Origin: Thraustochytrium sp. TN22
Lineage: Eukaryota > Sar > Bigyra > Thraustochytrida > Thraustochytriidae
DNA length: 64,000 bases
Reading direction: 5' to 3'
Assembly (NCBI GenBank): GCA_013306675.1
Contig: JABLUY010000211.1
Span: 1-64,000, forward strand
Shown here piece after piece: positions 1 through 64,000 of this stretch (position 1 is the first letter of the stretch; each line of letters begins with the position of its first letter). The position numbers were made by a program, and so were the translations under genes. The notes below the pieces were generated by a model that saw only the letters and a program-made list of their open reading frames with translations, did not search any database and had not been told where the DNA came from.

Positions 1-54
<54 letters not shown>
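1..54. repeat. (CGG)18 microsatellite, cut by left edge
   Basis: Uninterrupted CGG triplets start at the first base of the window and run to base 54, 51 bases before the Med18 start codon. The tract probably lies in the promoter or 5' leader of that gene. Its true length is unknown because the window begins inside it. Confidence 0.95.
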
Positions 55-55
<1 letters not shown>

Positions 56-105
56 TGGGGCGCCTGCAGGCTGCGGCGAGCGCGGGCGAGCGCGGGCGAG
101 GAGGG

Positions 106-906
106 ATGGCTTCGGCGCGCAGCGTGGGGTCGAACGCGAGCACGGGCGGCGGCGGCGGCGGCGCGGCGGGCGGCGGCAGCAACAGCACGACGAGCGAGTA
201 CGAGTGCGTGGTGCACTGCGTGGCGCTCTCGGAGACGGAGAAGGTGCGGCAGCGCGTGCAGGCACTGTGCGATGACGGGTGCGCGCGCGTGCCGGACCTG
301 GATATTGGCGAGGTGGCGTGGACGCGAAAGGCGACAGAGCGCGGGTTCGCGACGGGGCTGGGCGGGCTGACGGAAGTCCGCGTGCGGACGACGAGCGGCG
401 ACTTGGTTCGCGTGGACGACAACAAGACGCAGATCTGCGCGGCAGGCCAGCCAGTGCCCCTGACGCGCGCGGAGCGCGCCGAGCGCACCGAGGTCCTGCA
501 CTACGGGCTGTTCCAGAAGGCGAACTTCAAGAAGCTGGGCACGCCGATCCGCAGCATGCTGCGCATCGGCATGGCAGGTGACGTGCCGAGTTTTCTGGCG
601 AACGTGGGCTATGCGCAGTCGTACCAGGTCTCGTATACCGGCGAACGATTGCTGACGAGGGACGGCGTCGAGGTGGACTTGCTGCGCCGCACCAAGCAGT
701 ACAAGAGCCGCATCCTGCTCGTTCCGGAGGGCTGCACGAGCGTGGAGGACGCGCCGCTTATCGTGACGGTCCGCGCTGTGGCGCCGACGGAGCCCGACAT
801 CGAACGCACGGCCAAGAAGGTGCGCTCCTTTGTGAATGACCTCAAGGTGGGCTCGACCCTGGAGGAGTTCAACTTTGAAAAGTCGCTGCCGCGCATGCTG
901 CGCTGA
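106..906 (+). CDS. MED18: Mediator complex subunit 18 (Med18)
   Basis: The 266-residue protein looks like Med18, a head-module subunit of the Mediator coactivator that bridges transcription factors and RNA polymerase II in the nucleus. Residues 1-30 are a Gly/Ser/Ala-rich, probably disordered leader. The fold-forming part begins near YECVVHCVAL, followed by the Med18-typical 'valLCDdg' stretch. The C-terminal half carries the pattern SFLANVGYAQSYQVSYTG, then a hydrophobic strand (RILLVPEG) and a final helix FVNDLKVGSTLEEFNFEKSL, which follows the end of animal and plant Med18 in order and spacing. The length fits the family (about 200-300). The chosen ATG is the first in the frame. The gene is tail-to-tail with the next one, with 253 bases between stops. 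Identification rests on recalled family pattern, so it is good but not certain. Confidence 0.72.
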   Translation: MASARSVGSNASTGGGGGGAAGGGSNSTTSEYECVVHCVALSETEKVRQRVQALCDDGCARVPDLDIGEVAWTRKATERGFATGLGGLTEVRVRTTSGDLVRVDDNKTQICAAGQPVPLTRAERAERTEVLHYGLFQKANFKKLGTPIRSMLRIGMAGDVPSFLANVGYAQSYQVSYTGERLLTRDGVEVDLLRRTKQYKSRILLVPEGCTSVEDAPLIVTVRAVAPTEPDIERTAKKVRSFVNDLKVGSTLEEFNFEKSLPRMLR

Positions 907-1159
907 TGGCTGTGCGCCAAGGGGTTGGCGCGCGTGTCATCGGCAGAGAGTTAGGAAATGCTTTTCTATCATGTTGCTGTACAAAAGAGAGGACTCGAAG
1001 GCAGACGGGCGAGTCCAGCGTGAGGCGCGTGCTGTGTGCTTGGCGCACGGAGGCTCTGCTCGAAAATTTGCTGGGTAGCAGTCACTACGAGAGGAAAAGA
1101 GTAAAGTACAATCTTGTGCAGGCGCAGGTGCAGGCGCGGGCGCGAGAGCGCGGACTGCA

Positions 1160-2000
1160 TCAGCAGGGCAGGTCGGGGAGGTGGAGAAAGCTCGGGTAGA
1201 TGCTGGAGACGTCCTGCAGCTCGAGCCGGTAGAGAACCTCTCTCGCGACATCGACGCCGTGGGTCGCGTGCGGGTTGGGCACGACGGAAGTGTGGCCGCG
1301 AAGAACCATGCGACGGCCAGAGGGGAGGCGAAGCAGGTTGTGGAAGTAGTAGTCAAGCGGGTTGATGGTCTTCTCAATGACGAGCTGCTTGAAGGTAAGG
1401 TGGTGGAAGAGCAGGAGGCACTTGCTCTCCTGGGTCTCGTCGTAGAGGCGCGGGTCCCTGCCCTTCATAACCAGACCGTCCATGATGCGTGTGGTGGTGT
1501 CGTCCTGGTCGACCGCGACGAAGCCCGTAGCGTAGGTCCCCTTGTAGTACATGACGCCTACGGGCAGAGTCGGGATGAAGTCCATGCGTGCCGCGAACAT
1601 GAAGTCGCGCTGGAATCGCGGGTCGAGGGCGTCAAGGCGATGCTTGAGCGACTGTGCGACGCTGGGCAGAAAGAGCGTCTGCGAATAGAGGCGGTACCAC
1701 TTGGTGAACTCCTCGGTCGTGAAGGTCTCACAGACGGACTTGAAGATGTCGAAGGCCACGAGCGCGGCGTCCACGGAGGCCTGCAGCTCGTCCGGATCTT
1801 CCATCTCGCTTTCGAAGAGCGCCGCCCGAAGATATTCGAGGTCGCGCGCCTCGCCGAAGCCGTCCGGGCCTCTGCGTGAGCGCCGACGCGGCGGCCCGGG
1901 GGACAACTGCGTATAAGACAGGTGCTCATGATTGCGGCGGCGCAGTTCCCCCTCGTGCTGCTCGGTGAAGTAATGCTGCTGTTGCTGTTGCTGTTGCTGG

Positions 2001-2031
<31 letters not shown>

Positions 2032-3196
2032 GGGCGTGCTGCAGCAGCGGCTGGTGATGGTGGTGGTGGTGTTGCTGCTGCGGGTGTTGATGCCGATGCT
2101 GCTGCTGCTGGTGTTGCTGGTGTTGGTGCTGATTTTGGTGGAGCTGTTGCTGGTGGTAATACTGCTGCTCATGCGCGTGGGCGTACGAATGCTGAGCGTG
2201 GTGGACATGTTGGGTCTCACGAAGCGAGGCTGCTGCTGGCAGCGGTGGTGGCGGCAATCCGAGAGAGGAAGAGGAGGAGGATGCAGAGGAGGATACAGAG
2301 GAGGAGGACGAAGAAGAGGAGGATGCGGAGGATGACGGAGCCGAGTAGAGAAAGGGCCCCTGGCTCGGCTCCCGGGTGGGGAGCGTGAGGGGCGGGGGCG
2401 GCGGCGGCGGCGGCGGCGGCGCAAAGTCAGATGTCGAGGATGGAAAGCGGGCGGGCGCCGCTGCGGCTGCGGCTGCGGCTGCAGCTGCTTCTGCGGAAGA
2501 GTGGGCGTGGGCGTCGCGCTCGCGCTCGCGCTGCGGTGAGGATAGCGTGAGCGCCGCTAAATCGGAGTGGTGGTCTGGCGAAGGGGAGTAGCCGGTATCG
2601 GGCGAGGAGGGCGCCTGCGTGTCGGTGGCGGAGCCCGGGGCTGGCAAAGCCGGCGGGACGGAGCTGCCGGAGGGCGTGCGGCTGATGGCGCCGTCCGGGG
2701 CGGACGCGGGCCAGAATTGCACGACGCTGGGCGCGGACTCGACAACAAACGTGCGTACGAGCGCCTTGTCCTTGACGGGCGAGTTGGAGGGGCGTTGGAG
2801 AAGCACGAGCCAGTGGCCCTCGAAGCCGTGGCGAAAGGAGCTGTCGGCGGGCTGGTCTTTGGGCAGACGCATGCGCGTGCCCATGCGGCGCAGCACGAAG
2901 CCTAGGCGGCCCTCGTGCTCGGGGGACCACCAGACGCGGGAGCGCGCTGTGTTGTTGTACTTGACGCAGATCTCGGTGGGGGAGAAGCGTCCCTTGGGCG
3001 CCTTTTTGGACTCCTCGGAGCTCTGCACGAAGAAGTAGCGCACCGCCGGCTCAATGGGGCTGGCGCTGACGCGAACGGGCATGCGCGGGTCGAAGGTGCC
3101 CTGGCGCGCCTTGAGCAGCAGCTCGAAGCACTCGCGCGCTGAGAAGGCCTGGCCTGGCATGCGCTCCTCGACGTCGACGCCCATGGCGGCGACCAA
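1160..3196 (-). CDS. Orphan two-module protein with polyQ/H linker, paralogue A
   Basis: This 678-residue protein belongs to no family I recognise. It has two conserved modules joined by a long low-complexity linker. Module N (about 20-163) contains FELLLKARQGTF, SASPIEP, ICVKYNNTARSRVWWSPEH, SFRHGFEGHW and VVQFWP. Module C (about 453-678) contains LVAFDIFK, FTKWYRLY, LDALDPRF and INPLDYYFHNLL, and ends in HLPDLPC. The linker is rich in Ser, Ala, Pro, Gln and His, with CAG/CAC-type tracts. The same two modules, in the same order, occur in the gene at 9065-11389 on the opposite strand, which shows that both are real genes. The linkers resemble those of transcriptional regulators, but no DNA-binding motif is visible and I assign no function. 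The start could also be the ATG at 3184. Confidence 0.8.
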
Positions 3197-3320
3197 GGGC
3201 GGGCCTTGGCCAACAGCCTTGGCGCGTCGACGTCAGCGGCTTGTCTTGTCTTGCGCAGATCTATCAATCAACCAGCCCAGACCGCGGGAGAGCGGCGCTC
3301 ACGGTCCGCTCAGCTCGGCC

Positions 3321-3360
3321 CGGCTCGGCTCGGCTCGGCTCGGCTCGGCTCGGCTCGGCT
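3321..3360. repeat. (CGGCT)8 pentanucleotide repeat
   Basis: Eight perfect CGGCT units, 125 bases upstream of the start codon of the minus-strand orphan gene, so probably in its promoter or leader. Confidence 0.95.
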
Positions 3361-4076
3361 CTGAGGCGTCGCGACAGCCCGCCCGCTCGCGTTGGCCTCT
3401 CCGCGCGCGCCGTGCGGGTGGGCCGGGCCGACTGTGAGCGAGTTCGAGCGATTCTGCGAATGCGAATGCGGTGAGTGCTCTGGGCCAGCGCAACGTGTCC
3501 GTCGCGTGCAGCTCGCGTGGTGCGCAAGCAGGCGTAGGGCCGTGCGCGCTCGCTCGCTCGCGGGCCAGCGAGCCTTGCCGGCGGACACGTTGTTTCAGTT
3601 TCTGTAGGCCTAGTGAGGGCTGTGTTTGTGGTCCAAGACTGGTAGCAGGACTCGCGCGACTCAGGAGTAGCACGAACCGTGACTTGCGCTGACCCCGTCG
3701 TCCAGCGAGAAAAGCGTGGCGGGCCTTGAGTTGGTTGATGGTCCGGAAGCTCCGACCTGAGTTGCGAGTTTGCTCTCCTGCCCGAGGCGGAGCCGCGCCT
3801 GCCTCCTCGAGCGCGTCGCCCGGCCGCCGGATGAGCCAATGAGCACCTGCTCCTTGAGTGGGAATGTCTAGCCGATTGATCGACAGCGCGTGAGTCAGAG
3901 GGCCGCGTCAGCGAGCAAAGACACCTTTGTCCAGCCCAAGCCAGACAGAGTCTGACCCGATCGTGTCCTCGCGGCCCGCCAACGAAAGAAAGTCGACGAG
4001 ACCGCCTCGCGCGAGCAGGGCGGGCGGACAGAGGCAGCAGGAGGCGAAGGCCGCCCTACTACTACTACAAGGCCTC

Positions 4077-4077
4077 G

Positions 4078-4120
<43 letters not shown>

Positions 4121-4122
4121 CC
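4077..4122. repeat. (CTGC)n tetranucleotide repeat
   Basis: About eleven consecutive CTGC/TGCC units inside the long spacer. A shorter tract of the same unit lies near 7727-7752. Confidence 0.92.
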
Positions 4123-6591
4123 GTGGCGAGGGCGGAGCTGCCGCTGGCTGCTGCCTGGCTGCCAGGCTGCAGCTGTCAGGCGCCAGCCAGGGCCTCCTGG
4201 TGGCGTTCTCGCCGCCGTGCTCGTCCGAGTCCGCTGTTTTGGCTTGGACCGAGCTGACCCAGGTCGCGGTTCTGGGTGACGAGCTTTGTGCGGCAGCCGC
4301 TGGCTAGTAGCTAGCTAGGCTGGCTGGCAGGAAGTGAAGCGTGGCCCGGCAGCGTGGCCATCACTTGAACTCACTGATTAGCCTAGTTCGTTGTCATTGG
4401 CGGGAAGGCAGCGCGCGCGCGCGCGCGCGCTGCAATGGCGAGTGAGTCGGTCTCACAGTCTCGCTCAGGCTCAGGCCGCTCAGCCCTCTCGCTGCAGGCG
4501 CTGACCGCGAACAAACATCGACGCGGCTCGAGTCGAGTCGAGTCGACTCGGCTCGACTCGGCTTGAGGCGCCGCGCGCGCCAAGCCCGCGCTTGCCGCGT
4601 CGCCAGCCACGCTCCAGGCGACAGCGTCGGGGGAGCAAGCGCTCTCGCATCGTGTCGCGTCGTCTCGTGTGGCGGGCCTGGCGGCGCGGCAGCCTGGCTC
4701 ATGCGCTGCGCAGCGGAGCGGCCCCGGCCACGGCGGTCGAGAAGACATTGATGATGTCCGAGTAGAACAGTTGCGCACAACTGGCTGGCGCGGTCTGCCA
4801 GTGGGCCGGGGTTGGCAGCTTTTTTTTCCGCGACGGTGGCCGTGCCAGTGGAAGGTCGGTGGCTTGGCGGTGCATGCCTGGTACCACGGTGACTCGTGCG
4901 CGCGATGGGCGCTGGGGCGAGAAATGGCTGTGATTGGTGCCTTCGCAGCTTAGCTAGCTAGCTAGCTGGAGCAAAGGATGGTCGGCGCAGCTCCGCCTCG
5001 CTGGGGCTCCGCGCACATCGTCGGAGCGAGACAAAGCGCCGAGCCCAGTCTTCGAAACGCGCCTCGCCCGTCCCGGCGCGAGCCTGGATGAAGCCGCTGC
5101 CAGATCTAGCTAGCGGACGTCTCGGGTCTCGTCTTAGTAAGACTCGGGTCTCGTGACTTTCGTCTCGCCTCGTGTCTCGTTTCGCCTGGCGGGCTTGGCT
5201 GGCTCAGCTTGAGCCTGGCTGGCTGGCTGGCCCGGGCTCAGCCAGCTGGCCTGAGCTGGGCAGCAGGCTCGGCTAGTCCCGCCCCAGGTAGAGCTTCCTG
5301 CAGTCGACACCCTCGCGCGCGCGGCGCGGTCAGCGGCACCGGCTGGCGGCTGGCTGGCTAGCTAGAGTGTCAGCGCCCGGCGGTCCGCTGACCGGGTGGC
5401 GGAATGCCTTGCTTTCTTGCGCCACCGCCGCCGCCGCAGCCGCAGCCGCCGCAGCCGCAGCCTCTGGTGCCGTGCGCCACAAACGAAGGACGATGCTGGC
5501 CAGGGCTAGCTAGAGCCAACCCAGCTAGCTAGCCAACCCAATGAGCAAGAAGAATCAAGAAGCAAGACTGAGGCAAGCATGTGCAACGCGCATGTGCTCT
5601 GGCGGCCAGGCGGCTTGAAGCTGCGGGCAGCAGCTGGGAAGGGGAGCCCGTCCTTTCCGCCTGCACATCGCCAGCCACCTGACCAGCCAGCCACAGGTGA
5701 AAGTTCGCCGCGGCACGCGCGAAGTGAGAACTAGAAGGAAGGCAAAGCTAGGCAAACTGCCATGAGCGCGGCGACAGCATATGGCGGCGGCGGTCTTGTG
5801 GCCCGGCGCGGCGCTCGCGTCGCATTGCGCCAGCAGGCGAGCAGGCCTGGACGACCTGGTGCAACGGCGGCGCCATGGCATGATGGCGGCGCGCGTGCGA
5901 CGGCGCGCTGGCGCCCGCGCGCGCGGCCTCTGGCCACTCGGCTTCCCGGACTGACCTGCCTGGCTGAAGACGCCCCTTCCGATCTTTGCGGAGTGACCGT
6001 GTCGATCTTGCTGATGACGGAGGTGACGCGGCCACGGCCGCCACGCCATCATGTCATGATCATGATGCCTGCCTGGGCGGCGGCTCGCGGTCGGCTGCTG
6101 CCTGCAGCGTCCGACGTCGCAGTGCTTCAAGTTCGCTTTGGGCGCGAGTTCCGCGAGCGGGCAGGTCGCGGAGGTGTCGACATTGACAACAAGCTCCCTC
6201 GAGGCGGGCCTGGCGACCTGGCCCATCCGGGCCTCCACTGCTGCTGACTCGCTGCTGCTGGCCACGCCAACGTCCGGACCGCCCGCCAAAACATCACAGG
6301 CTATCTCTCCAGCGTCGGAATGCTCTCGCTGCGTAAGCTCGGGACGGGCCGTGACGAAGATGACGAGGCGGAGCGTTTTTCTGGAGTAGGTCTTGGCGCT
6401 GGAGCAGATTTTAGGAAAGAATCCAATGCACGGTCTCGACTGAGACTGAAACCGCGTCTGGCGACATGCATCGAAAGGGTTCGCGAACCGGCCAAGACAC
6501 CCAGCGAAGTTCACGCTGAGCAGCCAGCACACGAGGCGGGCGTCTTCATCCAGGCTCGCGCCGCGAGCCCCAGGGCGCCCCGGCGTTGGTG

Positions 6592-6699
6592 GATGCGATG
6601 CGATGCGATGCGATGCGATGCGATGTGATGCGATGCGATGCGATGCGATGCGATGCGATGCGATGCGATGTAATGGAATGCGATGCGACGCGATGTGAT
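6592..6699. repeat. GATGC pentanucleotide array
   Basis: Mostly perfect GATGC units, decaying to variants such as GATGT and GAATGC at the right end. The same unit, read as GCATC, recurs at 11424-11452 and 36791-36940, always outside genes. Confidence 0.93.
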
Positions 6700-7721
6700 T
6701 CCCACCCGCGTCGCCGCCAGCCGGTCAAGCTGGCTGACGTTTCTGACCGTGGGATGCCTCGGAACCTGATCCGCCTCACTGCAAGGGGGGGCAGAGCCAA
6801 AGCAGCCAGCTCACCGCAGCCTGCGCAGCCTCCCACTCAAGATACTTACCCGCCAACGCCAGAGGGTGCAGTGTGCATGGCAGCCAGCTTCAAAGATAAA
6901 CCCGTCAACGAAAGCCTGAGTCTGCAAACAAACCGTCAAGACTTCCGATCCAAAGCAAGGCCGATGGCCACCCTCAGAGAAAGAGGCCTGGATGACGTTT
7001 GATGTTTCTGCGCTAGCTGCCTCAGCGAGCTCACGATGATGGTTGATGATGGCAGATTTGCTTTCATGATGCCCGCGCGAGCTTGCTCACAGTCAGGCAG
7101 GCTGTTTTCCGAACTTTCTCACGGCGCGCACCATGCGGAGGCCAGGGCAGGCCCGCGCATATGCCCGCCAGGTCGCGCACCCTCGCTGCGCTGACGCAAG
7201 CATTGCACACCCTGACAGTTCTATCAGACTATAATCTCACGCGCGCGGCCGCCGCGGACTCGGCCGCGAGCGCGCCCTTCAAGTTCGCGTGCAGGTTCTA
7301 ACCCTGGAAGGGCCCCCCCCGCCGGGGACCGCGCGAGATTTTCCTTTGGCGGCGACTTGGCGGCTCGCCGAGCGGCGGAGCCCTTCGCTCGCAGCGACCA
7401 CCAGGCAGGCCACTGTGGCCGCAACGAGATCAGAGCTGTCGATACGATCGACGCTAGCTCTAAGGCTAGAGCTAGAGCTCTCTAGAGAGAGAGCTTGGCT
7501 CTCCGGCCCGGGCCCGGGCCGGCAGTGCGGTCGTCGCTTGCCTTTAGCTAACTAACGAACAGTAAACTGCCTTCGCAGACGGTCTTACAAATCGGGCCGA
7601 GCACACGCCCGCCGGCCCACCGCCTCTGGCCGCCGAGCACGTCGCGTAAGTCGCCGCGGTCGCTGTCACTACCATCCACGCCGCCGTGCTCGGCCGTTGC
7701 TCGCCCGGGCGGGCGGGCCGC

Positions 7722-7752
<31 letters not shown>

Positions 7753-9064
7753 ACTGCCGCTGCCGCGGCGCCGCCGCCCTGGGCCGCGGCCGCCGCGGCC
7801 CTCGTCTGCCCTGCCAGCTCCGCGACCGCGCGCGCCGCGGCCACGACCGACACGGGGGAGGGGGGGCCTCGCCGCACGCCATATCTGCCGGGCGCCACAG
7901 GCCGGCGGCGAGCCGAGGCACGCCCACGCGCTGGCGCCCACGCCCGCGCCCGCGCCCACGCCCGCGCCCACGCCGGGAGCGCGAGCTGGGCGGCCGCGGG
8001 CCTCGAGGCTCGAGGCCGGGCAAGGCTCGACCAGGGCGAGCTCGCTCGTGGTCAGCTCCCCTGGCAGGCGCGAGCTCGTTCGTCGCCGACGTCGCCGTCG
8101 CGGCCTGCCAGACAGTGCCAGTGCTTCGTTAGGCTGAAAAGGCGCGAAGCGCGAGGCGAGGCAGCCTGAGTGAGAGCGAGAGTCGAGCGAGAGCGCACTC
8201 CGCCGCCAGGGCGCGCGGTTTGAATCCCTCCTCCTTGCGCGCTATCTATCCATCCATCAAGGCCGCCAGCCTTCCTCTTTTCGCTCGCTTTGAAGTTCGA
8301 CCTCGCTTTCAACGCTTGCAGCGCAGTGCTGGCTGTTCTTCCCGCGCGCCGCGGCGCGAGGCCGAGTGCGGCGCAGCGCGCTCGCTGTTTGCCGCCGAGC
8401 CGCCAAGGGCCAAGGCGAGCGCCCGCCTGGCCGCTCCCGCCGAGCCGGCGCGGCGGCGCATAGCTGCTAGTAATTAGCAGCAGCGAGGAGGAAGCCAGGC
8501 AGGCAGACAGGCAGGGAGGCAGACAGACGGGGTTCGCGCGCGGCGCGCGGGCGGCGCGGCGGCGCGGCGGCGCGGCGGCGCGGCGGCAGCGCGGCGGCGC
8601 GCCGCGCGGCGCGGCGCGGGCGCACGCGGCGGCGGCGCAAGAGCCGGGCGCGGGCGGGCGCGGGCGCGGGCGCGGGCGCCCCGGTGCGGGCGCGGGCGGG
8701 CGTGGATCCCTCGCATCGCTTCGCATCATTGCCATCGTCGATCCGAGCGCGCGCGCCAAGCGGGCGGAGCGGCGCGGCGGCGTGGCGAGGCGCGGCGGCG
8801 CGGCGCGGCGCAGCGCGGGGGGAGGCGCGCCGGCGGGAGAGAGCGGCTGCGGAGCGCCGGCGCCGGCGCGCGTGAGAGAGAGAGAGAGCGGGAGCGCGGG
8901 CGCGCGCTAGCGAGCTCGCTAGCTAGGTAGCAGCTACTAGCGAGCAGCTAGGCGGCGCGAAAGAAGGGAGGCGCCGGGAGGACACCGGGCCGGCGCGGTC
9001 CCCCGCTCGCGGCCGCGCGGCTCCGCGCGGCTCTGCGCAGCACTGCGCGTCGCGGACGGAGGCC

Positions 9065-11389
9065 ATGCAGCTGGCGGCCATGCAGCTGGCGAACATGCGA
9101 GCGCCGGCGCCAGCCGGCGGCGTCAAGACGGAGGCGGCGCCGCCGCGGCGACAACAGGCGGCGCTCCTCGAGGAGGGGGACGACACGGAGAACGGGGTGT
9201 CGCTCGCCGTGGGGCTCGGCCTCGAGCCGGCAATGGGGGGCGGCAACGACGGCGACGGTACGCAAGCGCACCTGGAGCCGCTGGAGCTGGAGGAGATCTT
9301 TGACCTCCTCATCAAGGCGCGCGAGGGCACGCTGCGCGGGGATATTCCGACGCGCGCCACCGCCTCGCCCATCGACCCGCGCACAGGTCTCTTTTTCGTC
9401 ATCCCCGGCGAGGCGCGCCGCTCGCAGGCCAAGGGTGAGGAGATGCGCGTCAAGTACAGCAACTGCGTGCGCTCGCGCGTCTGGTGGTCGGCCGCGCACG
9501 GCAACCGGCTCGGGCTTGTCAGCCGCGCCATGAGCATGAAGACGCGCTCCGAGGCACACCAGACGACCATGTCCTTTCAACACGGCTTTCGCGGCCACTG
9601 GGTCTCGCTGCTTGAGCGCGACTCGGCGGAGCCCATCACCGACAAGGCCGTCATCCGCTCCTTTGTTCAGGAGAACAGCCCGAGTCTCGTGCAGTTCTGG
9701 CCGAATACCAGCGGCGGCAGCAGTGGCGCCAGCGCCGGGCCCTCCTCGCCGCACACCCCTCTGGCCTCGCCCGGCACGCCTGGCTCGCGCGTCGTGCCTG
9801 CGCCACTCCCTGCGCCGCTCGTGCCGCTGCCGGCCGCTCAGTCCTCGACGCCGCCCTCGCCCACTGTCGGCGCGCGCCGCCGGCGGGACCAGCTACCCTC
9901 GCCGCTCGGTGTACCACATGAGCAGCTTCACCCCCACCCCCAGCATCAGCACCAGCTGCAGAACCACCAGCACCAGCTGCAGAACCACCAGCACCAGCAC
10001 CAGCACCAACACCAGCACCGCCAGCACCAGCACCAGGTACCGCCGCCGCCGCCGCCGCCGCCGCACTATGGCAGCAGCAACGGTGTGCCGGCGCTCGGTG
10101 GCGCCGACGTCTGCATCCCCAGCGTGCACGCGCACCACCCCCACGCGCACCTCCACGCGTACGGCCAGCCTCACCACCTGCACCATCACCACTCGTCGGC
10201 ATCGTCCGGCACCGGCCTGGACGGCTCTTTCGAGTCGGCCGAGATGCTCGGCGACCTGGGCAGTCTAGACGCGCACGACCATGATCACCCGCTTCACCAA
10301 CGCCACCACCCCCAGCACCTTCACCATCAGCCGCTGCCGCGCGCCGGCTACGCCGAGGAGCCGTCCCTGACGCGCGCCGACGAGGTGTCCTCGATGCAGT
10401 CGCCGCCACCGGCGTCCGACTACTACGTGGAGGTCAAGTCCGAAGCCAGCAGCACGGCCGGCGCTGCGTCTCCCGACAGCAACAGCCACTACAGCCGCCA
10501 CGGCAGCAACACCAGCAGCGGCGGCGGCGGCGAGGCCGCTGGCCGGCGCAAGCTGGCGCGCCCGGCCGACGAGCGCCCCACGCGCACGCAGCGGCGCCAC
10601 TCCCCCGGGAACAGCCAACAGCACGCCGCCAAGGCCCAGTCGGCACAAGACGCGAATGCCGCCATGGACGGCTCCGCGCTGCCCATCTATCGCGAGGACC
10701 TCGAGCTAGCGCTCAACTGTATCATGAACTCGGACTCGGACAACTCGACTAGCCGCTACGCGCCTCCGGACGAGCGCGGTGGCATGACGGACGACGAGGG
10801 TGCCGCCGTGGTGGCCTTTGATCTCTTCAAAAAGGCCTGCGACATCATGGATGCCCAGGAGTTCGCCGTGTGGTACAAGCGTCACGTCTCCAAGCTCTTC
10901 GAGCCATCCGTCATGTGCCGCATCAAGTCCTGCCTCGACAAACATGACCCGCGCCTGCACCCCGAGTTCCTCGTGCCACTTAACCCGGGCTGGCGCGACG
11001 ACAGGCCCACGGCCCTCGCTCGGCTCGAGGGCAACTACGTCGACGGCTTCCACCTCTACCAGGGCAGCCGCGAGCTCTCAGACCTCCTCGGCTGCGACAC
11101 GGAGGTCGAGAGTTTCAAGGAGATCGACTTTTACGACCACCTCCTCGAGTCCAAAATCCTCGACCTCTTCGCCCACCTTGTGTACAAAAAGCGCGTCGCA
11201 GACAAGGCCATCGAGCCCCTCGACTACTGCTACCAGTCCATCGTCAACGTTTCCGGCCGACGTATCGTCATTCTCACACACATTCGCTGGCTTCTCGACG
11301 ATGACGGCGTAGTCCGGCTACACACCAAGCTTCAGGACGTCTCCGAGGATTTCGGTGACATTCTTAGCCTCCCGCCGCTCCCTTACTGA
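9065..11389 (+). CDS. Orphan two-module protein with polyH/Q linker, paralogue B
   Basis: This 774-residue paralogue of the protein at 1160-3196 lies head-to-head with it. Module N (about 73-213) shows IFDLLIKAREGT, TASPIDP, MRVKYSNCVRSRVWWS, SFQHGFRGHW and SLVQFWP. Module C (about 580-774) shows VVAFDLFKKAC, FAVWYKRH, LDKHDPRL, IEPLDYCYQSIV and the terminal SLPPLPY. The linker is long and disordered, with His/Gln-rich runs (about 297-325), polyproline and Ser-rich parts. Between the paralogues the modules agree strongly while the linkers agree only in composition, as expected for selection on the modules alone. An acidic stretch precedes module N. There is no transmembrane segment or catalytic signature, and the function is unknown. 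The chosen ATG at 9065 is first in the frame; a second in-frame ATG follows five codons later. Confidence 0.82.
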   Translation: MQLAAMQLANMRAPAPAGGVKTEAAPPRRQQAALLEEGDDTENGVSLAVGLGLEPAMGGGNDGDGTQAHLEPLELEEIFDLLIKAREGTLRGDIPTRATASPIDPRTGLFFVIPGEARRSQAKGEEMRVKYSNCVRSRVWWSAAHGNRLGLVSRAMSMKTRSEAHQTTMSFQHGFRGHWVSLLERDSAEPITDKAVIRSFVQENSPSLVQFWPNTSGGSSGASAGPSSPHTPLASPGTPGSRVVPAPLPAPLVPLPAAQSSTPPSPTVGARRRRDQLPSPLGVPHEQLHPHPQHQHQLQNHQHQLQNHQHQHQHQHQHRQHQHQVPPPPPPPPHYGSSNGVPALGGADVCIPSVHAHHPHAHLHAYGQPHHLHHHHSSASSGTGLDGSFESAEMLGDLGSLDAHDHDHPLHQRHHPQHLHHQPLPRAGYAEEPSLTRADEVSSMQSPPPASDYYVEVKSEASSTAGAASPDSNSHYSRHGSNTSSGGGGEAAGRRKLARPADERPTRTQRRHSPGNSQQHAAKAQSAQDANAAMDGSALPIYREDLELALNCIMNSDSDNSTSRYAPPDERGGMTDDEGAAVVAFDLFKKACDIMDAQEFAVWYKRHVSKLFEPSVMCRIKSCLDKHDPRLHPEFLVPLNPGWRDDRPTALARLEGNYVDGFHLYQGSRELSDLLGCDTEVESFKEIDFYDHLLESKILDLFAHLVYKKRVADKAIEPLDYCYQSIVNVSGRRIVILTHIRWLLDDDGVVRLHTKLQDVSEDFGDILSLPPLPY

Positions 11390-11423
11390 TTTCTGGCACC
11401 GCGGCAGCAAGGCACTCACGCAA

Positions 11424-11452
11424 CACATCGCATCGCGTCGCATCGCATCGCA
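11424..11452. repeat. Short GCATC pentanucleotide array
   Basis: About five GCATC units, one with a substitution, in the 3' flank between two convergent genes. Confidence 0.85.
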
Positions 11453-11582
11453 TGCGCGCACGCATTTCGACCCACCACACAGTGAATAATGAAATCCCTT
11501 TTTGGCAACATCACATCGTGTGAGAGAGCGAGGGCGACGCTGAGAGCGAGGAAGAGACCACGACACAAAAGCGGAGCGGATT

Positions 11583-11661
11583 CAAAAGTCCTCATCAAAC
11601 AGAATTCTGCCCTCCCTGCCTGATCACGTTTTCAACAAGACCAAAAGTCCTCATCAAACAG
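11583..11661. repeat. Degenerate tandem duplication of a gene's 3' end (59 bp period)
   Basis: A 20-base identical word occurs at 11583-11602 and 11642-11661, with weaker similarity continuing for about 30 bases. The right copy encodes the C-terminus of the minus-strand gene (KLFDEDFWSC). The left copy, downstream of its stop, would encode LFDEDF followed at once by a stop codon. This suggests the last codons and stop were tandemly duplicated and have since diverged. Confidence 0.7.
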
Positions 11662-12249
11662 CTTGTCCTCTTTGCCCGCACGTGTCACCGGCACCGCGCA
11701 CACCGTCTTGTCGAGCTCCAGTGGTACCACGACGAGCTCCACTGCCTTGCACAGCACGTACACGGCGGCGATCCATGGTAGCGCGTTGCGGAGCAGGAGC
11801 AGCGACGACGGGACTGCCTCGCACAGCAGCGTGCCGGCGAAGCGTCCGGCCGCGTACTGCAAAACGCTCTTCACCTGGCACGCCAAGAGGTCGCTCGTCA
11901 CGACCTGGCACCATTCCTGCGGCGCACACGCGGCGCCTCCCCCCGCCCAAACCACCGCCACGTGAGACGAGGTCGCCACGCCCGGCACGGGCTCCAGGAC
12001 CGCGCTGCTCTGCGCCCCACCGCACTGCACCGTCACTTGCTGTGCTGCCGTCATCTGCGAAAGGAGCAACACGTCGAGCCGCAGCGAGCACGTCCGGACC
12101 AGCATGTTGCGTGCGATGGACGGAAGTATGAGTCTCGATGTGACTTGAGTTCGAGATTTGGCGCAATCGGCTTGGCCTTGAGCGTGACGCTGCCCGGCCC
12201 TTCTTTTCAAATTTGAAAACCAAACCAGCACCCTTTGCATTTTCGTCAC
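11632..12249 (-). CDS. Small protein, uncertain; possibly proteasome-assembly-chaperone-like
   Basis: The open frame is 205 residues. A better start may be the ATG at 12105, giving 157 residues beginning MLVRTCSLRLDVLL. Composition is ordinary globular rather than low-complexity: alternating beta-like hydrophobic runs, then an amphipathic segment with PSSLLLLRNALPWIAAVYVL and an acidic tail KEDKLFDEDFWSC. The late segment (proline, leucine run, then a hydrophobic strand and Lys/Glu) faintly recalls the C-terminal part of proteasome assembly chaperone 1, but I cannot confirm this. The gene converges with the orphan paralogue B gene. Its 3' end is followed by a degenerate copy of its own last codons. 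The call of a real gene is fairly safe; the function is not. Confidence 0.45.
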   Translation of the reverse strand: MTKMQRVLVWFSNLKRRAGQRHAQGQADCAKSRTQVTSRLILPSIARNMLVRTCSLRLDVLLLSQMTAAQQVTVQCGGAQSSAVLEPVPGVATSSHVAVVWAGGGAACAPQEWCQVVTSDLLACQVKSVLQYAAGRFAGTLLCEAVPSSLLLLRNALPWIAAVYVLCKAVELVVVPLELDKTVCAVPVTRAGKEDKLFDEDFWSC

Positions 12250-15200
12250 ACTGCACTGCGTACAAGGCCTTCTCGGAGCTCACTGACGTCGCATTGCACT
12301 GCGTACGTGCACATGGCTCGTCGCCAGGAAGACCAGATCAAGTCTCGCGTGGCCGCTCATGGCCAGCACTACGCTTCCGAGTTCGTCCAGTGGCCGGCGG
12401 CGACTCGTATAGGCACACGCGTGGCTCCCACGCGCGGCGCACGCGCGCCGTCACGCTACGCCACTGCACGTGCACGCCATGCAACGCCACGCCACGCCAC
12501 GTGTGCTGCCAGCACACGTGACGCGACCCGCGCCGGGCTGAGAGCGGGACGACGGGACGACCGAGACGACCGAGACGAGTCATGAGCGCGACGAGAGCCT
12601 GAGCAGCGGCACGTTCCGCCCGAGGCTTCCGACTCCAACTTGCGCACGGCCCGGGAGTCAGTCGTCAGAGTCTGAGCACTGGCAGACTCAGCCTTGGCGG
12701 CCTAACGCGGCCCGGCCTAAAGGGCGCCACGGGCCGTCGGCCTGTTCAAAATTGGGGTGTACTATCAGTGTCCACTCCCGGAGAGGCCAGGTTGCTCCGG
12801 CGGGGGGGGGGTAGAGAGGAAAGTCGCCTCGGAAGAGAGCCCCTCGGTGGGCCGGGCACAACGCAGGGGCGCATGGGCCGAGGCGAAGAGGGCAACGCGC
12901 TCTCCGACCAGAGCGCGCGCAAGGGCACGAGGGTGATGATGGGCTTGGGGCTGCGGTGGCGAAGGCGAATGCAAACAGGCGCGTGGAGAGGGCGAGATTT
13001 CGCGAATGGGGGATTTTACCTGCCTCAGAGCGTGGACTTGACGCATGCATGCAATTCTCACAAGCTGTCCGAGGTTGTTTGGCTTTGTACCGGCCGTAGC
13101 CTTCGAGCTTTCGCCCGGTCTCTGGCTCGTGCGCAAGCTGACGAGGTCGTGAAGCAGTCGTTAGTGCGCGTCTCTCTCATCGTCATTGACTTCGGCCCGA
13201 GCGCTGCCGTCACAAGCGTCCCCAACCCCGCCGAGCGCCGCATACGCGGGTGCGCGTGCTGGGACGTCACCGCGCGGGTAGGCGAGCCAGCTCTTGGGGG
13301 CGCTGGAGCCTTAAGGGCCAGAAGACGACCTTGCGGCTCTCTAGGTCGTTGGGCTTTGGGTCGAGCCAGTACGACCCGCAAGTCACCAGCTCATCGAGTG
13401 CGATGACGTACGCGTCCCGCAGGGCCTCATCGAGGGGCAGGTGAGCTCCAATCACCAGCAGATGCGCGCTGGGCGGCGCACCGGGCGGCGCCATGGAGCG
13501 CACGAACGGATGGCGCGTACATGGTTGTGCAACTAGGTGGACGGGCGGCTCTGCTTGCGCAGCGGCTCGCTGGTCGCAGAGCGCAGTCTCGCGGTGCCCA
13601 GCTCGGCCTTCCTGAAGAGTTTGACAGCGGTTTCGCTGCCATATTCAACGCGTATCGCCTCGAGAAGCACCCCACCAAGGTCGATGCCGCCGTGCACCTT
13701 TACAGCCAGGTTCTCCCGTGTGCGATCCTACCTTGGCTGCTGCCACCTCCAAGAGCCCTCCACGAGGTACATTTGCCGCTTTGCCTCTCACGAGCCTGGC
13801 ACGAGCAGGCGGCACGAGCTGAGGGTCTTGACACAGAATGCGTGCGGTGTCCATGGCAACCATCTCGATTGCCAGCCTCTGCAGATGGTGCAAGCTGCAC
13901 ACAAGCCGCGCGTTCCAGGCGACGGGCAAGTGGCAGCCCTGGACTGACTGTGTGTCGCATGACGCGATGCCGTCAGCGAACGAAAGCTCGTCAACTAGGC
14001 TTTAAAGCGCGTGGAGCTTGAGCGCGCAAGTCTCAAAGAGGCCGTCCATGAGGGGGACTCCGAGGCGTGGCACGAGTCGCTCGAGCTCACTTGGCTACTA
14101 CTAAGCTGCTGGCACAGCAGAGGGCGGCAAAGCAGGCCGCGTGAGCTGGTGAAAACACGCGGCTGGTCGTCGCGAGCGCCCAGAGCAGGTCGTCGCGAGC
14201 GCCCAGAGCAGGGCGCACAGGTCTTTAAAGGGGCGGCAACTTGGACTCCGTCCCGAGCGGGAAAAGGCAACGTGGCCCTTGGCAAAAGCGGCAAGGGCGT
14301 GGCCTCGAGGCGCCTGCGCTACAACACGCTGCCCGAGAGTCTGCCTGTGGAGAGAGGCTCCCATGCTGACTGCAACATGGCGCATCTTCGTGACCTTGCC
14401 GACCGGCAAGCGCCAGGTGCACCCGTCCATCCGCAGAGGTCTGTATCAGCTTGATTTCGCGGTCGTCCAGCACGATCTCGTGCAGCGGCTGCGTCATCTA
14501 CCTACCACCGTAGAGTATGCTGGGACCTAAAGTGCAGCCCGTGGCGATGGCGTCATTGTCGCACATGTTGCCGTCGGACGTCTTCAAGTCGCCTGTGATG
14601 CTCAGGAGCAAGTAGACCGCGCCATGGACGGGGTGCAGCTCGTCCCGCCTGCAGCGACGGTGTTTATCGGGCTCTAGCTTGGCCCACCGCCCGCACGTGC
14701 GGCAGAGGTCCTGGATCATGTCGTGCTTTGCGGGCTTCAAGTTAAGATTGGTGCGTGCCCGCGTTGCCGGGCTCGGCCATGCGTCACTCCGTCCGGTACG
14801 CTATGACGGCGTGCACGGGGCGAGTCCGTGGGTCAAGATCACGGCTTCAAGCCGAGGGCAACGCAGCGCGCAAGCGCGCGCAACTCCGCCACGCAGTCCG
14901 CGCCGCGCACGGCGCAGCGCGCGCGCGGCGCAGCGGCCACTGTCAACATCGGCGCGCGAGGGCGCCGAACACGCGAGAACGAGCCAGCAGGTTGTGCTGG
15001 GACAACCCCGCCACGGGCGTGCTCTGCGTTCCGCAGACAGAGAAATGGGGTGTGGCAGAGAGTTGCGCTCCACTGGCAGCGCCGCAGTGGGCAGCAGAAC
15101 CTGATCCATGAACGAAGGCACCTTTGAGCAAACATCGCAAAGGTTGTCACCATGCCGAGTGCATAGCAGCAGAAGACCATGTCGGAGGAGGGCATGAAGA

Positions 15201-16512
15201 AGCTGCGAGACTCCGGCGCCTTGCCGGCGACCTCGTTGGACGCGCTTCTCGAGCCGCACGGCTCCGCGTGTGATCCGACGGTGGTGCCTGGGACGAAGTC
15301 CGAGGTCAGCTGCAAGTCCGAGTCCGAGCTGCGCTCCGAGGAGGGCGTCGACGAGGACGAGGCGGGCAATCAGATGCCCAGGCCGCTCAAGCATGCGCGA
15401 AACTGTGCGGCGATTCGCTCCTCCGCGCACGATCAGAACAAGGCCAGGATGCAAGCAATCTCTGCCACTCTTCTCGCCAAGTACGCCATCAAGTCCCACG
15501 ACATGCGCACACTTGTGCCAGACCTGCAAATACATTGTAGCCGCCCACGCCGCCCTGGGGGCGAGTACGGCCTGCACTGGGCCATCCAGAGGCGGCACAG
15601 ACCCGAGCTCGCAAGAAGCGCAGGTCGTCCGACGCGCGGGAGGAGGACGAGGCGTGAGCAATGCCCACGCCCGGGGCCAGCGTAGCCGAGCAGGCCAGCG
15701 CAGAGAACTCTATTAGTAGCATCTAGTCCTTGTACAACGACAGTGCCAAGCAACGCAAGGGAGATCGCCACCACGCTGCGCTCCGCCACGGCCTCTGTAG
15801 CTTCCACCCACCTGATAGAAAAAATGAAGTACTTCTCTCCGTTGACTGAAGACATCCATGGCCACTGATCGGCGACGCTTCGCCTCTCAAGCTCACAGGG
15901 CATTTGCGACGCGTGTGAGCACATTCGCATCTTACCTGAGCTCGCTGGCGACACGCCTGTGGCCGCCGGCACTGGCTTGCGAGGTTGCCAGCCACAACCC
16001 ATCTGAGAACAACCCACTCCAGTCTGGTGAACGAGCTAAGCCAGAGAGCCCATTGCCCTCTGCTGCGTGACTTTTCGCCTCTGCGCTGGTGACAATCGGG
16101 CGCTCCGCTCTTTGTGCTCTCTCTCGCAGAGACAATGGCGCTCTCGTAAATCCATGTGCCCTCTCACGCCTGCGGAACCTGAGGGAAATGCTCTCAGCTT
16201 GGCGCCGGCCCTAGAGCGCCTCCGCCTCTGCCCCCCTTCGGACAAACCCTTTGGCACACGATTTTCCGGCCCTCTGCCCGAAGGGGGCAAGCTGCCTCTC
16301 AGACCGCAACCCTCCGACGGCGGAGAACGGGTTCCAGGCGCGTGCGACGTGGGATCCCGAGAGGATCGATCACAATCTTTCCGCGCTCTCATGCGCCAAG
16401 AGGCAGCGGTCCGGCGCAGGCAGGCAGACCCGCAAGAAGCCTGACAGCGAGGAGGCCGGCTCGAGCGATCGACCCAAGCGGAGCAGGAGGACACGGACGA
16501 GCGGTGGAGACA
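12250..16512. other. 4.3 kb region without an intact recognisable gene
   Basis: No complete gene is visible. From about 13260 to 14740, minus-strand frames in succession have normal amino-acid composition rather than repeats (see separate entry). From about 15430 to 16020 a minus-strand stretch faintly recalls a retroelement integrase. The 168-residue plus-strand frame at 15179-15685 begins with a plausible acidic, Ser-rich segment but matches nothing I know. The rest (12250-13250, 16020-16512) shows no structure I can name; the last part presumably holds the vWA gene's promoter. Confidence 0.5.
13267..14740 (-). pseudogene. Broken or multi-exon coding-like stretch, unrecognised
   Basis: Reading the minus strand from 14740 downward, several frames in turn look like ordinary protein: 14740-14498 (Cys-containing, HPVHGAVYLLLSITGDLKT), 14497-14420 (IVLDDREIKLIQTSADGRVH), 13840-13780 (Met/Asp-rich) and 13470-13300 (HLLVIGAHLPLDEALRDAY, then CGSYWLDPKPNDLE). 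They lack the Arg/Ala/Pro-rich monotony of shadow frames in this GC-rich DNA. No single open frame joins them. This may be a decayed gene, or a gene with several introns, which would be unusual in this window. A GGTAGGTAG just after 14510 on the minus strand could be a splice donor. I recognise no family. Confidence 0.3.
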
Positions 16513-18507
<1,995 letters not shown>

Positions 18508-18704
18508 TGCTGCAAAAAGGCCGGGCAGCGGAAAGTTCACTGCAGCCACCCGACTGCAGCTCCGTCTGGCTGGCGCTCAAGAAGATCACCCAAGCACTGT
18601 GACCATTGGCCCAAAAAGACCATTGGCAAAAAATGAGATTGCATGTCTTCAATTCTGCTGCCGCGTTCGTTCCAACGAAAGAAAAAAAAAGGAAAAAAAA
18701 AGAA

Positions 18705-18811
18705 GGTCAAGATGGGATTCGAACCCATGCATCTTGCGATAGCAGATCTTAGTGAAGCTTGTAAGCAAGCTCCATTCGAATCTGTCCCCTTAACCACTCG
18801 GGCACTTGACC
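18705..18811 (-). tRNA. tRNA-Ser(CGA) with 27-nt intron, copy 1
   Basis: Read on the minus strand: acceptor GGTCAAG pairs with CTTGACC; D arm CCC-GAGTGGTTAA-GGG; anticodon stem 5' side ACAGA, loop TT-CGA-A; long variable arm with an ATC/GAT stem and GCAA loop; T arm ATGGG-TTCGAAT-CCCAT. A 27-nt intron sits after position 37, the canonical place, and has its own hairpin (AGCTTG/CAAGCT). A- and B-box promoter elements are present and a T-rich Pol III terminator follows directly. The long variable arm and CGA anticodon make it serine, matching heavy TCG use. Oddities: C10-C12 rather than GGC in the D stem, an A27/C43 mismatch, and U as discriminator base where eukaryotic tRNA-Ser normally has G. 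Confidence 0.85.
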
Positions 18812-19250
18812 ACACACCTCCGCTTGCCGCAGTGCCATGTCAAGCCTCTAGCGCGGCAGGACGGAGGGTCAGGAGCAGCCGGCGTCGGCGTGGGACTGGG
18901 ACAGGTACGCTAGGACGGCGTGACAGGGCCAGGAGGCTTTCAGCCTGGGCGAGTCCGGGCCCGGAGGCTTGGCATAGCTAAGTAGGCCTGTTTTAGGCTA
19001 GTGGCAGGCCGTCGTGCGGAACTCTGACGAGTTGCGCGCCGTCGCGGCGACGCAACGTCGTTTGACTTGGAGAAGCAGGACGGCACGAGCGTGCATGCAA
19101 GTGGGCCTGGGGCTTCCACGGCGAGGCAGCGCAAAAAGCAAAGGGAGAAATTCGTGGTCGAGATTCTTTTTAGCATCGGGGTCGCGGCTCCTTAGGCTAC
19201 TAGCGCTTGACTCGAGGCAGCGTGAAAAAAAAAAAAAAAAAAAAAAGGAA
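18812..19250. other. Spacer between the two tRNA genes
   Basis: No gene is seen. It ends in an A-rich run (19225-19246) that is the Pol III terminator of the second tRNA on the minus strand. The spacer halves do not look duplicated beyond the tRNA and its terminator. Confidence 0.7.
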
Positions 19251-19357
19251 GGTCAAGATGGGATTCGAACCCATGCATCTTGCGATAGCAGATCTTAGTG
19301 AGACTCTTATACGAGCTCCATTCGAATCTGTCCCCTTAACCACTCGGGCACTTGACC
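19251..19357 (-). tRNA. tRNA-Ser(CGA) with 27-nt intron, copy 2
   Basis: The exons are base-for-base identical to the copy at 18705-18811, and the intron has the same length. Intron ends agree (TGGAGCT... and ...CACTAAG), but the centre differs (CGTATAAGAGT here, TGCTTACAAGCT there) while still able to fold back on itself. A run of about 22 T residues with two interrupting bases follows on the minus strand as Pol III terminator. The gene lies 418 bases upstream of the eL20 start codon on the opposite strand. Identical exons with diverged introns argue that both copies are kept functional. Confidence 0.85.
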
Positions 19358-19774
19358 ATTTCGCTTGTTGTTGAGCTGGAGGTGAGCCGTACTATATACA
19401 GGCTCGTGGTCAAGCAAGCAGCTTGAACGCAGTCGCGCGACGCGGACCGAGTCGGCCACTGGCCTATCCCCCTGTCGGCCCTTGCCCTTTTTTTTTTCTT
19501 CCGTGTGTTTTGTCCTCCTCCGCCAGTTGCGCAGGGAGCGGCCCAGTGGCAGCGGTGGCGGCCGCCGGGCGAAGCGAGCATGACTGGCAGTGACGGGGCT
19601 GGGGTTAGGGTAGCGCGGTGGGCGGGGAAGGGGCGCGCCGGGGTCGGGGCCGCGAGTGGTGGCGCGGCAGAGCAGGCAGGCAGAGCGGAGCGGAGGGAGG
19701 AGCGCGGCGCGGCGCGGCAGAGCGGCAGCGCGCGAGGCTCGGGGCAGGTGCTGCATCGAGCAGGGGCGGGCAGG

Positions 19775-20305
19775 ATGGACCTGAAGCACTACTGCGTGGT
19801 GGGCCGCAAGGCGCCGACTGAGTCGGACCCGGCGCCGCAGCTGTACCGCATGCAGCTGTTCGCGCCCAACCGCGTGACGGCCAAGAGCCGCTTCTGGTAT
19901 TTCCTGCACCAGTACAAGAAGATGAAGAAGACGACGGGCGAGATCCTCTCGGTGAACGAGATTCACGAGAAGAACTCCAACGTCGTCAAGAACTATTCCA
20001 TCACCCTGCGCTACGACTCGCGCAGCGGCACCCACAACATGACCAAGGAGTTCCGCGACGTGACCCTGAACGGCGCCGTGAAGCAGCTGTACCAGGAGAT
20101 GGCCGGTCTTCACCGCGCCCGCTACCAGAGCATCCAGATCATTAGCACGGCCATCGTCCCGGCCGCCGACTGCGTGCGCCCCAGCGTCAAGCAGTTCCAC
20201 GACTCCAAGATCAAGTTCCCGCTCGCCCACGTGCGCCCCCGCCCGGAGCACCGCCGGTACAAGAAGACATTCGCCGCCAAGCGGCCGACCACCTTTGTTG
20301 GCTAA
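19775..20305 (+). CDS. RPL18A: 60S ribosomal protein eL20 (L18a)
   Basis: The 176-residue protein is the large-subunit ribosomal protein eL20/L18a, the usual family length. It begins MDLKHYCVVGRK and contains YRMQLFAPNRVTAKSRFWYF, KKTTGEILSVNEI, YDSRSGTHNM and the end FAAKRPTTFVG, all signatures of the family. The ATG at 19775 is chosen because it gives the family N-terminus; the frame stays open upstream but encodes only Gly/Ala/Arg-rich sequence. The protein binds 28S rRNA in the large subunit and acts in cytoplasmic translation. No intron interrupts it here, although ribosomal protein genes often carry one near the start. Confidence 0.97.
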   Translation: MDLKHYCVVGRKAPTESDPAPQLYRMQLFAPNRVTAKSRFWYFLHQYKKMKKTTGEILSVNEIHEKNSNVVKNYSITLRYDSRSGTHNMTKEFRDVTLNGAVKQLYQEMAGLHRARYQSIQIISTAIVPAADCVRPSVKQFHDSKIKFPLAHVRPRPEHRRYKKTFAAKRPTTFVG

Positions 20306-20630
20306 GCGAGCTGCCCTTATTCTTCGTCTCGATTCTCCGGCGGCTGGTGCTGTGATGAGGCTCGTGCTCATCATGAGCATTCCGTAGTTGCTTGCTTGCG
20401 TTCGCAGCTGCGGCGGCGGCTGCGGCTGCGGCTGCAGAGCTTTGCACGCCTTGTCGCCTGCGAGCAAACGAGCGAGCGAGCATCTTCTTCTTCTTCTTTG
20501 CTAACCATTGTAAGGGTCGGGACGATGATTGACTATGGTTTCCTGAGCGAGCCAATGAACGATCGCGACTCCGCGCAGCTGCGCTTGCTGCAGTATAGCG
20601 TACAGAGAGTTTCTGGGAGGCACTAGCTAG
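20306..20630. other. Convergent 3' spacer
   Basis: Short spacer between the stops of eL20 and RNase Z. It contains a CGGCTG-rich run (20400-20435) and a TTC repeat near 20483-20500. Nothing else is seen. Confidence 0.7.
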
Positions 20631-21560
20631 CTACGCTTCGTTACTCGCAGCCACCTTGTCTCGCCAGAGCGCCGAGCCCTCCGCGGCGGCGTCAAAGCAT
20701 GGCCGCACGCGAGCGTGCAAGGTCTTGGGCAGCTTTGCCAGGAGTGTATCAACGATCTGCGCAGGGCCAGAGCGCGCCGAGAAGTGCATGAGCATGAGCA
20801 TCTCGCAGCGGGCGAAGAAGCCCTGTAATGCGAGACGCGCCACCTCGTCGATGTGGATGTGGCCGCGGTCGCGGGCCATCGAGACCTCACCATCCAAGTA
20901 GGTCAGCTCCATGCAGAGCGTCTTGGCGCAGCGCCAAGGCGCGTCGGCCAGCTCCAGAGCGTCGATCACAGTGTCGCCCGTGTAGGCGAAGTCAATCTCA
21001 TCTTCAAAGACGAAGTCGTCCGGGCCCGGCGGCTGCGCCTTGAAGCGCGCCTTCTTCTCCTCCGCGGAGAGCGCACGCAGCTCCGGACGGAGCAGCTTGT
21101 GCGAGATGCGTACCGCGAAGCCCACGGATGGCACGCGGTGATGCGTCTCGCAGACCAGGACGGCCGCGCCGCCGCCCAGGTCGATGACCTGGCCCGCCTG
21201 CACGCCGGTAATCACCATGGGCGGGGCATCGGCGTCGGTCTCGCCTCCGTCGAGCGCACCCATGGCCCTCCTGCCAGCCTCCAGCGCTTCCACACATGCC
21301 TCTGGCACGTAGTACGTTGCGGGTGGCATGTTCTGCATGGCGCGCACGCGCGCGTGAAGGTAAACGCCCGCGCAGTGGTCCAGGTGCGTGTGCGAGATGA
21401 AGACGTGCGCCGCCGCGGTGGCGCCCGCGCCGCGCTGCGCCGCGCCGAAGCGGCCCAGATCAAAGGCCAGCAGCCGCCGCCGCCCGAGGCCCCTGTACAG
21501 CACCGAGGTGCCCAAGCCGGCCGCCGACCAGCACTCCGCGCACGCCTCGCCCATGGTCAC
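20631..21560 (-). CDS. Short-form tRNase Z (metallo-beta-lactamase fold)
   Basis: The 309-residue enzyme matches short RNase Z (ELAC1, plant TRZ1), the endonuclease that removes 3' trailers from tRNA precursors. The zinc motif HxHxDH is HTHLDH at 57-62 (FISHTHLDHCAG). Later ligands appear in order: the His pair of ETHHRVPS, the Asp of YTGDT, the HIHIDE loop and the late His of LMLMHFSARS. Surrounding residues (YVP, GFAVRI, AFT/AYTGDT, THFSSR-like) follow plant TRZ1. The first ATG at 21560 is taken; 21554 is possible. It is convergent with eL20 and divergent from the membrane-protein gene (354 bases). I see no clear targeting peptide. Confidence 0.9.
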   Translation of the reverse strand: MTMGEACAECWSAAGLGTSVLYRGLGRRRLLAFDLGRFGAAQRGAGATAAAHVFISHTHLDHCAGVYLHARVRAMQNMPPATYYVPEACVEALEAGRRAMGALDGGETDADAPPMVITGVQAGQVIDLGGGAAVLVCETHHRVPSVGFAVRISHKLLRPELRALSAEEKKARFKAQPPGPDDFVFEDEIDFAYTGDTVIDALELADAPWRCAKTLCMELTYLDGEVSMARDRGHIHIDEVARLALQGFFARCEMLMLMHFSARSGPAQIVDTLLAKLPKTLHARVRPCFDAAAEGSALWRDKVAASNEA

Positions 21561-21914
21561 GCGCTAGGCGCGCTTCGACTTGCGGTTCTGGCGCGGTGAC
21601 TGGGCCCGCCCGTCGTGCGCCGTGGCGCCAACATCGCGGCAGGGGCCAACGCAGCGCAGCGCAGCGCAGCGGAGGGTCCGCGCCCGGGCTTGCAACCCGC
21701 CAAGCGAGGCCAGGGGTGGCCAGGCCTGGCTGCGCCGCGCAGCGCTGTGTCGTGCGCGCGCAAGGCCGCCAAGGCGGGCTACGAAGGATGATGGCCATGG
21801 GCCATGCATGCTTCCGCCTCACTGTCAGGCTCGCTCGCGCCCGGCGGCAGAGTCGCGACGCGCAGCGCGGAGCGCGGAGCGCGGCGGCGGCGGCGGCGGC
21901 GGCGGCGCGGTGCC
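21561..21914. other. Divergent promoter region
   Basis: This 354-base spacer between divergent start codons holds a GCAGC run (21652-21668) and a GGC run (21884-21906) just before the membrane-protein start. It presumably drives both genes. Confidence 0.6.
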
Positions 21915-23102
21915 ATGGCCATGGCGGGCGGCGCGGGCGCGGGCGCTGCGGTGGGTGCCCTGCCCAGCGCCCTGGGCAGCGGCGCGGCCCGGGGCGGCGG
22001 CGCGGGCGGTATGACGATGATGAACGGCGGCGGCCTGGCCGTGTCGCGCGTGGGCGTGATGGAGCGCGGGATGGGCGCCGTGCGCAGCGGTGTGCTGCTG
22101 GCGTGGTACTTTTGGACGCTGCCGTTCCGCATCGGCTGCTCGTTGGCGCTGCTGCTCTTCATCCGCGTCGTGGCGCAGCCAGCCGACTTCGCGCAGGAGC
22201 AAGTGCTGGGCTTCTCCATCATCGGCGTGGAGCGGACCACCAACCGGGTGGTGGACCTTATTCGCCCGCTCTGGCGCCGCATCTTTCCCTTTAAAGACCG
22301 CGACGTGCCGGTGGGCGCCTCCGGCTATGGGCCGCGGGCGCCGCCGCCGCCGACCGGGCCCGGCGCCCTGTACTCTGCTGCGCAAGGGCGCGCGCCAGAA
22401 CAGGGCCTCGGCGGCCATCCCCCACCCATGGCCGCCGCGCCAGCCTACACGCGCCGCTTCGGATCGGCGAACGAGCCTGCCGAGGAGGACAATTTCGCGC
22501 CGCCGGTGCGCCCCGCACGCCACGGTGGCATGGGCGGGCCCGAGCGTCGCGCCGCCGGCGCTGGTGGCGGCGGCGGCACGGCCGCTGGTGGTGGCGCGCG
22601 TAGGCGACACGAGGCGGCCAGATCAGGCCGCCGCATGCGTCACCCGTCCAACGCGAGCAGCCTCAGCGGCGACGACCTGAGTGAAGACCTGCGTTCCGAG
22701 GAGGACTCGGAGCCCTCGGTCAGACTCCCGCCCGCCGCCGTCAACGCGTCCGCTGCCGAGATCGACAAGGCCGTCCTGCTGGCCATTGAGGCGCAGCAGA
22801 CGCACGTCGTCGTCGAGAAGCTCTTCTGGATCGCCGTCTTGCTCATGGCGCTTGTCGGCGTCGTGCTCTTCCGCATCGACTTCACCCGCAACTGGTCCGG
22901 CCAAAAGATCGCCGACGTTGAGCCCGCCATGGGCTTCGAGGGCATCTACGGCACACTGCTCGTGCTAACCATGGCCTTTCGCTCCGACTTTCCCTTCAAC
23001 CTTGGCATCCTCATGCTCGTCGTCTTCTTCGCCGGCGTCGTCTTTGGCACCATCATTTCCCGCAACGCCTTCGCCAAGCCGCTACTTAACCAGGACGACT
23101 GA
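21915..23102 (+). CDS. Multi-pass membrane protein, unrecognised
   Basis: The protein has 395 residues from the ATG at 21915 (gccATGG context); another ATG follows two codons later. I do not recognise the family. A Gly/Ala-rich N-terminus is followed by a hydrophobic segment at about 59-86 (WYFWTLPFRIGCSLALLLFI). A 200-residue hydrophilic, Pro/Arg/Ser-rich middle follows, then a C-terminal membrane domain with segments near 303-320 (FWIAVLLMALVGVVLF), 343-356 and 363-382 (NLGILMLVVFFAGVVFGTII). The tail is KPLLNQDD. The conserved-looking parts are the two ends; the middle is probably disordered and cytosolic. There is no signal peptide or catalytic motif. Confidence 0.75.
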   Translation: MAMAGGAGAGAAVGALPSALGSGAARGGGAGGMTMMNGGGLAVSRVGVMERGMGAVRSGVLLAWYFWTLPFRIGCSLALLLFIRVVAQPADFAQEQVLGFSIIGVERTTNRVVDLIRPLWRRIFPFKDRDVPVGASGYGPRAPPPPTGPGALYSAAQGRAPEQGLGGHPPPMAAAPAYTRRFGSANEPAEEDNFAPPVRPARHGGMGGPERRAAGAGGGGGTAAGGGARRRHEAARSGRRMRHPSNASSLSGDDLSEDLRSEEDSEPSVRLPPAAVNASAAEIDKAVLLAIEAQQTHVVVEKLFWIAVLLMALVGVVLFRIDFTRNWSGQKIADVEPAMGFEGIYGTLLVLTMAFRSDFPFNLGILMLVVFFAGVVFGTIISRNAFAKPLLNQDD

Positions 23103-24923
23103 CGGCCGACTCCTGGACGACGACTGACGGCCAACTCCAGGACGACCGCTGACGGGAGACTCGGCGCTGCAGTCTTTGCGCCGTGCTGCGCTGCACTGTA
23201 GCCTTGACCAATGCCATTTGCAAGCAATCTTAATTTTATTGTAACTATTCCGCCTCCAGTGGCTTGCCACTTCACTCTGGCCCAGCTCGTCACTTCGGTC
23301 AGGACCAGCCTGCAGTGGGACCAGGTGCCGCAAGAGTTGCGTGACCTGGTCACGCCTGCGTACAAGTCCACTGTGGTAAGCAAGTTCTTCTCAATTTCGA
23401 GTGCTCTGACTCTGGCTGATCAGAGGCCCAGAGACTGCCGCCCCCATCATAATCGGCACTTCTTGGAGTAGGATAGGCGCAGTGGCGCACGACCGTCACT
23501 GCAGTGCACGACGAATCAGCCAGCCGGGTCGCACTGGCGATGGGCCGATGGCGAGAGTCGTGACCATACACGCGGTCTCGTCCCAGCGTCGAGACCGGTC
23601 GCGACAGCGGACCACGCCGCGAGCGTCGCCGCGCAGAACCTCAACGCGGCGCGGCCTGGCAAATCTCTTAAGCACGGGCCAAGGCGGCCGTCTTCGGCCA
23701 ACCTCGAGGTGGCCGGCGGGCACGGTGGTGGCGAGGCAAGACCGCCGCTCGTCGTCTTGCACGGCTCAGCAGCCTGTCCAAGGACCACGAGCCGGAAGCT
23801 GGCGCGCGCGTGTGACAATATCGCTAAGCGCCTAGAGACCCCGCCCGCGGGGCCGCCGCGGCTTGGAGCGCGGCTTGGAGCGCAGCGCTACCGTCAACAA
23901 CATAATGAATGTCAAGTGGCTCAGCCGCCGGAGTGAGCGCGAGCACCCCGAGCAGTCGGGGCGGCGAGGAAGATGACGTCCTGGTGATCGAGCAGGGCGG
24001 CGACTGCCCCGCTACCACCTCGTCTGTCATCCATGCTTGGCCGCCTGCGTCTCGCGTCCTGTCGGAGGCCGGCGCCGGGCGCGCCTCGGCTTCGCTTGCC
24101 CAAGACATCTGTCTGCCCACAGCTTTCGCGGCGCAGACGCCTGCCTCTTCGTGGCCGCCGCTCCGTGGCGCTCGCCGATGGCGCGGCGCTCGACGACACC
24201 GCGCTCCTCAAGGTCGGGCCGAAGAAGATGGCATGGCATGGCAATGATGGCATGGCAGGACCGCCTTTCCTGGCGATGTCCCAACAAGGCCCTCGCAACC
24301 GGCTGGCTACCAGATCGGGGCGGGGCGATTGCGTGCCGGGTCACGCAACGCGGGCCCGCGCGCTGCTCGCCCGCTCGGTTAGATCGCAGAGATCGCAAGC
24401 ATCGCAGCTTCAGATTCGTCGCGACGCTGCCGCATTTGGCATTTGCGGAGGCGAGGCCGCCCGCCGCCTGGCGCGCGTCCTGCATGATCGGAGACGGAGG
24501 TGCGGCGGCGCCGGGGCGCCTGGCCTGCCTGCCGCGCGCGTGCTGGCCTAGCGAGCTAGCTAGCTAGCTAGCTCTGCTCTGCTCTGCTCTACTAGCCAGG
24601 TCTCGGGAGCGGCTGCCCAGCACGGCGGGAGACCACGCCGTCGGCTACTACTACTACTGCGCGCTGCTCTGCTCGTGGTGCGCGACTCGGCCCGGGCTCG
24701 ACTCGGCGCAGTCAGCTCGGCTCCGCGGCCGGGCGGCGTGGTTGTACATAGCCTGGCCGCACCCCAAGCACTGGAGGGCGCACGTCCATCTCGTCTCGTC
24801 CCGTCTCGGCTCGTCTCGTCTCGTCCTGTACCGCTCTCCCTCTCGCGCGACGCAAGGGCGCGCGCAAGGGCGCGCAGACCGGGCCGCGGCCTGCGCCGGC
24901 CGCGGCGCTGCGCGAGGGGCGCG
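23103..24923. other. 1.8 kb spacer, no firm gene
   Basis: Frames here are short and Arg/Ala-rich, except for one at 23211-23374 that looks protein-like and ends at a splice-donor-like GTAAGC (see findings). GGCATG-type direct repeats occur at 24225-24265. A CTAG-rich patch with (CTCTG)n lies at 24548-24595, and GTCTC/TCGTCTC repeats at 24790-24830, probably in the leader of the zipper gene. Confidence 0.6.
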
Positions 24924-26027
24924 ATGAGCTCAGGGTCGAGCTCGGGCGCGCGCGATGGCGCAGGTGCGAGTGGTGATGGGCCGGCGGACGCGCTGCGGCG
25001 GCGGCGACGGCGCGAGATCTCGCGCAACGAGCGCAAGCGGCGGCGCGATGAGCGCGTCACGCTGCACGAGCAAGTGGACGGGCTGGAGCGCGAGGTAGAG
25101 CTCCTGCGCGAGCGTGCGGAACGCCTCAACGCGGAGCTGGCGCTCTTGAACTCGTGCCCGCCCATCGGGCCTTCCCGGCGCGAAGTGGACGAGCTGCGGA
25201 AGCAGGTCGAGGCGTACCGGCAATTCGCAGACCAGCTGCAGGCGATCGCTTGGCGCATTCCAGAGCCGCAGACCGACTTGGTCTTTGGCGTGCCGCATGC
25301 GGAGCTCGTGCGCGTCGAGGATACTGGACGCCGCACCGTCGCGCACGTCATCGGTTTGTGCTATGCCAGCGCGAACTGGCGGTGCTACCAGGCAGAGCAC
25401 GAGTGGCTGCGCAAGATGGCTGACATTCGCATCCAGGTGGCGCCGGCGCCGCTCAACACGATCTCGTTGTGCGTGCGCTTCCGGGACCTCGCCTGCAATG
25501 GACTCAAGCTTATCAGCGTCTGCCACGAACAGTCGTTCGCGCTCGGCAGCCCGTTCGCGCTCGGCCCGCTTGCAGAGCTGCTCAACAAGTGGACCATTTC
25601 AGACCCGGATCACTGGGAGGCGCGCTTCACGCGCGAAGGCGTCGAGGAGTCCGAGGTGAACGGCTTCCTCGCCAAAGGCCGCGCGCTGCACACTGGCACT
25701 CGCGCCTATCCTCGCAGCATCGCGGTGGGCCGCCGCACCGACACGCACGCGGGTGCGCTCCTCGCCTCTGACGACAGGTCCATGGCCCTCACGTACATTC
25801 ACGCTGTCTCCTCTGGCCATTCGACCGGCGACGCCATTGACACCATCGCCGGCAACGTGCTCGCCAATCCAACCGCAGACAGGGGAGACCTCATTCTTGC
25901 AGGCTCCACGCGCGTTCAGCTCGGCCCTCAGGCTGATATTGATGCCTGGCTTCGACAATACGGACCCATCCTCGAGCGGGGTCTCCTCACCTACCTGAAC
26001 CGGACGCTGCGGGCAACAGAGAGCTGA
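24924..26027 (+). CDS. Basic leucine-zipper-like protein with large C-terminal domain
   Basis: The protein has 367 residues from the ATG at 24924; the frame is open further upstream but only with low-complexity sequence. Residues 25-45 are strongly basic. A leucine zipper follows with Leu at 47, 54, 61, 68 and 75, then a second coiled coil around 86-105. The basic part lacks the canonical bZIP Asn at the expected spacing, a variation also known from oomycete bZIP proteins. From about 115 to the end is one globular domain (HVIGLCYASANWRCYQAEH, GSPFALGPLAELLNKWTI, LTYIHAVSSGHST) that recalls the START-like domain of the oomycete M96 family; this is a weak analogy. A nuclear regulator is likely but not shown. 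The stop codon and 3' flank are tandemly duplicated. Confidence 0.7.
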   Translation: MSSGSSSGARDGAGASGDGPADALRRRRRREISRNERKRRRDERVTLHEQVDGLEREVELLRERAERLNAELALLNSCPPIGPSRREVDELRKQVEAYRQFADQLQAIAWRIPEPQTDLVFGVPHAELVRVEDTGRRTVAHVIGLCYASANWRCYQAEHEWLRKMADIRIQVAPAPLNTISLCVRFRDLACNGLKLISVCHEQSFALGSPFALGPLAELLNKWTISDPDHWEARFTREGVEESEVNGFLAKGRALHTGTRAYPRSIAVGRRTDTHAGALLASDDRSMALTYIHAVSSGHSTGDAIDTIAGNVLANPTADRGDLILAGSTRVQLGPQADIDAWLRQYGPILERGLLTYLNRTLRATES

Positions 26028-26258
26028 CCCTCTGAACATCTGAAGTAAGCTTGTCAAGAAGTGAGCAAAAGAGCACCTTTTTCTGAGCGATGAGATCCAG
26101 ATGCCTCGCTTCGACAATACGGGCCCATCCTCGAGCGGGGTCTCCTCACCTACCTGAACCGGACGCTGCGGGCAACAGAGAGCTGACTCTCTGAACATTT
26201 GAAGTAAGCTTGTCAAGAAGTGAGCAAAAGAGCACCTTTTTCTGAGCGATGAGATCCA
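25941..26258. repeat. 159-bp tandem duplication across a gene's stop codon
   Basis: Unit 1 (25941-26099) and unit 2 (26100-26258) are about 97% identical with no length difference. Unit 1 contains the last 29 codons, the stop and about 70 bases of 3' flank of the zipper gene. Unit 2 repeats all of it downstream, still with an in-frame stop. Only a few substitutions separate the units. Confidence 0.95.
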
Positions 26259-26651
26259 CGCCCCGGAGGAGCCCTACGCGCCGCCCGACTCGGTGCGCTC
26301 CGCGACCTTGCCCTCCAACACCGTGCACCATGAAGCTTCGCCTGGCCGCGATCCTACCGATCTACCTACCTTGTTTATTTGCCTGCCTGGCGTTTTCGCC
26401 GTCTTCGTCGTCCGTCCCTTCGTTCATCCGTTCTACTTTCATGCACATGCTTCCGAGTCCCATCGGCTCTTCATGATGAACATCGAGACTCGACTGATTT
26501 CAGATGACATGACATGACATGACATGTGACAGACCGTGGCAGGATGGTGGTGAAACTGCGCCTCTGACCTGCACCTCATGAGAGTAGACAAAATGGACAA
26601 GCAAACATAAATGTATCATGATGTGTCTAACTACCGCCACGTACCAGGCCT
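26259..26651. other. Convergent 3' spacer before OrfA
   Basis: The stretch between the zipper gene's duplicated 3' end and the OrfA stop contains a (GACAT)n run at 26505-26527 and otherwise ordinary, relatively AT-richer sequence, as expected of 3' flanks here. Confidence 0.6.
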
Positions 26652-29600
26652 TCAAAAGGCGAGGCTGTCGGTGGCAATGACCGAAGCCTGGACGTCCAGG
26701 TAAAGATCGCCCTGCTCCGAATGGAACTGGAGGGCGTGCTTGTGCTGGGAGTGGCCGGCCTGGTTGGACTTGAGCGTGATGTAAAAGGGCTTGTCAGCAG
26801 GGACTGGGCGATGCTGGACGATGCGCTGGATGGAGTTGGGGAGGGCAGCCTGGCCGAGAGTGCGGCGCACCCAGACGAGCATGGCCTGGAAGGCGAGGTC
26901 GTTCACGAAGGGGTCGTGCACGGAGAGGTCGGTGGCGAACTCGCCGCGCTCGGCCTCGGTGCGCGGCACACGCGAGCACTGGGCAACGAGCTGGGTCTTG
27001 GAGCACGAGAGCACCTCGTCAATGCCGCGGAAGGCCGGGCCATGGAAGAGGGTCTTGCCATCGTAGACGCTGCCGGCGGCGGCCGGGTCAGCGGCCAGCG
27101 AGGGCGGCTGCGTGGTGGCGGCCGGGGGCGGGCCCTGGCTCGAGAGCACGACGACGGCGCGGTAGGCCGGGACGAGCTTGCCGCTGGAGAAGGTCTTGAG
27201 CGTGGCCTGAACCATGACGCGGCCCGAGGCACCCTCGGTCGGGGTCATGGTGATCTCGCAGTTGACGTCGCCGTCGACGGTGACGCCCTTGAAGAGCTGG
27301 GCATCGTCAATGGCCCAGAGCGAGTAGCCCGGGAAGAGGCCGAGGCAGGCGTCGGCGAGAGCGCCCACGGCCAGGGTCATGGGCAGGACGCAACGGCCCT
27401 GGATGACGTGGTCCTTGAGGAAGGGGTTGGCCTGGGCCGTGATCTTGCGGTGCACAGTCTTGGTCTCCGGGCCGACCTTGGCGGCCGGGATGCCCCAGTT
27501 GCCAACGAGGACCTGAGCGGGCGAGGAGCCGAGCACGATGCGAGCCACGGTGTCAGCGCCGCCCTCGCGCGGGATGATCTGCACGCCCATGCTCTGGAAC
27601 TGCTTCTTGAGCTGCGGCGTCACCATGCCACCGTCCCACGGGCCAAAGCAGATGGTCTTGACCGAGACGCGGCCGGCCAGCTCGAGGCCCATCTTGTTGA
27701 GCGCCTCGTTGGCCATGGCGTAGTCCGACTGGCCCACGTTGCCGTGGAAGCCGGCCAGAGAGCTGAAGAGCACCAGATGGCGGAGCTTGTCCATGTCGAC
27801 GGCCGCGAAGAGGTTCTCCAGGCCGGCCACCTTGGTGCCGAAGACGGCATCAAACTCGTCCGGCTTCTTCTGCTCGATGAGACGGTCGCGCAGGACGCCC
27901 GAGGCGTGCACCACGCCGGTCACGCGCGCGCCGAGCTTGGCCTCGGCCTCGCGCACCGCCTTGATGACGTCGTCCGCCGAGTTCACGTCGCACGACGCGT
28001 ACAGGGCGCGGCCACCGTGGGCCTCGATGGCCTTGATGGAGGCGCGCACCTCGCGGGCGCCCTCGATCGAGCCCACCGTCTTCTTCACCAGCATCGGCGT
28101 CGGCTTGGGGCCCTGGCCCGCCGCAAAGGCGCGCTTGAGCTCGGCAGTCGCCGTCTTCTGCAGGTCCGCGTCGCTCACGCCGGCGCACCACGCCGGCTCC
28201 GAGTCAGACACCTTGCTGCGGCCCAGCAGGATGTAGCTGCCGCCGCCCACCTGCTTCGCGATCTCGCGGATGCACAGCGGAGTAATACCGCGAGCACCGC
28301 CAGACACAAGAAGCACATCGTCGCGCGCCACCTGCTTGAGCGGACTCCCGGGCAGGAGGTCGCTGGCGCGGGTCGTGCAGCGCTTGAGGCCGGCGCCGAT
28401 GCCCACCTCGCGGATGCGGCTGTCAGCGCACGTCATCTCGCGCATCACGGCCACGGCCGCCTCCTCGGCGTCCACCTCCGGGGCAATGTCCACGCCGCGC
28501 GAGAACACGTCGCTCCACTCCAGGTCAACGGTCTTGCACAGACCGAAGATGGCGCCGCGCTGCGCGCGCTTGAGCGCGTTAGCGCCGCCGCGCGCCTCCG
28601 AGCCCAGCCGGCCGTCCAGGCGCGCCACGCCAATGAACGACGCGCGACCGCCCGGCACCGCCGTGCACAGCGACGCCTTGGCGTGCTTGGCGCACATGAG
28701 CGTGAAGCCCAGGATGTCCGCCGGCGCGAACTTCTCCGCCTGCTGCGAGATGAAGCCGCCCAGGGTGCCAAAGCGCTGCTCGGCCTCCTTGATGGCGCGC
28801 TCCGCGCTCGCCTCCGTCAGGTCCTTGGCCAGCACGTGGCGGATCGCCGCCGCGCCGGCGCGCTGCGCCAGCTGCAGGCCGTCGAACGTCAGCACCACGG
28901 CGCACGCGCCCAGCGCACGCGCAAGAGCCAGCGTCAGCTCCGTGCCGTCGTCAACCACCAGGATCGGGCGGTTCTCCGGCCGCTCCACCACCAGCTCGTC
29001 CGGGCGGCGCACATCCACCACCTTGGCGTAGCTGATCGACAGGTCCGCGCAGTCCTCGCCGTGGACCGTATCGAACTTGACGGCAGCGGCCGCGGCGGGC
29101 GCCGCCGCGGCGGCGGCAGCAGGGGCGGCGGCAGCGCCGCCCGAGATCTCGGCCTTCATGGCGTCCACGACCTCACCCACGGTGCGGGTGCGGCTGAGGG
29201 CGTCCACGTCCTTGGCCTCGACGTTGAGCTTGGCCTGGACCTCCGAGAGGATCTCCACGCGCTTGATGCTGTCAATGCCGAGCTCGGTCTCGAGCTCCAT
29301 GTCAGCCTCAATCATGTCGGTCTCGTAGCCGGTCTTGGCGGCGAGCACCTCCATGACCACAGTCTCGGCCTTGGCGAGCAGCTCGCTGGACGCGGCCGGG
29401 GCGGCAGCGGCAGCGGGCGCCGCGGCGGCCGGGGCCGGGGCAGCGGCAGGCGCCGGGGCGGCACCACCGGAGATCTCGGCCTTCATGGCGTTGACGACCT
29501 CGCCGACCGTGCGGGTGCGGCTGAGGGCATCCACGTCCTTGGCCTCGACGTTGAGCTTGGCCTGGACCTCCGAGAGGATCTCCACGCGCTTGATGCTGTC

Positions 29601-32600
29601 AATGCCGAGCTCGGTCTCGAGCTCCATGTCAGCCTCAATCATATCGGTCTCGTAGCCGGTCTTGGCGGCGAGGACCTCCATGACCACGGTCTCGGCCTTG
29701 GCGAGCAGCTCGCTGGACGCGGCCGGGGCGGCAGCGGCAGCGGGCGCCGCGGCGGCCGGGGCCGGGGCAGCGGCAGGCGCCGGGGCGGCACCGCCAGAGA
29801 TCTCAGCCTTCATGGCGTTGACGACCTCGCCGACCGTGCGGGTGCGGCTAAGGGCATCGACGTCCTTGGCCTCGACGTTGAGCTTGGCCTGGACCTCCGA
29901 GAGGATCTCCACGCGCTTGATGCTGTCAATGCCGAGCTCGGTCTCGAGCTCCATGTCAGCCTCAATCATATCGGTCTCGTAGCCGGTCTTGGCGGCGAGG
30001 ACCTCCATGACCACGGTCTCGGCCTTGGCGAGCAGCTCGCTGGACGCGGCCGGGGCGGCGGCGGCAGCGGGCGCCGCGGCGGCCGGAGCCGGGGCAGCGG
30101 CCGGCGCCGGGGCGGCACCACCAGAGATCTCGGCCTTCATGGCGTTGACAACCTCGCCGACCGTGCGGGTGCGGCTGAGGGCATCCACGTCCTTGGCCTC
30201 GACGTTGAGCTTGGCCTGGACCTCCGAGAGGATCTCCACGCGCTTGATGCTGTCAATGCCGAGCTCGGTCTCGAGCTCCATGTCAGCCTCAATCATATCG
30301 GTCTCGTAGCCGGTCTTGGCGGCGAGGACCTCCATGACCACGGTCTCGGCCTTGGCGAGCAGCTCGCTGGACGCGGCCGGGGCGGCGGCGGCAGCGGGCG
30401 CCGCGGCGGCCGGAGCCGGGGCAGCGGCCGGCGCCGGGGCGGCACCACCAGAGATCTCGGCCTTCATGGCGTTGACAACCTCGCCGACCGTGCGGGTGCG
30501 GCTGAGGGCATCCACGTCCTTGGCCTCGACGTTGAGCTTGGCCTGGACCTCCGAGAGGATCTCCACGCGCTTGATGCTGTCAATGCCGAGCTCGGTCTCG
30601 AGCTCCATGTCAGCCTCAATCATATCGGTCTCGTAGCCGGTCTTGGCGGCGAGGACCTCCATGACCACGGTCTCGGCCTTGGCGAGCAGCTCGCTGGACG
30701 CGGCCGGGGCGGCGGCGGCAGCGGGCGCCGCGGCGGCCGGAGCCGGGGCAGCGGCCGGCGCCGGGGCGGCACCACCAGAGATCTCGGCCTTCATGGCGTT
30801 GACAACCTCGCCGACCGTGCGGGTGCGGCTGAGGGCATCCACGTCCTTGGCCTCGACGTTGAGCTTGGCCTGGACCTCCGAGAGGATCTCCACGCGCTTG
30901 ATGCTGTCAATGCCGAGCTCGGTCTCGAGCTCCATGTCAGCCTCAATCATATCGGTCTCGTAGCCGGTCTTGGCGGCGAGGACCTCCATGACCACGGTCT
31001 CGGCCTTGGCGAGCAGCTCGCTGGACGCGGCCGGGGCGGCGGCGGCAGCGGGCGCCGCGGCGGCCGGAGCCGGGGCAGCGGCCGGCGCCGGGGCGGCACC
31101 ACCAGAGATCTCGGCCTTCATGGCGTTGACAACCTCGCCGACCGTGCGGGTGCGGCTGAGGGCATCCACGTCCTTGGCCTCGACGTTGAGCTTGGCCTGG
31201 ACCTCCGAGAGGATCTCCACGCGCTTGATGCTGTCAATGCCGAGCTCGGTCTCGAGCTCCATGTCAGCCTCAATCATATCGGTCTCGTAGCCGGTCTTGG
31301 CGGCGAGGACCTCCATGACCACGGTCTCGGCCTTGGCGAGCAGCTCGCTGGACGCGGCCGGGGCGGCGGCGGCAGCGGGCGCCGCGGCGGCCGGAGCCGG
31401 GGCAGCGGCCGGCGCCGGGGCGGCACCACCAGAGATCTCGGCCTTCATGGCGTTGACAACCTCGCCGACCGTGCGGGTGCGGCTGAGGGCATCCACGTCC
31501 TTGGCCTCGACGTTGAGCTTGGCCTGGACCTCCGAGAGGATCTCCACGCGCTTGATGCTGTCAATGCCGAGCTCGGTCTCGAGCTCCATGTCAGCCTCAA
31601 TCATATCGGTCTCGTAGCCGGTCTTGGCGGCGAGGACCTCCATGACCACGGTCTCGGCCTTGGCGAGCAGCTCGCTGGACGCGGCCGGGGCGGCGGCGGC
31701 AGCGGGCGCCGCGGCGGCCGGAGCCGGGGCAGCGGCGGGCGCCGGGGCGGCACCGCCAGAGATCTCGGCCTTCATGGCGTTGACGACCTCGCCGACCGTG
31801 CGGGTGCGGCTGAGGGCATCAACGTCCTTGGCCTCAACGTTGAGCTTGGCCTGGACCTCCGAGAGGATCTCCACGCGCTTGATGCTGTCAATGCCGAGCT
31901 CGGTCTCGAGCTCCATGTCAGCCTCAATCATGTCGGTCTCGTAGCCGGTCTTGGCGGCAAGAACCTCCATAACCACGGTCTCGGCCTTGGCGAGCAGCTC
32001 GCTGGACGCAGCCGGGGCGGCGGCGGCAGCGGGCGCCGCGGCGGCCGGAGCCGGGGCAGCGGCCGGCGCCGGGGCGGCACCACCAGAGATCTCGGCCTTC
32101 ATGGCGTTGACAACCTCGCCGACCGTGCGGGTGCGGCTGAGGGCATCCACGTCCTTGGCCTCGACGTTGAGCTTGGCCTGGACCTCCGAGAGGATCTCCA
32201 CGCGCTTGATGCTGTCAATGCCGAGCTCCGTCTCGAGCTCCATATCGGCCTCAATCATGTCGGTCTCGTAGCCAGTCTTGGCGGCGAGCACCTCCATGAC
32301 CACAGTCTCGGCCTTGGCGAGCAGCTCGCTGGACGCGGCCGGGGCGGCAGCGGCAGCAGGCGCCGGGGCAGCGGCCTTCACGGGCGCAGGCGCCGGCGCA
32401 GCCGGGGCGGCGGCGACGGCGGCGTCGACAGAGCCGTAGCCATCGAGCTCGGCGAGCATGGACTTGAGGATGGCACGGTGCTTCTCAACGACAGCGAGGT
32501 CGACCTTCGGCTGGGCGTGCTGAGCCGCAGCCTGCTCGGCCTCCTTGGCCTTGCGCTGAGCCTCCTCGGCCTGGCGCTGGGCGGCCTGGAGCTGCTGCTG

Positions 32601-35600
32601 CGCAGCCTGGAGCTGCTGCTCGAGCTGCGCGGCCTTCTGCACGGCGGCCTGGTCAACGACCGGGGCGGCGGGCGCAGCCGGCGCGTTGGAGAGCATACGG
32701 CCGTCGTTCATGGCAGCCTCACGGGCCTTGATGGTCTTGTCCGAGACGTAGGTGGCGGCCGAGAGGCGGAGCGTGGTCTTCTTGCGCTTGATGGGCGCCA
32801 GACGGGTGGCATCCGGCGCGTCCCACTTGTCGAAGCCCTCCAGGCGCACGCCGGCGACGACGAGCTGGACGGCGGCGTCGCGCAGCTGAATGTCGGCATC
32901 CTTGGCCGAGGCCGGGTTGACAGAGACGGTGAGGACCTCCGGGTCGTCCTTGAGCGTCTCCGAGACGAGCTTGGAGAGCACCTGCTTGGGGCCGAACTCG
33001 ACAAAGACGCGCGCGCCGGCGGCGTGCATGTTGCGCACCTCGTCGAGGAACTTGACGCCAGAGGTCATGTGCTGCGAGAGGCCCTCGCGTGCGTTGCTCG
33101 GGTACGACTGGCCGGAGACGTTGCTGAAGAGCTTGGTGGCCTGGCCGGGCGCGCGCAGGTTGACGCGCGCAAGCACGTCCGAGAAGGCCGAAGCAGCGTT
33201 CTGCATCTGCGGCGAGTGGAAGGCGCTCTCGCAGGCCAGCGGCACGACGCGGAAGCCCTCCTGAGCAAGGCGGTCCGACTCACGCTTGACGGCCTCCACC
33301 GAGCCGGTGATGACAGTCTGCGAAGGCGAGTTGGCGTTGCCGAGCCAAACGTCCGGGGTCTTGATCTCGATCTTCTCCGCGTTGGGGCCGATGACGGCGG
33401 CCATGCAGCCCTTGGGGGTGGGCTGGGCGTCCTTGCCGCTCATGATGCGGGCGCGGCGGCAGACAAGCTCGTAGAGGTCGTCGCGATCGATGCAGCCAGC
33501 GGCGTAGAGCGCGGCGAACTCGCCGAGCGAGTGGCCGGCGGCGAAGTCGGGCGTGAAGCCGGCGTCCTTGAAGATCTCAAAGGCACCGAGCGCGCAGGCC
33601 AGGGTGCTGGGCTGCGAGTAGGCGGTGAGCGAGATCTTCTTGTGGTCCTGCTCGGGCTCCTTGTCGTAGGGCTTGCGCGGGTAGAGCACCTGCGAGATGC
33701 GCTCCACCGAGGCGTCGCCGGCGTTGACCTTGGCCTGGGCGCGGTCCATGTCCGAGATGCTGGCGCGGAACTGCGGCCAGTTCATGGCAACCTCGTTGAA
33801 CATGTGCGTGTACTGGGCGCCCTGGCCGGAGAAGAGCGCGGCAACGCGGCCCTGCGTGGCAATGCCGCGGGCGCGGTAGCTGGCGCCCTCGCGCGGCAGG
33901 CGCCAGGCGTCCTTGCCCGAGGACTTCTTGAACTGGTCCACGATGGCGCGCAGCGTGGCGGTGGCGTCCGTGGCCTCCTTGACGAGGAAGCCGACGCGCG
34001 CGTGCGAGGCATCGAGCGAGCCAGGGAACTTAAACTCCTCGCAGAACTTGGTGTTCTTGATGTAGGCCACGTTCTTGACGGACTTGTCCTCCTCGAGCGC
34101 CTTCTCGAACTCGGCGAGCTGCTTCTCGCAGAGCGCCTGGAGGGCGGCCGGCGAGGGCGCCACGAGGAGCACGGGCTGCGGGCACTTGTTCAGGCGGTAC
34201 GCCTTCTGGTGCTCCGGCTCGGCCTCCTCGAGGACGGCGTGGTAGTTGGCGCCGCCAAAGCCGAAGCTCGAGATACCGGCGCGGCGCGGCACGCCCGGGG
34301 GCGGGAACCACGGCCGGTTCATCGTGTTGATGTACAGCGAGCTCTTGCGAATGTCCGAGCCGTCGTACAGCGCAGGAGGGTTGTCGACGTTGATGGTCGC
34401 CGGCAGCGTCTTGTGCTTGAGCGCCATGATGACCTTGATCATGCCGGCCAGGCCCGCCACGGCCTTGAGGTGGCCAATGTTGGACTTGATGCTGCCCACG
34501 GCCACCTGCTCCGTCTTGTCCTTGTACGCCTCGTTGAAGAGGTTGCTGAGCGCCGTGAGCTCAATGCGGTCGCCCACGGGCGTGCCCGTGCCGTGGCCCT
34601 CCACGAGCGTGACGGTGGCCGGGTCGACGTTGGCGCGCGCGTAGGAGCGGCGGAGCGCCTCCTCCTGGCCCGAGATGGTCGGCGTGTAAATGCCGGCCGC
34701 CTTGCCGTCGCTCGAGGACGCGCAGCCGCGCAGCACGGCGTGGATCTCATCGCCGTCGCGGACCGCGTCCGCGTAGCGCTTGAGCACGAGCATGGCCGAG
34801 CCCTCGCCGATGAGCATGCCCTTGGTCTTCTCGTCGTAGGCACGCACGCTCGGGTCCGTCGAGAACACGGGCGTCTTGCTGAAGGCCATGTACATGCCAA
34901 TCGAGTTGTCCGTGCACGTGGCGCCCGTGACCATCATGTCGCAGTCGCCGTACAGCAGCTCGTCCACGGCCACCTTGAGCGCGATGAGCGAACTGGCGCA
35001 CGCAGCGTCCACGACGCAGTTCATGCCGTCCATGTTGTAGGTGTTGCAGCAGCGGCCGGCCGTGACGTTGCCAAGAAAGCCCGGGAACGAGTCGAGGCGC
35101 CACTCCGGGAAGTTCGCCTTGTACTTCTCCACGGCCACCTTGATGTCCTCCTCCGGCATGCCCATCTTGCGCAGCACCTTGTCCACGACCACGTAGTTCA
35201 GGCGCGAGTAGAACTCATGGCTGGCCTTCTGGCCGCCACCGATGCCGAGCACACAGCCGATGTTCTTCTTGTCCTTGCTCAGCGCGTCCACACCGGCGTC
35301 CTGCAGCGCCTCCTTCACCTTGAGCAGCGAGATGGTCTGGTTCGCGTCCGAGTCCTCCATCTGGAACATGTTCAGGCCGAACTCGCGCGCGTCAAAGTCA
35401 AAGTCCGGGATGAAGCCGCCGCGCTTGCAGTAGATCTTGTCCTTGGTGGTCTTCTCGCTGTCGAAGTACGCCGTCACGTCCACGCGGTCCGCCGGCAGAT
35501 CCGCCAGGCAGTCAATGCCATCGCGGATCGCCTCCCACGACTCGCGCACCGTCGTGCCGCACGGCAGGATCGCCGACATGCCCACGATGGCGATGCGCGT

Positions 35601-35636
35601 GTCCATCTCGCCCTCGTTCTCGCGCCGCGCCGCCAT
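26652..35636 (-). CDS. orfA: PUFA synthase subunit A (KS-MAT-10xACP-KR-DH-like)
   Basis: This 2,994-residue subunit of the PUFA (DHA) synthase matches Schizochytrium OrfA closely. The start at 35636 (MAARRENEGEMDTRIAIVGM) corresponds to that protein's N-terminus; the frame is open 40 codons further but there encodes Ser/Arg/Ala repeats. Domains: ketosynthase about 11-470 with C213 (VDAACASS), H348 (EGHGTGT) and H389 (NIGHL); malonyl-CoA:ACP acyltransferase about 598-905 with S703 (GHSLGEF); an Ala/Gln/Glu-rich helical linker; ten ACPs, each with the phosphopantetheine serine in LGIDSIKR; then a ketoreductase (LLVSGGARGITPL) and a C-terminal hot-dog dehydratase-like region (NPFLKDHVIQGRCVLPM). 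It extends, reduces and dehydrates the acyl chain in the cytosol with subunits B and C. It is divergent from orfB across 2.05 kb. It needs a phosphopantetheinyl transferase not found here. Confidence 0.98.
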   Translation of the reverse strand: MAARRENEGEMDTRIAIVGMSAILPCGTTVRESWEAIRDGIDCLADLPADRVDVTAYFDSEKTTKDKIYCKRGGFIPDFDFDAREFGLNMFQMEDSDANQTISLLKVKEALQDAGVDALSKDKKNIGCVLGIGGGQKASHEFYSRLNYVVVDKVLRKMGMPEEDIKVAVEKYKANFPEWRLDSFPGFLGNVTAGRCCNTYNMDGMNCVVDAACASSLIALKVAVDELLYGDCDMMVTGATCTDNSIGMYMAFSKTPVFSTDPSVRAYDEKTKGMLIGEGSAMLVLKRYADAVRDGDEIHAVLRGCASSSDGKAAGIYTPTISGQEEALRRSYARANVDPATVTLVEGHGTGTPVGDRIELTALSNLFNEAYKDKTEQVAVGSIKSNIGHLKAVAGLAGMIKVIMALKHKTLPATINVDNPPALYDGSDIRKSSLYINTMNRPWFPPPGVPRRAGISSFGFGGANYHAVLEEAEPEHQKAYRLNKCPQPVLLVAPSPAALQALCEKQLAEFEKALEEDKSVKNVAYIKNTKFCEEFKFPGSLDASHARVGFLVKEATDATATLRAIVDQFKKSSGKDAWRLPREGASYRARGIATQGRVAALFSGQGAQYTHMFNEVAMNWPQFRASISDMDRAQAKVNAGDASVERISQVLYPRKPYDKEPEQDHKKISLTAYSQPSTLACALGAFEIFKDAGFTPDFAAGHSLGEFAALYAAGCIDRDDLYELVCRRARIMSGKDAQPTPKGCMAAVIGPNAEKIEIKTPDVWLGNANSPSQTVITGSVEAVKRESDRLAQEGFRVVPLACESAFHSPQMQNAASAFSDVLARVNLRAPGQATKLFSNVSGQSYPSNAREGLSQHMTSGVKFLDEVRNMHAAGARVFVEFGPKQVLSKLVSETLKDDPEVLTVSVNPASAKDADIQLRDAAVQLVVAGVRLEGFDKWDAPDATRLAPIKRKKTTLRLSAATYVSDKTIKAREAAMNDGRMLSNAPAAPAAPVVDQAAVQKAAQLEQQLQAAQQQLQAAQRQAEEAQRKAKEAEQAAAQHAQPKVDLAVVEKHRAILKSMLAELDGYGSVDAAVAAAPAAPAPAPVKAAAPAPAAAAAPAASSELLAKAETVVMEVLAAKTGYETDMIEADMELETELGIDSIKRVEILSEVQAKLNVEAKDVDALSRTRTVGEVVNAMKAEISGGAAPAPAAAPAPAAAAPAAAAAPAASSELLAKAETVVMEVLAAKTGYETDMIEADMELETELGIDSIKRVEILSEVQAKLNVEAKDVDALSRTRTVGEVVNAMKAEISGGAAPAPAAAPAPAAAAPAAAAAPAASSELLAKAETVVMEVLAAKTGYETDMIEADMELETELGIDSIKRVEILSEVQAKLNVEAKDVDALSRTRTVGEVVNAMKAEISGGAAPAPAAAPAPAAAAPAAAAAPAASSELLAKAETVVMEVLAAKTGYETDMIEADMELETELGIDSIKRVEILSEVQAKLNVEAKDVDALSRTRTVGEVVNAMKAEISGGAAPAPAAAPAPAAAAPAAAAAPAASSELLAKAETVVMEVLAAKTGYETDMIEADMELETELGIDSIKRVEILSEVQAKLNVEAKDVDALSRTRTVGEVVNAMKAEISGGAAPAPAAAPAPAAAAPAAAAAPAASSELLAKAETVVMEVLAAKTGYETDMIEADMELETELGIDSIKRVEILSEVQAKLNVEAKDVDALSRTRTVGEVVNAMKAEISGGAAPAPAAAPAPAAAAPAAAAAPAASSELLAKAETVVMEVLAAKTGYETDMIEADMELETELGIDSIKRVEILSEVQAKLNVEAKDVDALSRTRTVGEVVNAMKAEISGGAAPAPAAAPAPAAAAPAAAAAPAASSELLAKAETVVMEVLAAKTGYETDMIEADMELETELGIDSIKRVEILSEVQAKLNVEAKDVDALSRTRTVGEVVNAMKAEISGGAAPAPAAAPAPAAAAPAAAAAPAASSELLAKAETVVMEVLAAKTGYETDMIEADMELETELGIDSIKRVEILSEVQAKLNVEAKDVDALSRTRTVGEVVNAMKAEISGGAAPAPAAAPAPAAAAPAAAAAPAASSELLAKAETVVMEVLAAKTGYETDMIEADMELETELGIDSIKRVEILSEVQAKLNVEAKDVDALSRTRTVGEVVDAMKAEISGGAAAAPAAAAAAAPAAAAAVKFDTVHGEDCADLSISYAKVVDVRRPDELVVERPENRPILVVDDGTELTLALARALGACAVVLTFDGLQLAQRAGAAAIRHVLAKDLTEASAERAIKEAEQRFGTLGGFISQQAEKFAPADILGFTLMCAKHAKASLCTAVPGGRASFIGVARLDGRLGSEARGGANALKRAQRGAIFGLCKTVDLEWSDVFSRGVDIAPEVDAEEAAVAVMREMTCADSRIREVGIGAGLKRCTTRASDLLPGSPLKQVARDDVLLVSGGARGITPLCIREIAKQVGGGSYILLGRSKVSDSEPAWCAGVSDADLQKTATAELKRAFAAGQGPKPTPMLVKKTVGSIEGAREVRASIKAIEAHGGRALYASCDVNSADDVIKAVREAEAKLGARVTGVVHASGVLRDRLIEQKKPDEFDAVFGTKVAGLENLFAAVDMDKLRHLVLFSSLAGFHGNVGQSDYAMANEALNKMGLELAGRVSVKTICFGPWDGGMVTPQLKKQFQSMGVQIIPREGGADTVARIVLGSSPAQVLVGNWGIPAAKVGPETKTVHRKITAQANPFLKDHVIQGRCVLPMTLAVGALADACLGLFPGYSLWAIDDAQLFKGVTVDGDVNCEITMTPTEGASGRVMVQATLKTFSSGKLVPAYRAVVVLSSQGPPPAATTQPPSLAADPAAAGSVYDGKTLFHGPAFRGIDEVLSCSKTQLVAQCSRVPRTEAERGEFATDLSVHDPFVNDLAFQAMLVWVRRTLGQAALPNSIQRIVQHRPVPADKPFYITLKSNQAGHSQHKHALQFHSEQGDLYLDVQASVIATDSLAF
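29141..32337 (-). repeat. Ten tandem ACP-coding units, 327-bp period
   Basis: Each 327-bp (109-codon) unit codes for one acyl carrier domain plus an Ala/Pro linker (GGAAPAPAAAPAPAAAAPAA). The LGIDSIKR serine motif occurs ten times. Roughly five consecutive units (about 30048-31682) appear identical base for base, while the units at both ends carry scattered silent changes. This is the pattern of unequal exchange or gene conversion working from the middle. Confidence 0.95.
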
Positions 35637-36043
35637 TTTTCCCTCTACGCTGCGCTCGCTGCGTTCGCTGCGCTCGCTCGCTCGCTGGCTCGCCCGCCCG
35701 CCCGCTCGCTCGCTCGCTCGCTCGCTCGCTGCTGCGAGAGAGTCGAGCCGAGGCACGAAGACGAGAGCGGTTGCTCTCCAAAAACCTCAAAAGGGTTTGC
35801 TGCCGCCGCCGCGCTGCCCGCGGTCCACGCCGCCAGAGACCGCCCGGAGCGAGCTCGCTACGGCCTCCCGTCTCGCGCTCGCGACGCCGCCTCCGTCGCT
35901 CGCAAACGTCGCAGGCGCGCCGCGCGCGGGTGCCCCGCCCACTGGCGCCGCGCCCTGCGACGCCGCGCGCCGGTCCCGCGGGGCCCCCCGCAGCGCCCGC
36001 AGCCCGCGCCCGCCGACGACGCAGGCGCCCTGCGCCGCAGCGC

Positions 36044-36079
36044 GGGCGAGGCGAGGCGAGGCGAGGCGAGGCGAGGCGA
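36044..36079. repeat. (GGCGA)n pentanucleotide repeat
   Basis: About seven perfect GGCGA units in the orfA/orfB spacer, 410 bases upstream of the OrfA start codon. Confidence 0.93.
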
Positions 36080-36790
36080 TCGAGGCGAGCGAGGCCGCCG
36101 ACAAGGCTCGACGGCCAGGCCCGGCACTGCCAAGCTTTCGCGAATTTCGCTCGCCGGCTGGATCGTGAGCAGGTCCTTCGGAAGACGCCGCATCGCGCCG
36201 ATGCGGCCCGCGAGCGGCGGGCGGTCTCGGTCTCGGACTCGGAGCCGGGCGCAGCCACCCGTTGCTGGCGTCAGCGGGCTGACGTAGTCGGCTGTGATGA
36301 TCCAAGCACAGCCAGCTGACGCCATGGCAAGAGAGAAGGAGGTTAGCGAGCTTAACTGATGATGCCACGGTCGTGGCCAGCTCCGCGCGCCGCACGCACG
36401 CACGCGTGCACTGCGTGCAGCCGCCGCCGCCCGCGAGGGACGGTAGCAGTCTGCGGGGCAAAAGTCAGCTTCTGAGGCATGAGGCAAGTTCAGGCAACCC
36501 TAGTCGAGTCCCTGTCAGGATCAACTTGAAGTTCGGACGGGCACGGCGCGACCGCCACTGCAGTGCCAGGCAGGCAGGCTTTGACCTCGCCGGCAACCCG
36601 AAAGCACGGGGCTCCGAGGCGGCCTTGCCTAGCTAGAGCGAGCGAGCTAGCCGCCTCGCGAGCTAGCCGCCTCGCGAGTCGCGACGGGACCGGGGGATCC
36701 AGCTTCGTTCAAGAGCTGGGGCGCCGCGACGGAGGCCTTGTGAACCCCAAAAGAACCAAGCGCCAGTGGCGGGCTGCCGGGCAGTCGCGA

Positions 36791-36940
36791 CGCATCGCAT
36801 CGCTCAGCACAGCACAGCACTGCACGCATCGCACGCATCGCACGCATCGCATTGCAGCCGCATCGCATCGCATCGCATCGCATCGCATCGCATCGCATCG
36901 CATGGCATCGCATCGCATCGCATGGCATCGCATGCATCGC
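36791..36940. repeat. GCATC pentanucleotide array
   Basis: Many GCATC units, several with GGCATC or GCACGCATC variants. It is the longest of three arrays of this unit in the window and lies in the middle of the orfA/orfB spacer. Confidence 0.93.
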
Positions 36941-37686
36941 GCCGGGACGCCCGCGCCGCGTCCCTGCCGGATCAATCGCGGCAGGGCCGCGTCCGCTGCG
37001 CTCCGCGCCCCCTCTCCCCGGGTGGCCCACGCAACGGAACCCTGGCGCCACGCGCACGGGACCCGGCGGCCCGCATGACGTAGGCCGCTCGCGTGCGCGC
37101 AAGCACGGGCTCCGGCCAGCAAGTACTTCTGGCCGGCAGCTGAGCTACCTCCTCGCCAGCCACTGGCACTGCCAGGCTGCGCGCGCCTTCCTCCGAGGCG
37201 CGGCGGCCTCCGCGCCCGCCCCGCCGCCCGCGGCCCGCCTGCCTGCCTGCCTGCCAGCCAGCGAGCTGCCGCGAAGTGGAAGGCGACGGAGGGCAACATC
37301 GTCGGGTGACGTAAGGGGGACCGGCGGCGGCCGTCCCGCGCGCAGCGGCGGCGTCGCGGGCCTCGTCGGCGGGAGCGCGCGCGGCGGCGGCGGCGTACGA
37401 GCGCGCGAGGTCAATCCCCTAGCCGGGCTCGGGGTCGAAAAGATCGCGGAGGAGGTCCGCGAGGAGGTGTGGCACAGGCGCAGGTACGGGTACAGGTACA
37501 GGTACAGGTACAGGCGGTGAGAGCCGCAGAGAGCTAGCTCGCTAGCTAGCTTGCTTGCTTGCCTGCCTGCCTGCGCGCTTGCTTGCCTGCCCGCCAGACT
37601 AGCTTGCGAGCGACGGAGCGCGCGCTGGGCGTGGACGAGGAGCAGGGCACGGCAGCGCAGGGCAGCGCGAGACAGGACAGGGCGAG

Positions 37687-40600
37687 ATGGCGGCGCGCAA
37701 GAATGTGAGCGCGGCGCACGAGATGCACGAGGAGAAGCGCATCGCGGTGGTGGGCATGGAGGTGATGTACTCCGGCAGCAAGGACAAGGAGGAGTTCTGG
37801 CAGGCGCTCATGGAGGGCCGCACCGCGGACAAGAAGATCAGCGCGACGCGGCTCGGGTCCGACAAGCGCGACGAGCACTTCAAGGCGGAGCGCAGCAAGT
37901 ACGCGGACACCTTCTGCAACGAGAACTACGGCACGCTGGGCGACGACAGCGGCGTGGACAACGAGCACGAGCTGCTGCTCAAGCTCGCGCAGGCCGCGCT
38001 CAAGGAGACCACGGTCAAGGACTCGACGCGCTGCGGCATTGTGAGCGGCGCCCTGAGCTTCCCCATGGACAACCTCCAGGGCGAGCTGCTCAACCTGTAC
38101 CAGAACCACATGGAGAAGAAGCTGGGCGCCCGCGTCTTCAAGGACGCCTCGCAGTGGTCCGACCGCGAGCAGTCGCAGGAGCCCGAGGCCGGCGACCGCC
38201 GCGTCTTCATGGACCCGGCCAGCTTCGTGGCCGAGGAGCTCAACCTGGGCCCGCTGCACTACAGCGTGGACGCCGCCTGCGCCACGGCCCTCTACGTGCT
38301 GCGCCTGGCGCAGGACCACCTCGTCTCGGGCGCGGCGGACGTCATGCTGGCAGGCGCCACCTGCTTCCCGGACCCATTCTTCATCCTCTCTGGCTTCAGC
38401 ACCTTCCAGGCCATGCCGCTGGCCGGCAAGGGCCTCTCCTTCCCGCTGCACTCGGAGAGCCAGGGTCTAACGCCCGGTGAGGGCGGTGCCGTCATGGTGC
38501 TCAAGCGCCTCGAGGACGCCGTGCGCGACGGCGACCACATCTACGGCACGCTGCTGGGCGCCGGCGTGAGCAACGCCGGCTGCGGCCTGCCGCTCAAGCC
38601 GCACATGCCGAGCGAGCGCAGCTGCCTCATTGACACCTACAAGCGAGTCAACGTGCACCCGCACAAGATCCAGTACGTGGAGTGCCATGCCACTGGCACG
38701 CCGCAGGGCGACCGCTGCGAGATCGACGCCGTCAAGGCCTGCTTCGAGGGCAAGGTGCCGCGCTTCGGCTCCTCCAAGGGCAACTTCGGCCACACGCTCG
38801 TGGCCGCCGGCTTCGCCGGCATGTGCAAGGTGCTCCTCGCCATGCACCACGGCGTCATCCCGCCCACCCCGGGCGTCGATGCCTCGTCGCAGATGGACGA
38901 CCTCGTCGTGCACGAGGCCATCCCGTGGCCCGACACCAACGGCGAGCCCAAGCGCGCCGGCCTCTCCGCCTTTGGCTTCGGCGGCACCAACGCGCACGCT
39001 GTCTTCGAGGAGCACAACCCGGCGCTCTCCGCCTGCTCCGGCCACGACTCGGTCACCGCGCTGTCCTCGCGCTGCGGCGGCGAGAACAACATGCGCATTG
39101 CCATTACCGGCATGGACGCCACCTTTGGCACGCTCAAGGGGCTGGACGCCTTCGAGCGCGCCATCTACAACGGCGCCCACGCCGCGCGGCCCATGCCGCC
39201 CAAGCGCTGGCGCTTCCTCGGCGAGGACCCGGCCTTCATGGAGGTCTGCGGCATCAAGTCCGCGCCGCACGGCTGCTACATCGAGGACGTCGAGGTCGAC
39301 TTCTCGCGCCTGCGCACGCCCATGACCCCGGAGGACATGCTGCGCGCGCAGCAGCTCCTCGCCGTCTCCACCATTGACCGCGCCATTCTCGACTCTGGCA
39401 TGGACAAGGGCGGCAATGTCGCGGTCTTCGTGGGCCTCGGCACCGACCTCGAGCTCTACCGCCACCGCGCGCGCGTCGCGCTCAAGGAGCGTGTGCGCCC
39501 CGAGGCTCGCGCTCACCTCAACGCCATGATGGAGTACATCAACGAGTGCGGCACCTCCACCTCGTACACTTCCTACATCGGCAACCTCGTCGCCACGCGC
39601 GTCTCCTCGCAGTGGGGCTTCACCGGCCCGTCCTTCACCATCACCGAGGGCAACAACTCCGTCTACCGCTGCGCCGAGCTCGGCAAGTACCTCCTCGAGA
39701 CCGGCGAGGTGGATGGCGTCGTCATCGCCGGCGTTGACCTCTGCGCCAGCGCCGAGAACATCTACATCAAGTCGCGCCGCTTCAACGTCTCGCAGGGCGA
39801 GGCGCCGCGCGCCGCCTTTGACGCCGACGCCGACGGCTACTTCGTTGGCGAGGGCTGCGGCGCGCTCGTGCTCAAGCGCGAGACCAGCTGCACCCCCCAG
39901 GACCGCGTCTATGCCTGCATCGACGCCATCGTCCCGGGCAACATCCCGGGCGCCTGCCTGCGCGAGGCGCTCGACCAGGCTCGTGTCAAGCCTGAGGATG
40001 TCGACCTGCTCGAGGTCACCGCCGACTCGGCGCGCCACCTCAAGGACCCGTCCGTCCTCCCGCGCGAGCTCACCGCCGAGGCCGAACTCGAGGGTATCCA
40101 GGATGCCCTCGCCTCCGCCGACCCGGCCGCGCCCCCGCAGCAGCACAGTCTCGCCGTCAGCAGCGTCAAGGCCGTCGTGGGCGACACCGGCTACGCCTCG
40201 GGCGCCGCCAGCCTCATCAAGGCCGCGCTCTGCATCTACAACCGCTACCTGCCCAGCAACGGCGACAGCTTCGACCGCCCGGCCGACGAGATGCCGTGGG
40301 GTGACAAGCTCTACGCCTGCCAGCACTCGCGCGCCTGGGTCAAGAACGAGGGCGACCGCCGCCGCGCCGCCGTCTCGGGCGTCTCTGAGACGCGCTCCTG
40401 CTATTCGGTCCTGCTCTCCGACGTCGAGGGCAGCTACGAGCGCGAGAACCGCGTCTCGCTCGACGAGGACCAGCCCAAGCTCCTCGTTGTGCGCGCCGAC
40501 TCGCACGAGGCCCTCCTGCAGCGCCTTGACAAGATCCGCGCCGGCTTCCTCCAGCCCACTGGCGCTGCCACCCAGGCCGCCGACCTGCGCGAGCAGGCCC

Positions 40601-43600
40601 GCCGCCAGCTCCTCGAGCTCCTCGCCGAGACCGTCGAGCAGGAGGCCCTGCCTGCCGGCCAGCTCCCGCCCTTTGCGCTCTGCATCGTCGCCACCAATGC
40701 CACTCTGCAGCGCGAGGTTGAGCTCGCCGCCAAGGGTATCCCGCGCTGCATCAAGGTGCGCCGCGACTGGACCTCACCGGCCGGCAGCCGCTACGCGCCC
40801 GAGCCGCTCAGCAGCGACCGCATCGCCTTCATGTACGGCGAGGCGCGCAGCCCGTACTACGGCATCGGCCTCGACCTGCACCGCATCTGGCCCGACCTGC
40901 ACGACATCATCAACAAGGAGACCGACCGCCTCTGGGCCGAGGGCGACCGCTGGGCGCTTCCGCGCGCCTCCTCCAAGGCCGAGCTCGCGCGCCAGGTGGA
41001 CGCCTTCGACAAGAACACCGTCGAGATGTTCCGCCTCGGTGTGTTGCGCTCCATGGAGTTCACGCACCTTGCGCGTGAGAAGCTCGGCATCAAGCCCAAG
41101 GCCGCCTTCGGCCTCAGCCTTGGTGAGATCTCCATGCTCTACTCCTTCTCTGCCAAGAACGGCCTGGTCTCGCGTCAGACCACCGACGCGCTCCGCGATA
41201 GCCCGGTCTGGACCAAGGCGCTCTCCGGCGAGTACCAGGCGCTGCGCAAGGCCTGGAACATCCCGGCCGACGCCCCCGTCGAGTCCTTCTGGCAGGGCTA
41301 CCTCGTGCGCGGCACGCGCCAGGCCATCGAGGACGCCATTGGTGCCACCAACCAGTTCGTCCACCTCATCATCGTCAACGACGCCAACTCCGGCATCATT
41401 GCTGGCAAGCCTGATGCCTGCAAGGAGGTCATCGCGCGCCTCGGCGGCAACTTCCCGGCCCTCCCCGTCACCCCGGGCATGATCGGCCACTGCCCCGAGG
41501 TCAAGCCCTACGCCGAGCAGATTGGCAGCATCTTCCGCAGCCTCGAGGTCCCGCGCGTTCCGGGCGTCGAGCTCTTCACCTCTGTCACCAAGCAGCGGCT
41601 CGTGCCGGCCGGCTCGGCGGCTTCCAAGGACGAGTACGGCCCTTCCATCGAGGAGTACGCCGCCCGCCTCTACGGCGAGCAGGCCGACTTCCCGGGCACC
41701 CTCAGCGCTGTCAACAACGCCAACTACGACGTCTTCGTCGAGGTCGGCCCCAACAACCACCGCAGCACCGCCGTGCGCACCACGCTCGGCCCGCAGAAGC
41801 CCCACGTCGCGGCCTCCATCGACCGCGAGAACGAGGGCACCTGGGTCTCGCTGCTCAAGCTTGTCGCCACGCTCCAGGCACACCGCATCCCCGGCGCGCA
41901 CCTCGCCGAGCTCTACCACCCCAAGCTGCTCGAGGAGGCCCGCGAGTGCCTGCGCGCAGCGCGCGCCGGCGAGAAGCCCTCGCGCAACAAGTTCCTGCGC
42001 AAGATCGGCGTCAACGGCCGGTGGAACGCCAAGTTGCCCATGGACAAGATTAACGCGCTCCCGGCTGCCGACCCGTCCATCGAGGCCGCTATCGCCAACC
42101 GCCGCATGAAGCAGATCAAGCCCAAGTTCTTCCCGCGCCTCAGCATCCTCGACCAGGACCAGCGCGTCGCCCCCGTCATCCAGGACCCGGCCAACGCGAC
42201 GCCCCAGCTCGCCGGCTCGGCTTCCTTGGCGCCCAAGGTCGGCGCCGCTCCGGCGCAGCAGCCGGTTGCGGCGGCGGCGGCGGTGGAGGCCAAGGCCACC
42301 TCGGCTGAGGCCCTGCGCGCAGACCTCCTCGACATTGAGCGCATGCTCTACCTGGGCGCCGACGCCAGCGGCCGCCTCGCCACCGTAGCGCCGGCCGACG
42401 CCGGCGTCATTGTGCCGCCGTGCGCAGTCAGCGACCTCGGTAGCCGTGCATTCATGAAGACCTACGGCGTGCAGGCGCCGCTGTATACGGGCGCCATGGC
42501 CAAGGGCATCGCGTCGGCTGACCTGGTCATTGCCGCCGGCAAGCGTGGCATCCTCGGCTCTTTCGGCGCCGGTGGCCTGCCCATCTCCACCGTGCGCGCG
42601 GCGCTCGAGAAGATCCAGACGGCGCTGCCCAGCGGCCCGTACGCGGTCAACCTCATCCATTCGCCCTTCGACAGCAACCTCGAGAAGGGCAATGTCGACC
42701 TCTTCCTCGAGAAGGGCGTCACGGTGGTGGAGGCGTCTGCCTTCATGACGCTCACGCCGCAGCTCGTCCGCTTCCGTGCCGCCGGCCTCTCGCGCAACGC
42801 GGACGGCTCCACGCGCATTGGCAACCGCGTCATCGGCAAGGTCTCGCGCACCGAGCTTGCTGAGATGTTCATGCGCCCGGCGCCCGAGCACCACCTCGAG
42901 CGCCTGCTGCAGTCCGGCGAGATCACCCAGGAGCAGGCCGCGCTCGCGCGCACCGTGCCGGTCGCCGACGATATCGCCGTCGAGGCTGATTCGGGCGGCC
43001 ACACCGACAACCGCCCCATCCACGTCATCCTTCCGCTCATCGTCAGCCTGCGCGACCGCCTGCACAAGGAGCTCGGCTACCCGGCGCACCTGCGCGTGCG
43101 CGTCGGCGCCGGCGGCGGCATTGGCTGCCCGCAGGCCGCCCTTGGCGCCTTCAACATGGGCGCCGCCTTTATCGTCACGGGCACGGTGAACCAGCTCGCC
43201 AAGCAGGCCGGCACGTGCGACAACGTGCGCGCGCAGCTCGCCAAGGCGACCTACTCGGACGTCACCATGGCCCCGGCCGCCGACATGTTTGAGGAGGGCG
43301 TCAAGCTCCAGGTGCTCAAGAAGGGCACCATGTTCCCGTCGCGCGCCAACAAGCTCTTTGATACCTTCCGCAAGTACGACTCCTTCGAATCCATGCCGCC
43401 GGCCGAGTTCGAGCGCCTGCAGAAGCGCGTACTTGGCTGCTCCATCGACGAGATTTGGGCCGAGACCAAGAACTTTTACATCAACCGCCTCCACAACCCG
43501 GAGAAGATCGCGCGCGCCGAGCTTGATCCCAAGCTCAAGATGTCGCTCTGCTTCCGCTGGTACCTCAGCCTCGCCAGCCGCTGGGCCAACACCGGCGCCT

Positions 43601-43854
43601 CTGACCGCGTCATGGACTACCAGGTCTGGTGCGGCCCGGCCATTGGCTCCTTCAACGAGTTCATCAAGGGTACCTACCTGGACCCGGCCGTCGCCGGCGA
43701 GTACCCGGATGTTGTGCAGATCAACCTGCAGATCCTTCGCGGCGCCGCCTTTTTGCGCCGCCTCGAGGCCGTGCGCAACGCTCGCCTCCCGGATGCGGCC
43801 ACTGACTTCCTCCGCCAGTTCGATGACACCTACGTGCCGGAGAAGGCCCTCTGA
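37687..43854 (+). CDS. orfB: PUFA synthase subunit B (KS-CLF-AT-ER)
   Basis: The 2,055-residue protein is colinear with Schizochytrium OrfB from MAARKNVSAAHEMHEEKRIA to DDTYVPEKAL. Domains: ketosynthase about 15-455 with C198 (VDAACATA) and the CHATGTPQGD and GNFGHT His motifs; chain-length factor from about 469 (MRIAITGMDATFG), a KS fold lacking the active-site Cys; acyltransferase from about 1045 with the nucleophile in GLSLGE near 1143; an Ala-rich linker near 1515-1545; and an enoyl reductase of the FMN (2-nitropropane dioxygenase-like) type from about 1575 (SRAFMKTYGVQAPLYTGAMA, GAGGGIGCPQAAL). It sets chain length, moves acyl groups and reduces the enoyl double bond in the DHA cycle. 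The ATG at 37687 has a good context (gagATGG). Its last codons and 3' flank are tandemly duplicated downstream. Confidence 0.98.
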   Translation: MAARKNVSAAHEMHEEKRIAVVGMEVMYSGSKDKEEFWQALMEGRTADKKISATRLGSDKRDEHFKAERSKYADTFCNENYGTLGDDSGVDNEHELLLKLAQAALKETTVKDSTRCGIVSGALSFPMDNLQGELLNLYQNHMEKKLGARVFKDASQWSDREQSQEPEAGDRRVFMDPASFVAEELNLGPLHYSVDAACATALYVLRLAQDHLVSGAADVMLAGATCFPDPFFILSGFSTFQAMPLAGKGLSFPLHSESQGLTPGEGGAVMVLKRLEDAVRDGDHIYGTLLGAGVSNAGCGLPLKPHMPSERSCLIDTYKRVNVHPHKIQYVECHATGTPQGDRCEIDAVKACFEGKVPRFGSSKGNFGHTLVAAGFAGMCKVLLAMHHGVIPPTPGVDASSQMDDLVVHEAIPWPDTNGEPKRAGLSAFGFGGTNAHAVFEEHNPALSACSGHDSVTALSSRCGGENNMRIAITGMDATFGTLKGLDAFERAIYNGAHAARPMPPKRWRFLGEDPAFMEVCGIKSAPHGCYIEDVEVDFSRLRTPMTPEDMLRAQQLLAVSTIDRAILDSGMDKGGNVAVFVGLGTDLELYRHRARVALKERVRPEARAHLNAMMEYINECGTSTSYTSYIGNLVATRVSSQWGFTGPSFTITEGNNSVYRCAELGKYLLETGEVDGVVIAGVDLCASAENIYIKSRRFNVSQGEAPRAAFDADADGYFVGEGCGALVLKRETSCTPQDRVYACIDAIVPGNIPGACLREALDQARVKPEDVDLLEVTADSARHLKDPSVLPRELTAEAELEGIQDALASADPAAPPQQHSLAVSSVKAVVGDTGYASGAASLIKAALCIYNRYLPSNGDSFDRPADEMPWGDKLYACQHSRAWVKNEGDRRRAAVSGVSETRSCYSVLLSDVEGSYERENRVSLDEDQPKLLVVRADSHEALLQRLDKIRAGFLQPTGAATQAADLREQARRQLLELLAETVEQEALPAGQLPPFALCIVATNATLQREVELAAKGIPRCIKVRRDWTSPAGSRYAPEPLSSDRIAFMYGEARSPYYGIGLDLHRIWPDLHDIINKETDRLWAEGDRWALPRASSKAELARQVDAFDKNTVEMFRLGVLRSMEFTHLAREKLGIKPKAAFGLSLGEISMLYSFSAKNGLVSRQTTDALRDSPVWTKALSGEYQALRKAWNIPADAPVESFWQGYLVRGTRQAIEDAIGATNQFVHLIIVNDANSGIIAGKPDACKEVIARLGGNFPALPVTPGMIGHCPEVKPYAEQIGSIFRSLEVPRVPGVELFTSVTKQRLVPAGSAASKDEYGPSIEEYAARLYGEQADFPGTLSAVNNANYDVFVEVGPNNHRSTAVRTTLGPQKPHVAASIDRENEGTWVSLLKLVATLQAHRIPGAHLAELYHPKLLEEARECLRAARAGEKPSRNKFLRKIGVNGRWNAKLPMDKINALPAADPSIEAAIANRRMKQIKPKFFPRLSILDQDQRVAPVIQDPANATPQLAGSASLAPKVGAAPAQQPVAAAAAVEAKATSAEALRADLLDIERMLYLGADASGRLATVAPADAGVIVPPCAVSDLGSRAFMKTYGVQAPLYTGAMAKGIASADLVIAAGKRGILGSFGAGGLPISTVRAALEKIQTALPSGPYAVNLIHSPFDSNLEKGNVDLFLEKGVTVVEASAFMTLTPQLVRFRAAGLSRNADGSTRIGNRVIGKVSRTELAEMFMRPAPEHHLERLLQSGEITQEQAALARTVPVADDIAVEADSGGHTDNRPIHVILPLIVSLRDRLHKELGYPAHLRVRVGAGGGIGCPQAALGAFNMGAAFIVTGTVNQLAKQAGTCDNVRAQLAKATYSDVTMAPAADMFEEGVKLQVLKKGTMFPSRANKLFDTFRKYDSFESMPPAEFERLQKRVLGCSIDEIWAETKNFYINRLHNPEKIARAELDPKLKMSLCFRWYLSLASRWANTGASDRVMDYQVWCGPAIGSFNEFIKGTYLDPAVAGEYPDVVQINLQILRGAAFLRRLEAVRNARLPDAATDFLRQFDDTYVPEKAL

Positions 43855-44032
43855 TTGCTTTTTCAAAGTCAGAAATTGCTACTTGGTACCTACTGTGATC
43901 GAGATTTAGTTGGCTGCTGACTGGCTCGTTCGATGACACCTACGTGCCCGAGAAGGCCCTCTGATTGCATTCTCAAAGTCAGAAATTGCTACTACTACTG
44001 TGATCGAGATTTACTTAGCTACTAGCTGGCAA
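43818..44032. repeat. 110-bp tandem duplication across the orfB stop codon
   Basis: Unit 1 (43818-43927) holds the last 12 codons of orfB, its stop and 73 bases of flank. Unit 2 (43928-44032) repeats this, including an intact FDDTYVPEKAL-stop reading, with a few substitutions and small length differences in the flank. Unit 2 runs up to the stop codon of the convergent 2'-phosphotransferase gene. Confidence 0.95.
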
Positions 44033-45425
44033 GAGCGAGGTCCCGGCGCGGTCCACAACGCGGGAAAAGAACTGCGCCGGGATCACGCCCTTGTCGTTGC
44101 CGGGCGACAGAATGACCCCGTTCGCCGATTCGAAGAACTTGATGCCTCCCTGCGCCGCTGCAGCCGCAGCGTCCACGTAGATCAAGACGTCGCACGACTT
44201 GCGCATGCCACTGATCACGCCGCTTCCGTCGCTCGGGAGTCCGCGCGCCATGTGGATGTGGTTCCTGCCCATGCGCGAGAGGCCCTGCGCGAGGATAGCG
44301 TCCAGCGCAGCAGCAAAGGTGCCATGCAGGCAGACGTCGATCGTCACTGGGTCCAGCTCCCGCAGCAAGGCCGTCTCCTTGACTGCTGCGATGGAATGAC
44401 CCTGATTCGCGCGGATCAGCCACGCACCGTCGGCGTCCTGCGTCATGGAGAATCGCTGTTTGTCATTGTCGCGCACCACGGTCTCAAGCGCCTCCATCGT
44501 CACGTTGCTAAAGCGCTTCAACTTTGATTGCAGGTCGGCCACGCGTACGTATCCGTCTTCACGGATCTCGATGCCCTCGTCCGCCGCCGAGTGCCGCAGC
44601 ACGCGGCTCAGCATGTGGGAGAGCTTCTTGTCGTGTCCGCTCGCCTTGCGTTTGCCGGGCCGTGCCAGGGCCGGGACCGGCGCCGGCGCCGGTGCAACCG
44701 CCGGCGCCCCGACCTGCTGGGGTCCCGCCTGCACGGCCGCGCCCCCCCGCCCGTGCGGCCGCGCCCTCCGTCCGCGCGGCCGCGCCCTCCGCCACAGGCC
44801 AGAGCTGCTCATTCGACCGGCGGTCCACGGCCTTGAGAAAGAGCTCAGGCGGCACGGCGCCCGTATCACCGAGGCCGGGCGTCAGCAAGACTTGATTGCT
44901 GGAGCGGTACATCTGAAGTCCTGCCGCCTTGGCGCGTGCCGTGTCCAGGTACACGAGCACTTGCGCGGACTGGCGGAAGCCGCTCAGCACGCCGTCCTCG
45001 CCCGGGAGGCCGGCCGCAAAGTGCACGTGGTTGCGCTGCATTCGCTTGAGTCCCTCACGAGCGATCGCCGGCCACGCCTTGCGGTACGTGCCGTGCACGC
45101 AGACCTGGACCTCGCCCAGGTCGACCTCCTCTAGCAGCTCCTCGGACGCCACCTCCTGCATGGAGTGGCCCTGGTTCGCTCGGATGCGCCAGGCGCCGCC
45201 GTCGGCGTCCTGCTGCAGCGAGAAGCGCTGTTTCGCGTCCTGCCGCACGATCTCCTGCACGTCCTCCAGGGAGAGCTGCTTGAGCTGCGGCAGCGCCAGC
45301 AGCGCCTCGAGCGCCACGAAGCCGTCGCCCGCCACCTCCAGCCCGAGCTCGCGGGCGCGGTGCCGCAGCACCTTGGTCATGAACCGCGATGCGCGCTGCT
45401 GCGCGCCCGCGCCCTGCCGCGCCAT
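44015..45425 (-). CDS. TPT1: tRNA 2'-phosphotransferase, two Tpt1 modules in different frames
   Basis: Tpt1/KptA removes the splice-junction 2'-phosphate from ligated tRNA, passing it to NAD+. Module 1 (start ATG 45425, residues about 12-205) has the catalytic Arg-His pair (R21-H22 in VLRHRA), R82 (IRANQGHS), HGT and R131 (QRNHVHF). Module 2 (about 44700-44015) has the same set: VLRHSAADEG, NDKQRFS, IRANQGHS, HGT, GRNHIHMA. The modules lie on one strand in tandem but in different frames; both frames are open through the Ala/Pro/Gly-rich linker (44559-44869). A run of seven G on the minus strand (44742-44748) lies in the linker. So this is either one gene with a short intron, a sequencing slip or a real indel, or two overlapping genes. 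The tRNA-Ser introns in the window show why the enzyme is needed. Confidence 0.85.
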
Positions 45426-45627
45426 CGCTCGCCTCACGCCGCGCGCGTCAGGGAGGGCTGGCGGCGTCGAACGGGATCTGCAAGCCAGGGAGAGAGCAAA
45501 ATTCGAACGAGCGCGGGACGGTCGCAGTCCGCTCCGGCGCGGGGCGGCGCAGCGAGCTGCGAGCGCGAGCCGCGTCCCGGGCCCGCGAGGCGCTAGAGGC
45601 CGGCGCCCGCGGCGCGAGCTGCCCGCC

Positions 45628-46212
45628 ATGAGCGGCACCAAGTCTGTGCTCGTGGCCGTGGCGGACGGCAGCGAGGAGATGGAGAGCATCGCGCCCATCG
45701 ACGTGCTGCGCCGCGCCAAGGCCGACGTCACGGTCGCGGCCGTGTGCGCTGAGGGCAAGACACTCACGTGCTCGCGCGGCGTGCGCGTCGAGGCTGACGT
45801 GCGCATTGAGGACGTTCAGGACCGCGAGTTCGACCTCATTGTCTGCCCTGGCGGCATCCCTGGCGCCAACAACCTCGCCGCCAGCTCCGCGCTGCAGGCC
45901 ATGCTCAAGGCCCAGGCGGCCCGCAGCGGCCACATTGCCGCCATTTGCGCCGCGCCCGCCGTCGTACTCGCTCCGCTCGGCCTGCTCGACGGCAAACCGG
46001 CCACTTGCCACCCGGCCTTCGCCGACAAGATCCAGGCGATCGCCAAGGACGGCTGCTCCGAGGACCGCGTCGTGCTCTCCGACGATCGGACGCTCATCAC
46101 CTCGCGTGGCCCTGGCACCGCTATTGAGTTTGCCCTGGCCTGCGTAGAGGTCCTCTTTGGCGAGGACAGGAAGAACGAGGTCGGCGGCCCCATGGTTCTC
46201 CCCGCCCTCTGA
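45628..46212 (+). CDS. DJ-1/PfpI family protein (PARK7-like)
   Basis: The 194-residue protein has the size and signature of the DJ-1 family. The conserved acidic residue is in DGSEEMES (E16/E17), and the nucleophile-elbow cysteine is C107 in AAICAAPAV. IVCPGGIPGANNL and VLSDDRTLITSRGPGTAIEF match the eukaryotic DJ-1 subgroup. Members are implicated in glyoxal/methylglyoxal detoxification and oxidative stress protection; the exact activity here is not shown. The ATG at 45628 has a strong context (gccATGA). It is divergent from the 2'-phosphotransferase, with 202 bases between start codons, so a shared promoter is likely. Confidence 0.95.
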   Translation: MSGTKSVLVAVADGSEEMESIAPIDVLRRAKADVTVAAVCAEGKTLTCSRGVRVEADVRIEDVQDREFDLIVCPGGIPGANNLAASSALQAMLKAQAARSGHIAAICAAPAVVLAPLGLLDGKPATCHPAFADKIQAIAKDGCSEDRVVLSDDRTLITSRGPGTAIEFALACVEVLFGEDRKNEVGGPMVLPAL

Positions 46213-46754
46213 CTGGCGACGCGCCACGCTTCCATCGCATTGGCAAGCACGCAAGCTCAGCTAGAGCCAGCACGCCAGCAAGCGACCATCGCGATGATTG
46301 ATGCCGACCAGTCGCCACAGCGGCCAGCAAGCAAGCTTCGCTCGGTCCGTGAATCCCATCCTCAAACATCTTCAAGTGTCTTCGTCTTGTCTTTACAGGT
46401 AAGGGTAAACGACTCGCACGACGCGCCCTTCAGGCTCACTGGCAGTCCTGTGCTTGGGCTTGGTGCGGGTGCTTGGCAGTGAGCAAGGACGCAGGGGCGC
46501 GCACGCGCATGGTCGAGACGGCCTCGAAAGCCTAAAGGTCCTTGACCGCGGAGCGCGATCGGGCACAGGGACAAGTCGAACTCGGCCGCCTCAACTCTGC
46601 GCACCTTCAGTTCGGAAACGCGGCGTGCTCAGCGCTCGAGCAGCCAAGCAGGCGCGCGGCGCGGCGCAGGGCGGCGCAACGCGGAGAAAGGCGGCGCAGC
46701 GCGGTACGGCGAGGCGCGGCGCGGCGCGGGCCGCGTCTCGCCCGCCACGCTGGC
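46213..46754. other. Spacer between DJ-1 and glycosyltransferase genes
   Basis: No gene is seen. It includes a GGCGC/GCGGC-rich patch at 46650-46735, immediately upstream of the glycosyltransferase start. Confidence 0.6.
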
Positions 46755-48236
46755 ATGCTGCAAGAGGACCGCGCGGCGGCATCTTTGCAGCATCAGCGCG
46801 TCAAAGGGGTCAGCGACGTCACGGTCCACGTGGACGAGGAGAAGGACGAGGAGAACGGGGGTGGCCTGGAGCAGCGGGCCCAAGAGAACGAGCTGCTGCT
46901 GCACCACCACCACCACCACCACCACCACCACTACCGCCACCGGGAGCGGCGTGCCGCCGCCGGAAAGAGCAAGGAGCGCGGAGTCCCGCCAAGTGTTGCT
47001 GCTGCTGCCCGGGGCCCGCCGTCGCGGAGGCGTGAGCTGGAGGAGGCCAAGGAGCAGGAGCCGAGCGACAGCATGGAGGGCAAGACACTGGTGCGCAGAC
47101 CAAGCGTGAACAACGGGGACTCGTTTCGCTTGCAGCTGCGCGAGAGCGGCTTGGACGGCGGCGACGGTGGCGGCGCAGGGAGGGGAGACGACAGCTTCGA
47201 CCCGAAGCTGCACTCGCCCTCGCAGCACGCTGTGCGCAACGCGCTACTTTGGCCCGGGCCCGGGCCCGGATCGCTTCGCTCGCGCGCAGTTCAAGCCCTT
47301 GGGCGATGTCGGCGCTGGAACTTGGTCGCCTTTGTGACTGCCATGGTGGTGCTGTGGTGGGCGTTCTCGTCTCTCTTCGAGGTGGACTACCGGCCGTACA
47401 ACGAGCTGCGCAGCGCGGCGCCCTACAACCCGGACCTGGTGGCCATCCTCATCGTCTCAGAGCGTTTTGGCTTCCACCGCCGCGACGTCTTCCGCAAGTA
47501 TCACAACATGTCGCGCATGGCTTTTGTCGTGGCGGGGGAGCCTTGTGTGGTGCCGCCAAGCAACCGGGACGGGCACAAGTGCATTCCCCATCCGGACCAT
47601 CCGTACAATCGCAAGTCTTCGGAGACGTGGCGCAAGTCCATTCAAGCGCAGGAGGTTCAATTCCAGGCGGAGAAGGATCGCTATCACGACATCATCGAAG
47701 TGCCTATGGTGGAGGCCTACAGCGCGCTCCCGCGCAAGATCAAGCTCATGCTCGAGCATGCGCTCAAGCACTTCGATCGGGCTACCTGGATTCTAAAGGC
47801 GGACGACGACGTCAAAGTGTATCCGGACCGCCTGCACAGCTGGATCGCCCAGGAGCTCATGCCGCCACCACAGAACGCCTACCTGGGGAACATCAAGACC
47901 AAGTGGCTGGTCTTGCGGGACGGCCGCTGGGCTGAACACGACTGGGGGCCGGACCACTACCCGTTTTTCGCCATTGGGAACGCCGGCTGGGCCGTCACGC
48001 GCGACATTGCACAGTTTGTCACAGACAATGCCAACGATTTGTACGAGTACCAAGGCGAGGACGTGAGTCTCGGAATCTGGCTCAAGCAGTCGTCGCTCTG
48101 CGTCACCTACATCAACCAGCCGCAGCTCTTTCGCGACGACAAGAAATGTCTGCATGACCACGACCCGCTCGTGGTGGGTCATCGCTTCCGTGACCGCGAC
48201 TACCGCCGCTGCACCAACCTATGGTACTACACATGA
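46755..48236 (+). CDS. Type II membrane glycosyltransferase, GT31 (beta-1,3-galactosyltransferase-like)
   Basis: The protein has 493 residues from the ATG at 46755; a later in-frame ATG at 47073 (MEGKTLVRRPS) would give a shorter protein. The cytosolic N-terminus has a run of ten His from CAC repeats and much Glu/Arg. One membrane anchor spans about 188-207 (LVAFVTAMVVLWWAFSSLF). The lumenal catalytic domain has the metal-binding DxD in ILKADDDVKVYPDRL, the acceptor-side AIGNAGWAVTRD and the GT31 hallmark GEDVSLGIWL. These are typical of core-1/beta-1,3-galactosyltransferases of the Golgi; donor and acceptor cannot be told from sequence. C-terminal Cys residues (KKCLHDHD, YRRCTN) may pair. 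Confidence 0.88.
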   Translation: MLQEDRAAASLQHQRVKGVSDVTVHVDEEKDEENGGGLEQRAQENELLLHHHHHHHHHHYRHRERRAAAGKSKERGVPPSVAAAARGPPSRRRELEEAKEQEPSDSMEGKTLVRRPSVNNGDSFRLQLRESGLDGGDGGGAGRGDDSFDPKLHSPSQHAVRNALLWPGPGPGSLRSRAVQALGRCRRWNLVAFVTAMVVLWWAFSSLFEVDYRPYNELRSAAPYNPDLVAILIVSERFGFHRRDVFRKYHNMSRMAFVVAGEPCVVPPSNRDGHKCIPHPDHPYNRKSSETWRKSIQAQEVQFQAEKDRYHDIIEVPMVEAYSALPRKIKLMLEHALKHFDRATWILKADDDVKVYPDRLHSWIAQELMPPPQNAYLGNIKTKWLVLRDGRWAEHDWGPDHYPFFAIGNAGWAVTRDIAQFVTDNANDLYEYQGEDVSLGIWLKQSSLCVTYINQPQLFRDDKKCLHDHDPLVVGHRFRDRDYRRCTNLWYYT

Positions 48237-48398
48237 CCCACCCGTGCCTGCACCCCCCACTCACCCACATTCTCGCTTTCTCACTCGTCTCACTGGCACT
48301 GACACACTGAAAGGGAAAATCTGATCGCTCGAAGTCGCGAAGGTTTGATTACATGCATGGGCGGCAGCGTCGCGCGCCGGCGCGCCTCGCCGAGAAGC

Positions 48399-49541
48399 TC
48401 ACGCCTCCGCCGCGGCGCCGGGGACCTGGAGGCCGCGCGATGCCAGGTAGTCCGCGTTGTACAGCTTGGTCACTTCGCGGATTCCGGCGCCGCAGATGAC
48501 CGTCACGATGGTATGACCGGGGCCGAGGCGGCGCGCGGTCTCGCGCGCCGCGCAGAGGTTGAGCGCGGAGCTGCTCCCGACGAAGAGGCCGTCGTTTGCC
48601 AAAAGATGGCGGCTCATGTCGACAACCTCCTGATCCGACACGCGCAGTGCTTCGTCGATGGCCGGGAGGCCGGCGTCAAAGTTGGCGGTGAGACGATCGA
48701 TGCCGATGCCCTCGCAGAGCGTGTCGTCGCGGTGGCGGCGCAGGCGGCGCTCGGCCTGCTCGCGGGCGAAGAGCACGCCGTCGTTGACGCGGTGAAAGAG
48801 GCTGGAGCCCTGGCAGTCGGCCAGAACCACGCGCACGTCCGGGTTCTGCGACTTGAGGAACATGCTGACGCCAGCGATGGTGCCACCGGTGCCGGCGGAC
48901 ATGACGAAGGCGTCCAGTGTGCCGCGTGTGTCGCGCCAGATCTCCGGGCCCGTCGTGCGAAAGTGCATCTTGAAGTTGGCCAGGTTCTCGAACTGGTTCG
49001 CGAAGACGGCGCCCGGGATCTCGCTCGCTAGCCGACGCGCAACGTTCACGTAGTGGCCCTCGTTCACGATCGCGGCTGGCCGCACCAGCTCCAGCGTGGC
49101 GCCCAGCTGCGCGAGCAGCTGGCGCTTCTCGACGGCCTGGTCGTCCGGCATGACGATGATGCATTTGTAACCGCGCGCGCGGCACACCTGCGCCAGGCTG
49201 ATGCCCGTGCTCCCGGACGTTCCCTCCACCACTGTGCCGCCCGCGCGCAGGAGGCCCTCTTTCTCTGCCTCCTCTACAATGCTGAGCGCCACGCGGTCCT
49301 TGGACGAGCCTCCCGGGTTCAGGAACTCGCACTTGGCCAGGACCTCGCATCCTGTCTCCTCGCTGAGGCTCGCCACGCGAACCAGGGGCGTGTCGCCCAC
49401 GAGCCCCGAGAACCCGTCTCGTACAGGCCTGGCCACGCCCTCGCCACTGCGCTGCCGCCGCAGCACGAGCAGCAGCGCAACGCCCGCCACGGCGGTCGCC
49501 GTTGCCGCCGCGACGGCAGCCACCACCTCGCGGCCCTCCAT
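48399..49541 (-). CDS. Membrane-anchored cysteine-synthase-like PLP enzyme
   Basis: The 380-residue fold-type II PLP enzyme has the PLP-binding lysine in NPGGSSKDR (near residue 81), the substrate loop GTSGSTGISLAQ, the phosphate-binding SAGTGGTIAGV and a late serine in CGAGIRE. An N-terminal hydrophobic segment (about 5-27, AAVAAATATAVAGVALLLVL) followed by Arg residues is a membrane anchor. The arrangement and size match the fungal mitochondrial-outer-membrane cysteine synthase-like proteins (yeast YGR012W group) better than soluble O-acetylserine sulfhydrylase or cystathionine beta-synthase; no heme or CBS domains are present. The substrate is unknown. It is divergent from the next gene. 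Confidence 0.88.
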   Translation of the reverse strand: MEGREVVAAVAAATATAVAGVALLLVLRRQRSGEGVARPVRDGFSGLVGDTPLVRVASLSEETGCEVLAKCEFLNPGGSSKDRVALSIVEEAEKEGLLRAGGTVVEGTSGSTGISLAQVCRARGYKCIIVMPDDQAVEKRQLLAQLGATLELVRPAAIVNEGHYVNVARRLASEIPGAVFANQFENLANFKMHFRTTGPEIWRDTRGTLDAFVMSAGTGGTIAGVSMFLKSQNPDVRVVLADCQGSSLFHRVNDGVLFAREQAERRLRRHRDDTLCEGIGIDRLTANFDAGLPAIDEALRVSDQEVVDMSRHLLANDGLFVGSSSALNLCAARETARRLGPGHTIVTVICGAGIREVTKLYNADYLASRGLQVPGAAAEA

Positions 49542-49797
49542 GGCGTCCTCGCAGCTGCCCTGCAGCGCAGCAGCAGCTCCTCGCGCTGCGGCCGGCGCTC
49601 CCGCCGCAGCAGGGAGGTCGCCGTGCTGTCGCTCCGCTGCGCGGTCGCCGACCAGGCCGCGCGCAGCCAGCCCGCGCTGAGGTCCGCGACCCGCCTCCGC
49701 CGCAGGTCCCTGCGCTGCCCGGCGCCCTCTCGCTTGGCAGCTTCTCGAGCGCCTCGGCCGCCCTGCGCAGCAGTGGCAGGTCCTCCTCCGTCACCAG

Positions 49798-49886
49798 GAC
49801 CGCCACGAGCACCACCACGAGCACCACCACCACGAGCACCACCACCACGAGCACCACCACCACCACCACCACCACCACCACCACCA
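49798..49886. repeat. CAC/GAG trinucleotide array
   Basis: Blocks of CAC triplets separated by GAG at regular steps, ending in about nine pure CAC. Non-coding. Confidence 0.93.
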
Positions 49887-49924
49887 GCTCCGGCCTCGTC
49901 AGGACGCAGCACGCATCCGCGGCA

Positions 49925-49982
49925 CGCAGCGCAGCGCAGCGCAGCGCAGCGCAGCGCAGCGCAGCGCAGCGCAGCGCAGCGT
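49925..49982. repeat. (GCAGC)n pentanucleotide array
   Basis: About eleven GCAGC units without interruption, in the divergent spacer upstream of the Pol I subunit candidate. Confidence 0.95.
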
Positions 49983-50223
49983 GGGCCCGCGCTCCCCGCC
50001 GCCGCGGAGGCCGGTTCCTGGCCTGCGCGCGCTGCGCCGGCGCCGCCGCTGCGCAGTGCAGACTCTGCAGAGGTCCGTGGGAAGGGTGGGCCCGGAGAGC
50101 AGAGCAAGCCTTGCCTTGCACGGGTGGTGGGTGGCCCCGGGGGAGGATGGCGCCGCGGCGGCGGCGGCGGGCGGGCAGAAGCAGAAGCGGGAGGCGCGGC
50201 GGCGCGCGGGCGGCGGCGGCGCG

Positions 50224-51027
50224 ATGTCGGCGGAGGAGGGCGCGCGCAAGCGCAAGCGGTACGCGTACCGCGCGGCGGAGGCGCGCGCGGCGGCGGAGGG
50301 CGGCGACGGGTCGGTGCTGGATGCGGGCATGCGGCGGCTGGCGGGCCACGTGTGGGACCGCGAGGCGCGGCGGCGCGCGGGCGCGCTGCGCACGGCGGCG
50401 ACGGACGCGATGCAGAGCGTGCCGCAGGGCGAGGAGCTGTGGATCGTGAGCGTGCCGGTGGACTTCGACGTGGAGGACCTGGACGGAGTCAAGCTGTCGG
50501 GCAAGCGGGCCGAGGCCGCCGTGCGCGTGAGCGCGCAGTACGAGCTGCGCGCGGACAGCACGGGCGCCAGCGCGCAGGTGCGCTGCATGCGGCCGGCGTC
50601 CTCGTACGTGAACGGGCTGCGGCTCACGGCGCCGCCGGCGCGCACGTTTAGCGTGTGCCAGGTGGGCAACGAGAGCGACGACGACGCGGCGTCCTCGGAC
50701 GGCGAGACCGAGGAGGGCAGGGCGGAGCGTCTGCGCAAGACGCAGGAGGTCGTGCAGCAGCTGCTGCCGCCGCCGCGCAAGCAGATTGAGTTCCGGTACC
50801 TGAACGACGCCAAGCAGAGCGAGGCCCTGCGCGAGCGCATGGCGCGCTTCCGCGAGCGCGCGAGCGGTGCGGCGGCCTCGGCGTCGACGCCTGCGCGCAC
50901 GCCGAGGGCTCGCGGTGAGGACGAGGCTACGGGCTCGGAGAGCAAGCACAAAAAAGCCAAGACTGTGGCCAAGGAGAAGAAGCACAAGAAGGAGAAGAAG
51001 GAGAAGCGTCGCAAGTCTGCCGTGTGA
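50224..51027 (+). CDS. Candidate RNA polymerase I subunit RPA34-like protein
   Basis: The protein has 267 residues from the ATG at 50224 (cgATGT); upstream frame is Arg/Ala/Gly low-complexity. A basic N-terminus (ARKRKRY) precedes a central segment GEELWIVSVPVDFDVEDLDGVKL, which resembles the RPA34/POLR1G signature 'elWli..P.dfd...L.g'. An acidic-Ser patch (ESDDDAASSDGETEEG) follows. The C-terminus is a lysine tail (KHKKAKTVAKEKKHKKEKKE) as in RPA34 proteins. RPA34 pairs with RPA49 in nucleolar RNA polymerase I. The match is a pattern recalled from a poorly conserved family, so moderately sure. Confidence 0.6.
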   Translation: MSAEEGARKRKRYAYRAAEARAAAEGGDGSVLDAGMRRLAGHVWDREARRRAGALRTAATDAMQSVPQGEELWIVSVPVDFDVEDLDGVKLSGKRAEAAVRVSAQYELRADSTGASAQVRCMRPASSYVNGLRLTAPPARTFSVCQVGNESDDDAASSDGETEEGRAERLRKTQEVVQQLLPPPRKQIEFRYLNDAKQSEALRERMARFRERASGAAASASTPARTPRARGEDEATGSESKHKKAKTVAKEKKHKKEKKEKRRKSAV

Positions 51028-51436
51028 ATCGCATCGAGGGCGCGAGGGAGTGTGAGGGGAGTGGACGGACTCGAGAAGTGACTTGTGCTGCGCCGACCGG
51101 CACCTGTGTAGACTATGAGGATAAAGAAAGAGCGCGAGATGAAAGAATTGAATTGAAAGTGCGGCTCAGTTTTCTGAGCAAGGAGCAAAGTTGTTCATCA
51201 GGCAAGCAATCGAGATAGCCGTAAGGTTTACAAAGCTGGGCTGAGGCGAGGAACGGGGAGACGGAGGAGGCTGCGAGACCGCAAGCTCGCGTCGCGGGCT
51301 GGTCGAGTAGCTCTCTCTAGCTAGCTAGCTCCACTAGAGTCCTCCAGCACACAAGCCAGAGCGCTCTAGAGCTAGAGCTAGAGACTGACTAGCTACTAGC
51401 TAGTAGCTCGCTGGTGGAGCCGTGGCTCACAGCTGG
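51028..51436. other. Convergent 3' spacer, CTAG-rich
   Basis: After an AT-richer stretch (51100-51220, possible polyadenylation area of the upstream gene), the sequence 51308-51412 is packed with CTAG: TAGCTAGCTAGCT, then AGCTAGAGCTAGAGACTGACTAGC. It can fold into hairpins. No gene is seen. Confidence 0.7.
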
Positions 51437-53206
51437 CTAGCGGCGCACGGGCGCGGCCATACGAATTTCGTAGGCGAGGCGGCCAGCGTAGCGAGCGAGG
51501 TCAGCCTCGCGGTGGGTGCGGTCCGGAAGCTGGCGCAGGCGCTGGTGAAGCGGGCTGTCCGGGGCGGCGTCCTGAAAAATGGCGCCGAGCGTGCGGAAGG
51601 CGTGGATCCAAAAGGACAGGATCTCCTGCTCGCTGACGATGACAATGAGCGTGGTTCGGCGAACGGAGAAGGGCTTGAGGTTGCCATGGTGGAGAAGCTC
51701 TAGGTTCTCCTCGTACGTGTTGGGGTACTTCTCGAGCTGGCGCTCGCAGGCCGCGGCGAGCATCTCGAGCGCGGCGGCCTCGTTGCGCGCCGAGACGAAG
51801 CCGACCGAGGAGTCGCGGTAGGAGTCGCGCGAGCGGCGGTACGCATGGCCGTCCTCGGCGCCGGCCTGGTCGTCGAGGCCTCGCGCGGCCATGACATCGG
51901 AGAGCTCGTCGGCCGTGGCAACCGCGACGCGGCAGTAGCTGAGCGCCTCGCTCGTGGCCTTGTCCTCAATGTTCATGGAGAGGCGGAAGCCGCGCGAGCT
52001 GCGCGAGGGCCCGAGCACGGCCAGGCGCGACTCCTGCAGGGGATCGTGCTTGGCGGCGCGAAGGTGCAGGCGGAGGTAGATCTCGTTCTGGCACTTGCCA
52101 TCCTCCTCGCGGTTGTCCATGACGGCGAAGCCGTAGTGGAGCAGGAACTTCGAATTGCACTTCTTGCCGTACGAGTCCATCACCTGTTGGTGCGGCTGCA
52201 GCGAGGACAGGCTGGTGATGGTGAAGGCGTCCTTGGAGTCCTCAAAGGTCCAGGACGTCTCGCGCGGCCTGTAGTGGTTGAGCATGTCGCTGTAAGGCAC
52301 CATGGCGGTGCGTTTCTGGTTGTGCACAAGGATGCCAAAGTTGCGCGAGCCCACGGCCGTGCGCACCTCGAGAAACTCCTCGAAAGAGAAGCGGGCGAAC
52401 TCGGGCACGAGCCGGCAGATCTCATCGTAGTCGGCGCGCATGTTGCGCTTGCGCTCCGCAATGTCGTCCAGCAGCGGCGAGCCGGCCAGCCAGGCCAGTT
52501 GCTCCTCGTCGTAGAAGATGGGGAAGTCATCGTACTTGCGAGGGAGAACGCGGTAGTACGGCTGGAAGAAGTGGTTCGGGTCCTCGCGCGTCTCCATGAT
52601 GTAGAGCAGCACGGCGATCAGGTTGGGCGTCGACAGCGAGTAGTTCTGGCTGAACAGCTTGCGGCCCATCTCCGTCTCGCGGCCCATCTCATCCGTGATG
52701 AGGCACCTGAGCGGAATCTGGATGATGCACTTGTACGGCGCGATGGGCCGCTTCGCGTGCACGCCACGCACATCCGAATCGCCGTACCGCTTCAGGTACA
52801 GGTCCGGGAACTTGGCGTCGTTGTCCAGCAGCCACTGCTCGAACTCCTTGAAGATCACAGTCGAGTCGTCCTCGTCGCCCTTCTTCTCCAGCGCCGCCTC
52901 CGCGTCCTCGTCCACCTCAAACTTGAGGCGGTCCGGGACCTGCAAGCTGCCGGCCATGGCGCTCGACGCGTCGCCGAGGCCCAGGTCTGCGGCGCCGGCC
53001 GCCGCCGCGCCGCTGCTGGCGCTGCCGCCGGCGCCCAGCATGCTCTTGGGGATGTCGGCGCCGCCCAGGCCAGCCACGCCGCTCGAGATGCCGCGCACGC
53101 CCAGCTTGGACGTGCGCTGCATCGGCACGCCCGACTCGGGCTCCGTGCCACCGCTCTCCTCGAGCCGCAGGCTTCCGATGCCCAGCCGCTGCGCAGCGTC
53201 GCCCAT
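51437..53206 (-). CDS. SET-domain methyltransferase, SETD3/Rubisco-LSMT type
   Basis: The protein has 589 residues from the ATG at 53206. Residues 1-115 are Gly/Ala/Ser-rich. The SET domain starts at about 140 (RYGDSDVRGVHAKRPIAPYK) and contains a long iSET insertion, SRNFGILV, the cofactor/substrate motif VPYSDMLNHY (about 302-311), and the SYGKKCNSKFLLHYGF end (about 345-360). The C-terminal half has the Rubisco-LSMT substrate-binding fold. This class methylates non-histone proteins; SETD3 methylates actin histidine. The sequence alone does not fix the substrate. There is no targeting peptide. It converges with the RPA34-like gene. Confidence 0.9.
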   Translation of the reverse strand: MGDAAQRLGIGSLRLEESGGTEPESGVPMQRTSKLGVRGISSGVAGLGGADIPKSMLGAGGSASSGAAAAGAADLGLGDASSAMAGSLQVPDRLKFEVDEDAEAALEKKGDEDDSTVIFKEFEQWLLDNDAKFPDLYLKRYGDSDVRGVHAKRPIAPYKCIIQIPLRCLITDEMGRETEMGRKLFSQNYSLSTPNLIAVLLYIMETREDPNHFFQPYYRVLPRKYDDFPIFYDEEQLAWLAGSPLLDDIAERKRNMRADYDEICRLVPEFARFSFEEFLEVRTAVGSRNFGILVHNQKRTAMVPYSDMLNHYRPRETSWTFEDSKDAFTITSLSSLQPHQQVMDSYGKKCNSKFLLHYGFAVMDNREEDGKCQNEIYLRLHLRAAKHDPLQESRLAVLGPSRSSRGFRLSMNIEDKATSEALSYCRVAVATADELSDVMAARGLDDQAGAEDGHAYRRSRDSYRDSSVGFVSARNEAAALEMLAAACERQLEKYPNTYEENLELLHHGNLKPFSVRRTTLIVIVSEQEILSFWIHAFRTLGAIFQDAAPDSPLHQRLRQLPDRTHREADLARYAGRLAYEIRMAAPVRR

Positions 53207-54714
53207 GCTGCGCCTCGACCTCCTTTGCTCCCTTGTGCTGCTGTTCGAGCTGCGCCTCGGAGCCGCCGCCGACGACCACGACCGCGACCGCGCCAACAGC
53301 GACGACGACGACGACGACGGCGACGACGACCGCAGCGACCGCGACCGCGAGCGGGCGCGGGCCGGCGGCAGGGACGCGACGGCGGCGCGGGGGCTCCCTC
53401 GCGCGCTTGCTGCTGCTGCTGCTGCTGCTGCTGCGGCGGCGGCGGCGGCGCGAGGAAGGGCGGTCGGCCCGACCTCGGCTCCCGGCCGGCTCCGGATCGC
53501 CCGCCTGTTCGCCTGCCTCGCGGCCTGCCGGCGCGTGCGGCGCGCGGGCGCGGGCGCGGGCGGCGCGGGGGCTGCGGCGCCGCTGCGCGCTGCGCGCTCG
53601 CTGCGGCCGGCGGGACGGCGCGGCGCGGCGCGGCGCGGCGGGCGCGGGTTGAATGAATGTGCTGCGCCCGCCTGCGCCAGGGCGCACGAGCGCGGGGCGC
53701 GCGCGTAAGGCGGCCCGCCGTTCCGCGCGGTTCCCTGGTACGGGGCCAGGCAGCGAGAAGCCCCCGTGTGAACGTTTCGCGCTGCTTGCGCCCGCGCGCC
53801 GGCCTAAGGTGGCCACCCGCGAGAATCGCAGGGGCGCAATGCGGCACGAAACCGAAGGGAGCTTGCCACATTGGAGCCCGCCGCCGAGTGATCGAAGGAG
53901 AGATAGATGGGTTGGGTGGGCCGGCCTGAAGAAGCTGGAGCTGCAGCTGCAGCTGCAGCTGGCTAGCAGACAGGCAGCTAGGTTAGGAGCTGGCTCGCTG
54001 CCGGCCTCTTTCGGTTCTTTTAGAGACCACAGCTTCACTTTGGCCTCTCAGGTGCTGGCGGCTGGCGGCTTCGTGCGGGTAAGCCGGTACCATTTGGCGA
54101 GAGGCTGGCTGGTGGCGGGCAAACTGCGAGCCATCACCACCTGGGGACGTTCGTTTCGCCAGTGAACGCGATTCCAAGGGCACCAAAACTGTGCCGGTGG
54201 ACCACGCGAGGTCGAGACGTTCCCACATGTCGGCACCGGGCTCAATCTGGGCTCTGTCAGCGGCGCCAGATGCAAAGGCCGACACAGGAGAGCACATGGC
54301 GCAGGACTTGGCAAAGGGAAGAAGCTTCAGACCTCACATCATCTTCATCTTCACCTTCGTCATGGCTGCCATGCTAATACGGACATTGAGGCCGTTGCGC
54401 GCTCTCACGGTGGCTAGCGAGGCGCCAGATGCAAAGGCCGAGACAGGAGAGCACATGGAGCAGGACTTGGCAAACGAAAGAAGCTTCAGACCTCACATCA
54501 TCTTCATCTTCAACTTCATCATCAAACAAATTGGCTGCCATGCTAACACGGACAGCGAGGTCGTCGCGCGCTCTCACGCTGGCTCGTTCACGGAGCCTAT
54601 TGACAAGAGCAAAGAAGGATACCAATTGCCGAGACGGCCTGGCCCGTCTGGCTGGACGAGGTCGGCGCCGCCTCGCCGTAAAGAAAAGGGCTTGCCATAG
54701 CGCGCGCAGCACCC
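53207..54714. other. 1.5 kb spacer with a 159-bp tandem duplication
   Basis: The stretch next to the SET gene start is rich in GAC/CGC and CTG/CGG (53260-53450) and GGCGC (53620-53645), probably its leader. The middle has CAGCTG repeats (53938-53962). The part beside COX16 holds a tandem duplication (54262-54584). No firm gene, although the plus frame 54191-54700 and the minus frame 54718-54374 stay open across it. Confidence 0.6.
54262..54584. repeat. Diverged tandem duplication, 159-bp period
   Basis: Unit 1 starts at 54262 (GGCGCCAGATGCAAAGGCC) and unit 2 at 54421 with the same 19 bases. The units agree well, with scattered substitutions and one small insertion near 54522-54531. On the minus strand each unit contains an ATG; unit 2 would begin MAANLFDDEVEDEDD. 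It lies about 130 bases beyond the COX16 stop. Confidence 0.9.
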
Positions 54715-55192
54715 TCACTCGGCCTCCGTCTCGTCCGATGGCCTCGGAATACGCACAATGTTCAGCTCCGTCTCCGACGGTGCGAGTTTCTTCATCGTGG
54801 CCTTGTAGTCCTCCTCCAGGTCGTATTCGCGTGTGGTGAGCGACCTGCGCTGCTTGCGCGCGTCGCCGATGTCGTTCTTGCCCTGCACCAGCTGTATCGC
54901 TCGCCGAGCGCCCATTCGCAGTCGTCAGTCGCCCAGCCCCGTTGCACCTCGCGCTCGCGCTCGCCCGCGCGCGCGTCCTCCCCCGCGCCCGCGCAGCGCT
55001 GCGGCACCAGCGTGCTGGCCCTGGCCATGGCGGCCGCCACGTTCATGCTCGGGGTCCCGGCCTCGGAGCGCGTGGCGGCGGCGCGCGGCGCGCGGCGGCG
55101 GCACGTACCGTGGCAAGCCCGAGCGAGCCGAGCACGACGAAGCCCACGAGCGGCACGCCGACGCGCAAAAAGGCGCCGCGCCTCGGCGCCAT
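54715..55192 (-). CDS. COX16: COX16, cytochrome c oxidase assembly factor, two exons
   Basis: Exon 1 is 55192-55109 and exon 2 is 54891-54715; the 217-base intron starts GTACGT and ends ACAG, with a CTGAC branch-like motif about 45 bases before the acceptor. The joined 86-residue product starts MAPRRGAFLRVGVPLVGFVV, has one membrane segment (about 10-27), and continues LVQGKNDIGDARKQRRSLTT through a charged linker to VRIPRPSDE. This order (short Arg-rich N-terminus, one TM ending GL, QG.-D-, 'L..EY', '.RIPRP') is that of COX16, an inner-mitochondrial-membrane factor for COX2/COX1 assembly. It is too short to appear as one open frame. Divergent start codons of COX16 and the next gene are 135 bases apart. 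Splicing is inferred, not observed. Confidence 0.75.
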
Positions 55193-55327
55193 GGCGGCGG
55201 AGGATGTTGGATGACTGGAGCACTGACTGTGAGTGTGACTGAGCGGGCTGGGTCGCGCGGGTCTGGCGCACGGCGGCGCAGCGCGTGCGGCGGCCGGAGG
55301 CAGAGCCGCAAGCGCTGCGCGGCGGGC

Positions 55328-57436
55328 ATGGAGGAGGTGCGGTGGCTCGCGAGGCAGCAGGCCGCGCAAGGCGCCCTGAACGAGGCGCTGGACCGGGCCC
55401 GCGAGAGGCTCGGCAAGGACTGGCAGACGGCCTTCGTGGCGCTCGTGGCCAAGGACGCGCAGACGGCGCGCTGGCCGCTGCCGGCCGCGTACAGGCGGCG
55501 CATGCTGCAGCGCGCCGTGAGCGCGGCCGAGGACGAAGATGACGGCCCGCAGGACGACCTGGCAGATTGCCTGAGCGAGGCCATTGCGGAAGACCTCGCC
55601 GCGAACAGTGGCTGCGCGGGCCCATGGTCATGGTTCGCCGTGGGCCCGCAGAACGCAGACAAGCCCGTCTGCAGGGTCCGCGTGTGCAACGGCGGCATGG
55701 ATAAGGTCGGCCATCTCGTCTGGGAAGCCGGCCTCGTGCTCGCGGAGTGGGCAGCGCGACACCCCGACCGGTTCCGGGACCGTCACGTGCTCGAGCTCGG
55801 CGCCGGCACCGGCGTCTGCGGGCTCGCCATCGAGCGCCTCGCCGCGCCCGCCTCGATCATGCTCACCGACTACGGCGGCTCCGAGCTCGAAAATCTGGCC
55901 ATCACCGTCGAGGCCAACTCCCCGCACTCCACCGCGCGCGTCGCACAGCTCGAGTGGGGCTCCGCGCGCGAGGACCTTGTCGACCTCTACCCGGCCGGGG
56001 CCGACGGCGCCCCGGCGCCCTTTGACGTCGTCGTTGCCGCTGACTGCGTGTACGACCCGGTCATCCGCGCGCCCTTCATCAACGCCATTCAGGCCGTCCT
56101 GCTCCGCAACAGGGACGCCGACATCTACGTGCTATCCACGCAGCGCACGGCGCAAACCTTCGACGACTTCATCACCGACCTCGGCCGAGACGCCACCCTG
56201 CATCTCGAGGACCTCTCTGACTCACTCCCGGTGCACCTTCGTGACGACCCCAGCGACGCCATCGCGTTTTACGGCCCCTCGGCGCTCCTGCTCTACGGCC
56301 GCGCCGGCGCCAACCTCCGGGCGATGCGACTCCTGCACATCCGCCGCGTGCCTCCAGCAGCTGTCCCCATACGCTCCGCCTCTCTCCTTGCGCCCGCTGA
56401 GTTCGCCAAAGTCTTCATGGCGAACAATCGGCCCTGCCTGCTCCGTGGCGTCGACCTCGGCCTCGCGCAGCCGCTCAGCCGCGCCTCGCTCGCCGCGGAC
56501 GACGCCCTCGCCCGCGAGCGCGTCCCAGTGGCCGCCTCCGCGTGCAGGCGCTGCAACCCAGACGCCGAGGACCGCCTGGAGATGGACCTCGGCGCTTATC
56601 TAGAGTGCTGGCGCTCGCATGAGGCCGCCTCCCCGGGCTACCTCAAGGATTGGCACTGGGCCGCGGTGCGCGAGCGCCTCGACGGCGGCGCAGCGCAGTA
56701 TGTGGTGCCCGAGCACTTTCGCGACGACTGGCTCAACGAGTTTTGCGAGTCTGGTGACCTCAACAGGTCCGACTACCGCTTCCTCTACCTTGGCCCCGCC
56801 GGCTCCTGCACCGACCTACACCACGACGTCTACCTCAGCTACAGCTGGAGCTACAACGTCGATGGGCACAAGCTCTGGATCATCTTCGCCGAGGGCCAGG
56901 CGCCCGCCGACCGCTCACAGCGCATCGTGCGCGATCACGCCCGTCTGCAGCAGTGGTTCGCCGAGACGCGCCACGACGACCATGCTCTGCGTGCCCTGGT
57001 TCGCGAGGGCCTCGGCAAGGACGCCGCGCGGGATGTCGCGGAGCCCTTCGTCCTCGTGCAGGGGCCTGGCGAGGCCATCTTCGTTCCGTCCGGCTGTTTC
57101 CATGAGGTGCACAACCTCGAAGAAACCCTCTCGCTCAACACGAATTGGCTCAACAGGTATAACCTGCTTCGCGTCAACCGGTTCCTCCTGAACGAGCTCT
57201 CCACCACGCGCGAGGCGCTCGCCGACTGCAAGGAGACCACCTCCGATGACAAGGAGTGGGACGACCTCGTGCAGCGCGTCATGCTGCTGAACACGGGCAT
57301 CAACCGCCCCAAGTGGTCCGAGCTCCTTCGTGCCCGAGCGCGGCGCTGCCCTCAAGACCGCGACCGCATCATGCAGGCTTTGGACGCCTGGCAAGATGCC
57401 CCGGACAGCGCCTGTGCACAGACCTCCGACATATGA
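55328..57436 (+). CDS. Fusion: FAM86/EEF2KMT-like methyltransferase + JMJD4-like dioxygenase
   Basis: The 702-residue protein is one open frame from the ATG at 55328 (gcATGG); the frame is open further upstream only in Arg/Pro-rich sequence. Residues 1-325 resemble FAM86/EEF2KMT, the eEF2-lysine methyltransferase: VWEAGLVLAEWAARHP, SAM motif VLELGAGTGVCGLA (154-167), TDYGG, and ADCVYDP (238-244). Residues 336-625 resemble JMJD4, the 2-oxoglutarate/Fe(II) hydroxylase of release factor eRF1: iron ligands H498 and D500 (TDLHHDVYLSYSWSYN), H592 (VPSGCFHEVHNLEETLSL), cosubstrate K515 (GHKLW). Both active sites look intact. Both human counterparts are separate proteins modifying translation factors, so one bifunctional enzyme of elongation and termination is suggested. 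Its stop is only 26 bases from the convergent importin stop. Confidence 0.85.
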   Translation: MEEVRWLARQQAAQGALNEALDRARERLGKDWQTAFVALVAKDAQTARWPLPAAYRRRMLQRAVSAAEDEDDGPQDDLADCLSEAIAEDLAANSGCAGPWSWFAVGPQNADKPVCRVRVCNGGMDKVGHLVWEAGLVLAEWAARHPDRFRDRHVLELGAGTGVCGLAIERLAAPASIMLTDYGGSELENLAITVEANSPHSTARVAQLEWGSAREDLVDLYPAGADGAPAPFDVVVAADCVYDPVIRAPFINAIQAVLLRNRDADIYVLSTQRTAQTFDDFITDLGRDATLHLEDLSDSLPVHLRDDPSDAIAFYGPSALLLYGRAGANLRAMRLLHIRRVPPAAVPIRSASLLAPAEFAKVFMANNRPCLLRGVDLGLAQPLSRASLAADDALARERVPVAASACRRCNPDAEDRLEMDLGAYLECWRSHEAASPGYLKDWHWAAVRERLDGGAAQYVVPEHFRDDWLNEFCESGDLNRSDYRFLYLGPAGSCTDLHHDVYLSYSWSYNVDGHKLWIIFAEGQAPADRSQRIVRDHARLQQWFAETRHDDHALRALVREGLGKDAARDVAEPFVLVQGPGEAIFVPSGCFHEVHNLEETLSLNTNWLNRYNLLRVNRFLLNELSTTREALADCKETTSDDKEWDDLVQRVMLLNTGINRPKWSELLRARARRCPQDRDRIMQALDAWQDAPDSACAQTSDI

Positions 57437-57462
57437 ACGATAAAAATATTGACATCTCGGCA

Positions 57463-60400
57463 TCACGACCATGCCATCGCCTGTGCCAGCGCTGAGCGCT
57501 CCTCTTGGCCCAGATCCGCAGCCCCGCTCGCCAGGCGGTGCAGCGCTTCCGCGACTGCCGTCCGCATTGAGGGCCGCGCATCAGCGGCCTGGACCAGGGC
57601 GGCCATCGCCTCTTTTCGCGGCACGTGGCCAGACCTGAGGCACGCCAGGCAAAACTGGGCCACCTCGTCCGCGCCTTGAAAGCCTTTTTGTGAGACCGCC
57701 CACAGCAACGTGAGCGCGGCGTCCGCACAGGTGCTCTCGGAGAAGGACTCGGCGTTCCGCGCCACGGTGAAAAGCACCTCGCCGTCTTCGGGTGAGATAG
57801 CCTCTTCGTGATAGCGCCTCGCATGGCGCAGGCTCGCGCTGCACAGCCGCGCAAGCGCGTCGGCGTGCTTCAAAGGGGCGGGCTCCCGAAGAAAGCTCAG
57901 GTTTTCGTTGACGACCTCCACAAGGCCGGCCGCGACCTCGGGCGACCCAAAGGGCGACCGACAAGCCAGCGCCGCCTCGATAGCCATGAGCGAGACCAGG
58001 CGGTCCTCCTCCAGGCGGTGTTGCGCGCCCATCTCGCATAGCGCGTCGCTCAGCACGGCCTCGAAGGCGCGCAGGAAGCTCACCGGTCGCCGCCGCGCGG
58101 CCCCTGCCCAGAGGCGCGCCAGCTCGCACCGGTATGCCAAGCCCTGGTCGTCCCCAACGTCGTCGCCGCCACTGCCGTAGAGCCGCCGCTCGCTCTGCAA
58201 AACCGCTCTGGCCTGCAGGCTTGCGCGTAGGCGCTCCAAACCCTGCGAACACAAGATGTCCACCTCCGCGTCGCTCAGCGCGTGCGCGTCCTCCACGAAC
58301 GCCACCAGCACCTGCGCGAGCGCGAGCTGCAGGTCTAGGTCATCATCCGCGGAAGCCAGGCTCTGCAGCAAGAGCTCCAAAGTGGCCGTGCGGATGCGCT
58401 CATGCAGCGCGTCCCCTGGCGTGGCCTGGGCCGCGAGTCGCGACAGCGCCTCCGCCGCAGTCACGTAGAGGTCCGGTGCCATGTCGATCGTCAGCTGGGC
58501 CTGGGCGGTGCCCACTACCCATTCCGCCTGGCGAGCCACCACGGCAGGCGCCGCGCTCGCCAGAGCACCCACCAGGCTCCAGGCCGCCAGCGCCTCGCGG
58601 GCGTGCTCCGTCTGTGGGGCGCTCCAGTCGCTGGCGTCCTCATGCGTGCCGCGGAGGGCGTCCTCCTGCGCGGCCAGCAGCACCTCGCGCGCCAGCCCCA
58701 GGGCCGAGTCTGCGAACGGGGCCACATCCAGGCCTACGCACGGGACCACCAGCACCCACACTTGGAGCAAGCCCTCCACGCAGGCGCCCAGATCGCCTAC
58801 CGACGACTCACCCCGCACATTCTGGAGCCACCGCACCAGCGCCTCTAGCTCGCGCTGCGCCTTTGTCTTGCCCACGGCTTTGCAGAGCGCCGCCAGACAG
58901 TACGCGCAGCGCGTTCGCGCGTCCAGGTCGAGCGGCGCACTGGGATCGACGACGGATTGCGCCAGGCCTGGCGCCCAGGCCACAAAGTTCTGGGCCGCGA
59001 AGTCGCCACAGCAACCCTTGGCTTCGGCGAGAGCCGCGGTCGCATCCAGGGCGGCCCGCCAGGTTGCGTCACCGGGCCGCTCGTGCGCTACCACGAGGCG
59101 GAGTTTCTCCCAGACCTCTTTGAAGGCCGCCTCGGCGTCCTTGTGGTTTGCCGCACTGCACGTGACAGCAAACACCTCCAAAACCTCGGCAGCGCAGCGC
59201 CGCATGGGACCCTGCGCGCACGAGAGGCCAGCGGATGTGAGGCGTGCCACGGCGCGGGGCAGGTCCGGAACGCACCACAACGCTTCCTGCTGGCTAGCCA
59301 CGGTCCCAAGACACGCCAGCACATTGTACTGCACACGGGGGTCTGCGTCGCGCTGGCCGGCTGCGATGTAAAGCCACTCCAGCGTGGTTTGCAGCAGCTC
59401 CCGGAGCACCGGTGAGGCAGCGCGGGGCTCGCTCCAGGTGGCGGCGAACTGCGCTGGTTCCCGGCAGCCGGCGTCAACCAGCTGGGCGCAGGCCTCCAGC
59501 GCAGTCACGGAGGCCTGCCATGAGGCCACACGCACGCAGTCGCGCGCCAATCGCATGACGGGCGGGCCCACCTGCTCAAGGCCGAGACTCGCCGCCAAGC
59601 GGCCCAGCGCCGAGGCAGCCGCAGCCGCGCATGGCGACGAGACGCCACCATCTTGCAGCACTTCCAAGGGCGCGTCCGGGTCTAATGTGGTGAGCATGGT
59701 GCGCATCGTCGTCTCCACGAGCGCCGCAGCAGCTGCGCCGCCGCTTAAGCTGCGCATAGCGCCCGGCAACGCCTCGCAGAGCGAGGCCAGACATTCCATG
59801 GCGAGCACGCGGCTCTCCACGGCCAGCGTTTGCGCCTCCACGAGCGCCGCCAGAAGCTGCACGGCGGCATCCAGCGCCGGGGAGAGCAGATCGGCGCTCG
59901 TGAAGCAGAGCTCCGCGAGTGCGGTCAGAACGGCATCCAGGCCGGCCCCGCCCGCCTGTGCCGCCTGCTGCACGGTTTGTGTTGCGTCCAGGGCGAGCGC
60001 TTGAAAGGCCTGCCGGTCCGGACCCACCACATGGGGCCCGACGGCGGCCAGCGCCGCGAGAGCCAGCACCGGCTCCCTCTCGGGGGCGCCGACCTGAGCC
60101 CGCAAGGCGCGCTGCAGGCCGGCCGCCAGGAGCTCGAGCTCCTCGTCGCTGCTGAGCGACCCCATCACAGAGGCCGGCGCGGCCTCGGCGATCTGCAGCG
60201 CTGCCAGCAGCTCACTCGCGGAGGCGCCCGGGCGCAGCAGCGCCATGAAGGCGCCCTTGAGTGCCGGCCACTCCTCGCCGTACTCGTCGGCGAGCGCGCC
60301 GACTGCGCGGGCAAGGCGTGCGCGCAGGCGCGCGGGGGCGGCCTGCGCCGCCGCGCGCACCAGGCCCACACAGACCTCATCTTGGGCGGCCTCCTCGAGC

Positions 60401-60636
60401 TCCCAGAGCCTGGCGCTGCCCTCGTCGCCGCCACCGCCGCCGCCGCCGAGCAGCACGGGCGTCAGCAGGACGGCGCCGGCCTCGCGCGCCGCCAGCGCCT
60501 CGCTCGGCCCCGCCGCCACCCAGCGCACGAGCGCCAGCGCGTCCTCGGCCGAGCAGGCCTCCACGGCGCGCTCGGCCGCGCGCCGGCGCGCCGCGTCCCC
60601 GCTCGCCACGCCACCCACGGCCGCCGCCCAGTCCAT
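57463..60636 (-). CDS. Importin-beta family nuclear transport receptor (IPO4/IPO5-like)
   Basis: The protein has 1,057 residues from the ATG at 60636 (MDWAAAVGGVASGD); the frame is open 55 codons upstream but only in Arg-rich sequence. It is an all-helical solenoid of HEAT-like repeats throughout. The N-terminal pattern of repeat 1-3 (AERAVEACSAEDALALVRWV, then LLTPVLLGG, then LARAVGALADEYGEEWPALK) is that of large karyopherin-beta receptors. Acidic loops are few. Length fits the importin-4/5 class (about 1,080-1,120). These receptors bind RanGTP and carry ribosomal proteins and histones into the nucleus; the cargo here cannot be told. Compared with IPO5 the sequence is very Ala-rich, as expected at this GC content. 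Confidence 0.8.
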   Translation of the reverse strand: MDWAAAVGGVASGDAARRRAAERAVEACSAEDALALVRWVAAGPSEALAAREAGAVLLTPVLLGGGGGGGDEGSARLWELEEAAQDEVCVGLVRAAAQAAPARLRARLARAVGALADEYGEEWPALKGAFMALLRPGASASELLAALQIAEAAPASVMGSLSSDEELELLAAGLQRALRAQVGAPEREPVLALAALAAVGPHVVGPDRQAFQALALDATQTVQQAAQAGGAGLDAVLTALAELCFTSADLLSPALDAAVQLLAALVEAQTLAVESRVLAMECLASLCEALPGAMRSLSGGAAAAALVETTMRTMLTTLDPDAPLEVLQDGGVSSPCAAAAASALGRLAASLGLEQVGPPVMRLARDCVRVASWQASVTALEACAQLVDAGCREPAQFAATWSEPRAASPVLRELLQTTLEWLYIAAGQRDADPRVQYNVLACLGTVASQQEALWCVPDLPRAVARLTSAGLSCAQGPMRRCAAEVLEVFAVTCSAANHKDAEAAFKEVWEKLRLVVAHERPGDATWRAALDATAALAEAKGCCGDFAAQNFVAWAPGLAQSVVDPSAPLDLDARTRCAYCLAALCKAVGKTKAQRELEALVRWLQNVRGESSVGDLGACVEGLLQVWVLVVPCVGLDVAPFADSALGLAREVLLAAQEDALRGTHEDASDWSAPQTEHAREALAAWSLVGALASAAPAVVARQAEWVVGTAQAQLTIDMAPDLYVTAAEALSRLAAQATPGDALHERIRTATLELLLQSLASADDDLDLQLALAQVLVAFVEDAHALSDAEVDILCSQGLERLRASLQARAVLQSERRLYGSGGDDVGDDQGLAYRCELARLWAGAARRRPVSFLRAFEAVLSDALCEMGAQHRLEEDRLVSLMAIEAALACRSPFGSPEVAAGLVEVVNENLSFLREPAPLKHADALARLCSASLRHARRYHEEAISPEDGEVLFTVARNAESFSESTCADAALTLLWAVSQKGFQGADEVAQFCLACLRSGHVPRKEAMAALVQAADARPSMRTAVAEALHRLASGAADLGQEERSALAQAMAWS

Positions 60637-61357
60637 CTCGCCGCCGTCCTCGCCCCGCCGGCGCCGCTGCCGCCGCGCGGAAGGAGCTTTGATTGCCGTT
60701 CTGCGCTTTCTTGCAGACCTCGGTTTTTGCCCTCCAGGGTCCACGCGGCGCCCACAAGAAGCACCGCAGCGAATCGCGAGCGCCGCGCGCGACCGCGCCA
60801 TTTTCGCACGGTCTGCACTCTATGATGCGATGCGAATAAGAAGAGGTGGAACGGGAGCTTCCCTCACCTGTGTCTCACGCCAGATCTTGTGCTTTTGCTT
60901 TCGCTTTTGCTCTCGCTTTCGCGTCCTGCAAGAAGAGGTCTGTGCTGTCGCACCCACCGATGATGATGCTTTCTGCTTTCGCAAGATGCTGCTTTCGCTT
61001 TTGCACGATGAGACTCTTGCTTTCGCACGATGCACGATGAGACTCTTGCTTTCGCACGATGATGATTTCGCCTTTGCACGAGGAGGCTCTTGCTTTCGCA
61101 CCATGGTGCTTCCACTCCGCACGAAGGGGCTTCCACACAGAGATGCTTCGTTATCGAACAGAACTACATTCGCACCAAGGTACTATTGCAATTGAAGATA
61201 GTTTATGGCATGGTTCTCTCTGATGGGCTAGGGTACGGACTGTCCGGGCATGTCTGAGGAAGGACAATGCGCTTATGGGGGAGGCTATGGAAGGCCTCGT
61301 GGTTGTATGCTGGGTGTTTGTATACATGGCGGGCGCAGTGTGCCGGCGCCGGCCTGT
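60637..61357. other. Spacer with degenerate CTTTCGCAC-type repeats
   Basis: Upstream of the importin start is a basic-leader-like stretch (60640-60810). From 60885 to 61140 irregular repeats of GCTTTTGC/GCTTTCGCACGATGA recur at varying spacing, with clear copies near 61000-61110. No gene is seen; frames across it only translate the repeat. Confidence 0.7.
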
Positions 61358-64000
61358 TCACGCGGTGATGGGAGCGAAGAACTCGCCGGGGAGCACGGCA
61401 AGTGTGCACGTGGCCTCCTTGTTGAAGGCGTCATCAGGCATCCCGGAGAGGAGCGCCTCGAAGGCGTCGAGCATCGCCTGCTTCATCATGGTGGCGCTGG
61501 TATGATGCGACGAGTTCGACGGGAAGCCGAGCTCCTCGAAGATGGACGCCAGCGAGTCCGGCGGCGTCGGGCCCGAGGGCAGCGGGGAGGCGGACGCGCG
61601 CCGCGTCCGCGCCGACGGGTTCGGGGCGTCCACGTTGAATGGGACGGGGCTGATGTCGCCCAAGTTGGCATCCGCATAGTGAGGCTGCTGCTGCTGCTGC
61701 TCCTGCGGCGGAGTGCGTGGAATGTAGTCGTCCAGATTGGCAAAGGTAAGGTTGCGAGGCGACCTCGCAGGCTGCATCGTCGCCGAGGGGGGCGACTGCT
61801 GCCGGAGGTCCTGCTGCGGCGAGCGCGGAGGCGTGGGCGAGGTGTAGTTGTTCAGGTTGGCAAAGGTAACGTGACGAGGCGAGCCCTGCGTTGCCGCCGA
61901 GCGGGACGACTCCTGCCGGAGCTGCTGCTGTGGCGACTGCGGAGGCGTCCGCGGGATGTAGTCGTCCAGGTTGACGGGGCTCGCGCTGCGAGGCGAGTCT
62001 GCGCCCGCCGAGCGCGTGTACTGCTGCTCCTGCTGCCAGCCCTGCTGTTGCGGCGACTGCGGAGGCGTCCGCGGGATGTAGTCGTCCAGGTTGACGGGGC
62101 TCGCGCTGCGAGGCGAGTCTGCGCCGGCCGAGCGTGTGTACTGCTGCTCCTGCTGCCGGCCCTGCTGTTGCGGCGACTGCGGAGGCGTCCGCGGGATGTA
62201 GTCGTCCAGGTTGACGGGGCTCGCGCTGCGAGGCGAGTCTGCGCCCGCCGAGCGCGTGTACTGCTGCTCCTGCTGCCGGCCCTGCTGTTGCGGCGACTGC
62301 GGAGGCGTCCGCGGGATGTAGTCGTCCAGGTTGACGGGGCTCGCGCTGCGAGGCGAGTCTGCGCCCGCCGAGCGCGTGTACTGCTGCTCCTGCTGCCGGC
62401 CCTGCTGTTGCGGCGACTGCGGAGGCGTCCGCGGGATGTAGTCGTCCAGGTTGACGGGGCTCGCGCTGCGAGGCGAGTCTGCGCCCGCCGAGCGCGTGTA
62501 CTGCTGCTCCTGCTGCCGGCCCTGCTGTTGCGGCGACTGCGGAGGCGTCCGCGGGATGTAGTCGTCCAGGTTGACGGGGCTCGCGCTGCGAGGCGAGTCT
62601 GCGCCCGCCGAGCGCGTGTACTGCTGCTCCTGCTGCCAGCCCTGCTGTTGCGGCGACTGCGGAGGCGTCCGCGGGATGTAGTCGTCCAAGTTGACGGGGC
62701 TCGCGCTGCGAGGCGAGTCTCGGCCCGCGGAGAGCGGGGACTCCTGTCGGAGCTGCTGGTGGTGGCGCAAGTGCGGAGGCGTGACCGGGACATGTACGTC
62801 CGCAGTAAAGGTCGTGGCGCTGTGGGCGGAGAGCCTGCCTGCCGAGCGCGAGGAGTGCTGTGGGAGCTGCCCCTCCTGATGCTGCTCGCGTGTGCTGACC
62901 AAGCGCGTCGCGAGAGGGCTGGACATGCTCGCTTCGCTGTACGTCATGCTGTCGGGAGGAGACTCCGGATGGACCGCGGGCGTCGCAGGAGGAGTTCCTC
63001 GTACGTGGAACACAGCCTCCTCCTCCTGCTCCTCCTCCTGCTGCTGGTGCTGCTGCTGCACCTCGAGACGGTGCGCCTCCAGCTCGCTGATGGCGTCGCG
63101 AAAAGGCGGCACAAGAGGCGCCGATCTCGCAATCCACGGTGACGCGCCGGTCGAGAGGGTGAACGTTCTGGCCTTGGGGCGGTCGAAGTCCACGACCTCC
63201 TCGAGCAGGCTGTCCACAGCCTCCCGGACCGTTTCCACCCGCTGCGGCTGGCGCGGCTGTGGTGACGTTCGGGGCATTGGCTGCGGCCGAAGCGGCGATG
63301 CCGGAGGGCTGTTGGCGTACCGGTCCAGGTCACGCCTCCAGCTGATGAACCAGACCTCGGCTTCGATGATGCCATCGTGAGCCTTGTTGCGTACCTCATC
63401 AACGAGGCCGTTGACCTGCTCCGTAAGCAGCCCGAGTTCCTTGTCAGCGTGACGCCTCCATTCCAAGGAGGGCGTGGATTCCACGCTGACGAGTCTTTCC
63501 TCAGCCTTGCGAATGGACCCCCAGACCTTCCGTGTATGAGCGGAGTGGATATCGCGGAGGCGGGTGGCGAACTCATTGAGGTGGTACGAACGCTTCTTCA
63601 CCTTCTTGAGCCCATCGTCGCAGACGGTGATCAGGTACTCCGCGTCCTCTCGGGAGAGGCTGCCGCTTCCGTTGCCTGCGACCAGACGCTGCTGCAGAGC
63701 CATGACTTCGTACTTTACGCGCTCGAAGCTGTTCTCCTCGGAGAACGGATTGAAGTTGCGGCACTCCATCGCCTCGAACACAAGGACTTCGAACGACTTG
63801 ATGTCGAACACAGCTCGGATCGGGCTGCTCTGCGAGACGCCCTCGTGTTGCCGGATTGGACTCCGGCGTGTCGTCTGCTCACCAACGGGTGCCCGAGCCT
63901 GAGCAGGATCCTGCGGCACGGTTGGCTGAGGCACCTCCTGCGGCGCCTCCTCGTCCGTTTGCGCGGTGGCATCCACCAGCGATGCCTTGTCCGTTTGCGC
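61358..64000 (-). CDS. Repeat-rich protein with helical N-terminus, 5' end beyond window
   Basis: The frame is open to the right edge, so the start lies outside; about 880 residues are visible. The edge shows AQTDKASLVDATAQTDEE, itself a small repeat. A helical, charged region follows (about 65-235 of the visible part: RVKYEVMALQQRL, HADKELGLLTEQVNGLVDEV). A disordered Pro/Gln/Ser region then holds seven near-perfect 40-residue repeats, SPVNLDDYIPRTPPQSPQQQ plus a Gln-rich tail, with about two decayed units on the C-terminal side. Each repeat has S/T-P sites suited to proline-directed kinases. The last 90 residues look globular again (SIFEELGFPSNSSHH, MKQAMLDAFEALL). I recognise no family; a scaffold or cytoskeletal role is only a guess. 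Confidence 0.8.
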   Translation of the reverse strand, partial: AQTDKASLVDATAQTDEEAPQEVPQPTVPQDPAQARAPVGEQTTRRSPIRQHEGVSQSSPIRAVFDIKSFEVLVFEAMECRNFNPFSEENSFERVKYEVMALQQRLVAGNGSGSLSREDAEYLITVCDDGLKKVKKRSYHLNEFATRLRDIHSAHTRKVWGSIRKAEERLVSVESTPSLEWRRHADKELGLLTEQVNGLVDEVRNKAHDGIIEAEVWFISWRRDLDRYANSPPASPLRPQPMPRTSPQPRQPQRVETVREAVDSLLEEVVDFDRPKARTFTLSTGASPWIARSAPLVPPFRDAISELEAHRLEVQQQHQQQEEEQEEEAVFHVRGTPPATPAVHPESPPDSMTYSEASMSSPLATRLVSTREQHQEGQLPQHSSRSAGRLSAHSATTFTADVHVPVTPPHLRHHQQLRQESPLSAGRDSPRSASPVNLDDYIPRTPPQSPQQQGWQQEQQYTRSAGADSPRSASPVNLDDYIPRTPPQSPQQQGRQQEQQYTRSAGADSPRSASPVNLDDYIPRTPPQSPQQQGRQQEQQYTRSAGADSPRSASPVNLDDYIPRTPPQSPQQQGRQQEQQYTRSAGADSPRSASPVNLDDYIPRTPPQSPQQQGRQQEQQYTRSAGADSPRSASPVNLDDYIPRTPPQSPQQQGWQQEQQYTRSAGADSPRSASPVNLDDYIPRTPPQSPQQQLRQESSRSAATQGSPRHVTFANLNNYTSPTPPRSPQQDLRQQSPPSATMQPARSPRNLTFANLDDYIPRTPPQEQQQQQPHYADANLGDISPVPFNVDAPNPSARTRRASASPLPSGPTPPDSLASIFEELGFPSNSSHHTSATMMKQAMLDAFEALLSGMPDDAFNKEATCTLAVLPGEFFAPITA
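61921..62740. repeat. Seven 120-bp tandem repeats inside a coding region
   Basis: Seven units of exactly 120 bp, in phase with the reading frame (40 codons). They are nearly identical; a few changes distinguish units (for example GW or GR after the QQQ run). Two more diverged units precede them at 61681-61920. There is no spacer diversity, so this is a coding minisatellite. Confidence 0.96.

Follow-up and report, generated by a model that had tools for sequence, protein, structure and literature searches.

A Thraustochytrium open reading frame joining an EEF2KMT-like methyltransferase to a JMJD4-like JmjC oxygenase, a putative modification enzyme of translation factors

One uninterrupted reading frame in the genome of Thraustochytrium sp. 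TN22 joins a Methyltransf_16 domain to a JmjC domain. Judged from sequence comparisons, its product is probably one bifunctional enzyme for the translation factors eEF2 and eRF1, which would combine in a new way two known enzymes that are normally separate. The gene lies in the window, by which we mean the whole stretch of 64,000 nucleotides of contig JABLUY010000211.1 that was analysed. It comprises, together with its neighbours, the following features:

54715-55192, minus strand: COX16, divergent neighbour, with exons at 55192-55109 and 54891-54715 that were joined by eye; PF14138, 45.3 bits, cut-off 27
55328-57436, plus strand: whole fusion gene, 702 aa, read as one exon; ATG at 55328, TGA at 57434-57436
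55472-55603, plus strand: FAM86-like segment, aa 49-92, putative counterpart of the eEF2-docking part of FAM86A, from alignment and shuffles
55685-56173, plus strand: Methyltransf_16 seven-beta-strand domain, probably of EEF2KMT type, aa 120-282, with W132, VLELGAGTG and D239-x-x-Y242
56174-56380, plus strand: aa 283-351, comprising the last part of the methyltransferase fold, which by eye ends at about aa 325, and after it the linker; no stop and no GTRNG donor
56381-57340, plus strand: JMJD4-like JmjC dioxygenase region, aa 352-671 (the extent of the match to a presumed JMJD4 sequence), with H498, D500, H592 and K515
57463-60801, minus strand: importin-like protein, convergent neighbour; weak match to importin-5 (1.7e-6, 29.9 bits)

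The fusion gene and its neighbourhood

The fusion is real as sequence. As the earlier note had claimed, the frame is uninterrupted: its 702 codons contain no stop between 55328 and 57436, compared with 6 and 12 stops in the other two forward frames of the same stretch, and the coding signal stays in frame across the junction. The chance of a stop-free run of 702 codons is about 2e-5 given the position-specific base composition and about 1e-6 given the plain composition. Codon usage was scored in sliding 60-codon windows, with a measure trained on nine further open frames of this genome (4557 codons). From codon 0 through codon 690, none of the five alternative frames scores as high as the fusion frame. 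The score falls at the junction (0.08 for codons 300-360 and -0.05 for codons 330-390, followed by 0.13), where a reverse frame nearly ties with it at codons 330-390 (-0.07 vs. -0.05), a dip that is expected for a linker.

Upstream of the ATG, the fusion frame scores between -0.13 and -0.54 and all frames score 0.02 or less, which is weak evidence because the short COX16 exons are missed there too. An upstream GTG start at 54833 was rejected, since the coding signal starts at 55328 and the upstream stretch is filled by COX16 on the opposite strand. A scan of positions 56131-56440 for splice donors of the form GTRNG found none. By eye, the methyltransferase fold ends at aa 325, only about 26 codons ahead of aa 352, where the JMJD4 match sets in; by Pfam edges the gap is 75 codons, which leaves little space for an intergenic region. 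With no stop, no GTRNG donor and little intergenic room, a two-gene or intron model was provisionally rejected.

The COX16 gene starts with an ATG at 55192 and is divergent from the fusion gene, with 135 bp between the two starts. On the other side, the stop of the importin-like gene at 57463 lies 26 bp past the fusion-gene stop codon; in Pfam, this neighbour has only an Importin_rep_4 match below threshold. Elsewhere in the window, positions 26652-35756 of the minus strand encode a PfaA-type omega-3 polyunsaturated fatty acid synthase of 3034 aa (TIGR02813, 2539.7 bits together with in-frame neighbours, cut-off 1010.1). Divergent from it, positions 37687-43854 of the plus strand encode a protein of 2055 aa, in which two ketoacyl-synthase stretches are accompanied by an insert of FabD type. 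We take this pairing of a PfaA-type synthase with a second ketoacyl-synthase protein to be the OrfA/OrfB arrangement typical of thraustochytrids.

The methyltransferase half

The first half had been described in the earlier note as EEF2KMT-like, a view borne out by PDB scores, by a reciprocal search of the organism's own genome and by a tree. Pfam Methyltransf_16 matches aa 120-282 at 3e-23, above the cut-off, and both motifs pointed out earlier, VLELGAGTG and ADCVYDP, are found in the translation. The best PDB match is EEF2KMT (8fzb; 66.3 bits, aa 49-288), followed by METTL21A (34.9 bits, aa 127-293). Conversely, an EEF2KMT fragment searched against the own genome ranks the fusion protein first with 61.4 bits and the next gene at 43.8 bits; this search covered 62 loci with 1065 open frames no shorter than 120 aa, some of which are overlapping copies of one gene. 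The fusion protein and EEF2KMT are thus reciprocal best matches in this genome. The second-best gene for the EEF2KMT fragment, L014, is a Methyltransf_16 protein in a 611-codon open frame on the minus strand, the upstream part of which resembles ankyrin repeats by eye.

A 24-row tree was built from the window protein, four PDB proteins and, of the 22 Methyltransf_16 places found elsewhere in the genome, the 19 that passed the search threshold (L031, L034 and L036 did not). In this tree the methyltransferase half pairs with EEF2KMT at 95/90, the sole starred branch; the remainder is weak, with many long rows and 15 open inner branches out of 21. The best paralog in the own genome, L009 (58.7 bits), is also the nearest row by plain identity (35% over 133 columns). 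Given the weak backbone and the position of L009, we let the reciprocal scores outweigh the tree. Of the features that mark the EEF2KMT type, a Methyltransf_16 domain with intact cofactor motifs is present, and by scores and tree EEF2KMT is the closest of the Methyltransf_16 enzymes compared, although plain identity favours L009. In FAM86A, W139 and Y251 have been named as contacting the cofactor product, and hand mapping on the PDB alignment places W132 and Y242 of the fusion protein at these positions.

Human and yeast EEF2KMT carry a FAM86 domain in addition to the methyltransferase domain (excerpt of PMC10285254). The earlier note had also proposed profile searches of both halves. Methyltransf_16 answered for the first half as given above, and Pfam FAM86 had no match to aa 1-131 within a limit of E 10 (most hits with E values beyond about 0.1 are removed by the filters). 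Pairwise comparison gives a different picture: against FAM86A chain residues 64-121, aa 41-119 score higher than all but one of 2000 shuffled versions, and aa 1-119, compared with the FAM86A segment, higher than all but three of 2000. The similarity does not extend to aa 1-48, for which 772 of 2000 shuffles score as high against the tested FAM86A segment. Nine interface residues of FAM86A have been published, of which five are identical in the fusion protein (P88, D90, E94, A97, and L100), two are conservatively replaced (I78V and L96I) and two differ (Y93S and M101A). The comparison is favourable to a FAM86 docking segment that would still be partly recognisable in the fusion protein.

The JmjC half

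The second half matches Pfam JmjC at aa 485-607 (2.3e-14) and Cupin_8 (5.2e-8), both above their cut-offs and both among the profiles proposed beforehand. The residues H498, D500, K515, and H592 sit at exactly the positions named earlier, with the two histidines and the aspartate assigned to iron and the lysine to 2-oxoglutarate. JMJD6 is the best PDB match and the one strong one (60.8 bits); the PDB listing up to an E value of 1 has 23 sequences, none of them named JMJD4. For this reason the JMJD4 reference is a presumed human sequence, typed by hand and not taken from a database. It was typed after the window protein was known, and leakage from one to the other cannot be excluded. The sole outside check on it is the first iron histidine, which falls at position 189; an H189A mutant of JMJD4 is described in an excerpt of PMC3991326.

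Against this presumed reference, the JmjC half scores 135 bits and the next protein of the own genome 80 bits. In a 9-row tree the half pairs with presumed JMJD4 at 96/97, the two being 36% identical over 257 columns; support for uniting the JMJD6-type rows is only 65/91 there. In a 16-row tree it falls outside a 99/99 clade formed by PDB JMJD6 and four proteins of the own genome (L011, L012, L013, and L015); that tree supports no partner for it, JMJD4 included. Among 35 columns at which at least four of five JMJD6-type rows are alike and differ from presumed JMJD4, the window protein matches presumed JMJD4 at 14, JMJD6 at 6 and neither at 15. A JMJD6 fragment searched against the own genome finds L011 at 228.7 bits, three more JMJD6-like proteins at 122-149 bits and the fusion protein at 58.5 bits. 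The JMJD6 ortholog is therefore likely L011, encoded elsewhere in the genome, and with these scores and the position outside the JMJD6 clade, a JMJD6 identity of the half was rejected.

The JMJD4-like character that the earlier note had ascribed to the second half thus holds up against the presumed reference, by score and by the 9-row tree. Assignment to the JMJD4 type is well supported from these comparisons; since the reference is a presumed one, the name calls for repetition with database sequences. JMJD4-like and JMJD6-like sequences are separate across eukaryotes (excerpt of PMC9485057). In a scan of genome contigs, three bacterial loci from 24 stretches share 22%-27% identity over the JmjC core. 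No relatives were confirmed in viral contigs, either in a whole-protein scan (two pattern-matching stretches) or in a scan based on two aligned JmjC rows (45 stretches).

Substrate sites and other candidates in the genome

Both target sites are present in the organism's own factors. Its eEF2 (L060) contains VEGLKRLAK, identical in nine of nine residues to the peptide spanning human EEF2-Lys525 that served as an antibody peptide (excerpt of PMC10285254). Its eRF1 (L058) contains NIKS, the expected target site of JMJD4. Sites of the VEGLKRLAK type in eEF2 and the NIKS of eRF1 are to be expected in most eukaryotes, so that both are consistent with the proposed substrates without discriminating between readings. 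No better candidate for the EEF2KMT or the JMJD4 role was found in searches of the own genome (37.9 Mb). The protein search was unrestricted by family, with only the best candidates scored. The JmjC family was collected with Cupin_8 instead of JmjC (PF02373), and 26 of the 27 other Cupin_8 places were taken, with C408 left out.

Proposed function and alternative readings

In the reading that we prefer, the first half, consisting of the FAM86-like docking segment and the seven-beta-strand methyltransferase, would methylate the eEF2 lysine equivalent to human Lys525 with SAM as the methyl donor. The second half, a JMJD4-like Fe(II)/2-oxoglutarate-dependent oxygenase, would hydroxylate the NIKS lysine of eRF1 (human Lys63). 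Each catalytic unit would use its own residues on one chain. As both units would act on factors that enter the same ribosomal A site, one gene product may set two translation-fidelity marks in fixed stoichiometry, with joint production as the minimum consequence. That the gene yields a single protein, where this acts in the cell, and both activities with their substrates are inferred.

These marks bear on decoding accuracy and on termination. Methylation of eEF2-Lys525 sits near the accuracy centre of the ribosome, and yeast lacking the enzyme shows increased -1 frameshifting (excerpt of PMC10238732), while hydroxylation of eRF1-Lys63 favours termination at stop codons (excerpts of PMC3991326 and PMC4682802). 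A natural fusion of the two writers may hint that the fidelity of elongation and that of termination are set jointly, and, if both activities are true, deleting this one gene should abolish the two marks. A more far-reaching version takes the fusion as a Rosetta-stone protein: it would reveal a conserved, unrecognised link of eEF2-Lys525 methylation with eRF1-Lys63 hydroxylation, in which the FAM86-like segment docks A-site factors and the marks are set jointly. This version is doubtful. If true, the two marks would constitute one oxygen- and SAM-dependent switch of translation fidelity, and one would expect cooperation between EEF2KMT and JMJD4 in other eukaryotes as well.

The joining itself may also carry no meaning. 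The fusion could be expressed and both halves could act as proposed, with their union a neutral, lineage-specific accident among odd domain combinations; this has a little less than an even chance of being right, and it overlaps with our preferred explanation, as it denies only the meaning of the joining. Such combinations exist in the same genome, where JMJD6-like JmjC domains share one open frame with a Gly_transf_sug (DXD sugar-transferase) domain (L012:862-3084, plus strand) and with an APH-type phosphotransferase domain (L013:1298-3925, plus strand). A third JMJD6-like JmjC protein (L015:812-2560, plus strand) has an F-box-like match of 22.0 bits, under the cut-off of 24.3, and resembles the F-box JmjD6-like group described in an excerpt of PMC9485057. 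Thraustochytrids also have a functional crtIBY fusion (excerpt of PMC10016063). With ALKBH8, crtIBY and the odd JmjC partnerships of this genome, the fusion as such is not extraordinary. Against neutrality, both halves retain their catalytic residues and each is the sole candidate found, which suggests constraint on both and leaves the reason for joining unaddressed. The first half might instead be another Methyltransf_16 enzyme with a different target, for example a relative of yeast Efm2 or a lineage-specific enzyme. The missing Pfam FAM86 match, the score of L009 and the weak backbone of the tree speak for this; EEF2KMT is clearly ahead in both search directions, pairs with the half at high support, and five of the nine docking residues are identical, which makes another enzyme unlikely.

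Two further readings concern how the halves work together and whether they are joined at all. Instead of serving two factors, both might modify a single substrate one after the other, as the methyltransferase and the 2-oxoglutarate oxygenase of ALKBH8 do on one tRNA base (excerpt of PMC4682802). This is quite improbable here, as the halves group with enzymes of different known substrates and the known motif of each substrate exists in the own genome. An assembly or gene-model error, with two adjacent genes read as one, could draw on a gene model read from genomic sequence, on the dip of the coding score at codons 300-390 and on a donor scan that covered the GTRNG form only. Yet the junction has neither a stop nor a GTRNG donor, the short distance between the halves leaves little intergenic room, and the neighbours on both sides lie on the opposite strand, so that such an error is very improbable. 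The bifunctional enzyme for eEF2 and eRF1 stays our preferred reading. The earlier note knew of no description of such a protein, and likewise we found none of a methyltransferase-JmjC (EEF2KMT-JMJD4) fusion in open-licence PMC papers.

Comparison with known systems

With EEF2KMT/FAM86A (Efm3 in yeast), the fusion protein shares the Methyltransf_16 domain, the residues that contact the cofactor and the target peptide in the own eEF2, and putatively also a portion of the FAM86 docking segment; it differs in that its FAM86-like part escapes Pfam detection and a JmjC enzyme follows. With JMJD4, the C4-hydroxylase of eRF1 Lys63 (excerpt of PMC3991326), it shares the iron and 2-oxoglutarate residues and the NIKS of the own eRF1. 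JMJD4 belongs to the JmjC-domain-only subgroups (excerpt of PMC2453528), whereas here the domain is joined to a methyltransferase. Compared with presumed JMJD4, the fusion protein also has extra residues at about aa 530-580.

Like the fusion, TYW4/Ppm2 is a protein linked to translation in which a methyltransferase is combined with JmjC/cupin domains; unlike it, TYW4/Ppm2 has an LCMT-type methyltransferase and acts in wybutosine synthesis on tRNA-Phe. ALKBH8 likewise combines a 2-oxoglutarate oxygenase and a methyltransferase in one protein serving decoding, but its target is the tRNA wobble uridine and its oxygenase is AlkB-homologous (excerpt of PMC4682802). Its domain order is also reversed, with the oxygenase first (excerpt of PMC2453528).
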